From: Cordia subcordata
Lineage: Eukaryota > Streptophyta > Magnoliopsida > Boraginales > Cordiaceae
Length of the DNA: 64,000 bases
NCBI GenBank assembly: GCA_028554755.1
Contig: JAPTOF010000001.1
Span: forward strand, 38,459,501 to 38,523,500
Direction: 5' to 3'
Part shown: one piece after another, positions 1-64,000 of the stretch
Layout of the letters: each line of letters starts with the position of its first letter
Position numbering within the stretch: the stretch's first letter is position 1
Made by a program: the position numbers and the translations under genes
Notes under the pieces: model-generated
The model's input: the letters and a program-made list of their open reading frames with translations, nothing else
The model's database searches: none
Told to the model about the DNA's origin: nothing

Positions 1-3000
1 TTAACATTGAAAAAGGTCTATATCTTTTAAACTAACATCTTAAACATAGGTTTTTGATGGCATATTAATGGTAAAGTCATATGTCTTCTGGGGATTCATT
101 TCCTTCTTTATTTATCTTTCATCATGGGCCAATAGGAAGTTTTATCAAGTTGTTAACTTGTATAGGTGGATTAGGGGTTCACATGTGAACTCACTATTGC
201 TGATATCCAGGTAGTTTGATTACATGATGCATGCAAGTGTTGAGTAGATGAACTTCTTGTCATCTAAATGTGCAGGCCTCATGGGTATGAAGTTTGCTCA
301 GAACTCTTGACTATTAATACTGGCACTCGTGTCATACTTTATAGAGGATAGCCTTATGGTATGCACATTGATAGACCTTGTAATAACTTCTGTTTCAAAT
401 TAGCTAAATACTTTACAATTTTGAGGCTTCAAGGCATACATAACTTCTCCTAGTTTTTCAATTGCTTTTAGTTCCATATGCCCAGGCTAGATTTTCTATA
501 TTGTCTCCTTGGATTCAGAAATTGCAGTCTATAAGCTCCCCAGTAAATTGATGAGGATGCCGCAAATCGTCTTTTATGCACCCACTTTCCTTCTGCTGGT
601 GACATTCATCTCAAGTTATGCAGCCCCTTCTAGACAAAATTTAGGCCTTTCTACGTCATGCCTTGTTAGTTGCAAAGTTCTTATGCCTGGTTACTTTGGC
701 CATGTTCAATGTTAAAAGAACGCATATCATCATATTCATATTGTCTGGGTGACTTCAGCATGTAGGATGGTTGTTTGACCAGCAGAGTTGTTAGTTTATT
801 ACCATGTAGGTCATCCTGCAACCTTATAGCTCAAAGTTGTTTGACCAGCAGAGTTGTTAGTTTATTACCATGTAGGTCATCCTGCAACCTTATAGCTCAC
901 AGATGTCTATACTCTTGAAAAATATGTGCAAGACGTACATTTCTCTGTGACCAATTAACTTGAATCTGGGCAATCTTCTTATTGCATTACATGATTAATC
1001 ACACAAATTGGAACATCTTGTCGAGCAGATCACTGGTGCCAACATAGATGACCATCTTGTGGTTAATTGTTGACTGAAATGAGAAATTGTTGCAGATTTT
1101 TAAATTCAGGGTATTGCCAAGAGTCTCGGGCATTTTTAGATAGGCTAGTGCTGTGTTTTTGAAGCTTGGAACCTTTAGACGCCTTGCCTTTAGGCTGAAA
1201 AGCAGAGACCATAGCTGAGTTATGCCAGCCAAAACCTGTAGTTATTTGATCAAACTATTCGGAAAACATGGGGTTTTATTTTAAAATCAATTACTATTAG
1301 GTAGAGTAGTTCAACGTGCGAGAGCTGACATGGAGAAACAAAGACAAGACAAGATCTAGGCACATGTCTAGCGTCATACTAACAAACGTAGACTTACAGT
1401 ACCCTTGAGGTTCATTATTTGTCAATTTGAGATAATTGTATTCTCTAGTTGGCTCTAGAGCTAGTGCCAGACAAAAAGATGAACAATTAATTACTATTTC
1501 CTTTTCATCATTTTAGCTCTTGAAAGAAGATAATAAGGAGGAGCTTGAAGACCAAATGGTTGGTTCTCAAACCCTTTCTGTTGTGGAAAAAAAAAAAAAA
1601 AACAAGTGTTTAGAGATCTTCAGTCGTTTTCCATTAGGAAGTGGATTAACTTTTGAAGAACAGAAAGTTAAGTTATCATAGTGCACACCATTATACACAG
1701 TTAACATCACTTAAAACACTTGCCTACACAGCTTTCTTTTTCTTCACCTCCTATCTTCACATTTCTCTCTTCTCACTTCTTTAACCTGTTGATTATTCTG
1801 CTTGAGCTTTTAAGCAGCCAAAAGGGTATTGCTTTGTGTTTAAGGTTGGAATCACATTGTTGCTCTGTTTGTTATAGTCTTATTTTAAGATATTTATTTT
1901 ATTGAAATGGAAGGATATCTTATAAGATTTAAGACATCTTATCATGGATCATTTGAAAATTTTAAAACAAATCAAACTTTTTATCTTATAAGAAATAAGC
2001 AATTCATCTTATTTTATTTTTTATAATTATAAAATGCATGTTGCATGTGGTAAGATATCTTAAATTTTATAAAATATCTTCAAATTTTAATAGAATAAGT
2101 ATCTTAAAATACGATCATTCCAAACACACAGTATAGAAACAATGTCATTATCGGTTAAGCTCGTCCTCTTCTTCGTCTTTGTCTACTTTTGCCTTCAGAG
2201 ACAGGCATTTTAATATTTGCTATTTCAGTTGTAAGTGCAAATTTTGTTCTTGATTTATTAAGGCAATGTCAATGATGATTGTTCATGAGTTTTGTACAAA
2301 GACTAGTGTCAAGCCTTCCATTGGTGGAAACTGTGATAGTATTGTTGGTTCAACCCTCATAGTTAAATCATTGTAGTTCAATAGATTTGAGGTTTGAGAT
2401 GATTATTTTAAATTCATGACAATGGCCTCGTGTAATTGTATTCTCCAAAGAACGTGGTCAATTAGTGGATTGACAAGAAAATTATACGTGTCTGATTTAT
2501 ACAGCATATGTTTTGAACATCTCATGTTGATAAAAACTAAGATATGATTGTGATTTATAATTAGTATCACGAATTCAAGTACTCAAATTTATAATTTTAA
2601 ATTAATAGATTAAAAATTTAGGATCATTATTTTTAAATTTACAACAACAGTCTTGCGTGTGGGCTAAGAGGTCAAGATAGGCCCTAGCATAGCTTTATTT
2701 CTTAGGGAACATGACCAACCAGTGGATGGGTAGGTAAAGTATGCTTGCGTTATATACCGTTTGTCTAGTTATACGTTGCCATGTCAAGTCGTGGACTCAT
2801 TGAACGAAAAAAATGAAAAAGGAAAAATGATACACTTCATCTTTGTCTATCTATATCTATGTGAGATCGATGTGTCAATTTAAAAATAATTAATTTTGTT
2901 AAATATTATTAACGCTTCTATATGATGCAATGTATTGGGCTGATATTAAATATAATGCATTCTCTACTAACTTTAATTGAAAGATAAAATCCTTTTGTTC

Positions 3001-3470
3001 CAATGAATTGACATCAAATACAAATGTCGACTTTATTACCATCATTCAGATGGAAAAAAAATTATATAAGAATTATACATATGCTATTAACATGTCAAAA
3101 AATACAATTATAATAAACTTTTTTATCTACATGTATATTAAAAGATCACGAAATTAATATAAAATATTCAAGGTAGAGCTATGAGAAAGTATATTTCATC
3201 TTATGAGAAAATGTAACTTCATCCCTTTAACGAGTGTAGTAATGAGCATAACAACCCTATTGTTCTAAGGGAGAGAAGAACGTATAATTTGCTTTAAGGG
3301 AAATTTCCAAGCAAAGAATTTCGATCAAATCTTAACTTTCTGTACCAAACAAACTCATTCAATCCCCATGCTATTTTTTTTTTTTTTGCATTTTTTGGAA
3401 TCGAGGGAAGCATTTGACCCAAAATAATAATAATAATAATCATGGGAAACAAATCTTAAGTACTATTCAA
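1..3470. other. Intergenic, no gene supported
   Basis: Open frames here are short, AT-biased and lack splice-linked partners or recognisable motifs. The stretch contains one 66-bp tandem duplication (listed separately), an A-run near 1588 and a short AAT repeat near 3425. I see no RNA gene in it. Confidence 0.5.
771..902. repeat. 66-bp tandem duplication
   Basis: Two adjacent, nearly perfect copies of a 66-bp unit beginning TTGTTTGACCAGCAGAG start at 771 and 837. Both include the phrase CATGTAGGTCATCCTGCAAC. The near-identity suggests a recent duplication. No reading frame runs through both copies. Confidence 0.85.
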
Positions 3471-3474
3471 TTTG

Positions 3475-4260
3475 ATAACTCAATAATGCGGTCATCGGAT
3501 GCTCCAGAATTGCTATCCAAATGGGTGAGTTGGGTAATTGTAATTCTACAAGAAATGTATTTGGTAAAACCTAAAGTTAAATATATGGTGTGATGTCGGT
3601 TAAAGATCTTTTTTATTATCATATTAGGTGTATATGAGCTTAAAGGGAGAAAATATAATAATGGAATGTTTACTCAAAATGTCAGCTACCTCTTGGCTTG
3701 GAACTTTTATAGTGTTTGGACATTATCATCGTGATGTATATTGTAGACAGTAGGTAGGGAACATTTTGAGGTCGAGGGATGCTTTGAGATTAGGTTGGGC
3801 CATTATCTGTACGTCTCAAAAAATCTCCTAGTTCCAATTATATTGAGTCTCAACCTAAAGTGGAACTAAATGTGGTCTCAATGGCCCATCAAACCTATAC
3901 TTTCTTGACACATGTCACTTTCTGTGTTAAAGCTACATTTTGGTTAATTTATAACAATTAGTGATGACTTTTATTTAGGCTTGATTCTCACAAACGAAGC
4001 CAACCTGATAACATGTACAATATTAATATTGTAGTCATCACATACTCCAAACTTGCTATCCAAATGGACAAGCTGGGTAGTTGTAGTCTAGCAAGAAAAG
4101 TATTTGATGAAATTAAAAGTTAGACATCAGTATGGTACTAGCTAAAAGTCTTTTAACGGTCAAGTTAGATTTGATCTTAAATGGAGGAAATAAATTAATG
4201 AAATGTAATGTTAATTCAAAATGTCAGTTACCTCCTTTAAAAAGTGGCTTATTAAACTAA
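3475..4260 (+). pseudogene. Two diverged PPR-like gene remnants
   Basis: Two related stretches, about 3480-3740 and 4020-4260, share the phrase TTGCTATCCAAATGG, a following AAGAAA(A)GTATTTG and an ATGTCAG(C/T)TACCTC tail. In the second, one frame reads LARKVFDEI followed shortly by a stop. This resembles the VFDEMP core of pentatricopeptide-repeat proteins, RNA-binding organelle proteins that are very numerous in plants. The first copy reads STRNVF at the same place. Frames are interrupted within about 30 residues in both, so these are decayed fragments rather than a gene. The family call rests on a short motif. The two copies are diverged direct repeats about 540 bp apart. Confidence 0.35.
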
Positions 4261-4737
4261 GCATGACATGTGGTTGTAAGTGGTTAGGGGACAGTTTGAG
4301 GTTGGAATACTTGGAGATCAGGTCAAGGCATTGCCCGCATCATAAATATATATTCTAGAGACTATTTCATTGTTTTCGTCTTTTTTTGTTTTTTTTAATT
4401 TCATTTTAAGAGAAGCTAAAGGTTGATTATAATAATATGTATCTAGCGAGAATTGATCTCATGACCACTTATACTAAAGGTGAAAGACGTACTATTTAAC
4501 CACGTGTCTTTGGTTGTTTGTATATGTATAGTCAATAGTGAGAAAAAAGTTATGTTTGGTAACTGCAGGAGCCAGGAAATGCACGTAACGTTTCAAAGAA
4601 ACAATTGGTTTGTGCCACCACACCCCAAAACGATTTTGAGCAAAAAGCATGATTTGAAAGGTCCAGAAGATGCAAAACATTACATGTCTACGTCTTCTAT
4701 TGCCCCTCATAGTAGACAGCTCTTCCCATAATTCACG

Positions 4738-4745
4738 TATATAAG
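4738..4745 (+). promoter_or_regulatory. TATA box of the MIR166 gene
   Basis: A TATATAAG element lies about 120 bp upstream of the miR166 hairpin. A start about 30 bp downstream (near 4770) would place the CA-rich stretch in the 5' part of the primary transcript. Plant MIR genes are transcribed by RNA polymerase II and commonly have a TATA box. The assignment rests on position and sequence only. Confidence 0.6.
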
Positions 4746-4787
4746 TGGCCCCATCAATTACATTATATTGCATGGCCACATCAAAGT

Positions 4788-4832
4788 CACACACACACAC
4801 ACACAAAACCAAACACAAACACAAACACAAAT
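4788..4832. repeat. CA/ACAAA-rich simple repeat in the pri-miR166 leader
   Basis: A run of CA dinucleotides passes into ACAAAC units, then a CT-rich stretch (CTCTCTCTCA), immediately 5' of the hairpin. Such CT/CA tracts are common in plant 5' leaders. It is likely length-polymorphic. Confidence 0.7.
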
Positions 4833-4856
4833 TTTTCTTGCTCTCTCTCAGTATGT

Positions 4857-4960
4857 GTTGAGGGGATTGTTGCCTGGTTCGAAACCATTCTTTGAAGACT
4901 AATTAATTATTAATTGGCATCACCAAGAATGGCCTCGGACCAGGCTTCATTCCCCTCAAT
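4857..4960 (+). ncRNA. MIR166: MIR166 precursor hairpin (miR166, 3' arm mature)
   Basis: The 21 bases at 4935-4955 begin TCGGACCAGG and end CATTCCCC, which I recognise as the canonical mature miR165/166 sequence. The 5' arm (about 4857-4884) begins TTGAGGGGATTG and pairs with it, with one G-U pair and three mismatches (two adjacent at mature positions 12-13 and one at 16). This places a star strand of 21 nt at about 4864-4884 with the usual 2-nt overhangs. The stem continues inward (CCATTCTTTG at 4885-4894 against CAAGAATGG at 4924-4932) to an AT-rich loop. miR166 directs cleavage of class III HD-ZIP mRNAs, which control leaf polarity, meristems and vasculature. The mature sequence plus a proper hairpin and star make the call strong. 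The family member number cannot be assigned. The flanks lack a protein frame. Confidence 0.95.
4935..4955 (+). ncRNA. miR166: Mature miR166
   Basis: This is the 21-nt mature species on the 3' arm, beginning with T (5' U, the preference of AGO1; miR166 is also known to be bound by AGO10). I see no departure from the canonical sequence. Confidence 0.94.
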
Positions 4961-5169
4961 TATTGAAAGAGCAGTAGTAGTACAGCACAGCACATGAGTG
5001 CATCTGTGTTAATTAATTAGCTTATAAGCTGTTTTGATGACCACCCAATACTTATGCTTCTTCCATGGCCACACATACGCATTATCATCCATTCATCTCA
5101 GCATTGCATGGAAGAAGTTCATCTCCTGAGCACATGAAAGGGCAGCATTAATAATTAGTTGCAGTTTTG

Positions 5170-6240
5170 ATCAATGCAAGGTAATGTGTTTGCTTTAGAA
5201 AATAATAGTTCGGAATTCTAATCTGAGTTATTATTACTATAACTTACAACACTCACTTATAAGTCGCACGTACACTTATCGTACACTCTGCAACTGCAGC
5301 TGCAGATTACATTTTTAGACAAGGTCATATAGTGCCTGAATCATTGATAAAGATCATGATGCAAACATTTTGGAGAGAGTTAATGCAATTGTGTTGTTAA
5401 TTGACATGCATAATTTATCTTTTGTCCCTATTCTTAGCTCAATAAGATTGCAATAAGAAGAATATTATGACATGTTTTAAGACATTCTGGAAAGCATTAG
5501 TAGATGTATTGATCTAACAGTCTCCGGAGGCAAATTCAATAAGATTAATAATTTTAGAAAGTAACTAGAAATTAGGTACTTTCTGATAGGGATTTCTTTT
5601 TACATTGGCTTTTCTAATAGGCATTGAGAATATTATATCGTAGAATTTATTTTTCACGTGATGCTTTATATTATTCTTTTACCTCTTTTTAATATAGTAG
5701 AAATTCATATATCGAATATCAAGTCTCACGTATATGTGGAGGTGATAATAGCAATCTTGCATTATTGGTCGACTGTAATTGTCACTTTCTTGGCTTTCTT
5801 TTGTAAGATTTTGGGTAGATCTATGCATGCAGAAGCGACAATTTTCTTTTGGAAATTTGTTCTAAATGCATCTTTATTCTCAACTACTTTTCCATTTGTT
5901 CACCAAATTCTTTGAAAAAAAAGAACAAAAAAAACGAGTTTCGTGTGAAAGTATGATTAGCAAAATCTATAGGCAAAGAAAAGTGAGGTTTAGATTCTAT
6001 CTTTTCCACAGTTAAGGACGTTTGCTTGTGGAGAGTAACAAAGAATATATTTAGAGAGAGAGCTTTTTTTCACTTTATTAATTGTTGCATGGGAAAAAAA
6101 TATTCTTATGGAGTACCAATCAAATCAACCTTTGAATTCACTTCTTTTTTACCTTATGACTACCATCATAGCAAACCCTTCAGGTGTTGGTCCATTCTCA
6201 ACTCTTTAATACATTACATGTAGGCCAGGTTTTGGTCATC
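5170..6240. other. Intergenic downstream of MIR166
   Basis: Open frames here are short and AT-biased, with no recognisable domain. The 3' end of the primary miRNA transcript should lie in the first part, but I cannot place it. No RNA gene or repeat of note was seen. Confidence 0.4.
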
Positions 6241-6296
6241 ACACACAAACACACACACACACATGTGTGTATATATATGTGTGTGTATATATGTCC
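6241..6296. repeat. CA/TG and TA compound microsatellite
   Basis: ACACAC units run into CATGTGTG and then alternating TATATA and GTGTGT. The CA block followed by the TG block makes the tract self-complementary. Confidence 0.8.
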
Positions 6297-6658
6297 ATGA
6301 AGATTCTAAAATCTTTTTACTCTACCGTGTGGTGCTTTGTTCTACATTATTTTTTGCAGCTCATGATTTTAGCTCATGACCCACACTATTAGATAGACTA
6401 GATACTTGCATGAAAGTTGCTTCTTTTTTCCCCTGAACTGTGTGTTCAACACAGAGCTCTCAAATTGCATGAATCCATGGTGGTTCCATGAAGCAGTAGG
6501 GCCTTTTGTGTCTAGGGCTTGTCCGGTTGGCGCGGAGAGGCACGGATCTCAAATATTTTGTACGTGAAAACTAAATGATTTCCAAAATTAAGATTTAGTA
6601 CACATATATAGTTAACTGAAATAGATTTACTTACAAATCAAAATTCGAGAGCTATACG

Positions 6659-6875
6659 GTCTATTTGGATTGGTTTTTTCAAGAAATTTTTTTTTAAAAA
6701 AAAAGTTGCACTAAATTTACAATAATCATTTGATTTGACTTTCAAAAAACTAAAACTCCAAAAAAAAATTCAAATACAACTTCTTTTAGATGCCATAATT
6801 TTTAATTTCTTAAAATAAGCTATTTTTTAAAAAATGTTAAGAAAAAGCTTTTAAAAAAATCCATCCAAACAGACC
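6659..6875. mobile_element. AT-rich MITE, copy A of a family repeated across the window
   Basis: The element opens with TATTTGGATTGG and closes with CCATCCAAACAGA, the approximate reverse complement. Between these are poly-A/T stretches and the internal phrase ACTAAAACTCC followed by TTCAAATACAAC. The same plan (TTTGGATTGA at one end, about 200 bp of A/T-rich DNA, AATCCAAAC at the other) recurs near 16979, 24419, 48510, 49600, 53322 and 61694. This fits a non-autonomous DNA transposon family. The superfamily is not determined, as target duplications are unclear. Confidence 0.6.
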
Positions 6876-6879
6876 TGCA

Positions 6880-8280
6880 TATATATGCATGTGTATGTAT
6901 ATGTATGTGTATATAGGTTCTTATAGGGTGACAGAAACATGATAAGGATTACTAAGGCTGCAACAATAAGTGTTAATTTGTTGATCTTTTTTCTGATTTG
7001 TTTACCAGTTATGATCATGTGTTTATCAGTCCAAAATGGGACACAACTTGACCAAGAAGTAATGATTGTTGGTCATGTCATTTCTTCATAAAGCAATGGT
7101 CAACCATATGAAGTACCAAGAATATCTATATGTTTGCATTACAATTTTGCATATATGGAAGAGACGCACATATATAGTCTTGTTTCTTAGCTATTATTAT
7201 ATATACTATAACATAATTAATGTATTAGAGGAACTTAATTTCAAGTTCTAATTAATTCCATGCTACTATTAGTACGCCAACATCATATTTTCCATGAGTA
7301 AATGCTGCAATTGTTTATGATAGCAAACAAGGTGGAGAGGTTTACAAGGAAAAAGTTAAAACACATCTTAGTGTGCTGATTACAATGATACTAAAGTTTG
7401 AGAAAAGCTAATAGGTACGATGGTATTACAAGACTAATAAGTAAACTGTAGCATGGTTATCAGTGGAGAGAACAATCCAAAGTTATTTAACCATCTCGAG
7501 AAAAGTGAATATGTACGTAACAATGAGATCAAGTGTTGTGATTTCTAACGAAAACGAATTTTAAATTTACCGTAATGGCCGTTAGTTTTTCATAAAAAGC
7601 TAATGTAATACTTGGTTATATACATAAACCTTTGATAGATTGCATGATGGTGTTAATACTGTAGTGATCCTCAGAAAGAGTCAAAAGAAGAGAAGAGACA
7701 ACTTGAGTATGTATGAGGAAAAAAGCAGCTCCTATGCTCGATAAAGCCATCACAATTTAGAAGATAAAATTGCTCAAACACTTTAGGGTACTTTTATTGT
7801 GACTTGACTAGACTTAGATTTCTAAAAAGCATTCAACAGAAATGTTTTTAAAGGCAACAAAAGTGTGTTTCGAAACTTGAAAAAAGAAATTTTATTATGC
7901 ATGCATCAATATCTAAAAACTTTCTTACCAGGTGAAAAAAAGTTGATGCAACTATGTGAGCTATTACTTCAACATAAATATAAAGCCAACATCAGCATGA
8001 TGTCAGTAGGTGTCATCCACATACTCATACTAATGTCTTTTTCTCTTTGTGGGAGCCTATTTTTATTATAATAAAATGTACGTAATTATTTTATCATTTA
8101 TTGAATTAGTTACTTACCTTCTTATATTAATACTTATCTAATAAACTCACTACGATTTTAAAAAATTAGCTTACGACGACCTTATGTCACATTTATATCC
8201 AACTAAATGCAATGTATATCATGGAGTTTTGTGTATAAATATAGGTAAAAATTTGAATGAGAATGTCCCGTACATTAATG
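6880..8280. other. Intergenic, no gene supported
   Basis: AT-rich DNA with no frame of convincing length, no splice-linked exons and no known RNA motif. Confidence 0.4.
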
Positions 8281-8283
8281 AGT

Positions 8284-9234
8284 AATTAGATTGGGAGAAT
8301 ACCATTAACTCCCATGAGTTTCTACTTAAATCCCAAAGTCTCTCATGAAATTTTAATTTTATTCATTCTTTCCCATTACATCAAGTTTTTCCAAACAATG
8401 CCTTATATTTAATGACATTTTATTATTTTTATCTTTTTATTTACTAGACCATTTAATTCTACTTTATTGCTACTATTTTTATTTTTATTTTTTAAATGTT
8501 AGTTTGTTGTAGTAAAATCATTCTTGTGTTTTAATTTTATACATGTATCTATATTTGCATAAGAAAGATAAATTTCAATCTAAATTTAATATTTATTAAT
8601 TTAATGTATAACACAAAATTTATACAATAAACTATTTTTTATTTTCATTTTTATTTTCAAAAAAGTTAGTTCATCCAAAATATGTGCATTAGTTTAGGTT
8701 GAAAAGATTGGATCCTATTTGAAATGCATATAAATATATTGAAAAAATAAACTTTAAATCGAATCTAATTTTTTCTCTTTAATCCAGTGGGTAAGAAAAA
8801 AATTTATAAATTGACTATTTTGTATATTTTGAAATTAATTTTTTTGATTTTCTATTTAACTGTATATTTTTGTTGAATGATTCTATTAAATTATTTTATC
8901 TATTTTTTTTTACTTTAATCAATAAATAGATAAGAAATAAAAAAGTAAGCCTTTTATTAACAAAAATTCTATGAATAAAGTATTTTCATTTTTAATTTAA
9001 AAATAAGAATTTCATGATATGTAAATTAATTGTAGATTTTTTTGTTGAATAATTTTATCAAATATTTTACTTTTTACTTTAATAAATAAATACAAAACAC
9101 TTTTTAATATAAGGCCTTGTTTTGATAAAGTTTGATGGTATGGGAGAATATGGGTAAAATTTATACTTCATGGGGGAGTTTGGGATTTAAGCTAAAACTC
9201 ATGGGAGAAAATGACTTTTAATTCCTTTGTATTC
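8284..9234. mobile_element. Foldback element with about 115-bp inverted termini
   Basis: The left arm (about 8287-8405) includes AACTCCCATGAGTTTC, TTAAATCCCAAAGTC and CCATTACATCAAG. The right arm (about 9112-9234) read in reverse complement gives CTCCCATGAGTTTTAGC, TTAAATCCCAAACTC and CCATACCATCAAAC, in the same order and spacing. The arms flank about 700 bp of very AT-rich DNA with no coding frame. This is a non-autonomous foldback or MITE-type element. I could not define target duplications. The arms have many differences, so it is not a recent insertion. Confidence 0.75.
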
Positions 9235-9881
9235 GCAATTAGCTACTTACCCCTTGCATAATAGTTTTTGTGATAATTTTGTAAACAAAGTTTAGAAAAT
9301 AACCAGAAAAGGACCAATGTGTCACATTTTAAAAAGTACTAAAAAGTTATGAGATTCATTTTATAAAATAAAGGGACAAATAACTAATTAGAAAACCAAA
9401 AAAAAACTAAACATTTGGTGATTTTACATTGGTGGTAGTACATTAGTAATATATACTGAAAGAGAATAAATATACTGGCATTATGTGACTTAGGACAATT
9501 GGGCCTCTTTTTTTTCCCCTTTTGATGAAATGAAGCTTTCCAGTGAAACTCATAGGCTACATATTAAAAGTGTCAAATTCAGATACATTTGACCTTGTCA
9601 CAATGAAATATAAAAAATTAAGATTTCAATCATTAATTTCAACCCGAGACATAAATATTTATTGTATGTTACTAACTTACTATTATTTGTACCTTCCCTT
9701 TTTGTGATAAGTACATTTTCCCCATGAAAACTTTACAGTTTTAGTTTCATAGTTTAGAAAAGTTAATAGTCTGAATATGATCCCTAAAATTTCAAAACAT
9801 TTATTTGTCAATTAAACCCAATTTCACTTGTCAAGTTAATTTTATCAAACAAATCTTGACTACACAAAAGAAACCAAAGCT

Positions 9882-10034
9882 AGAGCCGAACTGGCTCTGC
9901 TCATTTTGGGACTTATAAGCCCCAACAGTAAAAAGTTGTTGAGAAAATTTTTTTATTATTGGGAAAATTGTTGAGAGTAACTTTTTACTGTTGAGGCTCA
10001 TGAACCCAAAAATAAACAAAGCCAAACAGGCTCT
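9882..10034. mobile_element. Small hairpin MITE (about 150 bp)
   Basis: The left half begins AGAGCCGAACTGGCTCTG and carries CCCAACAGTAAAAAGTTGTT. The reverse complement of the right half begins AGAGCCTGTTTGGCTTTG and carries CTCAACAGTAAAAAGTTAC. Nearly the whole element is one imperfect stem, so it could be a source of small RNA if transcribed. No coding capacity. Confidence 0.7.
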
Positions 10035-10039
10035 AAGCT

Positions 10040-12360
10040 GTACCACACAGGCTGCTAATTAATTAGCATATTTTAATTTTTTAAATGGCCCATTTCTTAG
10101 GACCCAACATTGAGACCATCAAGGTTTGAAGGTCCAAGTTATATGTCTGGCCTGTTTAAATGTTTCACATTTGGGAATGCATTACGTCGTAAAAAATAAA
10201 AAATAAGAAAAATAAAAAAGAAGAATACTCGCAATATTTGGATTTGACGAGGAATTAAAAGCATTCTGACATTCTTTTTTGGCCCAATTTTAATTTTTTA
10301 ATTTTGGTCAAAGTTGCCCCAATTTAAAAAAAAAATTCAGTTCGAATTATAGAAATTACGAAAGTCTTAATAAGAAAGAAAGAAAAAATAAATAATTTGC
10401 CATCTTTTTTTGTTTCCTTATGCTTTTGTTTCTTATTCAGGCTTACAAGAATGTTTGGTGTTGGCCTTACCATTCGCCAAATTTTTTCTTGTCAATAAAG
10501 GATTTGTAAGTTTGATGAGCTTCATAAGTTTTTTTTTTTTCTTTTTCGACGCTAAAGTTTATAATGAATTCAAAAAATCGTAGAAAATGCACAAAGATAG
10601 ACAGAAAAGGGAAAAAGAAAAAGAAAAATGAAGGATTATGACGTAAAATTTTCAAGCAAAAGCTTAAATGATAAGTTGGTAAACCGCTTAGAACAGAAAA
10701 TTGTTTATTTGGTTAAGCAAACTGCCATTGTTTTTGTCCAACTTACTTAACAACAAAAGTACTTGTAACTAATTAAAAAACTAAGTTGGAAGGTTCCTGA
10801 TGTTAATTAAAGTACACCTAATACTAATAGAATAAGCATCTCTGTTGTCTACATCAAACACGTTGCTTATAAAATGCGTAAGCTGGTTACAAAACTATTT
10901 GATTAAACTTATAACTTAAGCCAAAGAGATATCTTTCTTGCCAGTGCAACGAAGTTTCTAAACTCGACAACAGGTCAAACAGCTTATGATTTGTTTTGAC
11001 AGAAAAATAAGCTCAGCTCCATATGCCCTGCAGGCTGCAATGAACTTATAGCGGTAAAATAACTTATAAGTTGGAGAAATAATTTCAAACCGACAAATGT
11101 ACTCAAAGTCACATGCGGGTTTCCACATTTGAAATTGACAACCGGCTGAGATACAACTTACAAGTGGCCGTGTGGGTCTCATATTTTTCCTCTTAGGTGT
11201 TATACATACGCTCACAGTTGAAATTTTGTATAGTATCTAAAAACGATGTTTCACTTTTCATATTTAAAAACGATGTTTCACTTTTCACATTGAAACAATA
11301 GTTCACATTTTAGTAGACTTGTGAAAGATAGAATAAGGAATTAGGCTCGCACACGTGAAATTTGGACCGTTAGTTTAAAATGGTGAATTTGCCCCTCTTC
11401 CTCCCTTGTGCACGAAATAAAATGCGAGACTCGATCCAACTCATTTTTGTATTTTAATAGTTCAATTTCATTAATTTTTATTTCATGAAATAATTTTGCT
11501 TCTTATCTGGACCTAGTCATATTTTGGCATCAGAACATAACTTTTTTTGAACAGATGGCATCAGAACATAACTTTTTTTGAACAGGTAAAAATGGCAACC
11601 TTATTTTTCTCCTCGTAATTGTTGAAGACTAGATCTTTCTCAAAGTTAGTTGCACCTTTTTTGAACCAATCTATTGAGCATAAAGCCTATAAATAGCCCT
11701 TTCATTCTTCATGCTAGATACGACTTCAAAAAGCTTTCTCCTCTGCGCTGTTTTTGCTTTTCAACTATTAAAATTTTCTTTCTATTACATAGTTGCTGGA
11801 TGCTTACTAATAGATTTTCTTTTGCTGTTCCTGCTCTTAGTTCAAAACTAGAAGAGCTCGTTGAATCCTTGGGGATATGCTTACTAGTTAGGCGAAATAT
11901 CCTTAAGGATAGTGTCCTATCACGCTCGAGCTATTTATTACTAAAATTTATTTTATACTTATTTTGCACTTGCTACAACATCCTCTTCATCACAACAAAT
12001 AAAGCGAGAACCATAATATACTACTTGATAGTATGAAATTTTGTGTGCTATTAAATGAGTTATGTTTGGTTGACCCTACCTGTTTAAAACGGGTCAAGTG
12101 AGTTGTTAGATCGGGTTGGGTCGTTTCTTCAGAGCGAGGAGCCAACCTGTGACCTATCTATTTTTAAAGAAAATAAAGTAAATATGCATTTATAACAAAA
12201 TAATTATGAAATTAAATACATAAGCATGTAAATCAGAACACAAGGTCATAATCAATCACAAACATAACATTTAAACTTAGATCACATTAGTAATTATATG
12301 TAAATTTTCTTAAACAGAGACGAGTTAAATGGACTACTTTGATGGGTCACCTGCTGGTTG
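10040..12360. other. Intergenic with two short tandem duplications
   Basis: No gene is supported. Frames of up to 120 codons at 11674-12036 have no recognisable motif and no splice partner. Two small tandem duplications lie inside: a 27-bp period at about 11238-11290 (unit TAAAAACGATGTTTCACTTT) and a 31-bp period at about 11526-11585 (unit GGCATCAGAACATAAC). Confidence 0.45.
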
Positions 12361-12370
12361 ATCAAACCCA

Positions 12371-12405
<35 letters not shown>
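12371..12405. repeat. (TA)n microsatellite
   Basis: About 35 bp of nearly uninterrupted TA. Confidence 0.85.
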
Positions 12406-12408
<3 letters not shown>

Positions 12409-12779
12409 GCTATGCTCCCTTCTAAATTGTTACAGTATTAAGCGCTGACACATGGAGTATTTGATGTCACCTTTTTTTTTTTCGAAGTCGAAAAAAAATA
12501 AAGAGTTCTGTTATAGATGTTATATACTTTAATTACTTTTTTTTCCCCCCAAAATTCTACCTGCCATCTTTTTGAATTAAATATTTGACCAAAAAATCTT
12601 TTTGAATTAAATAAAGTGTTTGCTTGCACATTACACACTCTATATATGTATGACTTTTAAATACTCCACGTATACTTTAGAAAACCAAATATATGTCTCT
12701 CTAACAGTGGAATAACTTATTTACTATGCAAAAAAATATTATCTGAAATTTATAATCAACTTGTACGTTGTACGAGTGT

Positions 12780-14640
12780 TATGGTAGCATACAACTATTT
12801 GTTGTCACCAAATTGTACCAAGTCAACAAACTCAAAATATTTTAAACTCATGATAACAGTAATAGCACCCAAATCATTTAAATCGAATAAATATCTGTTG
12901 CCCAGACAATGAATCCAAGAGAGGGTGAATTGGATTAATGGCATAATTAAGTACTTAAAACTCTTCACAAAAACTTCAAGCAGTTTTACATACAATATAT
13001 GAATAAAATACTTGAAATATAAAGAGACTAAGGGTTAGGAGATCAAATGCAGCGATTTAGAGCAGTTCGAACTCCTGAGGGTCTAGTCCACTACCTCAGG
13101 TCTTCCCTTAGAGTTTCGGTAACTTCACTAGTGAATCGGCTTCTTGCTTAGTATGTTGTAGAAGTGTAGAACAACGTTAATAATCCTTGCTTCACCACAA
13201 GGACCACAAATGTTCTCCCAACACTTGAAGATTTCAACCCTTCACTCTTGATAATAAGTTTCTCACAAACTATGCTACCCAAGAGCAAAGCACTCATCCA
13301 ATGAAATAGTAAGAATTTTGATTTATAAAACTTCTAGAGTGCAAGAATACAAGAGGTATTTAAACCTTCCTATATCGCTCTTAGTAGATAGGCAATTTAT
13401 AAGCTCAAGAGATTTGATCTATTAATACTAATGATATGCAATCAATGAAGATGATAATAAATGGAGTAAGATGCAAGAGAGAGAGAGTATTAAATGCTAA
13501 TAGCTTGTAAAATGCTTTTGATCACGTTATGTTTGAAGTTAGGGGGATGAGGGGTGTATTTATAATGCCAAAAAGTAAAATCTCCAATGGTAAAAAATAA
13601 GTACTGTAGAAAAGCGCCTAATGGCTGACCGGTACCTTCTACTGGAAGAGCATATTGCTCTTTGTAAGTATTGGCTAACAAGTAAGGTCAGCTGGTACCC
13701 TCAGTTGCTACAGGAAAATTGCACGAAGCAAATATCAGCTGGTCTTACCGTTTGGGTGCCCTTCAGTCGGTACTCAAAAAAGGTACAGAAAAGCTAGAAA
13801 AAAATTGATGTACTTTTTGAAAAGGTCCTACTTTTCAACTAAAGAGCAAAAAGACACATTTTCTATAGATTTTTGGAGACTTATGACAACACCAAATACT
13901 CAAATTTCAACTCATATTAAATACAATGCATCTACATCACTCTAAGGTAAAAACCTTTCTAGACAACAAGATTTCTATAGATTTCACATGTACCATTTTT
14001 CAACACATGCAAGTTGAGTAGAACACTCATAGCCATAAATGCAACTTAACGACTCATTTTTTTCTTTAAAATTACTGTAGAGATTTGGTTAAAAAGATTA
14101 AGTTTTCATGCACATGCAATCTTCAAGTCTTGTCCAAGCCTTGCAACAAAAGTCTCTATCATTGAACGCAAATAACCATTGGGTAAAGCTATAATCTTAG
14201 TTTAAAATCACTTTTACCGCAAAAACAAGGTAGATATACACCATATACTTGTACTAATACACATATACACTTATGTACTAATTATAGGAAGTCATGTGAG
14301 TATGTTTAAGCTTATTTACACCATACTAAGTCAATTTACTACAGGAAACATGAGAAAATGCATACGCCATAGTTATGTAGTTAACTCAAAAACTTATGAA
14401 AAAAATCTGCAGAGAACAAATGTAATTTTACATATGAAGTCATTTTTAAAAACAAACACATTAAGGAGAAAAGATGATCTATAGTGAATGCAATGCAAGA
14501 TATGCATATACAATGAATGAATATACTTGAGCTCATAATTTAGGTTATCCTCCGAAAGCAATTTAATAAAATAACCTATAAGATCTTCAAGGATTCCTTC
14601 CATGCTTTCCAAGCTAAAATGTTTTCATTTGGCTCTATTT
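12780..14640. other. Repetitive-looking intergenic DNA
   Basis: No frame is convincing. The stretch 13020-13260 (CGAACTCCTGAGGGTCTAG, GAATCGGCTTCTTGC) is less AT-rich and has the look of dispersed LTR-type repeat DNA. Phrases around GGTACC with nearby CAGCTGGT recur at about 13629, 13690 and 13735. I cannot assign a family. Confidence 0.3.
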
Positions 14641-15069
14641 TTTGTAGTTGATCATCATCTCTTATTATATGTAATGTGTGTTCGTAGTATGTGTATAATA
14701 TGAGTAGTATATGTGTTTGACTATGTGAGTGACTGAGTGTTAACCAAATGCGTGCATTAAAAGAAGAAATTAATAGAAAAATAATTTTAACTTACTAATA
14801 TGGGTATTTTTGCCTTTTTAGTTTGCCTAACACATTCCAACAACTTGGGAATGCAATATTCTCATCCTTTTACACGGGAATGAAAATTGGAGAATTCATA
14901 GAAATATTGGATACTAGGAATGTGATATTCCCATGAATGTTTTTTTATTTTATTTCATGAACCAAATATGAAAACCCGACATCCCTGATCTTGCATTCTT
15001 AAAAATCCTATAAGATTTGTGAACCATGTGCCCCTTTATACAAACACAAGCCCCACTTTCCCACCCCTA

Positions 15070-16100
15070 GTCCCTACCCTATATTTTCTCTCTCTAGAGA
15101 GAAGAATCCTTCTCTCCTCTAGGATTTCTCCTTGGTTATTTCCATCTTCAGGCTGAGCCCGCAACACCTTATTTTGAGCTCGGCCTTGCCGTTACTCTTT
15201 CTTTCTCCCCCTCCCTCTCTCTTTCTTTCCTACCTATTCTTTTTGTTTGGTCCTTTTTCTCTATCTCGAATCTTTTGTTTTGGTGTGTTTGGTTTGTTCT
15301 TGGTCTTGCTTAAAACTATTGTCATTAGATCTCAAAGGTTAATGACCCATTCTGCTAGATCTAAGCACATTTTTTATGAAAGGCTTTAGTAGTGCCAATG
15401 TTGTGACAAACCTGGATAATGTGTACCAACTTGCCAAGATCTTTGCTATTCATTCTTCGATCTACATCACCATATGTTGCCGGAAGAACCTCGTATTTGT
15501 TGCTCCTGATCCTTTTTATGTTCTTAGCCATAAAGGTGAGAAAGTGGTCTTTGACATCACTTGTGCAAGCTAAGGGTCTAGAGAGTCTGTCTTTTTTCAG
15601 TAGATTTTAGACCATCTAGATTTCTTTTCTTTATTGTCCAACCTCTGTTATGGTTGGTGAGTCTCGTTATACTCGGCTTTGAGGAGTTGTTTGATGGCGG
15701 CTCTTTGGTTTCTGCTTTCACAGAGGCAATTTGGAATTTTCTGAAGCTTGGTATTGTGTTTTCATTTTTGGTAACTATGGTGAAGGATCTTAGAGATAGT
15801 GAGGTTACGATCCTCTTTTTCCTCAAGGAAAATCATTTCTCTTTCCTTTTTGGAACGTCAGAGGTCGTTGGGGGAGCCAACCATGTTTGGTTGTTAGCTT
15901 AGGGTTTGTTGTGAGCTTGAACCGTGTGTTGTTTGGCCTGGGTAATTGTCTTAGGTTTGGGCTTCAGGCATTGTTTGTCATTGTGTGTCTTGTTTTCCTA
16001 ATGGGCTTTGGTCGATTAAGCCCATGTGTCATTCTTTGTTTCAATGGGAGTCTATTCCAAACCCATTGATTGTGGGCCTCTAAGTAAATTTCTTGTTTAT
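15070..16100 (+). mobile_element. Probable decayed LINE-type retrotransposon remnant
   Basis: The block is less AT-rich than its surroundings and starts with pyrimidine-rich DNA (CTCTCTCTAGAGAGAAG and CTTTCTCCCCCTCCCTC). At 15851-15874 a frame reads WNVRGRWG. This resembles the conserved start of the plant LINE ORF2 endonuclease (WNVRGLG). The block ends near TATATTAATGAAAGGGAG, reminiscent of a LINE 3' end. The frames are broken and no reverse transcriptase remains, so it would be an internally deleted, inactive copy. The assignment rests on one short motif and overall composition. Confidence 0.4.
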
Positions 16101-16121
16101 ATTAATGAAAGGGAGAAAGAC

Positions 16122-16681
16122 ATATAGATCTCTCAATTATGTGCTTTATCCCAAACAGATCTTCTAACTTTCTAAAATTTATTGGGAGGTCCTTCCAGTG
16201 CATTAACTTTATTAGAAGACCAAAAACACACTCACATTAATGGTTATATTTTGCAATTGGCATATAGCATTTATATATGAGACTTTGTTGGACACCTTTT
16301 TGCCTATTTTCATATTTTTTTTGCCAACATGTTCACACTAAGTTTTTTCATTGCTTAAAAATTTTAAAAATTAAAAATTAAATTCAAAAAATTAATTTCT
16401 TTAGTTTTAAATTTTTAACTTTTAAATTTTGAATTTTTAAAGTTTTAAGTAATGAAAAAAACCTGTGTGAACCTATTGGCAAAATGATAGGGAAATAGAC
16501 AAAAAGGTATCCAACAAAGTGTTAGTTATAAAAGTTATATGTCAATTACAAAATATGACTAACAATGTGAGGGTATTTTTGGTATTTTAATAAAATTAAT
16601 GCATTGGACAGACATCTCAAATGATTATAAAAAGTTAGAAGACCTGTTTAAAATAAACCATATACTTGAAGGACCTATATA
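16122..16681. mobile_element. Foldback MITE, nearly a full palindrome
   Basis: The left half begins ATATAGATCTCTCAATTATG and contains CAGATCTTCTAACTTTC, AACACACTCACATT, ACTTTGTTGGACACC and TGTTCACAC. The reverse complement of the right half gives ATATAGGTCCTTCAAGTATA, CAGGTCTTCTAACTTTT, AATACCCTCACATT, ACTTTGTTGGATACC and GGTTCACAC in the same order. Arms of about 240 bp are separated by a short A/T-rich centre near 16380-16420. The termini resemble Mutator-type non-autonomous elements, but target duplications are not clear. It abuts the LINE-like block. Confidence 0.75.
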
Positions 16682-16880
16682 TTTTTTTTCTCATTAACGA
16701 AATTCTGTTTTGGACCAAAAAAGGAAAAAAAAGAACCGCCGCTTTAGTAAAACCCAAATTTTGATACTTATTAATTGCCAAAGCACATTGCTAATGGTAG
16801 TAAAAAAAAATGACGCTGTCTTGGAGTCACAAAAACTACGTCGTTTTGTAGCAAACGACGTTGTTTGGGATTTCGTTAAA

Positions 16881-16917
16881 AAATGATGTCGTTTTGCATC
16901 GAAACGACGTCATTTTC
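16881..16917. repeat. ACGACGT-containing inverted repeat
   Basis: ATGATGTCGTTTTGC faces GAAACGACGTCATTTT. A similar pair, CTACGTCGTTTTG and CAAACGACGTTG, lies just upstream at about 16836-16864. AAACGACGT-type motifs are dispersed in many plant genomes and can look like bZIP (ACGT core) sites. No function is claimed. Confidence 0.5.
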
Positions 16918-16978
16918 GCCCTTTTTTAACCTGCTAATAATGGATATGCCCTTTTTTTCCTCTCTTTTTTTGCAGAAT

Positions 16979-17212
16979 ATGGGCTTATTTGGATTGACTT
17001 TTTTCAAAATCGCCTTTTTTAACAGTTTTTGAAAAACAGCTTTTTTTGAGAAGTTGAAAATTCTGGCTTCTAAAAAAAACTGTATTTGAGTTTTTTTTAA
17101 AATTTCAGCTTTTTTGGAAGTCAAACTAAATAGTTATTGCAAATTTAATTTAATTTTTTAAGAAAAAAAATATTTTTTCTTAAAAAAAAAAAACCAATCC
17201 AAACATGCCCAT
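16979..17212. mobile_element. AT-rich MITE, copy B
   Basis: Opens GGGCTTATTTGGATTGAC and closes AACCAATCCAAACATGCCC, so the inverted ends are well preserved. The internal phrases CTGTATTTGAG and AGTCAAACTAAATAGTTATT match other copies. It lies about 600 bp upstream of the cytochrome b5 reductase pseudogene. Confidence 0.7.
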
Positions 17213-17834
17213 ATGATACATGATGCGCACCTACTGAGCTCCACCTTGTTCTCTCTCCTCATTCCAGCTCCTGCTTGAACGATGAACGTCTCAGCGATAA
17301 CGTTGCATGTCTCGCTTGACGCCAACTCTAACTTCGTGTCTCTCCAAACACCAGGTGACGTCTCAGGTGTGTCATCTCAATAGCTGCTTTATATAATATA
17401 CATGTATTGCATCAATTGATAATTAGAAGGGGAAGCCAATAACAGAAAAAAAAGATGATGATAAGGTTTGAATTTTCAATTGTAATTGGGCCTTGGTTTT
17501 TGATTGCTATTAAGGGCATTTATTTAGGGCTTGTAAGGCTTTTGATGATAAGATTTATTTCAATTGATGATTGATGATGGGTATTAAAATTTTGATAATT
17601 TTAAATTTTTTTGGTAATTTAAATTGTTACTGTTTTTGGTCTTGCACTCTGGTAGTTCCTTAACGCAAGAATCTTTAGATCGTTGCCAAGCTTCCGTCGT
17701 TTGATCTGTAATCTATGTATTAAAAGACCCATTTGCTATTTTTCATTAATACTATTAAATACTAATTAATTTTGTATGCTTTTGTTTGATTCCATTTTAA
17801 AAAGATCAGATTTTTTTTGGTTGCAGGGTAAAAA

Positions 17835-19072
17835 ATGGAGTTGTTGCAAACGCCTAAAACTTAGATCATTGTGGGATGCACTGTTGCTGTAATTGCTATT
17901 GCTGTTGCTGCTTACTTCTTGTCACATTCTAAGAAGTCCAAAGGTTTCATCATCAACTCTGCTAGAAATACTTTTTTTTATATACGCGCATATTACACAA
18001 CCGTTTCATATGTTATCTTGCATCTATGGTTCAAGTTATTAAATTACTTTGTTTACTGTTCTCTTCATGAGTGCTTTTGAAATGTAGTCTTGGTTTAATT
18101 GTAAGGTTTTTGATCATCAATTCTAGGTTATGGATTCGAAGTGTGAAAAATACAATCTTTTGAAAATGCAAAGCTTGCATAAAGATCCCAAAATGTATCA
18201 TTCCCTTTCCTAAATGAACTCACGAGTGCTTTTGAAATTGATATTTTAATGATTTATGTCGTATTTATGAATATGGGCAAGGACCAATCTTGGTATTAAA
18301 GATTTGGTCTTTAACTTATCTAGGATTTGCATATCCTCATAGAAGAGTCTATAGTTTGACTGTAAATTTAGCAATAGAAGTAAAGACAGAATTTTTCAAA
18401 TGCTAATTGATGAGGAGGTTCTTAAGTGGTTTCTTTTAGCTTCTTTCTTTCACAACAAGAATCGATTTTTTCGAGTTTTGATTGGTTAGTAAAGTTTCGT
18501 GGTTGCTGGTTTATGGTTGATAGTGTGCTTGGATCCTGAGAAATGGAAAAAGCTCAAGCTTGTGAAACGTGTACAGCTTAGCCATAATGTGGCGAAGTTC
18601 ACATTTGCACTTCCTACACCTACTTCTGTGCTAGGCCTTCCTATTGGACAGCCCTTCAGTTGCAGGTTAAGTTGATACATTTTCTCGTTGACGCTGAGTG
18701 GCTGTTTCAATATTTTTGATTTTCTGAAGACAAGAAATTTGGTAATTTCGCATTTCACATCATTTCTAACAAAGTTGTTTATGTCAAGCAAGGGTAAAGA
18801 TAGTGAAGGCAAAGAGGTTATTAAACCATATACTCCAACTACTTTGGATTCTGATGTTGGATACTTTAAGTTGGTTATAAAGATGTGTTTTCTGTTTGTT
18901 TTTTTGGGCACATTTGGATTTTGTAGTGATCTTCAAGTAACTTTATCTAAATATAGTGGCTGTGGTTGTTGTGCTGTGCTTAATCATCAGATATATCCTC
19001 AAGGATGGATGTCTCACCATTTTCGAGAAATGCATGTAGGTAACTACTTGGCTGTAAAGGATCCTAATGTAG
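17835..19072 (+). pseudogene. NADH-cytochrome b5 reductase pseudogene, truncated
   Basis: Four exon-like blocks match the N-terminal half of plant NADH-cytochrome b5 reductase 1, an ER flavoenzyme that passes electrons from NADH to cytochrome b5. The blocks are 17835-17943 (start, then a hydrophobic anchor with VAVIAIAVAAYFLSHSKK), 18524-18665 (CLDPEKWKKLKLVKR to LGLPIGQPFSC), about 18793-18882 (GKDSEGKEVIKPYTPTTLDS, including the PYTP flavin-binding motif) and 18991-19072 (YPQGWMSHHFREMHVGNYLA). Defects: an in-frame TAG at codon 10 (17862-17864), a block 2/3 junction out of frame by one base, and a missing GT donor after block 3 (AAG followed by ATGTGT). The flavin/NADH-binding C-terminal half was not found before 22 kb. 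The retained intron structure means it arose by DNA duplication, not retroposition. Confidence 0.85.
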
Positions 19073-19646
19073 GTGCTCTTTTTAATGCACGATTGAATTT
19101 TTTATTTTTCTTGTTTGACTCTCTGCTGCCTGGGCAATGATGATAAACAATATTCGACTTATTCTGTGACCTTTCATTAGGCCACAGAAGGCACTTATTT
19201 CAGTATATGAGCTTACTTTCTACTGCGTGTTTGTCCATTCATGAGTTGTGCAATCAAGTGAATTTTAGAGTTTCAATTAATGTTGGCAAGATCATACAGA
19301 CCTTTGGGGTTCTAAATTCTAAGGCATATACTTGTATTGTTGCATAAAATTGCAAATCCACTGTTTTATATGACATTATTTTATAAACAATGTGTTGAAC
19401 CAAATATTTTATAAACGAGTTGTGCATTTATTGAAAAAGGCAAGGACAATGAACCAGAGGAATGATATTGATGAAATTACCTAATGGTGCTAAATAAGTA
19501 GTATCATTGTGCTGTTTATTTTGAATTTCATCCAGTTGGATTCATTCCATTTATGAATGCTATTGGTACATAGACAAACAAGTATCTAGATCATTTGCTT
19601 CTTAAAATCTCCAGAATGACCAACAAGATCTAATTTTGCCTTGTAG

Positions 19647-21475
19647 CAACTGGAGAAGATGGTTTTGGATGTAGTTGATATGTTATCATTCTTGCCTAAG
19701 CACTCCCAGGACTGTTCCCAGGTATGAACTTAAAGCTCAGGTTGTCAGTTTGGTCAACAGCATCATTTATTGTTTTAACTCTACTTCCTAACAAAGGTTC
19801 CCTCAGCCTTCATCACTTTGTGATTCTTTTTTGTAAATATGATTGAGATCATGTATAAGATTTTTCTTTGTGGTGCAAATGTATGAGATGACACCATTGT
19901 TTAACTATACAAAACCAAGACTCTTAAAAGTCAAGATTAGATTATCCATGAAGTTAATATGAAGGAGCAGTCTTTTCCCTCAATGGAGAAAGGTTTAAGT
20001 TTCTCAACTAGACATGGTGATCATTGGATAATTAATAGTAGTGTAAGTCTTTCCTCCTCTTAAGTAGGAACTTTGTAACTTAGGCATGTGCAAGTATGCA
20101 TATCTAGGTCTGGAGGGCTCTGATATTGTGCTTTTTTATGCTATAATCAAGTTGTAATTCTTTCTCTTCTTTTATTACTTCTTTTCTTGGCTTAATTTTT
20201 TGTTCTGCAAGTTAATAAGTAATGTCTATATTGTGGCAAAAGTAGCATACACGTACATTTCTAGCTGATGGAATGTCTTCACGAGAAACTTTACTTTAAC
20301 TTGGAAAAATGATTGTATGATTACCTATGTAATAAAAAATTGGTGAGATTTTGGATTGAAGACCAATAAGTTTATCCACGAGTAACTTGAACCTTTTCTC
20401 TTCAACAGAGGCATGCATGCTCCTATAATTACCTCTGAAGAGCATGGTTTACACATGCTATTCATTTTCTTAATTATCTTAGTTCAGGTCTATGGTTTTG
20501 AGTAATATTTATCCTAATATGTTGCCAAAAGGCGTAGCAAAGTTCTAGTTAGTTGGTAGACCTAATGATTTCAATCTCAGCATCCATCATAACATGTATC
20601 TGTATAGGCTTTAGTTGATTAAATACTGAGCTTTGGGTCTTCTGGTGAATATAATTATGGTTGGACTAGCTTCTGTAAAGAGTAGAGAAAAGATTCTGAA
20701 AACTCTTCTAGTAGATTCTTGCATTACATGTGTACCTTTTGTCTTGAACAAAAAAAGGAAAAATGAAAAATGACCAACTTATTCCTTTTGGCATTTCTTG
20801 CTTGGAATGGTAGGTGGTGGAACCTGTAATTCTCCTTTCAAACTGCACCAAACACTTTCCCCTACATCAAGTGTGTGTAACATGTAGAAATCTTTTGTTC
20901 GATGATCAGACAAACCCTCTGTTTAATCACCAGAATGGAGCTGATTCCAGGGAGAGTTCAGGCATCAATGAAGCTGAACCGAGGAATAGTGCCAGCCCTC
21001 TATTTAGTCACAGGAATGGAGTTGATTTCAGGGTGGATTTTAACAACAATGAAGTTGAACCCAGGAATGGTGCCAGCTCTTTGTTTAATCACAGGAATGG
21101 AGTTGATTTCTAGTTGAATTTGAGCACCAATGAAGCCAAATCCATGAATCATGCTAACACTCTGTTTAATCATTGTAATGGAGCTCATTCCAGGAAAGGT
21201 TCAATCACCAATGAAGCTGAATCTGAGAATGGTACAAGCCTTCTGCTAATCACCAGAAAGAAGCTGATTTCGGAAACAGTTCAAACACTAGTAAAGCTGA
21301 ATCAGGGAATGATACAAGACCAATGTATAATTACCACAATGGAGCTGATTTTAAGGAGAGGTCAAGCATGAATAAAGCTGAATCCAGGAATTGTACAAAA
21401 GGTCAAGGAGTTAATAGCCAATTTTTGGCTCTAGACCGACTTGAGTTTCGCAAGTTCTTTCTCATATTAAGCTAA
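19647..21475 (+). pseudogene. Broken gene of unknown function with 81-bp tandem repeats
   Basis: A clean exon at 19647-19721 (TTGTAG acceptor, CAG/GTATGA donor) reads QLEKMVLDVVDMLSFLPKHS, then five more residues. A second exon-like block starts at 20814 after a TAG acceptor with EPVILLSNCTKHFPL. It then enters about six copies of a 27-residue unit of the form NEAEPRN-ASPLF-HRNGVDF, from about 20900 to 21400. An in-frame TAG at 21111-21113 and a later frame change break the series. I do not recognise the family. The repeats are degenerate (LFNHQNGADSR, LFSHRNGVDFR, LFNHCNGAHSR), which suggests ancient expansion and later decay. It may be a remnant of a separate gene next to the reductase pseudogene, or an exon series joined to it. 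I cannot tell which. Confidence 0.45.
20900..21400 (+). repeat. Degenerate 81-bp tandem repeat array, about six units
   Basis: The phrase CAGGAATGG(A/T)G(C/T) and AATGAAG(C/T)TGAA recur every 81 bp. The 27-codon period is kept through units 1-3. The fourth unit loses the frame. Confidence 0.75.
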
Positions 21476-21924
21476 AACCTCAACCTAAAGTTGGCTTGGT
21501 GTGTTCTACCTTGTAACTTTTTGTTTCATCCAGTATCCTATTTACTTTGTTTTTCCTTTTACGCAAAAACTACTTGATGGTCCAGCTTATCTCCTCTTGG
21601 AGTTGGACAATGAGCAAAATTGTTATTCTTCAAAAGTTACTCTTTTTTATTTACAATATAAATTGGATGACCTGGTAGTATGTATGTCTTGCTTTTGCAA
21701 CCAATTACAATTCATCTGTTTGGTTTTGCTTTTTTAAAATGGTCGAATTGAACGGGAACACCCTTTCGAGCTCACAAATATTTGAGTTCTATAATTTTGT
21801 TGTATGGCTCTTTAATATAGTAACGAACAATGTTTGGTAACAATAAATTGTATTACCTAACAAATTTTTTTTTTTTGCTTCTACAGATTTATTGCTAACA
21901 ACAAGAGATTGCAAGAATAAGCCC

Positions 21925-22440
21925 AAAAAAAATCATGTTTTGCACATATTATCAGGGTATTGATATTATCAACAAAGCAATAACAATGTCTCCATCATAA
22001 GAGTGGAAGCTAGATCACATAGCTAGTAAAAAGCGATGACAAAAGTCCCAGATGGCGTAAAAGACAAGACCGAATTAATCAAGCACAGGAGCTTGCTCCC
22101 GGTCCAGCTCGAACCAGAACAGTTTATATATGGAGCAACTTACTAACTACTCATTATTAATAATTAATAGATTTCTTCAAACATAATTTGTTCTGGTTTG
22201 AGGTGGAGCAGGAGGAGACTTCTGTGCTGATTGATTCGGTCTTGCCTTTCCACCACCTCGGACTTTTTGGGAATTGCTTTTTGCTCGCTAGGAGATTTAG
22301 TTTCGACCTTTATCATGGAGTCATAGCTATTAGCTTTGTTGATAACGACAGTGGCCTAATTATATGTGCAAGAGATGAAGTTTTTGACTTAGTCGGAAGC
22401 TCTTTCCACCATGTTATTCCATCAAAGTAAAAAGAGTGCT
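21925..22440. repeat. Diverged inverted repeat with arms of about 200 bp
   Basis: The left arm (about 21935-22130) contains ATTATCAACAAAGCAATA, GCAAGACCGAATTAATCAAG-like DNA and GAACCAGAACAGTTTAT. The reverse complement of the right arm (about 22185-22400) contains GTTATCAACAAAGCTAATA, GCAAGACCGAATCAATCAG and AAACCAGAACAAATTAT in the same order. A spacer of about 50 bp separates the arms. An 80-codon frame on the + strand of the right arm has no recognisable domain. Confidence 0.65.
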
Positions 22441-22449
22441 AAGAAATTC

Positions 22450-24415
22450 AACGTGTTATATTTGAAGATTAGAAGAAAGATTTTTGTTTGATGTTATTGA
22501 TATGATTACAATCCATCCTTGTACTCTTTGTTCTTTTAATAAGATTCTAAAACTCATGATCTTTTAATTAAAAATTAAATGTACTGCACTGCATTTTTAT
22601 TCTAATGTAAATTTAACTTTATATTAGGTATGATTGTATTGCATGTATATCATACTTATGTTAGTTATGATTTATGAAGCATGAGTAATTATTTGTCCTA
22701 GCAAATGGAGTACAAAGATAAAAAATTCAAATAATTTATTTTCAAATATAAAACTAAACAGTATTTTATTTGGCAAAAGTTCGTTTTACTTAAAAATAAC
22801 CAAACACATTTTTCTTTTCAATTAAATGTTAAATTAAGTCTTAATAATCATATATATTATACACTTTACTACTATAAAATTGTATAAAATATAAAACATC
22901 GAGCACGAAAGGACACCACACCATGTGCGTTACCCTTCAACCAGTAATATTGAAAGAGGATGAACAGAAGAACGAGACAAATTGGATGCTTCTGGCTCAA
23001 AGCATCTATTCAACAGAATATCCAAAACCTGTATCCACACGCTTAAAGTGACGACTTAACACATATCTCGAATATTATCCTGGTTTTCTTGACAAGAAAA
23101 AAATCCTGGTTTTTATTTAATTTTTATTATTCTAAAATGTTTTATCTTTGTTTGATATTTTATAAGTTTATTTAAATTAGTTATAATATTTAAATATATA
23201 TTAATTTTTAATTTTATTGTTTTACAAACTTATTGAGATAAATTTTTATTTTAATATAATTGTCAAAGGCCCTGCAACAAAAAATTATTGTCTTATCTCT
23301 TAGGCATGTTTCCAAGTGCCAATTATAGACCTTTGGAATTGTTTAGAACTGTCATATTTATGTTTCCGGCTATATTTGTCAAATAATTATACATAAAATT
23401 CACTAATATATTTTAAATTTGGATCTGATCTGAAGGGTCAATATATTTTCTTCTATTTTTTATTTTATTTTTATTTTGTATCTCTGCCAAAATGTTTGTA
23501 AAATTCTTCGATAAAATGTATGTCCAGACTCGATTCTTTAATTTTTTTTAATGAGACTTGTGTCATGTCTAAAATAAACATATTATAAGACCTATTCACG
23601 TGAAGAAGGTAATTTTTTCTACACTCCACTTTCCAAAATTACCATGCAATGCATTATAGAAACCCGCAATCTGGCATTAAAATCTCAAATCCAAATTCGT
23701 TCTCAAAAACCAAAAAAAAAATCTCCCCCAATCTATCTGGCATAAAATGTCTAATCTAGCCGGAACAAAAAAACTTCCCTAATCTAATATTTACTGAAGA
23801 AACATTATCACTGATACATAAACTTTCCTTCCAGTTATGGAAATTGCAATAACCTCTATCGTGCTTTATTATGTTACCCTTATGACTATTATAACTACCC
23901 ACCATGCAATCGAAAAGAATTCCTTATACATTAGATGAAAGTATAATTAACTGTTAACAATAAATAAAAATATTTATTTGTCCTGTGCAATGTATGGGAC
24001 TTACTCTAGCGTGAACAATATTGAAATCATTTTTATAATTCGTTATTTTCTTATTTTCTTTTTGTGTACAAGCATTGAGCATTTTTCACTAATCAAGAAT
24101 TTAAAGATTTTTCATGAACAATCAACATTACGAGATGTCTCTTAGGGATTTCCTAATCATAAGAGTTAGAAACGAACATGGCTTGTAATCTGGATTCAAA
24201 TTTAGCCCCCTACCTCGGGTCAATACACTCGATTTAACTGGTATTTAGTATAAGAGATATGCTGTACACCTGAGATTTGTAGTTGGTGGGAAGTGTTCTT
24301 TAATATTTTAAAATTATTTGAACTTTCGGAGGTTGGGCTTCGGTAGCTAGATTCTCTTGTTGCAAAAAAAGAAAAAAAGAAACATTACACGATATTCCAT
24401 CCACTTTTTAGAATT
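22450..24415. other. Intergenic, no gene supported
   Basis: Very AT-rich DNA with no frame or RNA motif I can support. Confidence 0.4.
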
Positions 24416-24418
24416 TAT

Positions 24419-24630
24419 AGCTCACTTAGATTGACTTTTCTTAAAAGTATTTATTAATAACTTTTTAAAAAATAATTTTTTAATAAATTAAAAAATTTAA
24501 CTTCTAGAAAAAATGTATTTGAATTTTTTTAAAAGCTACAATTTTTTGAAATCAAAGTCAAATAATTATTACAAAAAATATATTTTTTAAAAATATTTTT
24601 TTCTTGAAAAAATCCAATCCCAACGAGCGC
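24419..24630. mobile_element. AT-rich MITE, copy C
   Basis: Opens GCTCACTTAGATTGACTTTT and closes AAATCCAATCCCAACGAGC. Internal phrases TGTATTTGAATTT and AAGTCAAATAATTATTAC match other copies. It lies about 470 bp upstream of the START gene's start codon. Confidence 0.65.
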
Positions 24631-25103
24631 TTCAGTTGAAGAAAAAGATGGTCGAAAAGAAAAACAATAATAAATTTCATTCTCACAATTGGAAAAAAAA
24701 GAGCTAGAATTTATCACAACATTATAATCGAATTTCTGTATTATACATTACGAATTTATTCAATATTCATAAACTCGGGTGTGTTTTGGGGGGCGCCAAG
24801 TGTAAGTTTTGAAAAGTTTGAGGAGTTATTTGCAATTACGTAAATCTCCTCGTACAAACATTGTGTCTCGCATAATACATCCCTCTCTTTCAGTCTCTCC
24901 CTCGCCTCCTCCCCCCTTGCCCCCCCTCCATGTAGCTCCCATGGCTTATTAAACAATTTCAATATAAAATTAAACATAAATTCAAACAAAAAAAAATACA
25001 AAAAAATCTGCACCATATATATATGTATATGCATATGTTTATGTGTATAATATAGATATGTATATGTGTGTATAGATAGATCGGCGAATAGAAATTGAGA
25101 AAA

Positions 25104-25522
25104 ATGGAGGGTAGGTGGGGAGATATGATGGAGATGATGAACAAGCAAGCCGTGATGGACACATTCGTCGACATATTACTGTGTGCGGTGCCGATATGGG
25201 TGGCGGTGATGATAGGGTTAGTGATCGGGTGGTCTTGGAGGCCTAGGTGGACCGGCTTGGTTTTTCTAGGGCTCCGGTCGAGGAAGCTCCGGTTCGTCTG
25301 GACCGTTCCGCCCGGGCTTGGGGCTCGGAGGCTCTGGCTTGCGTTCACGGCGCTCTCGGCTTTCTCTGTGGCTAGGAGATTGTGGTTTAGGTTCTATGGA
25401 AGGGATAGGAAAGCGGAGGAGAGGCCGGCTACGGCAGCGGCGATGGAGAGGGCGGAGACGGCAGCATCGGCTGTGGGTTCGTCTCTAGCGCTGGTGGCTG
25501 AAGGGAGTGCTGGTGATATCAA
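25104..25522 (+). CDS. START gene exon 1: membrane anchor and variable linker
   Basis: Codes for residues 1-139 plus two bases of codon 140. The hydrophobic stretch [20 protein letters not shown] is followed by WSWRPRW, then an arginine-rich, then an alanine-rich part. This exon is clearly more GC-rich than its surroundings. The donor is CAA/GTAGGT. Reading past it meets a TAG at once, which supports the splice site. Confidence 0.85.
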
Positions 25523-28500
25523 GTAGGTTTTGAAATGAAATTTCATGTATATATGTGTGTATGTGTGTTTATGCATATATGTATTTTTGTATCTATAGTT
25601 ATGCAATATGCACCTTGAATTTGCCGTTCTTGAAAGTTTGATGTTTTCAGCTGAACCTCTGCAGCTTCTTAGGGATCTGTGTCTTAATTTTTGGGAATTT
25701 TGGTATTTCTTTTGGTTTAGTTGAATTTTTGATGAAAAGAATGGGAGATGACATTTGTTAATTGCTTGTGAAGGTTTACTTTTTGAAACAAGGAATCGCA
25801 AGTAATAAATTCTTTTTGTTGTCGTGTAATTCATTGTTCTAGTAATTTGAGTTGTGATTTGGGTAATCTTGGTATAGATTGGGTTGTTGTAATTTAGTTG
25901 GCTGAGGGTGGAACAAAGGTGCCCCTAAGATGGTAACTGCCTCACGAATAAGCTTTGAGTGTGTTTTTCGTTTGATATAATTGAGTGCTTTAAAGTCGTC
26001 GGTCAGTTTTCTGTTTGGTGATACTCAACAATGTAGGCTGGTCGATGGAGATTGGTTTAGTTGTCTGTAGCCTTAAGAGCTGCTATCTGAGTAGACTTAC
26101 GTTGTTGAACAAGCGTTATGCGAGGCTGATTAAGTTCGGTTGCTTTGATGAGTTCCCTTTTACTATATGAGGGGGGTTCTCCCATCACCACCCCCATGGG
26201 GATGGTCTATAGGGTTCATAACTACTCCTCTTATTACAGGACGCTTACCTAGCCAACGCTTAGATCCAGCTCTACCCAAACTTTTCTGGTTCACCCCAAC
26301 ATTTCCCATTTGTCTGACTGTTGCTGAGCAATTTTTGGATATCAAATGGACCTCTCTAGAACGTAATTTCAATGTGGACGATTTCCCCTCTTTTGCAATC
26401 AGTTTCGCTACAACATCCGCTGCTCTAGCTAATTGTCCACCCTTTTCCAAGTGTGATTTCTATGTAATGTATGGCCGTGCCTAAGGGCATATCGGTTGAA
26501 GTAGATTCTTCTTTTTGGTCAATCAAAACCCCTTCCCAAACTGTACAAGCTTCTTCTAAAGCATACCGCTTACTGGATGTAGATGATGATATCTACATAG
26601 ATGGATCTTATTGTACAATGAAGTACCACATGGGTGTATATATATATGAATCCTTGCGGATAGATGTCTAGTTTTTGGCTTTTACATATGTCTTCTGTTG
26701 GTTTCAGATTGGTGTGCAAGAACGTTACATATTCTGGTAGCACATTGGGATATGAGGAAATTGCTGAGTACTAGTTGGAAATATATAAAGTTTAAGGTAG
26801 TCAGGAAAAAGTTATTGCTAGGAATCGTTGGACACTTGACACTAACATACATGAACAGGTTAGAGACTTAATGTTAGTGACCACTTCGATTGTGCTACAT
26901 GTTCCAAAGGCATTGCTTCATTTGTTGTTTGGTGGTGCACAACAATGTTGGATTGATTGTTGGAGATAATTGTTTATGTGCATAGACAGTTGAAGTTAGG
27001 ACTATGTTGTTACACAGCAAGCATTAAGCATAAGCAGCTTTATGTTCTTATCAGTAATTCCCACTTCATGCGGCAATAGTAACTGGAATTGATGGTAACA
27101 AATTACTTCTGCCTGTTTCTGCCATAAATTTTTTTGCTATCATTTGGTTCCTAGTATAGCTTACGAATGTGTATTTAGCTCCTGTATTCTACAGCATGTA
27201 ATCAGTTTTTAATTGGTTGATCTATGTGGTGCCTGTGCTGAATTTAATATGTTCGAGGAAAATGGGAACGGGTCATGAATAAACTTGAAAATCAGCTTTG
27301 TTGCAGAAACTCAATTGTGGTGTCCAGCCTCCATCCCCTCTCTCCTCCTGCTTTTGGATGAGATACCGTCAATAGTAGACCTATCCCTTTACTCCCCCTC
27401 TTGATTAATGAATTGGAAAAGCTTTCTGTTGGGTAAGAAAAACTTGTGTATCACTTTCAGCAGGGACTAGCGAAATATATACCACACTTATGCAGCCAAC
27501 AGATAACTACTAATGTCTTAGCTATGATCATATAGAAAGCTAATGTCTTATAGCACGCCCATGGTTGAAGTCAATGCCTTATAACTTGTTTATGGTTGAA
27601 GCCAATGTCTTGTAATTTGTTCATGGTTGAAGTTAATGTCTTATAACTCATTCATGGTTTGATGATAATCTGTATAAGGTCATAGTTAAGGCATATCTAT
27701 ATCTGTGCTGGATGCGACAGTTTACATTTCCTTTTCTGTTTGATTATTATAAGTTTCATTTACATTTCTTTTTCTGTTTGATTATTATAAGTTTCCTATA
27801 ACCATGAACATTTTTTGATTCCAGTCACCTTCCAGCATAAAGTAAATTGAGATCTCTAATTTGCTGAACAATTTTACAATGTCCTAATGTATTATTTGCT
27901 CTCCCACTTTGTGCAGTCTGGTATCGGGAACATCAGAAGCACAAAAAACTGTTGTTACAGAACAAGATCTAGAACATTTATTGCACCTTCTTGATGGTAA
28001 AGATGGGGAAATGACATGGCAAAGTGTGATGGAGCGCTCCACTTCAAATATGTCATACCAAGCTTGGCGCCATGAGGCTGAGGTAAGTTGATCATGAGTT
28101 TTAGATGTGCTTCCATCTTTTATTTATCTAGGTCTCAGAATTGTTACTCTGACCTATGTTTTCATTAGGACCAAAAGAAATGCCATTTTTTCCCTACTGA
28201 TGAGAGTTATTGACCTTGATAAAACTGAAAGACCTTTAAACATCTCGAGTATAGCATTTTTTCCTCTGGAATTTTTAACTGGGTTTAGGTGTGTTATTGG
28301 TAAAACAGTAATACTTACCTATTTTTTGTTTTCTTGTTGTAATTTAAGCTGGTTTTTGCAATTGCTTTCATTGGTTTAAAACTGTATGGTAGATACTTGC
28401 CTGCATCTGGAAACACAATTTTGTTTTTGTCTGGTTAAGGAGGTAGTTCGATGGACTAAATATCAGCACCATGCTCTATATGGATGGGTTTTTTTTCTTT

Positions 28501-31500
28501 TTCTTTTTCTTTTTTTTCATCCTCCCATTTTCTCATTGAAATAGAAAATATTGGCAAAACTAACCTTCTCGCTATCCTTCTCCACATTGGCTACGATAAG
28601 ACAAAGTACTGTGCTCTGGTTGCTAATTTCTCAACTGAGATGTGTTTGAACTGTATGTATTTTACTACGTGAACTGTAGGTATTGTCTTTTAGCTATATG
28701 TTATTGGCAGTTATTGTTTTGATTTTATTTCAATGCAAGAGCCAATATCATGTTGTGGAAGTATATTTGTCTGGGTATTTGTATTATGGTGCATATTGAT
28801 TTTCATTTCACTTAGGCTTCTTCGTAATGGAATATGAAAAGATATGCATTTTTGAAGAATCTTAAAACAGCATGTAGTTTACCATGTGAACTCTAGGTCT
28901 TGCCTTTTAGTTAATAGTTTCCTTGGCCTTTTAGTTAATAGTTTCCTTGGCATTCTGTTTCGATTTCATTTTAATCTAAGCATTCAATACGAAATGGTGA
29001 AATTATTTTTGTCTGGATATTTGTATTATGGCAGTGCATATTGATTTTCATTTCACTTGGGCTTCATCATATGGTAGTGAGAAAAAAAGAAATACACTAA
29101 TGAAGAATCTTTTTATTTTGTATTACATTGCCATTGCCATTGTTGTGTTGAAAGGCGTGGGCGTAGGACCTTTTCCTTTGTTCACTCCCTGATTAGGATT
29201 TGATTATATATTAGATAACATACCAGTGGTTCCATTTCTTTTTGCATATCTCAGATATAGCCTAAAACTTAAGGACTCAACCATGTCCACGGACTGCTGT
29301 GATTTGCGGTCTTATCACCTGGGCCTAGTTGGTATCACAGCCTGTTAGTTATACTAGCAGTTATGAGTATTAACTCAATTTTTATATTGATCAGTATTAT
29401 TTCAATTCATCATTTGTGTGCTCAAATAATTTGAGTATGTCTTCAATACTGTCAACATTTGCAAAAAATCAAAATACTGTGAAAAACAGTAAGAAGGAAG
29501 AATATGAAATTCCAAAAAATTTGGATTTGTTAAATAAATGGACAATCCCTAAAATAGAACCTAGGATGATATATTCCTTTGGTACTTTTGATAAATTAAG
29601 TTTTAAACAAATTGTTAAAACTTGTGAAGAATCTATTCCCATACATAATGAGGAATTGACTATAAAATTACTTAGTCAAGATGATGCATATACATCAGAA
29701 TATAAGTTCTTACATATTGGACTTGTTCAGGTAGCTTTTAAACCTCTTACTTTGTCTGGTTTACCTGAATCATTTTTGACTGTATTACGTGATGCTCGTA
29801 ATATGAACTGGCGTCAATCTCTCATGGGCATAATGGAATCTAGTTTAGCTCATGGTCCTATATATTTTAATGCATATCCGAATTTACAATTATCTTTGTC
29901 GGATGTTAATATTTTAGATGCGTTAACTTTATATGTGAAAACGCATGGTTATAATTATTTGCCAGGTACTAAAGTTATTTGTATCTGTTATAGGGTTTAT
30001 TTTAAGCCTTTGTATACTTTGAATCCAAAGTGTAAGTTGATGAATACAAATCAACAAGAAACAATCATATTTGAAACCAATTTTAATAGATCTAAAATAA
30101 CTACCCGTAGATCTATAAGATGGGATGAAATAAACTTTCCAGAAACATGGTTAGCTGAAAAAATCATTCCAGCGACACCATTAATAAATGAAGATTTGGT
30201 GGATGCTATACAAACATCTACCGGAGATATACAAATTCAGTTTAATAGGAAAAGTACACCAGAATTAGGTAGTACTTCAGGACTAGGAAAATCTAGATAT
30301 TCTAGATCTGGTTCAATCCATTCATATATTTCTCCTATAGATTATAGAATTGATCTACCCAATACTGTAGGGAGATTCTAGATCTGGTTCAATCCATTCA
30401 TATATTTCTCCTATAGATTATAGAATTGATCTACCCAATATTGTAGGGAGTTCATCTTCTAAATCAGAATCTGAAATCCTGCAAAATAAAGTACAGGGAA
30501 TTAAAATTAATGAAGATAATATAGCTCAGGGTGTATATAATAATCCTGAAGAAAATTTTAGACCAGAAATAACTGAGTCAGAATTAAATTTTCCAGTTTA
30601 ATGATGAATCAAAATAAAATTGATTTCAGTCCAGGTAGCCCAGCCAGAAAACAAATACAAGCTGAGTTTCACAAACCAGTATATAAACCTTTCAGAGATT
30701 GGTTTGCTAAAAATATAGATTTAGCAGAAAGAGAAATACTCCAGAATCAGTTCTTTAATCATTTAGAACATAGAAATGAAATAAAAGATTTTATTCCATG
30801 GTTCTTAGAAACCTATCTAGAACAACATATAAATGCTCTAGAAAGAATTTGGAAATTAAAAAATGGAGAACAAGTAGAATCAACTTATCTTCCTACACAT
30901 CAACCGATAATAATGGATAAAGAAAGATTTAAGTTATATGCTAATGCTTCCTTTAATCTGCAAGAGAATGAAACTCTTCCAACCACAACCAAAAATATAA
31001 ATGATGTGGTAAAACAAAATAATTTTACTAATTTATATTTAGTAGCCTTAGGGGAACAAATATTAGTTCTTAATAATAGGTTATTAAAAACATATATGAT
31101 TTTAGAGGAAATAAAAAATTCTCTACAAAATCAAAAAGAAAATTTAGAGGGAAAAAATATTGGAGAAACTTCAAGAATTAAAAGTAATCCAATTCAACCT
31201 TCTCCAGAAATAAAAAATTTTATACTTGAACCAATACATGAATTTGAGAAACTTCTTGATAATAAGTTTAAGACATTAAAATTGAATGTCATAACTAAAG
31301 AAGAAGTACCAGATTTAGTTGATAATATACATCAACAAGAAATTGTTAATGAAACTTTAAATAGAATAAAGAGTAATAATAAATTTGCTCAACAACCGGT
31401 CCAGAAAAAATATTATTATCCTAGACCGACACCTCAAGATGTTTTATTTGAAGAATTACCAAATGAACAAACTTACTATAATGGTAAGACTATTTATGAG

Positions 31501-34500
31501 TGGAATATAGATGGCCATTCAGATCAACAAATTTATAATACCATACATAGAATGATGATGTATGCTACTATTTGTAAACAACATGATAATTCAGATAGAA
31601 ATATTGCTTTAATGATAATAGTAGGGTTCACTGGTCAATTGAAAGGCTGGTGGGAAAACTATCTGAATGAAAATCAAAGACAAACTGTTTTGAATACAAC
31701 AAGAACAGAAAATAATATAGTGAAACAGGAAGCTGTTTACACGTTAACAATAAATATTTGTGAACATTTCACAGGTAGATTTACTATAAATGCTGAGAAT
31801 ATTAGGTCACTAATATTGAATCTCAAGTGTCCTACACTCACCTCATTTAGGTGGTATAAAGATGTATTTCTTAGCAGAGTTATGGAACTACCAGATGCTA
31901 ATCAAGCACATTGGAAGTCTAAGTTTATAGATGGTCTTCCACACCTATTTGCTGAAAGAGTGAAGAAAATTCTTAGAATAGGAATATCACCTATTGATTA
32001 TGATAATCTTACATATGGCATGATAATAGAAAAATGCATGCAAGAAGGTTTAGCTTTATGTAATGAAATTAAGCTGAATCAACAAATTAAAAAGCAAAAT
32101 TTAACAGAGAAGTCTCAATTAGGACAATTCTGTGAACAATTTGGGATTGAAGTAGGTCAATCTAGTAAGCCTAGAAAATATACTAGGTTTTCTAATATAC
32201 AAAAATATACCTCTCCGGTTTATCAGAAGAAAATAAATGCTAGAAAGGAGAGAAAACAAATAAGGAAAAATATTAAAAAACAACAGGGTTATAAGAGAAT
32301 AAGATCAAAATCTTCTAAACCTATTGTTTGTTATAAATGCGGGAGAATTGGTCATATAGCTCCAAAATGTCCTGTAAAAAAGAAGATAAAATCCTTAATT
32401 ATAGATGAAGAAATTAAGGATAGTCTTTTGAAAATAATGATTAATTCGGATTCAGAACAAAATCATTCTGATTCTGATAATTATAACTCAGAAGAATCAA
32501 ATTCTGAGGATAATCTGAAATATTTATCAGAAGAATCTGAAATTATAGAAAGTTCAGATGAAGAGAATAAACCTTGTCAAAATTGTATAAATAAGATACA
32601 AAATGAAGACAATGAAAATTTTTATCAATTGTTATCACAATTCAGAAATATGGAATTGAATGTGTTAACTAATGATAATATCATTGATTTACTCAGAATA
32701 ATAAAAGATTTTGAAATCAGAAATAAAATATTGGAATCTTTAGGAAAAATAAAAGAACCTGAAGAATTAAAAATTTCAGAAGAAGATAAATTCATTCCTT
32801 ACACTTTATCGTAAGTCGGAAAAGGATTGAAGAAAGAAATAATCCAAAATCCTCTATAACATCAGAACTACAATACAGGATATTAAAGAGGAAATTAATA
32901 ATTTGAAAACTGAGATCAAAAGATTAACTCAGGAGAATATAAATATAAATAAAAGACTGGATAATTTGGATAAAGGGAAAAATAAAATTGAATAAATTCC
33001 AGAATCCAGTGAAAATAAAGAATTAGAACCATTTTTAGGAAAGATGGAATATATTACATCTCAAAAATGGTTAGTGAAGATAAATCTCTTAATACAAGGA
33101 GAATTCAGAAAAGAATTAATTGCCTTAATAGATAGCGGGGCAGATCTGAATTGTATACAGGAAGGATTAATTCCTACAAAATATTTTGAGAAAACCACAC
33201 ATACATTATCAAGTGCTAGTGGTAATAAAATGGAAATTTTATATAAATTATCCAAAGCTTATATTTGCACTAATAAACAGTGTATTCCTAACAGTTTTGT
33301 GTTAGTCAGGAATATGACAAATCAAGTCATATTAGGAACACCATTCCTTAATAAAATATTTCCAATAAAAGAAATAACTACTAATGGAATTATAGGTAGT
33401 TTTGAAAAAAATGAAATTCAATTTGAATTTATTAAGGATCCAATAACTAGAGTCCTTAATGAAATGGTTGATTTAATAAAAGCTAAAAATAATCAACTTA
33501 ATTTTCTTAATCAAGAAATTAACTCATTAACTATAAATGAGAAATTACAAAATCCTCAACTTCAACAACATATTAAATTGATAATAACTCAATTTTCGTC
33601 AGACATTTGTGCTGATCATTCTAATGCTTTTTGGGTAGAAAGAAACATATTGTTAGTCTACCATATGTAGATGATTTTGATGAAAGAATGATAACAACAA
33701 AATCTAGAGCAGCTCAAATGAGTAAAGAAGAGCTAGGTAGATGTAGAGAAGAAATAGATACTTTTCTGCAAAAAGGATTAATAAGAAAATCAAATTCACC
33801 TTGGAGTTGTACTGGTTTTTATGTCAATAAAAAATCAGAAATTGAAAGAGGATCTCCAAGATTAGTTGTTAATTATAAACCTCTTAATAAAGTTTTGAAA
33901 TGGATTAGATACCCAATTCCTAATAAAAAGGATTTAATTGATAGGGTGCATGATGCATGTGTATTTTCAAAATTTGATATGAAATCAGGTTACTACCAAA
34001 TACAGGTAGTTGAAGAAGACAGATATAAAACTGCTTTTGTTGTACCATTTGGACATTTTGAATGGAATGTAATGCCATTTGGTTTGAGAAATGCTCCTTC
34101 TGAATTTCAAAATATTATGAATGATATATTTATACCTTATAATGAATTTATGGTTGTTTATATTGATGATGTCTTAGTATTTTCTAAGGACATTAATACC
34201 CATTTTAAACATTTAGAAATATTAAAAAATCTTGTTATTAAAAATGGGTTAGTTGTTTCTAAACCTAAAATGCAGGTTTTCCAATCTAAAATTAGATTTT
34301 TGGGATATAATATAGAAGATGGGAAAATAATTCCTATTGAAAGAAGTATTGAATTTGCTTCTAAATTTTCAGATAAAATTTTGGATAAAAATCAATTGCA
34401 AAGATTTTTAAGCAGTCTTAATTACATTCAGCCTTATTATAATAATTTGGCTATTGATGCTGCTATATTATATGATAGACTAAGGAAATCTCCTTTCCCT

Positions 34501-37500
34501 TGGTCACAAAGTCATACTGAGGCAGTGAGAGTGATTAAATCAAAAGTTAAACAATTGCCTTGTCTTATGCTTGCAAATCTACAATGGTATAAAATTGTGG
34601 AGACAGATGCTTCAGATATTGGATATGGTGGAGTACTCAAACAAGTACAACCTACAACAAAACAAGAATATCTTGTATGTTTTACTTCAGGAAAATGGAG
34701 TGACAGTCAGAAGAAATATGCTACTGTTGCCAAAGAAATTTTAGCTATTGTCAACAGTGTTTTGAAATTTCAAGATGATCTTTTGAATAAAATTTTTTTG
34801 ATCAAAACAGATTGTTAATCTGCAAAATTCATGTTTAATAAAGATTTTAAACATGATGTTTCAAAATATATGTTTGGAAGGTGGCAGACTTATTTAGCCC
34901 CTTTTGATTTTGAAATCAAACATATTCAGGGAAAGAATAATACTTTGCCTGATTTTCTCTCACGCGAATATTTGCAGGGGGATGCAACCTCCTGATGGGG
35001 TTTTTAAGGTCGTCGAAAATATGTCCATGGTGGTTCATCAAGAGGCCGTGGCAAATATAGTCATGGTGGAAAAGGGAGAAATAAAGCTCTAGATTATTTC
35101 CATGCAAATAAAGCATTGGAGATTGCTTCTGAAGAAGCTGAAGTACGTAAAAATATATTGCGTGCTCAGAAGTTTGATATAAAACTTCCTCATCCCAGTT
35201 CACCTATATACTCTGAAACAATAAAGTTTCTTGAGGAACTGGAGAAAAAAACAGAGGAAAGAAATATAAGTTCTTTCGCTTCAGCTCTAAATACTATAGA
35301 GCAAGATGAATCTGTGCAATATACACAGAACTCAGAATAGGAAATAATCCTGTATTTGTCACAAAAGGATCTGACATATAAGCGGGATCCATGGTTGCTG
35401 ATGTCCAAATATCTGGATGAATTCGTTTCACTCAGTCATATAAGACGAGACACCACTTTGAGAAGATTCTTATGGAGACAATGTCTGCAGATTTTGAACA
35501 CTTCAAAAAGAGTGGAAAGGCAGATATGATGTCCAGGGATATTGCTTATAGCAAAATTTTCATCAAGTCACTGATCAATGCTGAACAGTGGGGACTTTCT
35601 ACACATAAATTAAAGTCCTATGTGGTATCAACACAACAAGGTCCAGTATTATATTCTTACTGGGATTATGTTGAAGGATTCTCAAAGGTATTCTATTTTG
35701 AGAATGACCAGCATAAACATTCATGGTTTGTGAAGATAGCTGGTACAGTCCTTGATAAGGATATTCCATCATGGTTTATAATTTGGTGGAATTATTTTGG
35801 TCCGAATTCGTCAATTTTTCCAGAACCATTCAAAGAGTTATATACAAGATGGCTGGAAGTCTCACTAAAAGCGCAGAACCTTGAAGATCAACAATCAGTT
35901 GAAGGAACTGCAACAATGTATTTCTTTCTGGAGTTTTCAATTCCATGGATTGTCAGATGGATTCCAGAAGTTGGTCATACAGATAAGCATGTACCATGTT
36001 TGAAGAGAATATTCTTCACAAAGTTCTGGCACAAGATGATCCAGAAAGATCCTAAAACAAATCAATTACATTCTCAGGATCTTATCAAAGAAATTGAAGA
36101 AAAGCTTCAACAATATAAGAAAGAAGCTAAGGAGAAGCAGAAAGAAACAATTCAACCAAAATCATGGTTTGAACAATTTGTGAATAAGTTGCAGAAGGAT
36201 AATCCTTCCATATCATTGCAGGAAATAATGTTGCAATATATGGATAATGTGAAAGAGGAAATGATCCAATTCACTCAACAAAGTGATTCATCCTCAGAGA
36301 AATCAATGGAGATTTCACCCCAAGGCAGCAGATATTTTTGTCTTGCAGGTCAGTCCTAGGATCCAGAGGAAGAAGAAAACTATTCTTGGATGACGTGTTT
36401 GAATCAATGAAAGATGCGTTGAAGGGACCACTTCAAATAAAGAAGAAGGGAGAATCGTCCCAATCTGATCCTAAACAGGATAAAGTTTAGGTGAAAAAGA
36501 AGAAAGAATAGTGGTTATCATGATGACAGTGGAAAAAGCGGTCGTGATAATTCACTCGAGAACAAAGGAATCTGATGACTCAACAATCGCATGTAAGAGT
36601 CACAGTTGATTAGATAAAATGAACGAGGACAGATGGAAAGAAGAAATTGTCATATAAGGCAAACAGTTTCACTATTCATAGATAGTGGATGTACTGTTTA
36701 TAAACAGTAATTTTACTTTTTACTGTTTGTAATTAGGATGTTTCGCGGATTCAAAATATGTGAAGTCCGTGAAAAGTTGTTTTGAATTTTTGTTTCAAAT
36801 CCGAGGCTTCAATTGTCTATAAAAGCACAAACTCGGATGAGAAGAAAAACAAGAATTTAGGATATATAGTTTTAAGTTTTCAATTTTATATTTTGTAAAA
36901 TTTTAAAGAAGAAATAAAAGTTCAGACTTTTTTCTAGGTATTCTCTTTTTTATTTTTCTTGTCATTTAATTTTATTTTTGCATTGCTTGGACAGTCTAAT
37001 GGAAGACTGATTTGTTGATGAATTGATATAATGCTGGTATAACATAAGAGTTGGTTTAGGCCAATCTTAGACCAAGATGATAACCCTCAAATACTCCGCT
37101 GACATGTTTTAGACTTAAGGGTTATGATATATCTTTGATATTGCCTGGAATTCTGGTTCGAAGTATATGATTGAATCTTAGGAGTGTCCCAGGTCCATTG
37201 CCATTGCCATTGTTGTGTTGAAAGGCGTGGGCGTAGGACTTTTTTCTTTGTTCACTCCCCGATTAGGATTTGATTATATATTAGGTAACATACCAGTGGT
37301 TCCATTTCTTTTTGCATATCTCAGATATAGCCTTTTTGCATATCTCAGATATAGCTTAAAACTTAAGGAGTCAACCATGTCTACGGACTGCTGTGATTTG
37401 CGGTCTTATCACCTGGGCCTAGTTGGTAACTAGGCCCAGGTGATAAGACCGCAAATAAGAGCAGTCCGTGGACATGAATGAATCCTTAAGTTTTAGGTTA

Positions 37501-40500
37501 TATTTGAGATATGCAGAAAGAAATAGAACCACTAGTATGTTATCTAATATACAATCAAATCCTAATCATGGAGTGAACAAAGGAAAAGGTCCTACGCCCA
37601 CGCCTTTCAACACAATAATGGCAACGGCAATGGACCTGGGACACTTCTAAAATTCAATCATATATTTCGAACCAGAATTCCAAGCAATATCAAAGATATA
37701 TCATAACCCTTAAGTCTAAAACGTGTCAGCGGAGTATTTGAGGGTTATCATCTTGGTCTAAGATTAGCCTAAAACAACTCTTATGTTATACCAGCATTAT
37801 AACAATTCATCAACAAATCAGTCTTCCATTAGACTGACCAAGCAATGCAAAAATAAAAATAAATGACAAGAAAATAAAAAGAGAAGGTACCTGGAAAAAA
37901 AACTTCTGAACTTTTATTTTTTTTAAAATTTACAAAATATAAAAAGTGAAAACTAAACTAAGATTTTTCTCCCTTTTCCACCATGACTATATTACTAGGC
38001 CCAGGTGATAAGACCGCAAATCACAGCAGTCCGTGGATATGGTTGAGTCCTTAAGTTTTAGGCTATATTTGAGATATGCAAAAAGAAATGGAACCACTGG
38101 TATGTTACCTAATATATAATCAAATCTTAATCAGGGAGTGAACAAAGGAAAAGGTCTTGCACCCACGCCTTTCAACACAACAATGGCAATGGCAATGGAC
38201 CTGGGACATTCCTAGGATTCAATCATATACTTCGAACCAGAATTCCAGGCAATATCAAAGATATATCATAACCCTTAAGTCTAAAACATGTCAGCGGAGT
38301 ATTTGAGGGTTGTCATCTTGGTCTAAGATTGGCCTAAACCAACTCTTATGTTATACCAGCATTATATCAATTCATCAACAAATCAGTCTTCCATTAGACT
38401 GTCCAAGCAATGCAAAAATAAAATTAAATGACAAGAAAAATAAAAAATAGAATACCTGGAAAAAAGTCTGAACTTTTATTTCTTCTTTAAAATTTTACAA
38501 AATATAAAATTGAAAACTTAAAACTATATATCCTAAATTCTTGTTTTTCTTCTCATCCGAGTTTGTGCTTTTATAGACAATTGAAGCCTCGGATTTGAAA
38601 CAAAAATTCAAAACAACTTTTCACGGACTTCACATATTTTGAATCCGCGAAACATCCTAATTACAAACAGTAAAAAGTAGAATTACTGTTTATGAACAGT
38701 ACATCCACTATCTATGAATAGTGAAACTGTTTGCCTTATATGACAATTTCTTCTTTCCATCTGTCCTCGTTGATTTTATCTAATCAAATGTGACTCTTTT
38801 GTCTGATTGTTGAGTCATCAGATTCCTTTGTTCTCGAGTGAATTATCACGACCGCTTTTTCCACTGTCATCAGGATAACCACTATTCTTTCTTCTTTTTC
38901 ACCTAAACTTTATCCTGTTTAGGATAAGATTGGGACGATTCTCCCTTCTTCTTTATTTGAAGTGGTCCCTTCAACGCATCTTTCATTGATTCAAACACGT
39001 CGTTCAAGGAATAGTTTTCTTCTTCCTCTGGATCCTAGGACTGACCTGCAAAACAAAAATATCTGTTGCCTTGGGGTGAAATCTCCATTGATTTCTCTGA
39101 GGATGAATTACTTTGTTGAGTGAATTGGATCATTTCCTCTTTCACATTATCCATATATTGCAACATTATTTCCTGCAATGATATGGAGGGATTATTCTTC
39201 TGCAATTTATTCACAAATTGTTCAAACCATGATTTTGGTTGAATTGTTACTTTCTGCTTCTCCTTAGCTTCTTTCTTATATTGTTGAAGCTTTTCTTCAA
39301 TTTCTTTGATAAGATCCTGAGAATGTAATTGATTTGTCTTAGGATCTTTCTGGATCATCTTGTGCCAGAACTTTGTGAAGAATATTCTCTTCAAACATGG
39401 TACATGCTTATCTGTATGACCAACTTCTGGAATCCATCTGACAATCCATGGAATTGAAAACTCCAGAAAGAAATACATTGTTGCAGTTCCTTCAACTGAT
39501 TGTTGATCTTCAAGGTTCTGCGCTTTTGGTGAGACTTCCAGCCATCTTGTATATAACTCTTTGAATGGTTCTGGAAGAATTGACGAATTCGGACCAGAAT
39601 AATTCCATCAAATTATAAACCATGATGGAATATCCTTATCAAGGACTGTACCAGCTATCTTCACAAACCATGAATGTTTATGCTGGTTATTCTCAAAATA
39701 GAATACCTTTGAGAATCCTTCAACATACTCCCAGTAAAAATATAATACTGGACCTTGTTGTGTTGATACCACATAGGACTTTAATTTATGTGTAGAAAGT
39801 CCCCACTGTTCAGCATTGATCAGTGACTTGATGAAAATTTTGCTGTAAGCAATATCCCTGGACATCATATCTGCCTTTCCACTCTTTTTGAAGTGTTCAA
39901 AATCTGCAGACATTGTCTCCATAAGAATCTTCTCAAAGTGGTGTCTCGTCTTATATGACTGAGCTGGAAACGAGAATTCATCCAGATATTTGGACATCAA
40001 CAACCATGGATCCTGCTTATATGTCAGATCCTTTTGTGACAAATACAGGATTATTTCCTATTCTGAGTTCTGTGTATATTGCACAGATTCATCTTGCTCT
40101 ATAGTATTTAGAGCTGAAGCGAAAGAACTTATATTTCTTTCCTCTGTTTTTTTCTCCAGTTCTTCAAGAAACTTTATTGTTTCAGAGTATATAGGTGAAC
40201 TGGGATGAGGAAGTTTTATATCAAACTTCTGAGCATGCAATATATTTTTACGTACTTCAGCTTCTTCAGAAGCAATCTCCAATGCTTTATTTGCATGGAA
40301 ATAATCTGGAGCTTTATTTCTCCCTTTTCCACCATGACTATATTTGCCACGGCCTCTTGATGAACCACCATGGACATATTTTCCACGGCCTTGAAAACCC
40401 TCATCAGGAGGTTGCATCCCCCTGCAAATATTCGCGTGAGAGAAAATCAGGCAAAGTATTATGCTTTCCCTGAATATGTTTGATTTCAAAATCAAAAGGG

Positions 40501-43500
40501 GCTAAATAAGTCTGCCACCTTCCAAACATATATTTTGAAACATCATGTGTAAAATCTTTATTAAACATGAATTTTGCAGATTGACAATCTGTTTTGATCA
40601 AAAATTTTTTATTCAAAAGATCATCTTGAAATTTCAAAACACTGTTGACAATAGCTAAAATTTCTTTGGCAACAGTAGCATATTTCTTCTGACTGTCACT
40701 CTATTTTCCTGAAGTAAAACGCACAAGATATTCTTGTTTTGTTGTAGGTTGTACTTGTTTGAGTACTCCACCATATCCAATATCTGAAGCATCTGTCTCC
40801 ACAATTTTATACCATTGTAGATTTGCAAGCATAAGACAAGGCAATTGTTTAACTTTTGATTTAATCACTCTCACTGCCTCAGTATGACTTTGTGACCAAG
40901 GGGAAGGGGATTTCCTTAGTCTATCATATAATATAGCAGCATCAATAGCCAAATTATTATAATAAGGCTGAATGTAATTAAGACTGTCGAAAAATCTTTG
41001 CAATTGATTTTTATCCAAAATTTTATCTGGAAATTTAGAGGCAAATTCAATACTTCTTTCAATAGGAATTATTTTCCTATCTTCTATATTATATCCCAAA
41101 AATCTAATTTTAGATTGGAAAACCTGCATTTTAGGTTTAGAAACAACTAACCCATTTTTAATAACAAGATTTTTTAATATTTCTAAATGTTTAAAATGGG
41201 TATTAATGTCCTTAGAAAATACTAAGACATCATCAATATAAACAACCATAAATTCATTATAAGGTATAAATATATCATTCATAATATTTTGAAATTCGTA
41301 AGAGCATTTCTCAAACCAAATGGCATTACATTCCATTCAAAATGTCCAAATGGTACAACAAAAGCAGTTTTATATCTGTCTTCTTCAACTACCTGTATTT
41401 GGTAGTAACCTGATTTCATATCAAATTTTGAAAATACACATGCATCATGCACCCTATCAATTAAATCCTTTTTATTAGGAATTGGGTATCTAATCCATTT
41501 CAAAAATTTATTAAGAGGTTTATAATTAACAACTAATCTTGGAGATCCTCTTTCAATTTCTGATTTTTTATTGACATAAAAACCAGTACAACTCCAAGGT
41601 GAATTTGATTTTCTTATTAATCCTTTTTGCAGAAAAGTATCTATTTCTTCTCTACATCTACCTAGCTCTTCTTTACTCATTTGAGCTGGTCTAGATTTTG
41701 TTGTTATTATTCTTTCATCAAAATCATCTACATATGGTAGACTAACAATATGTTTCTTTCTACCCCAAAAAGCATTAGGATGATCAGCACAAATGTCTGA
41801 CGAAAATTGAGTTATTATCAATTTAATATGTTGTTGAAGTTGAGGATTTTGTAATTTCTCATTTATAGTTAATGAGTTAATTTCTTGATTAAGAAAATTA
41901 AGTTGATTATTTTTAGCTTTTATTAAATCAACCATTTCATTAAGGACTCTAGTTATTGGATCCTTAATAAATTCAAATTGAATTTCATTTTCTTCAAAAC
42001 TACCTATAATTCCATTATTAGTTATTTCTTTTATTGGAAATATTTTATTAAGGAATGGTGTTCCTAATATGACTTGATTTGTCATATTCCTGACTAACAC
42101 AAAACTGTTAGGAATACACTGTTTATTAGTGCAAATATAAGCTTTGGTTAATTTATATAAAATTTCTATTTTATTACCACTAGCACTTGATAATGTATGT
42201 GTGGTTTTCTCAAAATATTTTGTAGGAATTAATCCTTCCTGTATACAATTCAGATCTGCCCCGCTATCTATGAAGGCAATTAATTCTTTTCTGAATTCTC
42301 CTTGTATTAAGAGATTTATCTTCACTAACCATTTTTGAGATGTAATATATTCCATCTTTTCTAAAAATGGTTCTAATTCTTTATTTTCACTGGATTCTGG
42401 AATTTATTCAATTTTATTTTTCCCTTTATCCAAATTATCCAGTCTTTTATTTATATTTATATTCTCCTGAGTTAATCTTTTGATCTCAGTTTTCAAATTA
42501 TTAATTTCCTCTTTAATATCCTGTATTGTAGTTACAGATGTTATAGAGGATTTTGGATTATTTCTTTCTTCAATCCTTTTTCTGACTTCTGATAAAGTGT
42601 AAGGAATGAATTTATCTTCTTCTGAAATTTTTAATTCTTCAGGTTCTTTTATTTTTCCTAAAGATTCCAATATTTTATTTCTGATTTCAGAATCTTTTAT
42701 TATTCTGAGTAAATCAATGATATTATCATTAGTTAACACATTCAATTCCATATTTCTGAATTGTGATAACAATTGATAAAAATTTTCATTGTCTTCATTT
42801 TGTATCTTATTTATACAATTTTGACAAGGTTTATTCTCTTCATCTGAACTTTCTATAATTTCAGATTCTTCTGATAAATATTTCAGATTATCCTCAGAAT
42901 TTGATTCTTCTGAGTTATAATTATCAGAATCAGAATGATTTTGTTCTGAATCCGAATTAATCATTATTTTCAAAAGACTATCCTTAATTTCTTCATCTAT
43001 AATTAAGGATTTTATCTTCTTTTTTACAGGACACCTCTCCGGTTTATCAGAAGAAAATAAATGCTAGAAAGGAGAGAAAACAAATATGGAAAAATATTAA
43101 AAAACAACAGGGTTATGAGAGAATAAGATTAAAATCTTCTAAACCTATTGTTTGTTATAAATGCGGGAGAATTGGTCATATAGCTCCAAAATGTCCTGTA
43201 AAAAAGAAGATAAAATCCTTAATTATAGATGAAGAAATTAAGGATAGTCTTTTGAAAATAATGATTAATTTGGATTCTTGTTTGAGTACTCCACCATATC
43301 CAATATCTGAAGCATCTGTCTCCACAATTTTATACCATTGTGGATTTGCAAGCATAAGACAAGGCAATTGTTTAACTTTTGATTTAATTACTCTCACTGC
43401 CTCAGTATGACTTTGTGACCAAGGGAAAGGGGATTTCCTCAGTCTATCATATAATATAGCAGCATCAATAGCCAAATTATTATAATAAGGCTGAATGTAA

Positions 43501-45333
43501 TTAAGACTGCCTTATCTTGGGCATATGATGGGGCATGTTCTTTTTAATTTCCATAAAGCTTATCCCATTTTCTAGGTTCTAGGTATAAATTTGTTGTTCG
43601 CTAGGGTTTGAAGTTCACACTAGTTTCTTTTGTGGTGTGCATTTGATTTCTCAGACGGGCCTGATAGTGTACCGTAGTAGAACTGTATTTGAGGATGCAA
43701 CCCCAGAGTTGGTCAGAGATTTCTTTTGGGATGATGAGTTCCGACCAAAATGGGATCCTATGCTTGCTTATGTCAAAATATTGGAGGAACATCCTGATAC
43801 TGGGATGATGATAGTCCGCTGGATAAAAAAGGTATGTCAACTGGAGTAGTCCATTCCTCTTGCATCAATAGTTTCTCGCTTGATGAGAACCTGACTTGTC
43901 CCTGCCGTATGCAGTTCCCCTTTTTCTGCAGTGATCGGGAATATATTATTGGCAGAAGAATATGGGAAACTGGAAGAACGTTTTATTGTGTGACAAAGGT
44001 ACAGAGTTTAATAAGCCTATTCTTGTAAAATCCATTACTATTTATTATGAGTTATTTGACTTTTATTCTCCAGTAATGTTTCAAATTACTTGCTTTCCAA
44101 ATACAGCTCATGAGGTTCTCTAATTTTGGGAATCCATTTGAACTCTTGATATATCTAGATTTGGAGTAGCCCCTTTAATAGATGCATATTTGATCATGTG
44201 CCAATTTTATAATACACAAATTATCTTTTGACACCATGCATTCAATTGCTTAATGTCCTCATGGCTTGTGACACGTGGACTTCTTGATAATTGACAATGC
44301 ACCTTAAAAAATGTAGGGGATACCATATCCTGCTTTGCCAAGGCGTGACAAACCCAGGCGCGTGGACCTTTACTTCTCAAGCTGGATTGTTAGACCTGGT
44401 TAGTGTTAGCACCCAATTTGGTAGCTCTAAGGCTATCTCCAACAGCTCCCCTATTTTTTTCTCTAAATTTAAGTGATTTGAGTCATTTTCTTATAATTTG
44501 GGATTCCCTATTTTCAATTCAACTCCAACAGTTCGCCTATTTTTTATCAAACTCTCATTTTAAGGAATTCCTATTTTAGTTTTACTCCAATAGTTATTTT
44601 ATTTTAAAATATTACAGTCTTAAAGCTATTGGGAATAGGGGATGGGATTTGGGTTTTGGCTTTAGGGGATGAAAAAAACCCTTATATATGAGTGTTTTGT
44701 TTTGGGGTTTTGAAAAAACTCAAATTTTGGGGTGTGAGATAGGGGAGCTGTTGGAGAGCATTAGAACCAATCACTCCCCTAAATATGGGGTTTTTTTATA
44801 TTTAAGGTTGCTGTTGGAGTAAGCCTAATATAAGTTTTGTGGCTGGATCTAATTGCTTCTGCATTTGCAAAATGAATTCAGTGCAATCACTGAAAGGGGA
44901 CGGACAGTTGTCAGCATGTGAAGTCGTGCTCATCCACTATGAAGATATGGGGATCCCTAAGGATGTGGCTAAGTTGGGCGTACGACATGGGATGTGGGGA
45001 ACCGTCAAGAAGTTGCATGCCGGCTTTAGAGCCTATCAGAATGCAAGGAAAACTGAGGAATTGCTCTCTAGATGTGCACAGATGGCGGAAATCACCACCA
45101 AAATTTCATTTGGTGAAGGCTCCGATTGTGTGGAGCCAATAGCCATGCAAGAAGAGAGAGGCGAGAATCTAAACGTCCAACAACAACAAGGCAACGGTGG
45201 AATTGACTGGAAATGGCTAGTCGTTGGTGGAACCGTGGCTTTGGTGTGTGGTTTTCATGCAGGAGTTGTAGGAAAAGCCTTGTTGTTCGGAGCGGGGCAA
45301 AGACTTGCTAGAAGACAGAGGGTTTCAAGATGA
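25104..45333 (+). CDS. START-domain lipid-transfer-like membrane protein (whole gene, six coding exons)
   Basis: Coding exons are 25104-25522, 27917-28082, 43655-43831, 43915-43998, 44317-44398 and 44882-45333. All five introns are GT..AG and the frame is continuous, giving 459 residues. The order is: N-terminal hydrophobic segment (about residues 22-45), basic/alanine-rich linker, START domain (about 150-385) and C-terminal hydrophobic segment (about 421-442). START domains form a cavity that binds a lipid or sterol. This subgroup in plants (StAR-related/PCTP-like, the Arabidopsis At4g14500/At3g23080 type) is membrane-anchored, with no firmly established ligand to my knowledge. Diagnostic stretches are [58 protein letters not shown] and [20 protein letters not shown]. 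The ATG at 25104 is chosen because it opens the hydrophobic N-terminus. Intron 1 holds plastid DNA, intron 2 is about 15.6 kb of mainly viral DNA, and intron 5 is mostly a MITE. No coding break was seen. Confidence 0.9.
26168..26665 (-). pseudogene. rpl2: Nuclear plastid DNA insert: rpl2 exon 2 part and intron end
   Basis: On the - strand, 26450 down to about 26168 reads as plastid ribosomal protein L2: [40 protein letters not shown] and [20 protein letters not shown], ending near HPHGGGDGR. It continues on the 5' side through [10 protein letters not shown] (26470-26495) into the end of the plastid rpl2 group II intron. The domain V-like stem (AGCGGTATGC facing GCTTGTACAGTTT) lies at about 26537-26570. 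Substitutions such as SREVH for the usual SGEVR and a local frame shift near 26450 show it is not maintained. Plastid L2 works in plastid ribosomes, so this truncated nuclear fragment in intron 1 of the START gene is non-functional. The right boundary is uncertain (26580-26665). Confidence 0.9.
27540..27795. repeat. Short tandem repeats in START intron 1
   Basis: At about 27540-27660 a unit of roughly 34 bp (AATGTCTTATAACT..TTCATGGTTGAAG) recurs about four times with differences. At about 27719-27795 a 37-bp unit (TTACATTTC.TTTTCTGTTTG) is duplicated almost perfectly. Confidence 0.75.
27917..28082 (+). CDS. START gene exon 2
   Basis: Completes codon 140 and codes to residue 195 ([20 protein letters not shown] to [10 protein letters not shown]), the lead-in to the START domain. 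The acceptor is TTTGTGCAG and the donor GAG/GTAAGT, in phase 0 with exon 3 more than 15 kb away. Confidence 0.88.
28660..29113. repeat. Diverged tandem duplication of about 217 bp in START intron 2
   Basis: Copy 1 (from about 28662) and copy 2 (from about 28880) share GTGAACT(G/C)TAGGT(A/C)TTG, TTTGTATTATGG and ATATTGATTTTCATTTCACTT in order. Copy 2 also has an internal 25-bp duplication (CCTTTTAGTTAATAGTTTCC). The pair directly abuts the viral insertion. Confidence 0.7.
29330..29347 (+). promoter_or_regulatory. Primer-binding site for initiator tRNA-Met
   Basis: TGGTATCACAGCCTG closely matches the TGGTATCAGAGC complement of the plant initiator tRNA-Met 3' end, where Caulimoviridae start minus-strand DNA synthesis. 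It lies upstream of the first viral frame. Confidence 0.8.
29437..30381 (+). pseudogene. Viral movement protein, frameshifted near its 3' end
   Basis: The frame from the first ATG gives 314 residues. The central part (for example [16 protein letters not shown] and [16 protein letters not shown]) has the character of the 30K-type movement proteins of Caulimoviridae, which carry virus through plasmodesmata. A GTG-started extension upstream is not needed. A 76-bp tandem duplication at 30301-30452 shifts the frame and ends the protein early at 30381. The following sequence, read in the shifted frame, stays open to about 30601, where its stop overlaps the capsid start. This overlap indicates the original arrangement of adjoining frames. 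Family call is by architecture and position. Confidence 0.75.
30301..30452 (+). repeat. 76-bp tandem duplication inside the movement-protein frame
   Basis: Two almost identical units beginning TCTAGATCTGGTTCAATCC start at 30301 and 30377. The period (76) is not a multiple of three, so it breaks the frame. Only about one substitution (ACTGTAGG against ATTGTAGG) separates them, so it happened late. Confidence 0.9.
30601..32814 (+). pseudogene. Viral capsid (coat) protein with zinc knuckle, prematurely stopped
   Basis: The 737-residue frame has a capsid/Gag-like central region (for example [16 protein letters not shown]). Near residue 578 is a CX2CX4HX4C zinc knuckle ([14 protein letters not shown]), the nucleic-acid-binding hallmark of pararetroviral coat proteins. 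A serine/aspartate/glutamate-rich acidic stretch and a short CQNC pair follow. Basic lysine/arginine-rich sequence precedes the knuckle. The stop at 32812-32814 is specific to this copy: the inverted copy stays open for a further coiled-coil-like tail, and here that tail has an additional one-base loss near 32863. The start codon overlaps the stop of the preceding frame. It packages viral DNA in the family; here it is a fossil. Confidence 0.8.
33044..34995 (+). pseudogene. Viral polymerase: aspartic protease, reverse transcriptase and RNase H, broken
   Basis: The first part (33044 to about 33640) has the protease signature [10 protein letters not shown]. The second (to about 34500) has reverse transcriptase motifs including [21 protein letters not shown] and the catalytic YIDDVLVFS. 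The third has RNase H ([11 protein letters not shown]) and runs to a TGA at 34993-34995. Two breaks are visible: one base lost in a G-run near 33632, separating protease from reverse transcriptase, and an in-frame TAA at 34816-34818 within RNase H where the inverted copy has a glutamine codon. In the family this enzyme copies pregenomic RNA into DNA in the cytoplasm. No integrase domain follows. Confidence 0.88.
34982..36490 (+). pseudogene. Last viral frame, role unknown (transactivator position)
   Basis: An ATG at 34982 overlaps the polymerase stop. In this copy a frame shift follows within about 20 bases. After it come an RG/GG-rich part, a helical part (35116-35340) ending in TAG, a larger block (35472-36359) with aromatic stretches such as [19 protein letters not shown] and a lysine/glutamate-rich helical tail, another TAG, and a short lysine-rich end. 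I do not recognise a domain. By position it corresponds to the inclusion-body/transactivator gene at the 3' end of several Caulimoviridae genomes, but homology is not shown. About four bases are also missing near 35430 relative to the inverted copy. Both internal TAG codons are shared with the inverted copy. Confidence 0.6.
36818..36825 (+). promoter_or_regulatory. Viral pregenomic promoter TATA box
   Basis: TATAAAAG sits in the long non-coding region after the last frame, in the position of the 35S-type promoter. Transcription would start near 36850. Confidence 0.65.
36913..36918 (+). terminator. Viral poly(A) signal
   Basis: AATAAA about 65 bp after the expected start fits the Caulimoviridae layout, where the signal is bypassed near the promoter and used after a full circuit. 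In this intron it could also cause early polyadenylation of the host transcript. Confidence 0.5.
37410..37440. repeat. Tail-to-tail palindromic junction of viral copies
   Basis: CACCTGGGCCTAGTT, the three bases GGT, then AACTAGGCCCAGGTG form a perfect inverted repeat. The axis falls on the first bases of the viral primer-binding site. Confidence 0.9.
37428..37994 (-). mobile_element. Inverted viral leader fragment with small filler
   Basis: On the - strand this matches the forward copy from the primer-binding-site edge back to about 36870 (terminal repeat, leader and poly(A) region). About 30 bp at 37961-37993 match forward 35055-35085 instead (start of the last frame), before the next inverted copy begins at CTAGGCCCAGGTG. 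Confidence 0.8.
38568..38575 (-). promoter_or_regulatory. Promoter TATA box of the inverted viral copy
   Basis: The reverse complement reads TATAAAAG in the same context as in the forward copy. It points antisense to the host gene. Confidence 0.55.
39035..40417 (-). pseudogene. Last viral frame, inverted copy
   Basis: The ATG at 40417 overlaps the polymerase stop. The N-terminal part is intact here and reads RG-rich ([20 protein letters not shown]), an RGG-box-like composition that suggests RNA binding. The frame stops at a TAG (40058) at the same position as in the forward copy. It then reopens as 40042-39608, stops at a TGA where the forward copy has a tryptophan codon, and continues 39478-39035 to a second shared TAG. 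Function is unknown. Confidence 0.6.
40404..42355 (-). pseudogene. Viral polymerase, inverted copy, broken
   Basis: Protease (DSGADLNC) and the first reverse transcriptase motifs are fused in one frame, 42355-41279. A one-base loss near 41300 shifts the frame. The YIDDVLVFS motif and the connection/RNase H start lie in 41336-40701, ending at a TAG where the forward copy has a tryptophan codon. RNase H continues in 40637-40404. Unlike the forward copy, the protease/reverse transcriptase boundary is open here, which shows they were one polyprotein. Confidence 0.85.
42404..43028 (-). pseudogene. C-terminal part of the viral capsid protein, inverted copy
   Basis: The acidic Ser/Asp/Glu stretch, CQNCINK and a Lys/Glu-rich helical tail ([17 protein letters not shown]) run to a stop at 42404. 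This shows the natural capsid end, which is cut short in the forward copy. The zinc knuckle is just missing at the 43028 breakpoint. Confidence 0.75.
43028..43279 (+). mobile_element. Re-inverted capsid fragment with zinc knuckle
   Basis: This matches the forward copy at about 32212-32457, including the CX2CX4HX4C knuckle. Its last about 85 bp repeat, in opposite orientation, the end of the neighbouring inverted copy (42945-43030), so they form a hairpin with a loop of about 165 bp. Confidence 0.85.
43279..43509 (-). mobile_element. Second inverted reverse transcriptase/RNase H fragment
   Basis: This matches the inverted copy at about 40753-40986 (frame with [20 protein letters not shown] and [11 protein letters not shown]). 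It ends where host intron sequence resumes, about 145 bp before START exon 3. Confidence 0.85.
43655..45333 (+). CDS. START gene exons 3-6: lipid-binding domain and C-terminal anchor
   Basis: Exon 3 (43655-43831, 59 codons), exon 4 (43915-43998, 28 codons), exon 5 (44317-44398) and exon 6 (44882-45333) carry the conserved START core and the C-terminal hydrophobic segment ([19 protein letters not shown]). All junctions keep the frame: the exon 3 acceptor is TTTCTCAG and the exon 5/6 junction splits a valine codon. Stop is TGA at 45331-45333. These exons are downstream of the viral cluster and show no decay, which suggests splicing across it still works. Confidence 0.9.
44431..44825. mobile_element. 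MITE with TAA target duplication in START intron 5
   Basis: Termini GGCTATCTCCAACAGC and (reverse complement) GGCTTACTCCAACAGC are flanked by TAA on both sides (44428-44430 and 44826-44828). A 3-bp TAA duplication and this terminus type fit PIF/Harbinger (Tourist-like) MITEs. Internal ACTCCAACAG copies suggest a compound element. It makes up about 395 of the 483 bp of intron 5. Confidence 0.8.
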
Positions 45334-46100
45334 AGAGTTTGTGTGTGCGAAAACCTGATTTTCGTTCAACATTACCTGCTGCTATTAATGTAAAGTTAAT
45401 TATTTTGGTAAATTCTTTGCAGCACTATGCTCTAAATTCAATATTCCATCTAGATGAAGCAGCTATTGATCGTCACCTTCAACGCCTTAGTGGTTCTTAT
45501 CATTTTACTATAATTGTTTCACGGCCTTATTTCTTTTTTTCTCTTATAACATTATAATATTATGAGATGATAACCTTCATTATTGGGGGTTCTTTTCTTT
45601 CACTATGATGGTAGAGGGACATACAGTAATGAATCTTGATCGAGTGTGGGATGAATGAACTGCATAATGCCCATCCTATTTCAAATTTTAAGGGTGGAGG
45701 ATTAGCTTGTTAATCATGTTAGTTTAGCTCAAATCATGTGTATATGTGTGTTATATATGGTGATTCTTTTTAATATCCAACTTAGGTGTGTAACTTCCTA
45801 TTTATAAAAAAAGAGGAAAGTGGCGGGACCAATGGAATTTTGTGTGCTATAATTATAGTTCTAATAAAAAGTGCAACAAAGTGCTTCTGAATTGATCTCA
45901 TCCTTTAAGAATTTAAAAGTGGATATGAGTAGTTGTGTTGTTGAGATTTATCTATTTGTAAGTATCTCTGATGTCTTCTACTCGAAATTGGTGATTTGAA
46001 CCAAAAGTAGAAGATTTTGGGGGTTATGAAATGACACATAGTATGATATAGTTAAAATAAGGTATATAACTATAAAGAGGAATATAAGATCTTTAGTTAA
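45334..46100. other. 3' flank of the START gene
   Basis: Likely 3' untranslated region followed by intergenic DNA. A 75-codon frame right after the stop has no recognisable features. The poly(A) site cannot be placed. Confidence 0.4.
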
Positions 46101-46109
46101 AGTTAATGA

Positions 46110-46460
46110 TATATATTTTTGGTCGAAAGGAGAGATTTCATTCACCAAACAAAGAACGAAAAAACAAAGACTTCAGCCAATTCCTTGTAGCTCAGAATCA
46201 TTATAAAACAGAACAGCTAATTTGCGAGGAACATCACTGCTCCAATCTAAAGGTACGTTGTAAGTCCTACAGGCTTTAGCCACCTAATCTGCCGCCTTGT
46301 TGGTATCACGGCGAACTAAGGAGTAGGAGACATCAGATAAAGCTTGGCGCACATAGCGAATGTTCGACAGTATGTTGGAGATTTCCACAGGGGGCTTCGA
46401 AGCCTTTGGTCAGGGAGTGAATGATAACTTTAGAATCTGATTCCACCATGGCATTTTGCC
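46110..46460 (-). pseudogene. LINE RNase H-like remnant
   Basis: On the - strand a frame reads about ISNILSNIRYVRQALSDVSY, SLVRRDTNKAAD, a stop, VAKACRTYNVPLDWSSDVPR and KLAVLFYNDS. This is the pattern of the C-terminal RNase H-like domain (RRDTNKAADxVAK) of plant non-LTR retrotransposons and related genes. The upstream part changes frame. Only this end is present, consistent with a 5'-truncated, dead insertion. Confidence 0.6.
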
Positions 46461-46477
46461 AATCCTGGGCCTTTGGG

Positions 46478-46540
46478 GGGGGGGGGGGTTGGGCGGGGCG
46501 GGGCGGGGGGCAGGGGTGTGGAGGGAAGGGGCGGCTTTGA
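46478..46540 (+). repeat. G-rich run
   Basis: A run of about 15 G leads into GGGCGGGGCGGGGCGGGGGG-type sequence, then GAGGGAAGGGGCGG. Four or more G-tracts could form a G-quadruplex on the + strand. Such a run is very unusual in this AT-rich region and is prone to sequencing error. Confidence 0.8.
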
Positions 46541-46700
46541 AAAACTAATTTTTTAATCTTCTCACTATTTATTTATTATTTTATTATTTTTTGTTATTCA
46601 AGAGGTCCAATCATGTATGTATTGGATCTTTTGAGGCAAATTATAGATCATTTAAGACAATTTTGATTGACCAATAAACATCAATTTCAATGCTCTTTTT

Positions 46701-46701
46701 C

Positions 46702-46745
<44 letters not shown>
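46701..46745. repeat. (TA)n microsatellite
   Basis: About 44 bp of uninterrupted TA. Confidence 0.85.
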
Positions 46746-46747
<2 letters not shown>

Positions 46748-48509
46748 CATTTTCATATCAGATCAATTAATGATGCTACAATACCATCGTGCTTGGCATT
46801 CATGAAGCTAGTATTAATAAAATACTCTAAAGCAAGTATGAGAATTACAAAAAAGTCATCCAATCAAAACCAAAAGTTGGGAGGGTTCCCATGGCAAATT
46901 ACTTGGTTCACCTTTCTATGTACATGCATTCACGAATTGCGAAGGAAATATAAGCAAGTTCACATGATATTTTACATGTGAATCACAAGTTCATATGTCC
47001 CATATTTATGTTAATCAAATAGCAACTTGGAATCTTATAATCAAAGCCAAGTTTTAGACATATTGCCAAGTGAAACTAAGAGAGACGAAGGAGCTTTTGC
47101 TTCTCTTTACTTTCTTGCTATTTTTCTTTCCCTTTTTCTCCTCTCCCCCACCCCCCCTCCCCCTAGTGATACAGAACTACCTCAATAAGATCGCATTAAA
47201 TTCATTTTAAAGTTCTAAATCTCCATAACATTTTTCAACACAAGTTTAAAGCTAAATAATATTTGTAGTGAGAGGATACATATCCAAATTAAAAACTTTT
47301 GACCATAACAAGTCGTAATCTAATTATTTCGTGTAACTTTTTGAGGCTACTTCCTTCCTTTCTTTCTTTCTTTAGTCTTGTTTTTGGGTGCACTAGGCAG
47401 GTACACGAGCATGGTTTGCTTGCTTCTCTACACAAGTAGTTCCTTGCCTTATGGATGATGACCCTTCAATTAGAACATTGAAATGGCAACTTTGCAGATC
47501 ATACATTATTTTCCATATATAATGTTAGTAGCTTGTCCGGATATCAAAAGATTTCTTTGTTAAGATGTCAAATTTATAGCACATTATTTAGCCTAAAAGA
47601 AAATATAATGTGTAACACACTATTAAAGTGGATCAACCAAACTTTTTCATGAAGGTTCAATTATGGATTTTGGTTCGAATATGCCTTGTTTAACAAATAT
47701 TGAGATCATATGACAAAATAAGATGTGTGTGATAGAATATAAGAAATATATCGAAAAAATTAATTTCATCCATTCAAATTAAGATGCTTTCGAATCAACT
47801 ATTCATCTCCATCGCCCAGAAGTCAAGAAAGCAATGTTTCTTACCCAAAAACTACGAATAAAGCTTCATTACGCTTGCGTGAGATGTGGACATTTAAATG
47901 ATCCTTTAGCCAACAAGCCCTCACTTTGCGAAATAATTAATAAACAATTATCATTTTTTTGTTGGTTCATTTACCACTTTCCGACATACATGATTAGTAC
48001 TTAAAATGTTGAAATTAAAAGAGAATGATTTTTGTTTCTCTCCTAAATTATTTTAACATGTTAATTAAATATCTAAAGTGAATCTAATTTTTTCTTTAAT
48101 CTCGCCCATGACGAAAACTTTATACACTAGATCTTTTTTTTTTTTTTCAAATTTTTCCTCATATTTTGAAATTGAAATTTTGCAGTTTCCTGTTTGGGTG
48201 TAGACCTTTTTGTTGAATGACTTGAACTAGCCTGTATACTTTTTTTTTTAATTTTTCTTTAAGAAAAAAGAAAAATTCCCTTAAATATAATACCTTGATT
48301 TTACTAAAGTTTTATGGCATAAAAAATTGGATAAAAATTAAAATTTTATTAAAAATTTAAAATTTGAGCAAAAACTCATAGAAAAAATTACATTCAACCC
48401 TCCAAGAATTCTGTGGTTTGAATAGACGAGCCAAAGTGCTCAAGGGACCTAAAATTTCAGATGAAATGTATGGGAACATTGAGGGCAACAAGACATGTCT
48501 TAAAGAATA

Positions 48510-48718
48510 CGAGTCACTTTGGATTGAACTTTTTTTTTTTACATTAAAAAATTATTTAAAAAAAACATAATTCTTTTACAATAAATATTTGAATTTGTTT
48601 TAGAAAAACTAAAACTCTGGAGAAAAACTTTCAATTTTTTATAAAAATTAAAAATTTCAACTAAAAAAAACTCTTTTAAAAAATTATATATAAAAAAGAC
48701 CAATCAAAATGAGCCCGA
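48510..48718. mobile_element. AT-rich MITE, copy D
   Basis: Opens GAGTCACTTTGGATTGAAC and closes GACCAATCAAAATGAGCCC, with internal ACAATAAATATTTGAATTTG and ACTAAAACTCTGG phrases as in the other copies. Confidence 0.65.
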
Positions 48719-49097
48719 CAAAATTCAAAGATTTATAAGTTTCGGCAGTTTAGTGGATGGTAAATAATCGTTGCCCTGTAATTATCATGGCGACATCGAT
48801 TTTCACCCATCACTAGGAAGTCAACAAGACAAAGAATAATGGGAAATAGGACTTCCTCATTTTATATTCTTTTCTAAGTTGTTATCCCGCAAACTACGAA
48901 TTGGGATATGGACATTTTAGTGATACTTAGTCTTGCTTCTCCTCAATTATTTGACAAAATATTTGACAAACGTTGTTATATATTAACTTTTCTTTTAATC
49001 ACTTATTTATTATTTTTTACGTGTATGATTAGTTGTTATGTCAAAATAGTTTTTCTTTTTTTTTTTGATCTCTTTTATTTTAAACATGCCCGATATT

Positions 49098-49134
<37 letters not shown>

Positions 49135-49599
49135 TATTCACCAGCCATCGATAAAAGATACAACACTAAATGATTTAAATTAAAAAATACAATTATTTTA
49201 CATTGAAGAATTTAAATTTTAAAATCACCATTAAATTCTTCAAATACTCTATTTGATGATTGGATAGACCAACTTTCCCTCTCCTTTATATTAATCATCA
49301 CTACAATCTGATTCGTCCTTTTGAAAATTATACTAGCCTATGCACCGATTAAACAATTATTATGATTGGAAAATCATCAATTCTATCGACCCAACAAATT
49401 ACTTGTTCTTGAACAACTAGTGACATACTTGAACTTCCAAGAATGGATTTGGATCCTTTCTCATATCAATAATATTATATGAGATATGCAACGATAATGA
49501 ATTGTTTGAATCAACACTTTAGGATAATTATATATAATTGTATAAATAATTTACCAATATAATACTAAATATTTCTCATAATACTAAGAGGATACTAAG

Positions 49600-49806
49600 G
49601 GCATGTTTGGATTGGTTATTTGAATATATATATATATATATATATATTATTTTCTAATCATATTATTTGGATTGAATTTCACAAAACACTGAAACTCTAA
49701 AAATAAATTTCAACTTCTTTCTAGAAGTTAGAATTTTTAACTTTTGAAAAAGTATTTTTTTCAAAAGTTATTAAAAAGCACTTGTAAAAAGAACCAATAC
49801 AAATGA
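49600..49806. mobile_element. AT-rich MITE, copy E, with a TA expansion
   Basis: Opens GGGCATGTTTGGATTGG and closes AGAACCAATACAAATGAG. A (TA)n tract of about 22 bp has grown within its left end. Confidence 0.65.
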
Positions 49807-51858
49807 GTTGTAAATGGTCTACATCATTGCCATAGACTTTGGTTAACAAGTTGTATAATGGATGCGGGATTAGAGAGTAGCTCAAGTAGTTCAGACCACC
49901 TCCCCCCAAGAATAATGACTTAAGTTCAAATTTCGTCAGAACGGGGATTGGGGTTGGAGTGGGAGTTTCCAAAAAAAAAAAAAGTTGTATAATGGATGCA
50001 TTGACAAAAGATGCATGAAAAATACAATGTTGGTCGAGGTGACTGGAACCAATGCTAGTAGAATTTTTAAGTTGAGTAGGTAATGATGCTTCGTAAGTGG
50101 ATAGGAGAGAGATAATAGATTGTCCTTAATTGCATCTTAACCCACGTTTAGAAAGGACAAATAATTTAAGTAATGTAATTAATGGCTAATTAATCTTCAA
50201 AGTTTAGATCTTAACAAAAGTTTTACTTCAACAACCCAATACCCTTATTAGAAGGCCATAATCTTTGTGTTAATTGGATTATCTACAAGGCTTAGATTGC
50301 AAGCTAGAAAGTACATTGACCAGTGTTTGTTTATTTTTAATGATTGTAATTTTTGTGATTAATAATACAAGTTTTTGCTTATTCAGCAAAAAAGGAAAAA
50401 AAAAGGGAATAGAAATGGCATTCCTTCATTTGGATAGTGAAAAATGAATAAGGGAAAAAAGAGTTTTATAATCTTTGTTTGAATTGGGGAGAGAAAGAAA
50501 GTGAAAGAATAATTTTAAAACATAGAGTTATTAAAATACACGAGCAGAAATGAGAGATATAAGGTAATATTTTTTAGTTACAATAAGGATATTTTGATCA
50601 TTTTTTGAATTATCATTATTTTTTCCTTTTTTTCTTCTTAATTAAAAATATAACATAAATAGCTTGACTAAAAGATTTTTAGAAACCTCCATTGCTTTTC
50701 ACTCATCGGAAAAATCAATTCAGAAAAGAGAATGAATCCTCTTCGTTTCCTTTCCTTTCCGTCCATTTTACTCCATTCAAACATAGTGTGGAAGCCAAAT
50801 TAATCTTCATTCTCCTACGTGCTTAAAGCTCGTATTAATAAAACAATGCTATGCATGTAGGTTTATATATGTTCACATCTTATAATGCTCTAAAAAATAT
50901 ACACTTATTGTACACCTTCAACCTTCTTTAAGAATTTATTAGATATGGAGTCTTTTTAGACATTATAATATAATTCTCATTGTTTTACCATTTTGTTAAG
51001 TTAGGGATTCTTTTGAATAAATTTGTAAAAATACTAAATATTATGTAATTTAAAATAATAAAACTAATTTGATTATGTTTTTAAAATATTGAGAATTAAT
51101 CTAAATATTTAAAAGAATAAAAAATAAATTATATTTACATAATAATGCTTGTTTCTGGGGATTATTAGGAGTGGTTGAAAGTATGACTCCTAAGAATAAA
51201 GTTTTGGATCCAAATTTCATAAAGGCGAGGTTAGATTGGGGTTGAGGAGATTTAATAATAATAATAATAATAATGTTAGGTTATATGCCTTAACTACTCT
51301 TCTAGAAATTATATTGCTATATCTTTTTTGGGTCAAAATATTATATTGCTACTTCGTGGGTCGGACTTGCAACTTGGAATTCGTTAAAGACCATCTCCGA
51401 GAAGTCTTCTAGAATAAACGTTGACTACAAAGCATTTGTCATCATCCATGAACCATATACACATGTAGGTCAAGCAACTAGTGTATTCTCAAGTAAAATT
51501 TACTCATTTTGTTTTGTAAAAGTCATACAAATTCTTTTATTATTTTAAAATTTACCATAATTTCAGAAATATTATAAATTATTTTATTTAATTTAAAATT
51601 AGTGCATATTCTCTTACTTAATTTTAAAATTAACACATATTTTATCTTTTTATTTAAACTCATAGAAATAAATGTACAATATTTTTTAAACCATAAAAAT
51701 ATCAAAAAATTTTAATATCATAGAGATTTTATATGACTTTTACAAATATTTTTTCGAAATATACACCCCCTCTCTCTCTCTCTCACACACACATATTATG
51801 GCAAAAATATTCTAGCCTAGTTCAGATCCCACTTTCTCATACTTTTCTTGGTTACAAA

Positions 51859-54800
51859 ATGATCATGCTTCAAGGTAAGCCCCCCTTGTTTGAACTTTGA
51901 AACTTTCTTCTGTCCCGCGTACGTGTTGCGTAATGGATTCTTTCTTTGAGAAATATATTACATCCTCCACATATATATATGTATGTATGTATGTGTTTTC
52001 CTCTCAGATGGCTATTCCAGATATATTCCACACATACTTGCTGGAGTTTCAGTTGCCCTCATATCTGCTGCTGCAACCATGCATCTTTTGCATAAAAGAG
52101 CCTCTAAACCCGTTAAAGATCATAACCACCTTGCTCCAGTTTTGGACAGGACCGAATCGGGCCGGGTCGGGCGGCTCGAGAGATTTTCCCATTACGTTGG
52201 TAATTCCATCCTACGCTTGTTTTTTCCGTTTTTCTTCTTTCATGTCCTTTAGGAGTATCCTTGGCCAACAATAAGATCTCGGATTGGGTAAACTCAGAAA
52301 TTAAGTTCGATCACAGTCGCTTGCTCTAGGTTGAGCGATCGAACTTACCTGATGGTTATGTTGTTAGTCCATCAAGGGTTTACTAGTTAGTGATCAGGCT
52401 CTGCAAAATGGGTTTCTTTTGTATAAAAGAATGGCATGATACCTTTTTCTTTTTATGCTTGCTGAGTCATACTTCGCTTGTATTGTATTCATTTTGGTGC
52501 AGCAAGGCAGTTGGGGTTCAAGGATGCAAGTGAATGTCCCCAGTTGTGCAAGTTGGCATATGAATACTTGAAGAAGAGCAAAGATTATGATGATAAGATC
52601 TATGAATATTTGGTCAATGAACCAAATGCTGAATCTTTGTATGTGAAATTGGAGGAGGAATTTGATAGATGCATTCTTGGTTACTTTGCATTTCATTGGA
52701 GTCAAGTTTCTGTTATGATAAGCCAGGTAAATACATACTTAAAATCTGAAAATTTTTGATTTAGAGTATTATTATATATCACTGATCAAGTAAATAAAAC
52801 ATTATTTGGAGAATGTAATCAAATGCAATTAAGATGGTGGTAAGCGTTGCAGGTGTTGGGCGAGGATTCCGATCAGAAAAAGCTCAAGGAGCTAGTGATG
52901 GCGGCCACTAGGTGAGAATATAATATATTTAATTTTATTATATATGCATTTTTTCGTCTTCATATATACATTGTTTGAAATTGATGCACGAGATAAAATA
53001 AAATGCTTAATGGACCAACAGAAAAGAGAATAACTTCAACATATATTATATATTCCTAATTATTTGGGTTGGCATCATTTTGTGGGGCTTGCATTATCTA
53101 TTTGGTTAGGCATTTGGTGTGTGTCAATTAATTAGGGCCACTAGGCTTGCAAGTGCGCGGCCTAATGAGTTTGTTGTGAACAAATAATAATTTAATTTAG
53201 CCTGATGTGATTGGGCATTTTGGCAAAAGGTTATGTAACTTCTAGCTTTCTCTTCTCTCTATCTCTTGGAAAAATCTTTGTGAAGTTGTCTAATCTTACT
53301 TTATTTGAAAATTATGTGTTAGGGTTTGTTTGGATTAATTCTTTTAGAAAAAATACATTTTTTGTAAACTCTATAAAAAAAGTTTAAATATAAATTTTTT
53401 TAAAAATAAAAAATTTTAATTTTTTTAAAAAATATTTTTTTAAGTTATTAAAAAATATTTTAAAAAAAAATCAATTTAAACGAGTCCTTAGTATTCAACT
53501 AATAATAATATTGTCCACGTATATTAACTATTATGGGTTTCAATTGAAAGATAAATTTTTACAGAAATACATAATATGTATTAAATATTTTTTAATAAAT
53601 ATGACTCGGCTTCATAAACGAAAATTTTATGTACCAGGCTATTGTTTGTTCAAGCCTTAGAATTTTCAATGTCTTTCAATATTGTCTATTTTCCTAAATG
53701 GTCAAAAGTCAAATCTGCCGGCCGGACGACCACAAAATTGTCACTTGGTAACGTGGCAACAACGACAGTAGGGGTTTGATGAGTGCAATAAAAGAGAAGA
53801 TATGCAAGAATCTAACACATTCAAGAAAGATGCAAACACAAAAATACATTTGTTGAAAAAGAATAAATAGCATATCACTTATTACATAAAAAATAAAAAA
53901 AAATAAGGTATATATGTTATAATCCGTTACCTGAAATATCAAAACCAACCTTGAGATATTTAAATGTCATTCACAGTGTTAATTTACCGATTGATCATTG
54001 AGGATCAATTGGAAGCCCTATTATATTTTAAAGTACTTTGAATTTATAGTAAATTTACTTTCATTTTTTATTGCAAAATTTATTTAAGCATCATTGATTT
54101 ATTAATGATTTTTGTTCTTAAAGTTACTTAATTATAACATAATTTTTAAAAATAAAAAATTTTAGGTTTGGCTTCCGCACCTTGTGAAGGGCCATTGGAT
54201 AGACTCTTTAACTATGTGGCTCCTTCATAGCCAAATCAAACTCGACACGTCGCCTGCGCATAATGCGCATTGAACTCTTATTTCTTTTCGTCCAATAATA
54301 AATGCTTGGCGGCTGTATAGTATAGTGCAAAACACTTTTGAAAAAGTGTTTGCACCTTACTCACATTCACATTTTTCCTTACGACTTTGAGTTTAAAAGT
54401 TAAATGAAGTAATCTAAAAACTACTTGTTATATATACTTTTGTATTTTGTCTAGTTAGTTAATTATGTCTTATATTTTAAGCTTATCATATATATTCCCT
54501 TTGTATTTTTCAAAAAAGTGGCATGTTACTCATTGTGATTTATCTTATTAACCATTAATTTCTTGTGATTTGTATAGTTAGCTAATTACTCTTTATATAT
54601 TCAAAATTACCATATTATTTTTTTGTACTTTTTAAAAGGTGGCGCAATCGCCTCTTTTTTTATTTTTATTTTTTGTGGAAATACAAAAGACATGACAAGT
54701 TTAAATATTGATAGATGCAAAATATGACGCATATGATACAGAATAAATTAATTTAAAGGAAAAACATTAAGGTAGGATATTATGTATCATCTTCTAAAAA

Positions 54801-55265
54801 GGCAAAAGGGATATTAAAACATGATAATCACTTAATTAAACAAATTACAAGAGATAACATGCATTTGATCAAATACATGCTCTCCTATTGTGTGGTTTCT
54901 TGTTACAATGTTAAAATTTTCGCAAATTGATCAAATAAATCAGCATGTGTGACTTTTGTGTGCTATTTTATTTGGATAAACTAGGAAGCAGAGATTTGAG
55001 AAGCTAACCAAGGACCTGAAAGTGACAAGGGTGTTTTCAACCCTGGTGGAGGAGATGAAAGCTATTGGCACAGTAGCAAACCGGGAGTCAAAATGTACGA
55101 ATGTGATGGTGCCAATGGCTCACAGTAAGAGGAGCCCAGTGTTGTTGTTCATGGGTGGTGGAATGGGCGCTGGCAAAAGCACTGTCCTCAAAGACATTCT
55201 CAAAGAGTAAAAACCTCTACATTCTTGTTCAAAAGCACTTTTTCTTAAAACTTTTTAAAAGAAAG

Positions 55266-55297
<32 letters not shown>

Positions 55298-57350
55298 ATA
55301 TGTTAAAGCCTTTTTTGCACCAGACCACACGATTAACGAATGAGGTGAGAGACATTGCTGCGTGGCCTAAACACCTCACTCGTGCGTCGTGAGCCTAATG
55401 ATCAGGTTTGGGGCTCAAGTAAGAATTTTCGGTAAAAAGTGAAACATAACTTCTTGTCTTTAAAAAAGAGAAAAAGGTCTTTGACAACCAAACTAGCATA
55501 CAATCTCCAATCAACCAGACGCAAAATGCCTGCTATCAGATTGAAATAACCTTTCAGTTTTCTTCCGAATTTATGAATTGCTTAATCGCAATGTACGAGG
55601 GAAGTTCTCGTTTTTTCAAGATTGATACTTATCTATAGCATAACTTTGAGCCTATGACAAGTTAGTTTTAAACTCTTTCCTGAGTTTGTAGTGGAGTTCT
55701 GACAGTAATTAGAACTAGTTTTACTAAATTGCTGATCATATAAGTAACTTAAAACTCCAAACTAAAGGGCTGAGTACTTTCCCATAGACTAGAAATGTTA
55801 AATACTTCGATATATATATATATATATATTTTTTTTTTTCAGTTTCTTTTTCTAGAAGGAGATCATCTTCTAATGCTAGTTGCTGACTAACAAAGGATGG
55901 TTGGACAATTTCTGCAGATCTTTCTGGGCAGAAGCGGCAGCAAATGCCGTGGTGGTGGAGGCAGACGCTTTCAAGGAGGCGGATGTTATATACAGAATTC
56001 TTAGCTCCAGGGGTAATCACCAAGACATGCTCCAAACTGCTGAATTGGTAAGAAAACGATTTTGTGAGAAATAAGTTAAGAATAAGTTGAATCTCAATCT
56101 CCTGGTGATCATCCGCATTAATCAGGCTGGAAAGATCACTTCATTTCGCATATCTTGAACTTTCGTGAATGTATTACTTTCTTTACTGCCCCAGAAGTAT
56201 GTAACACGACTAGCGTTTCTGTGAAACTAAAATTCGGCTTGGAACAGGTCCACCAATCTTCCACTGATGCTGCATCATCGCTTCTAGTGACAGCCCTGAA
56301 CGAAGGCCGCGATGTAATCATGGATGGTACATTGTCATGGGAACCTTTCGTTGAGCAGACGATTGCCATGGCAAGGAATGTCCACAAACACCGGTATCGT
56401 ATGGGAGTGGGGTACAAGGTTGCAGAGGATGGTACTGTCACCGAAGATTACTGGGAACAGGTGGAGGAGGAACCAGGAGAAGAAGCTAGAATCAGAAAAC
56501 CATACAGAATAGAAATGGTTGGAGTTGTTTGTGATCCTTATCTGGCTGTTGTTAGAGGTATCAGGTACAGTTTCTATCTTAACACTATTTCCATCTTCAT
56601 ATTTTTCAAAAAATTGTTTGAAGGCCTTATCATACTGTTTTATGCTGACATTATCTGCATAACTGATAGATTTCTTAGTCTGTTGTGGGGTTTAGGCTTC
56701 CAACCGGTAGTCAGGCCGGATGTCCGGCCCAATCCTACATTCCAGTTGAAAGTATTTTCCTTGTCACAAATCAGTAATCAGTTTCTGTTTTGATCATATG
56801 TAGGAGGGCTATTCAGGTGAGAAGAGCAGTAAAGGTGAAGCCACAACTAAAATCGCACAAGAGATTCGCGAATTCATTTCTGAGGTATTGTCAACTAGTT
56901 GACAACGCGAGGCTGTATTGTACAAACACATTAGTCGGCCCCCCAAAGGTAACATAAGCTTTGATTGGAAAAAAAATCGTTTCATTTCATATCACATGAA
57001 AAGAATTATTCATACATAACAAGGTTCTGTCATCATGTACCAGCCTGGAATTGTCATTTCAGTGTCTGTCTTTGTTGTTGAACAATTTTCTGATTGCTAA
57101 ATATTGTACGGTGCAGTTGATAGCATGGAAGGACGGAGAGAACAACCTCTTGATCGATCCGAATCAGATTGAATGCTTGGAGACCGTTAGCAGTTTGAAT
57201 GATGAAGCAGAGTCCATACATGAGCTTTATTCAGAACCAGAGCTGATGAGGCAGTCTGGTTCAATCTGGAATGACATTGTGTTGTCACCTTCAAGAACAA
57301 GTTTGCAAAAGCAATTAAAGACAATCATTGAGAGAATAGAAGCCCAGTGA
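51859..57350 (+). CDS. NADKc-like: Ca2+/calmodulin-dependent NAD kinase-like protein (zeta-toxin-fold kinase)
   Basis: Nine coding exons (51859-51874, 52008-52199, 52503-52726, 52853-52911, 54985-55206, 55918-56047, 56248-56564, 56804-56948, 57117-57350), all GT..AG, give 512 residues with no break. An N-terminal hydrophobic segment (about residues 13-31) is followed by a conserved helical region. Then comes a basic amphipathic stretch at about 164-190 (KQRFEKLTKDLKVTRVFSTL), at the place of the calmodulin-binding site of Arabidopsis NADKc. The P-loop GGGMGAGKST lies at about 221-230. Next are ANAVVVEADAFKEADVIYR and VIMDGTLSWEPFVEQTIAMA, typical of the zeta-toxin-like kinase fold. NADKc phosphorylates NAD to NADP when Ca2+/calmodulin binds, supporting NADPH for the immune oxidative burst. 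The tiny first exon (16 bp) is chosen because it joins in phase and opens at an ATG. The paralogue identity is inferred, not tested. Confidence 0.88.
53322..53490. mobile_element. AT-rich MITE, copy F, in NADKc-like intron 4
   Basis: Opens GGGTTTGTTTGGATTAATTC and closes AATCAATTTAAACGAGTCC. It is shorter and more diverged than the other copies. Confidence 0.55.
55266..55293. repeat. (TA)n microsatellite in NADKc-like intron 5
   Basis: About 28 bp of TA. A second short TA tract followed by poly-T lies near 55812-55838 in the same intron. Confidence 0.8.
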
Positions 57351-57411
57351 GAATGAAGAAAAATCCAAGTTTAAACCATTAGCAAGGTGACTTTCAACAT
57401 GTAATTCACTA

Positions 57412-57414
<3 letters not shown>

Positions 57415-57447
<33 letters not shown>
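57415..57447. repeat. (TA)n microsatellite after the NADKc-like stop
   Basis: About 33 bp of TA, 65 bp beyond the stop codon, probably within the 3' untranslated region. Confidence 0.8.
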
Positions 57448-57451
<4 letters not shown>

Positions 57452-58299
57452 CTAGAAGCAGCCAGATTATTTTTTTTCGACCGTGTACAGAAAACTGGAA
57501 CTGTCGATGCCCTGTTTACTTACAAAAGATTGTTTTCTCTTTTTTAACTCCAGTTTGCCAAGATAATTGGAGTTCCACTTTTCCACAGAAAACTCAAAAA
57601 TAGTTGCAAATGTATTTGCTAATTGAAAATGAATAATAGTTTTCTATACTATAAAACTAAAAGATGTATTTATTTGTTAAAGGTTTCCAATTAAGTCAAA
57701 TGAAAAATGGTATTAGGAAAGAATTTCACATAAAGAATAATGTAAAAGGCACTCACACCCCACTGGGGGTGGCTTACGTGTATTATATACAAGTGTATAA
57801 AGTTTAACTTTACAATAACGACCTTGGATTGGAATACAACATAATATACACAAATAAAACATACAGATTGGTAATGAAGGATGTGAGAAACAAAGAAAAT
57901 AAGAGAAGATAACTACTAGTATCTCGTCCTATATCTACATATATTATACAAAAAGTTAATGCCATCTTGATTTATACCACACGCCATCATTCTAAGTCCT
58001 CTCTTTCATCCATCTAGATATAACGTTCAAAAATCTTCTATTGCATTTTTCCTATGTCAAACAATTTTCTAATTTTACTTTTTCAATTTAAATATTTTAT
58101 TCAATTCCTAAAGATTTCTCATAAACAATTTAAATGTTTTATTCAATCACTGAAGCTCTCTCATAAACTAAAATTGATATTGAATACTCACTAAGAATTA
58201 AACTTTAAAAGACATATTATATTTCATCCTCGCATAATGTAAATATTTATCATCAATAATAAACAAAGTCACTAAAATACATATTTCTCCTGGCCCATA

Positions 58300-58840
58300 C
58301 ATTGCCCACGGTACACTCTAGTTAATTCCATGCTCAAGAATAGGAGGCGATAATAGAGCAAATTTGTCCGAGAGTACTTCACCACGAGTTGCCAAAGCAC
58401 TTTCTTGTCCTTCTACTTAAGGGGAAAAGAGAAGCACTTTTGCTATGGAGAAAGCGACGGGCTTCGGGTTCGGGGTCTCAGCTTTAACTCAGAAAAACAA
58501 CAAGAAAAGACTCCATAGGACAAATCCGGTGTCCATGCCAGACAGGCACACCAGTGGGCATTGGAAATTCCTTCATTACAAAGTAGCTTGCCGATAGACG
58601 AAGGGCCGAAGGATGGAACGTGCAAAGTGGATCGTGACTTGGCTTCTTTCACTCCTAAATCAGTTATCCATGGCATCATTAGGAGCACCTTCTTTTCGTG
58701 ATGGATTGATTACGTTTAATTACATTGAGCCACCTCCTGAACTGTACGAGTCAATTCTAGAATTTTACTTTGCGTATGGATTCTGTCAAATTCAAGTTTG
58801 GGACAGCGTCCCTGATGAAGATGTTGAGTGCTCAATATAA
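58300..58840. other. GC-richer island, origin unclear, possibly organellar
   Basis: The stretch 58430-58640 (for example GAAAGCGACGGGCTTCGGG and GATAGACGAAGGGCCGAAGG) has a composition like plant mitochondrial non-coding DNA and unlike its AT-rich neighbours. A 75-codon frame at 58613-58840 (ending FCQIQVWDSVPDEDVECSI) has no recognisable domain. I assign no gene. Confidence 0.3.
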
Positions 58841-59006
58841 ATGGGAGAAATAACAAGGTTAATTGGTAATCATGAGCAAGCGAGTGACGTGTTGTTAAAT
58901 ACATATTAGTACTTTAATATCTCATACTTTACAAGCCTCAATCTATTGAAGTCCTATTTTTGTGCCTTACTTCACTTTTCTCTGAACATCTAACAAACAT
59001 TGCATG

Positions 59007-59235
59007 ATCACATTCAAACACCAATTTCTTTTTTTTGGTCAAACAAACACCAATTATTATTGTTAGCTAGAATTCACTTAACTAATCTTCGAAACTAGAG
59101 AAGTTACCTGACAACCCTACATCACATTCAAACACCAATTTCTTTTTTTTGGTCAAACAAACACCAATTGTTATTGTTAGCTAGAATTCACTTAACTAAT
59201 CTTCGAAACTAGAGAAGTTGCCTGACAACCCTACT
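59007..59235. repeat. 114-bp tandem duplication
   Basis: Two copies beginning ATCACATTCAAACACCAATT start at 59007 and 59121 and both run to CCTGACAACCCTAC. They differ at only a few bases. Confidence 0.9.
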
Positions 59236-59846
59236 TTAGTAGGTTACTGTCACGTTCCTGAGCCCCGGCCCGTGAGCGAGACTGGTGTTGTAGGCATAAC
59301 TAATAATTATTTGGGTCTTAAATCAACTTACTCAAAATGGTTAGCCCAAGTTATTAGTTATATTAACTTCACCCACTTATAAACAAGTTACAAGTCATAA
59401 GTCACAAGTCACCCCACAAATCGATGTGAGATGTCACAGTTAAATTTAATATCAAATGAAAATAACAAATTTGAGCAATCCTAAATTCATATATAAAACT
59501 ATCTATGACCACAAGAAAGAAAGAAAATTTAAATTAATAACATAAATCCAATGACACAATTACTTTACTTGAGTAGAAAAAAAAATACTGGCCGAGGCAT
59601 GAATAACTAAATCACCAAATTAAGAAATCCAATGACCAAAAACAAAAATAATGACAAAAGAAAGTAAACTCCAAAATAATAGCAATATTTTTCGGTACAC
59701 GATGCTATTTGTGGTGACAAACACAACGTAAGTTGTTGCTAATTCACATTTTGATTAACAACTATAAATGGGGGCAGTAGCCAATGAGCAACTCATTCTT
59801 CATGCAAAAATAAAAGAGTTTCAAAAAGATTATCTGAAATTGAATA

Positions 59847-62369
59847 ATGGCGAGGATCACTTGCTTAGTGCTCTTCTTTCTTTGTTGTATTCAATGTCTC
59901 TCTGTGGTGGTAGTGCAGAGTCGCCTCGCACCAGCCATGTATGTGTTCGGAGATTCATTGGCTGATGACGGGAACAACATGTTCCTTCCTGAACCAAAGT
60001 CAAACTACAAACCTTATGCGATAGATTTTCCAGATGGTACCTTTGGGAGGTTCACAAATGCATATACCTTAGCTGAGCATTTGGGTAAGTTCGGATTTTC
60101 AATTAAGGGTGATGATTCGGTTATAATTGAAATGAATCGAACCAAACTATTTCAATGACTGCTTCTTGTTAACTAAAGTTTTTTGGTTCGGTTTCGATTT
60201 TCATAAGAAATAACCAAATTGCACGGTAAGGCAAATGCATGATCACAAAAGAAAAATTGAATAACCAAACAGCACATCTATAGTTAATCTCAGACCAAAT
60301 TTCGGATAATCAAAATAGCACATACTAAGGAGTAAAAGGTATTTAGTTTAATAGTTTTGATTATTCTGGTTAGTAACAAAGATTTATATATACTGTCCAA
60401 AATCGAAACTGAAAATTGAGTTAGCCAAAACCAAAATCAAACCACAACGGTTATTAATTGATTTATGCTCACCCTATTTTCAAAGGCTACCGCATTGAGC
60501 AACAATTCTTTTGCATTTTTTAGGCATCTAATCCTTTGATATTTGTGCGTCATGTAGCGCTCCTTCTTGGGTTGTCTTTGCAACTTCCCATTCTAGATCC
60601 CCGTAGCCAAACAACAAATTCCACTGATGGATTCAATTATGCATCAAGTTCTGCTGGTATTCTCATTGATACAGGCTCTAGAATCGCAGTAAGATATTTC
60701 TAACTAGTTGATTTTCTTCTCTATATCAAAATTCCAAATTTCTATATTATCCTTTCACCCTATATCATGGTGTTGATTGAAGCTAAATATCAACTGGCTG
60801 GCCTATTATTTGATGCAGGAATCAAATCTAAGCTTGGGAGAACAAGTTCAATCGTTCAAGAAAACCACTCAAGAATTTTTAGTGTCTCGATTGAAAGATG
60901 AAAAACCCATCAAGCGTCATCTAGGAAAGTCTATCTTTTTCATTCAGATAGGATCCAATGATTACACTATGAATTACGTCAATTCTGAGAAAAACAGACA
61001 GCGTATACGCCTGAACAATTTGCTGATCTTCTTATGTCTGAACTTGCGCATCAAATACAGGTATATACATTATTCCCAAATATTGGGTAAATTTTTATGG
61101 GCTCCCTTTATGGTGCACCCTATATGATACAAAAATTCGTTCGTAATTCTTCTATGATTACTGAAAATAGACACGTTCTCTCGGATTAAAAAATCATCAT
61201 TTTTAACCGATGGTTTGGCATTTGCAGGAATTATACAACTTGGGCGGTAGGAGGTTTGTTGTGCCTGAAATGGGTCCACTTGGTTGTTTGCCCATTGCAA
61301 CCAAATTTGTTCCTAATGTGCAAACCCGATGTGTAGAACAATTCAATGGTTTAGTATCTTTTTTCAACGTGAAGCTTGCTGAGAAAATTAGTCAGTTCAA
61401 CAAGACCCTTCCGGATTCAACTTTTGTCACCATGAAAGCCGACTTCTTGACCCAATTGGTCAATAATCCCGAAAGTTCTGGTACGTTGTGTAGGATTCTC
61501 GTTGTTCAATTCTATAGAAGTGCCAACATTTTCAATTGCGATTGGGTGGTAGAGTTGAGAAAAAGGACCAGCCGCAAAAGAGAAAAAAGAGAAAAGAAAA
61601 CCATTTCATTTAGATTGTTTTCTTTTTTTAAATGAAAAATATTTTCTTTACACTAAAAAAAGTACATATTTTTGTAATAAGTTTTTAAATTAGCTGACCT
61701 CTTTGGATCGCCTTTTTTAAGGAAAACTTTTTTCTATAAAAAAATATTCTTTTTACAATAACTATTTGATTAGGATTTCAAAAAAACTAAAACTTTGAGA
61801 AAATAATCAAGTATAGTTTTTTTAGAAACTAAAACTTTTAGGTTGAATTCTACGAAAGAGAAGGGAGGGGGAAAGTCAAGAAATTGTTCAAAAGTTGTTA
61901 AAAAACTTTTTTGAACAAAGCTGACAAAGAGCTCCTAATAAAAAGCTGAAACTCCAAAAAAAAAAAAACTCCAATTTTAATTTTTTCTTGAAATCAGAAT
62001 TCTTCACTCATCAACCAACAAAAAAAATAAACTTTTTTCAAAAATAAAAAAAAATACTTTAAAAAAAAGTCCATTCAAATGATCCCCAAATCTATATGCT
62101 TTTAACTTTCATATCGTGAAAAATTATTTTCAGGATTTAAAGACGCAACAAATACATGCTGCAAGGTGGACGCACCTAATGCAGTGTACTGTGTACCGAA
62201 TGAGCCACCATGTGAGGACCGCCAATCTTACGTCTTCTTCGATGCTGTTCACACGACCGATGCTGTGAACAAACTTATGGCAAAAGAATGTTTCGAGGGC
62301 GATGGTGCATGCGCTCCAGTTAATGTTAAGCAGCTCCTTAAACAACATAAATATGTCGAAAAACATTGA
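59847..62369 (+). CDS. GDSL esterase/lipase, frameshifted in exon 3
   Basis: Exons are 59847-60084, 60558-60688, 60819-61060, 61228-61480 and 62134-62369. The product would be a secreted SGNH/GDSL hydrolase of about 366 residues, which cleaves ester bonds of lipids or acylated substrates, usually in the cell wall or apoplast. Visible features are a signal peptide (about residues 1-25, LVLFFLCCIQCLSVVVV), block I FGDSLADDGNN with the catalytic serine at 37, GFNYASSSAGIL (block II), IGSNDY (block III) and DAVHTTDAVN (block V, catalytic Asp and His). Exon 3 is 242 bp and loses frame near 61003: before it reads NDYTMNYVNSEKN, and after it the expected sequence (EQFADLLMSELAHQIQ) is in another frame. 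All other junctions are in phase. It is therefore either a recent pseudogene or a base-call error. The exon 2 acceptor (CATGTAG) is weak, and start and substrate are inferred. Confidence 0.8.
61694..62090. mobile_element. AT-rich MITE, copy G (possibly nested or expanded) in GDSL intron 4
   Basis: Opens GACCTCTTTGGATCGCC and closes AGTCCATTCAAATGATCCCC. Internal ACAATAACTATTTGATTAGG matches the other copies. At about 395 bp it is roughly twice the usual length, and a second ACTCCAA-type phrase near 61950 suggests two overlapping insertions. Confidence 0.55.
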
Positions 62370-62847
62370 ACGCCTCTAGAAATCAGAATCCTCGCCGCCA
62401 GCGACGAAGGGTCGTCGTTTGGCGCAATAATGCACTTGTCATTTTCTTCCATGGAAAATGTCCATGGTTTGTCAAAGTACTCACAAGAACAAAACGATGT
62501 ACACCAATTTTTGTAGGTCATTTTTTAATATAATATAGGGCCAGTTTGGCATTGCTGTTGAAACTTGCTATTACTGTTACTGTTGCGGTTCAGTTGCCGC
62601 TGCAATTAAGATAAGTGGTTTTACGGTTGGTAAAAAAATATAAAATTGTTATGGGATAAAAAAAGTGATTTTCAATCTGTTTAGATAAAATTGCTAGGAT
62701 AAAAAAATAGTAGTTGAAAAAATTTGTTGTAATTTTTAATTTTTAAGTTTTTTATATCTTTGTTTTTAATTTTTTTCTTTTTTCTTTTACTTTTTAAATT
62801 TTATTTAAGTAACATGCTTAATCTTTAATTATAAAGAATTTGTTGTA

Positions 62848-62871
62848 ATTATTATTATTATTATTATTATT

Positions 62872-62910
<39 letters not shown>

Positions 62911-62965
62911 ATTGTTTTTTTTTTTTTGCGGAGTTGTTGTTGTTATTGTTGTTGTTGTTGTTGTT
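62848..62965. repeat. (TTA)n/(TTG)n compound microsatellite
   Basis: About nine TTA units run into about a dozen TTG units, a poly-T and more TTG. Long polyleucine/polyasparagine frames on both strands here are artefacts of the repeat. Confidence 0.9.
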
Positions 62966-63067
62966 TTGGTACCCTTGGGTCCTTTGTGTATATCTATTGC
63001 TATCATGTACCAATTCACGCCAGTGTGGGTATTTGTAATAAGATTCAATCCTATCATCAATTATAAT

Positions 63068-63606
63068 TGTTGGGTCCTTTTCTGAATGGTGTTAGGAACA
63101 ATTACAAGTTACTTGATTTCTAATTGATCTCAAATTCAATAATGGAGTCACATGTAGGAGTTAAGTGATATGAGACAAGACGTTACCTATGTGTAGGAAG
63201 AGTCATCTTTAAAATATTGTCACTAGTGGAATGTAAGAGCTAAATAGATGTTATGTGGAACAAATTAAATGTTACACCAAATGCGTGACGAGAATCACAC
63301 CTCATAAACATAGGAGTCACTTGACAAGGGAGTACATACTGCAGCAACTCAAACTTATCCATTGATCAAGTCGGGCTGAAGTTTTAGCTGAAAGCGTTGG
63401 CCGGTTGAGTCAAAAGGCAGTCAACAATTAGTTGAGTTAGTTTCAAGAAGTAGTGAGCTATCAAATAAGAAAAGTTCTAAAGAGATAGTTAGAAAATAGT
63501 TAGCCTCCAACTACAAGTAGCAATGCCTTGTAATCATTATGTAATGAGAGAAACAAATCAATGAACATCAATTTTTTTTCCCCTTTCTTTCATGGTATCT
63601 AGAGCC
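63068..63606 (+). mobile_element. Possible LTR with primer-binding site
   Basis: The block begins TGTTGGGTCC and ends TTTCTTTCA. It is followed directly by TGGTATCTAGAGCC, close to the TGGTATCAGAGC initiator-tRNA site used by many Copia elements. The length of about 525 bp fits a 5' LTR. No gag frame is evident in the 390 bp that remain and the partner LTR is outside the window, so this is tentative. Confidence 0.4.
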
Positions 63607-64000
63607 ATTGAAGGGCTTGAATACCTTTGTCTTGATCCTTTGATGTATATTTTTTTTTCCCAAACAAACAACAGAAACTACCATTATAGCTCTATTAATT
63701 TGAGTTTCGACCCTTTTCTCCAAGCAATTTGTATTTTCTAGCACGCTATTCCCTGTTAAATTCACCTCTTTCATAAAGTTAGCGTTTTATGGCTGTAATT
63801 CTTGTGATCGCAATCTCCAATCTCAAGGAGTTAATGCAAAATTAGACCTCCATTTTCTCAGTGGAGCTGGATAGTAGCAATTGTATTGTGTGAAGGAATC
63901 AAATGGAGAAGTCTTCCATGCATATGATCAGGCCTATTATCTTATCCTGCACCACAACTGCATATTGCTAACGGTGAACTTGCTTCAAATCCAGCATATC

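What the first reader, a model, noticed from the sequence alone, without database searches (positions are those of the whole stretch)
29129..43509. Long viral near-palindrome inside an intron of a host gene
The forward Caulimoviridae copy and the truncated inverted copy share arms of about 5 kb with a spacer of about 0.57 kb, all within intron 2 of a START gene whose exons remain in frame. Transcription of the host gene would produce an RNA able to fold into a long virus-derived hairpin, a plausible source of 21-24-nt siRNAs against related viruses. The viral promoters also face each other. The arrangement is seen directly; the siRNA role is inference.
Basis: partly seen in the sequence, partly recalled or inferred. 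Interest (0 to 1): 0.9.

Follow-up and report, generated by a model that had tools for sequence, protein, structure and literature searches.

The report
Virus-made hairpin inside a plant gene
An intron of a plant lipid-transfer-type gene holds two mirror-image copies of an old DNA virus, and the gene's transcript would likely fold there into a 5-kb hairpin predicted to feed the plant's RNA-silencing defence against that virus family.

Summary
Intron 2 (28083-43654) of a six-exon START-domain gene carries a 14.4-kb Caulimoviridae insert (29126-43510). Forward copy A (29126-37428) and inverted copy C (37994-43033) pair over 5,029 columns with 87 substitutions. The 570-nt spacer is mostly a third inverted piece, B, from a more divergent variant.

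Two additions. First, the arrangement recurs in this 472-Mb genome: 24 of 42 promoter-end places have an opposite-strand place within 17 kb, and in the 6 pairs compared the mates are each other's closest relatives. Second, of those 6 pairs only this one shows strand-biased decay: 52 transitions fit C>T or A>G on the host coding strand, 10 the reverse (p=6e-8). Transition/transversion ratios favour mutation on a transcribed strand over selection for pairing. This is indirect evidence that the germ line transcribes both arms.

siRNA output and antiviral effect remain untested. Inverted-repeat viral siRNA loci are already described in tomato and soybean, so this is a new variant of a known kind: intronic, likely host-promoter-driven, with a strand-specific footprint. 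A test in copy A's unpaired part did not show the bias (little power).

The parts
25104..28082 (+). host START-domain gene, predicted exons 1-2 (25104-25522, 27917-28082)
   Evidence: joined open frame of 459 aa; homologues up to 73% or 75% identical
28083..43654 (+). intron 2 of the host gene, GT-AG, containing the whole viral insert
   Evidence: splice positions; frame stays open across it; 27900-29125 has one match in the genome
43655..45333 (+). host START-domain gene, predicted exons 3-6
29126..37428 (+). copy A: forward caulimovirid copy with about 204-nt terminal redundancy (29126-29329 ~ 37196-37423), running from the predicted pregenomic RNA start to the tRNA primer site; polymerase region interrupted, 76-nt tandem duplication at the end of the movement-protein gene
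32368..37423 (+). left arm of the hairpin (part of copy A)
   Evidence: 5,029 aligned columns with C, 87 substitutions
37429..37960 (-). fragment B: inverted promoter-end piece from a different viral variant; forms most of the spacer
   Evidence: 90.4% to A, 91.3% to L011
37961..37993 (.). 33-nt filler between B and C
37994..43033 (-). copy C: truncated inverted copy, right arm of the hairpin
43033..43277 (+). fragment D: forward copy of 32209-32453
   Evidence: 98.4%
43277..43510 (-). fragment E: inverted copy of 34412-34645
   Evidence: 98.3%
29330..29341 (+). tRNA-Met primer-binding-site motif (name and consensus recalled); A ends, and B and C begin, within 5 nt of this point of the viral genome
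37163..37176 (+). predicted TATA context of copy A, about 33 nt before the predicted RNA start at 37196-37197
   Evidence: prediction only
38217..38229 (-). matching TATA context of copy C, facing that of A (B has one at 37652-37664)
   Evidence: prediction only
29416..30381 (+). movement protein ORF (PF01107)
30601..32814 (+). coat-protein ORF (DUF7588, DUF7746, Caulimovir_coat_dom, CCHC knuckle)
33044..34818 (+). protease (33044-33670) and RT-RNase H (33631-34818), in two frames in copy A
35472..36359 (+). fourth large ORF, transactivator-like by position only; no Pfam match

Best explanation
A head-to-head pair of decayed caulimovirid copies lies in intron 2 of a START-domain gene with an open reading frame, is likely transcribed with that gene from its promoter, and its RNA is predicted to fold into a 5-kb hairpin that would be diced into siRNAs against the other copies and relatives of the virus. 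Shown: the anatomy, the near-identity of the arms, the open host frame, the recurrence of such pairs in this genome, and a coding-strand substitution bias found in this pair alone of six compared. Inferred: that the bias records germ-line transcription; that several linear viral DNAs with ends at the primer-binding site were joined and captured in one break; that the hairpin is diced, probably mainly to 22-nt siRNAs by a DCL2-type enzyme as described for tomato and soybean; and that the siRNAs act in trans.
For: Arms: 5,029 columns, 87 substitutions; strong predicted duplex. Host frame open and conserved. A and C are each other's nearest relatives (97.4% in 35950-37428; next 91.2%), so they entered together or by local copying. 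Strand bias: 52 transitions fit C>T/A>G on the + (host coding) strand in both arms, 10 the reverse, p=5.7e-8. Polarised with 28 (35950-37428) and 23 (34450-35949) other copies: C>T 32 v G>A 6, A>G 10 v T>C 1 (tests). In the segment 35950-37428 this pair gives 25:4 and five other inverted pairs 24:17, 9:4, 15:20, 11:10, 20:14, each p>0.26 (pooled p=0.42). Facing viral promoters would bias arm A the other way, so they do not explain it. ts/tv is 2.48 here v 2.62 in controls: mutational asymmetry fits (p=0.82), symmetric mutation with hairpin selection does not (p=0.0008). CG sites are enriched among the plus-class changes (10 of 52 v 74 of 1,553, p=2e-4), as methylated DNA would give. Trans potential: 902 of 1,953 distinct 22-mers of the two arms in 35950-37428 match at least one of 28 other copies exactly.
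Against: No RNA data of any kind. In copy A's unpaired part (29329-31900) private transitions are not biased: 10 v 10 with the strict rule and 14 v 21 with the looser one, the first 1,046 columns leaning the other way (1 v 6 and 2 v 9; 1 v 7). About 62% plus was expected after dilution by older changes, P=0.18 for the strict count, so this does not confirm the bias and does not exclude it. The bias rises toward the palindrome centre while transversions stay flat, which uniform transcription does not predict. The gene setting of the five control pairs was not determined. C>T/A>G on + are also exactly the changes that keep G.U pairs in the + RNA, so selection may contribute. Viral AATAAA motifs inside the insert (42 on the + strand) could end transcripts before both arms are made.
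Confidence: 0.55

Rival explanations
1. Inert fossil: the palindrome is methylated, spliced out with the intron and makes no meaningful siRNA; it is a neutral integration scar.
For: Arm differences in the RT ORF are 13 nonsynonymous v 5 synonymous, i.e. neutral decay; both copies have a polymerase region that is not open throughout; CG-enriched C>T suggests methylation; about 9% of grape florendovirus loci overlap genes, 99% of those in introns (PMC4241990, passages).
Against: Long inverted viral repeats are reported to give siRNAs in tomato and soybean (PMC10377300; PMC6256188); the strand bias suggests transcription.
Confidence: 0.3
2. Selection for hairpin pairing: the excess of G.U-preserving differences reflects purifying selection on the RNA stem, i.e. 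a domesticated antiviral locus.
For: 52 of 87 differences keep a G.U pair in the + strand RNA but only 10 would in a - strand RNA; five other pairs show no such excess; no bias in A's unpaired part.
Against: Transversions break pairs too, yet are not depleted: 10 pair-breaking transitions to 25 transversions v 72:55 from controls, p=0.004; model fit p=0.0008 (control ratio taken as exact).
Confidence: 0.1
3. Silencing in cis or from the viral promoters: dsRNA comes from the facing viral promoters and mainly directs methylation of the insert and dampening of the START gene.
For: TATA contexts face each other at 37163(+) and 38229(-); transcripts from each would be antisense to the opposite arm.
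Against: Transcription from C's promoter through A would put the biased strand on - in A; A shows C>T 17 v G>A 2 on + (sum). The promoters are predictions only.
Confidence: 0.2
4. Assembly artefact of a chimeric palindromic read.
For: Long inverted repeats are a known artefact of some long-read libraries (recalled).
Against: 1.7% divergence between arms, variant B between them, extra fragments D and E, no mirrored host flank; the same sort of pair at five other loci with locus-specific identity.
Confidence: 0.03

Closest known systems
Transcriptionally competent siRNA areas (TSAs): rearranged inverted-repeat pararetroviruses of tomato (Valli et al. 2023, msac240; not held, seen only through PMC10377300 section 16 and passages of PMC12904150)
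   Same: endogenous caulimovirid copies rearranged into inverted repeats; predicted hairpin RNA
   Different: siRNAs not measured here; here the repeat sits in an intron of a protein-coding gene and carries a coding-strand substitution bias; whether any TSA is intronic I could not check
Soybean cucumber mosaic virus RNA1 inverted repeat (Da Fonseca et al. 2016; seen as passages of PMC6256188)
   Same: near-complete viral inverted repeat (3.4 kb) with a 0.5-kb spacer; 22-nt siRNAs reported there
   Different: RNA virus, described as just downstream of a Copia LTR promoter; spacer of plant origin, here mostly viral
Caulimovirid loci in introns, such as grape florendoviruses (PMC4241990, passages)
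   Same: viral DNA tolerated in introns
   Different: the passages seen do not describe inverted twins; the word 'inverted' has no occurrence in that text
Rearranged banana streak virus loci (eBSV; PMC10377300 passages)
   Same: viral fragments duplicated in the same and opposite directions
   Different: badnavirus with copies described as replication-competent; here neither copy has an open polymerase region
Intron-hairpin siRNA loci ('sirtrons', meaning recalled; one search listed three papers using the word, none read)
   Same: hairpin within an intron of a host gene
   Different: arms here are viral and about 5 kb long

Membership tests
Caulimoviridae (endogenous) | movement protein | tested here: met
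   PF01107 E 2.3e-13; 193 homologues at E<=1e-3
Caulimoviridae (endogenous) | coat protein with CCHC knuckle | tested here: met
   PF22909 E 1.3e-7 and PF00098 E 3.6e-5
Caulimoviridae (endogenous) | aspartic protease, RT and tethered RNase H | tested here: met
   PF00077, PF00078, PF17919, PF17917; best PDB match 8r0s, 'Enzymatic polyprotein'
Caulimoviridae (endogenous) | tRNA-Met primer-binding site at the genome's conventional start (motif recalled) | tested here: met
   motif at 29330
Caulimoviridae (endogenous) | no integrase | tested here: inconclusive
   none in the 6 ORFs scanned of 14 listed
Genus Solendovirus or another named genus | RT phylogeny with named reference viruses | not tested
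   the 120 RT hits listed of 669 carry plant, metagenome or no names; no reference-virus tree built
Inverted-repeat EPRV siRNA locus (TSA type) | rearranged pararetrovirus in inverted-repeat form | tested here: met
Inverted-repeat EPRV siRNA locus (TSA type) | transcribed through both arms | tested here: inconclusive
   coding-strand substitution bias but none in the unpaired part
Inverted-repeat EPRV siRNA locus (TSA type) | dense 22-nt siRNAs, DCL2-dependent | not testable with these tools
   no small-RNA data
Inverted-repeat EPRV siRNA locus (TSA type) | silences matching transcripts in trans | not testable with these tools
   only sequence potential: 902 of 1,953 22-mers match other copies

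The most novel reading that the evidence does not exclude
A constitutive host gene has become the driver of a heritable viral memory: its intron carries a 5-kb virus-derived hairpin that is read in the germ line every generation, leaving a strand-specific mutational scar in both arms, and it supplies siRNAs that hold the genome's other copies of the virus, and incoming relatives, in check.
Probability: 0.3. Interest if true: 0.85.

Novelty: new variant of a known kind. Interest (0 to 1): 0.62.

Why it matters
Whether endogenous plant viruses protect their hosts is a long-standing question. A hairpin tied to an ordinary host promoter makes it testable at one locus: host-gene transcription, siRNAs and silencing should rise and fall together. 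Inverted twins also offer a self-contained way to read transcription-linked mutation from a single genome, because each site is present in both orientations; here that test singled out this pair among six, though the gene setting of the other five is unknown.

Tried and rejected
Replication-strand bias: not excluded, but five other inverted pairs show no bias in either direction. Inverted repeats elsewhere in the window as controls: 0 of 8 biased, but these are old repeats whose differences may predate insertion, so little weight. Pure selection for RNA pairing: disfavoured. Polarising with the insert's own spare copies pointed the same way (C>T 17, G>A 2, A>G 7, T>C 3 on +, B left out), but its sets overlap, so it is not counted. 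Polarising with RT homologues: 13 nonsynonymous sites read, mixed picture, not used. Base composition: host introns are richer in T than A and in G than C on +, which fits transcription but also ordinary plant introns, so not used. Viral-contig search with the RT ORF: nothing confirmed. A first twin comparison was wrong because loci on the minus strand were not turned; redone. One search failed on file names. Upstream flanks: 25 of 30 kept, L013, L016, L017, L025 and L029 dropped before counting, so of the five control pairs only two had both mates there: C34 11.77 Mb 10:17 (p=0.25), and C34 5.73 Mb, whose stretches align at only 80% and are not true twins there (70:60); this pair gave 19:4. 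Private-change scan of single copies: none of the 8 copies (29129-30374) or 30 copies (35950-37428) significant alone. Paralogues of the START protein: search did not complete. Genus of the virus and species of the host: not settled; the best START homologues (73-75% identical) include asterids such as Davidia and Ilex.

Not-in-print check: the 10 library searches (open-licence PMC papers only; the listings were cut to 25, 12 and 12 rows) listed no paper that I recognised from title or abstract start as an intronic inverted-repeat pararetrovirus. Valli et al. 2023 and Jia et al. 2020 themselves were not held, so I cannot say whether they include intronic cases.

Full report
What is there. The window lies at C1:38459501-38523500 of a 472-Mb, 62-contig genome of an unnamed eudicot, probably an asterid by its START homologues. 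A START-domain gene on the + strand has six predicted exons that join to a 459-aa open frame; it aligns with six plant homologues over nearly its whole length at 67-75% identity. Its intron 2, 28083-43654, contains 14,385 bp of viral DNA, 29126-43510; without it the intron would be about 1.2 kb. The stretch 27900-29125 has one match in the genome, itself.

The viral insert. Copy A carries movement protein, coat protein, protease, RT and RNase H domains and a fourth ORF without a Pfam match. Protease and RT lie in two frames in A, and C has its own breaks, so neither copy has an open polymerase region. Copy A runs from the predicted start of the viral RNA (29126; TATA context about 33 nt upstream of the equivalent point 37196) to the tRNA primer site at 37428, with about 204 nt present at both ends. 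B and C both begin at the nucleotide next to that primer site. D and E are further fragments. A review notes that caulimovirid DNA keeps a discontinuity on the minus strand at this site (PMC5902531, passages). The simplest reading (inference) is that several linear viral DNAs, open at the reverse-transcription start, were end-joined head to head and captured in one break. B came from another variant: it is 90-91% identical to A and its private changes are strand-balanced (C>T 7, G>A 8).

It recurs. With 35950-37428 as query, the genome gave 45 rows, of which I used 42 (fragment B itself and two short pieces left out); only 40 of 458 candidates were scored, so counts are lower bounds. 24 of those 42 places, the window's own two included, have an opposite-strand place within 17 kb. 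In the six pairs whose loci were at hand the mates are each other's nearest neighbours, at 96.2-98.8%, the next copy at 95.2% or less; other pairs in the list were not compared. Of the 30 best copies, by my reading of the rows, 17 break within about 20 nt of the primer site (10 of them next to another viral fragment, 7 of those inverted), 12 run across it (one of these, L023, for only about 20 nt) and 1 is ambiguous; the query ended there and best-scoring copies were chosen, which favours copies intact to that point.

The hairpin. Arms A and C: 5,029 columns, 87 substitutions, 4,622 of 4,942 identical bases in perfect runs of 21 or more. Seven 300-nt pieces pair at -450 to -540 kcal/mol; shuffled partners give -62 to -95 and the two self-folds together -99 to -149. 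The 1,473 central nt fold mainly as one long stem of A with C; the innermost 90 nt or so of A pair with the adjoining end of B instead, and the rest of B and the filler lie in a branched loop. The arms were not folded as a whole.

A strand-specific footprint. If arms decay independently with no strand preference, a T in A against a C in C (viral sense) should be as common as the reverse. It is not: T/C 28 and G/A 24 against C/T 5 and A/G 5. Because C is inverted, both excesses mean the same thing on the chromosome: C>T (or A>G) on the window + strand, the coding strand of the START gene. Polarised by other copies: C>T 32 v G>A 6 and A>G 10 v T>C 1 over 34450-37428 (sums and tests). In the segment 35950-37428 this pair gives 25:4, and the five other inverted pairs 24:17, 9:4, 15:20, 11:10 and 20:14. 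Whether those five lie in genes was not determined. Transcription exposes the coding strand to deamination and directs repair to the template; a review describes this for human genes and strand asymmetry in other organisms (PMC10030826, passages); the listing (12 of 29 papers) showed no plant nuclear test that I recognised. Transcription from the facing viral promoters would give the wrong sign in arm A.

Pairing or mutation? The same changes are those that keep G.U pairs in the + RNA, so selection on the stem is a rival. It should also remove transversions, which it has not: 52/10/25 fits mutational asymmetry with the controls' ts/tv (p=0.82) and not symmetric mutation plus selection (p=0.0008, which treats the control ratio as exact; Fisher p=0.004). 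Two results do not fit neatly. A's unpaired part, 29329-31900, shows 10:10 among strict private transitions and 14:21 with a looser rule, where about 62% plus was expected (P=0.18 for the strict count). And plus-class changes rise toward the centre (7, 17, 28) while transversions are flat (7, 8, 10). CG context is enriched, which fits methylation.

Age and decay. K2P between the arms is 0.0175: about 1.3 million years at 7e-9 per site per year, 0.6 at 1.5e-8 (rates recalled; host unknown). RT-ORF differences are 13 nonsynonymous to 5 synonymous, as expected of neutral decay.

Compared with what is known. A review describes tomato caulimovirid loci in inverted-repeat form with dense 22-nt sRNAs, soybean parallels, and trans silencing (PMC10377300 section 16, that section read in full). 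Another describes a soybean virus inverted repeat of 3.4 kb with a 0.5-kb spacer giving mainly 22-nt siRNAs (PMC6256188, passages). Intronic caulimovirids are known in grape (PMC4241990, passages). What I did not find described in the 10 searches is the combination: location in the intron of a host gene, locus-specific inverted twins recurring in one genome, and the strand footprint.

Trans potential. In 35950-37428 the two arms offer 1,953 distinct 22-mers; 902 match at least one of 28 other copies exactly, the median copy sharing 182.5.

Verdict. Observation confirmed; hairpin capacity strongly predicted; host-driven transcription indirectly supported; siRNA and immunity untested.

Noticed in passing
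host genome G000, C4:10442579-10493741 (outside the window): Array in which opposite-strand virus places about 3.62 kb apart repeat about every 12.45 kb, a possible tandem array of palindromic units (coordinates).
   Followed up: no
29330 and the ends of 30 related copies: The tRNA primer site is a frequent break point: 17 of 30 best copies break within about 20 nt of it, 7 of them next to an inverted viral fragment.
   Followed up: partly
32368-37423 v 37994-43033: Plus-class transitions rise toward the palindrome centre (7, 17, 28 in thirds) while transversions stay flat (7, 8, 10).
   Followed up: partly
30296-30447: 76-nt tandem duplication at the end of the movement-protein ORF of copy A.
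   Followed up: no
44428-44829: Intron 5 of the START gene holds a repeat of about 400 bp; 39 other places at 85-93% identity were listed, 40 of 853 candidates scored.
   Followed up: no
16102-16697, 21926-22385, 1850-2149, 9881-10035: Self-palindromic repeats, 70-77% self-complementary, perhaps small DNA transposons.
   Followed up: partly
proteins P0253 and P0338: Close RT relatives labelled as from an archaeal and a Flavobacterium metagenome-assembled genome, possibly plant pararetrovirus contamination of those assemblies.
   Followed up: no
59007-59234: 114-bp tandem duplication, 98% identical.
   Followed up: no
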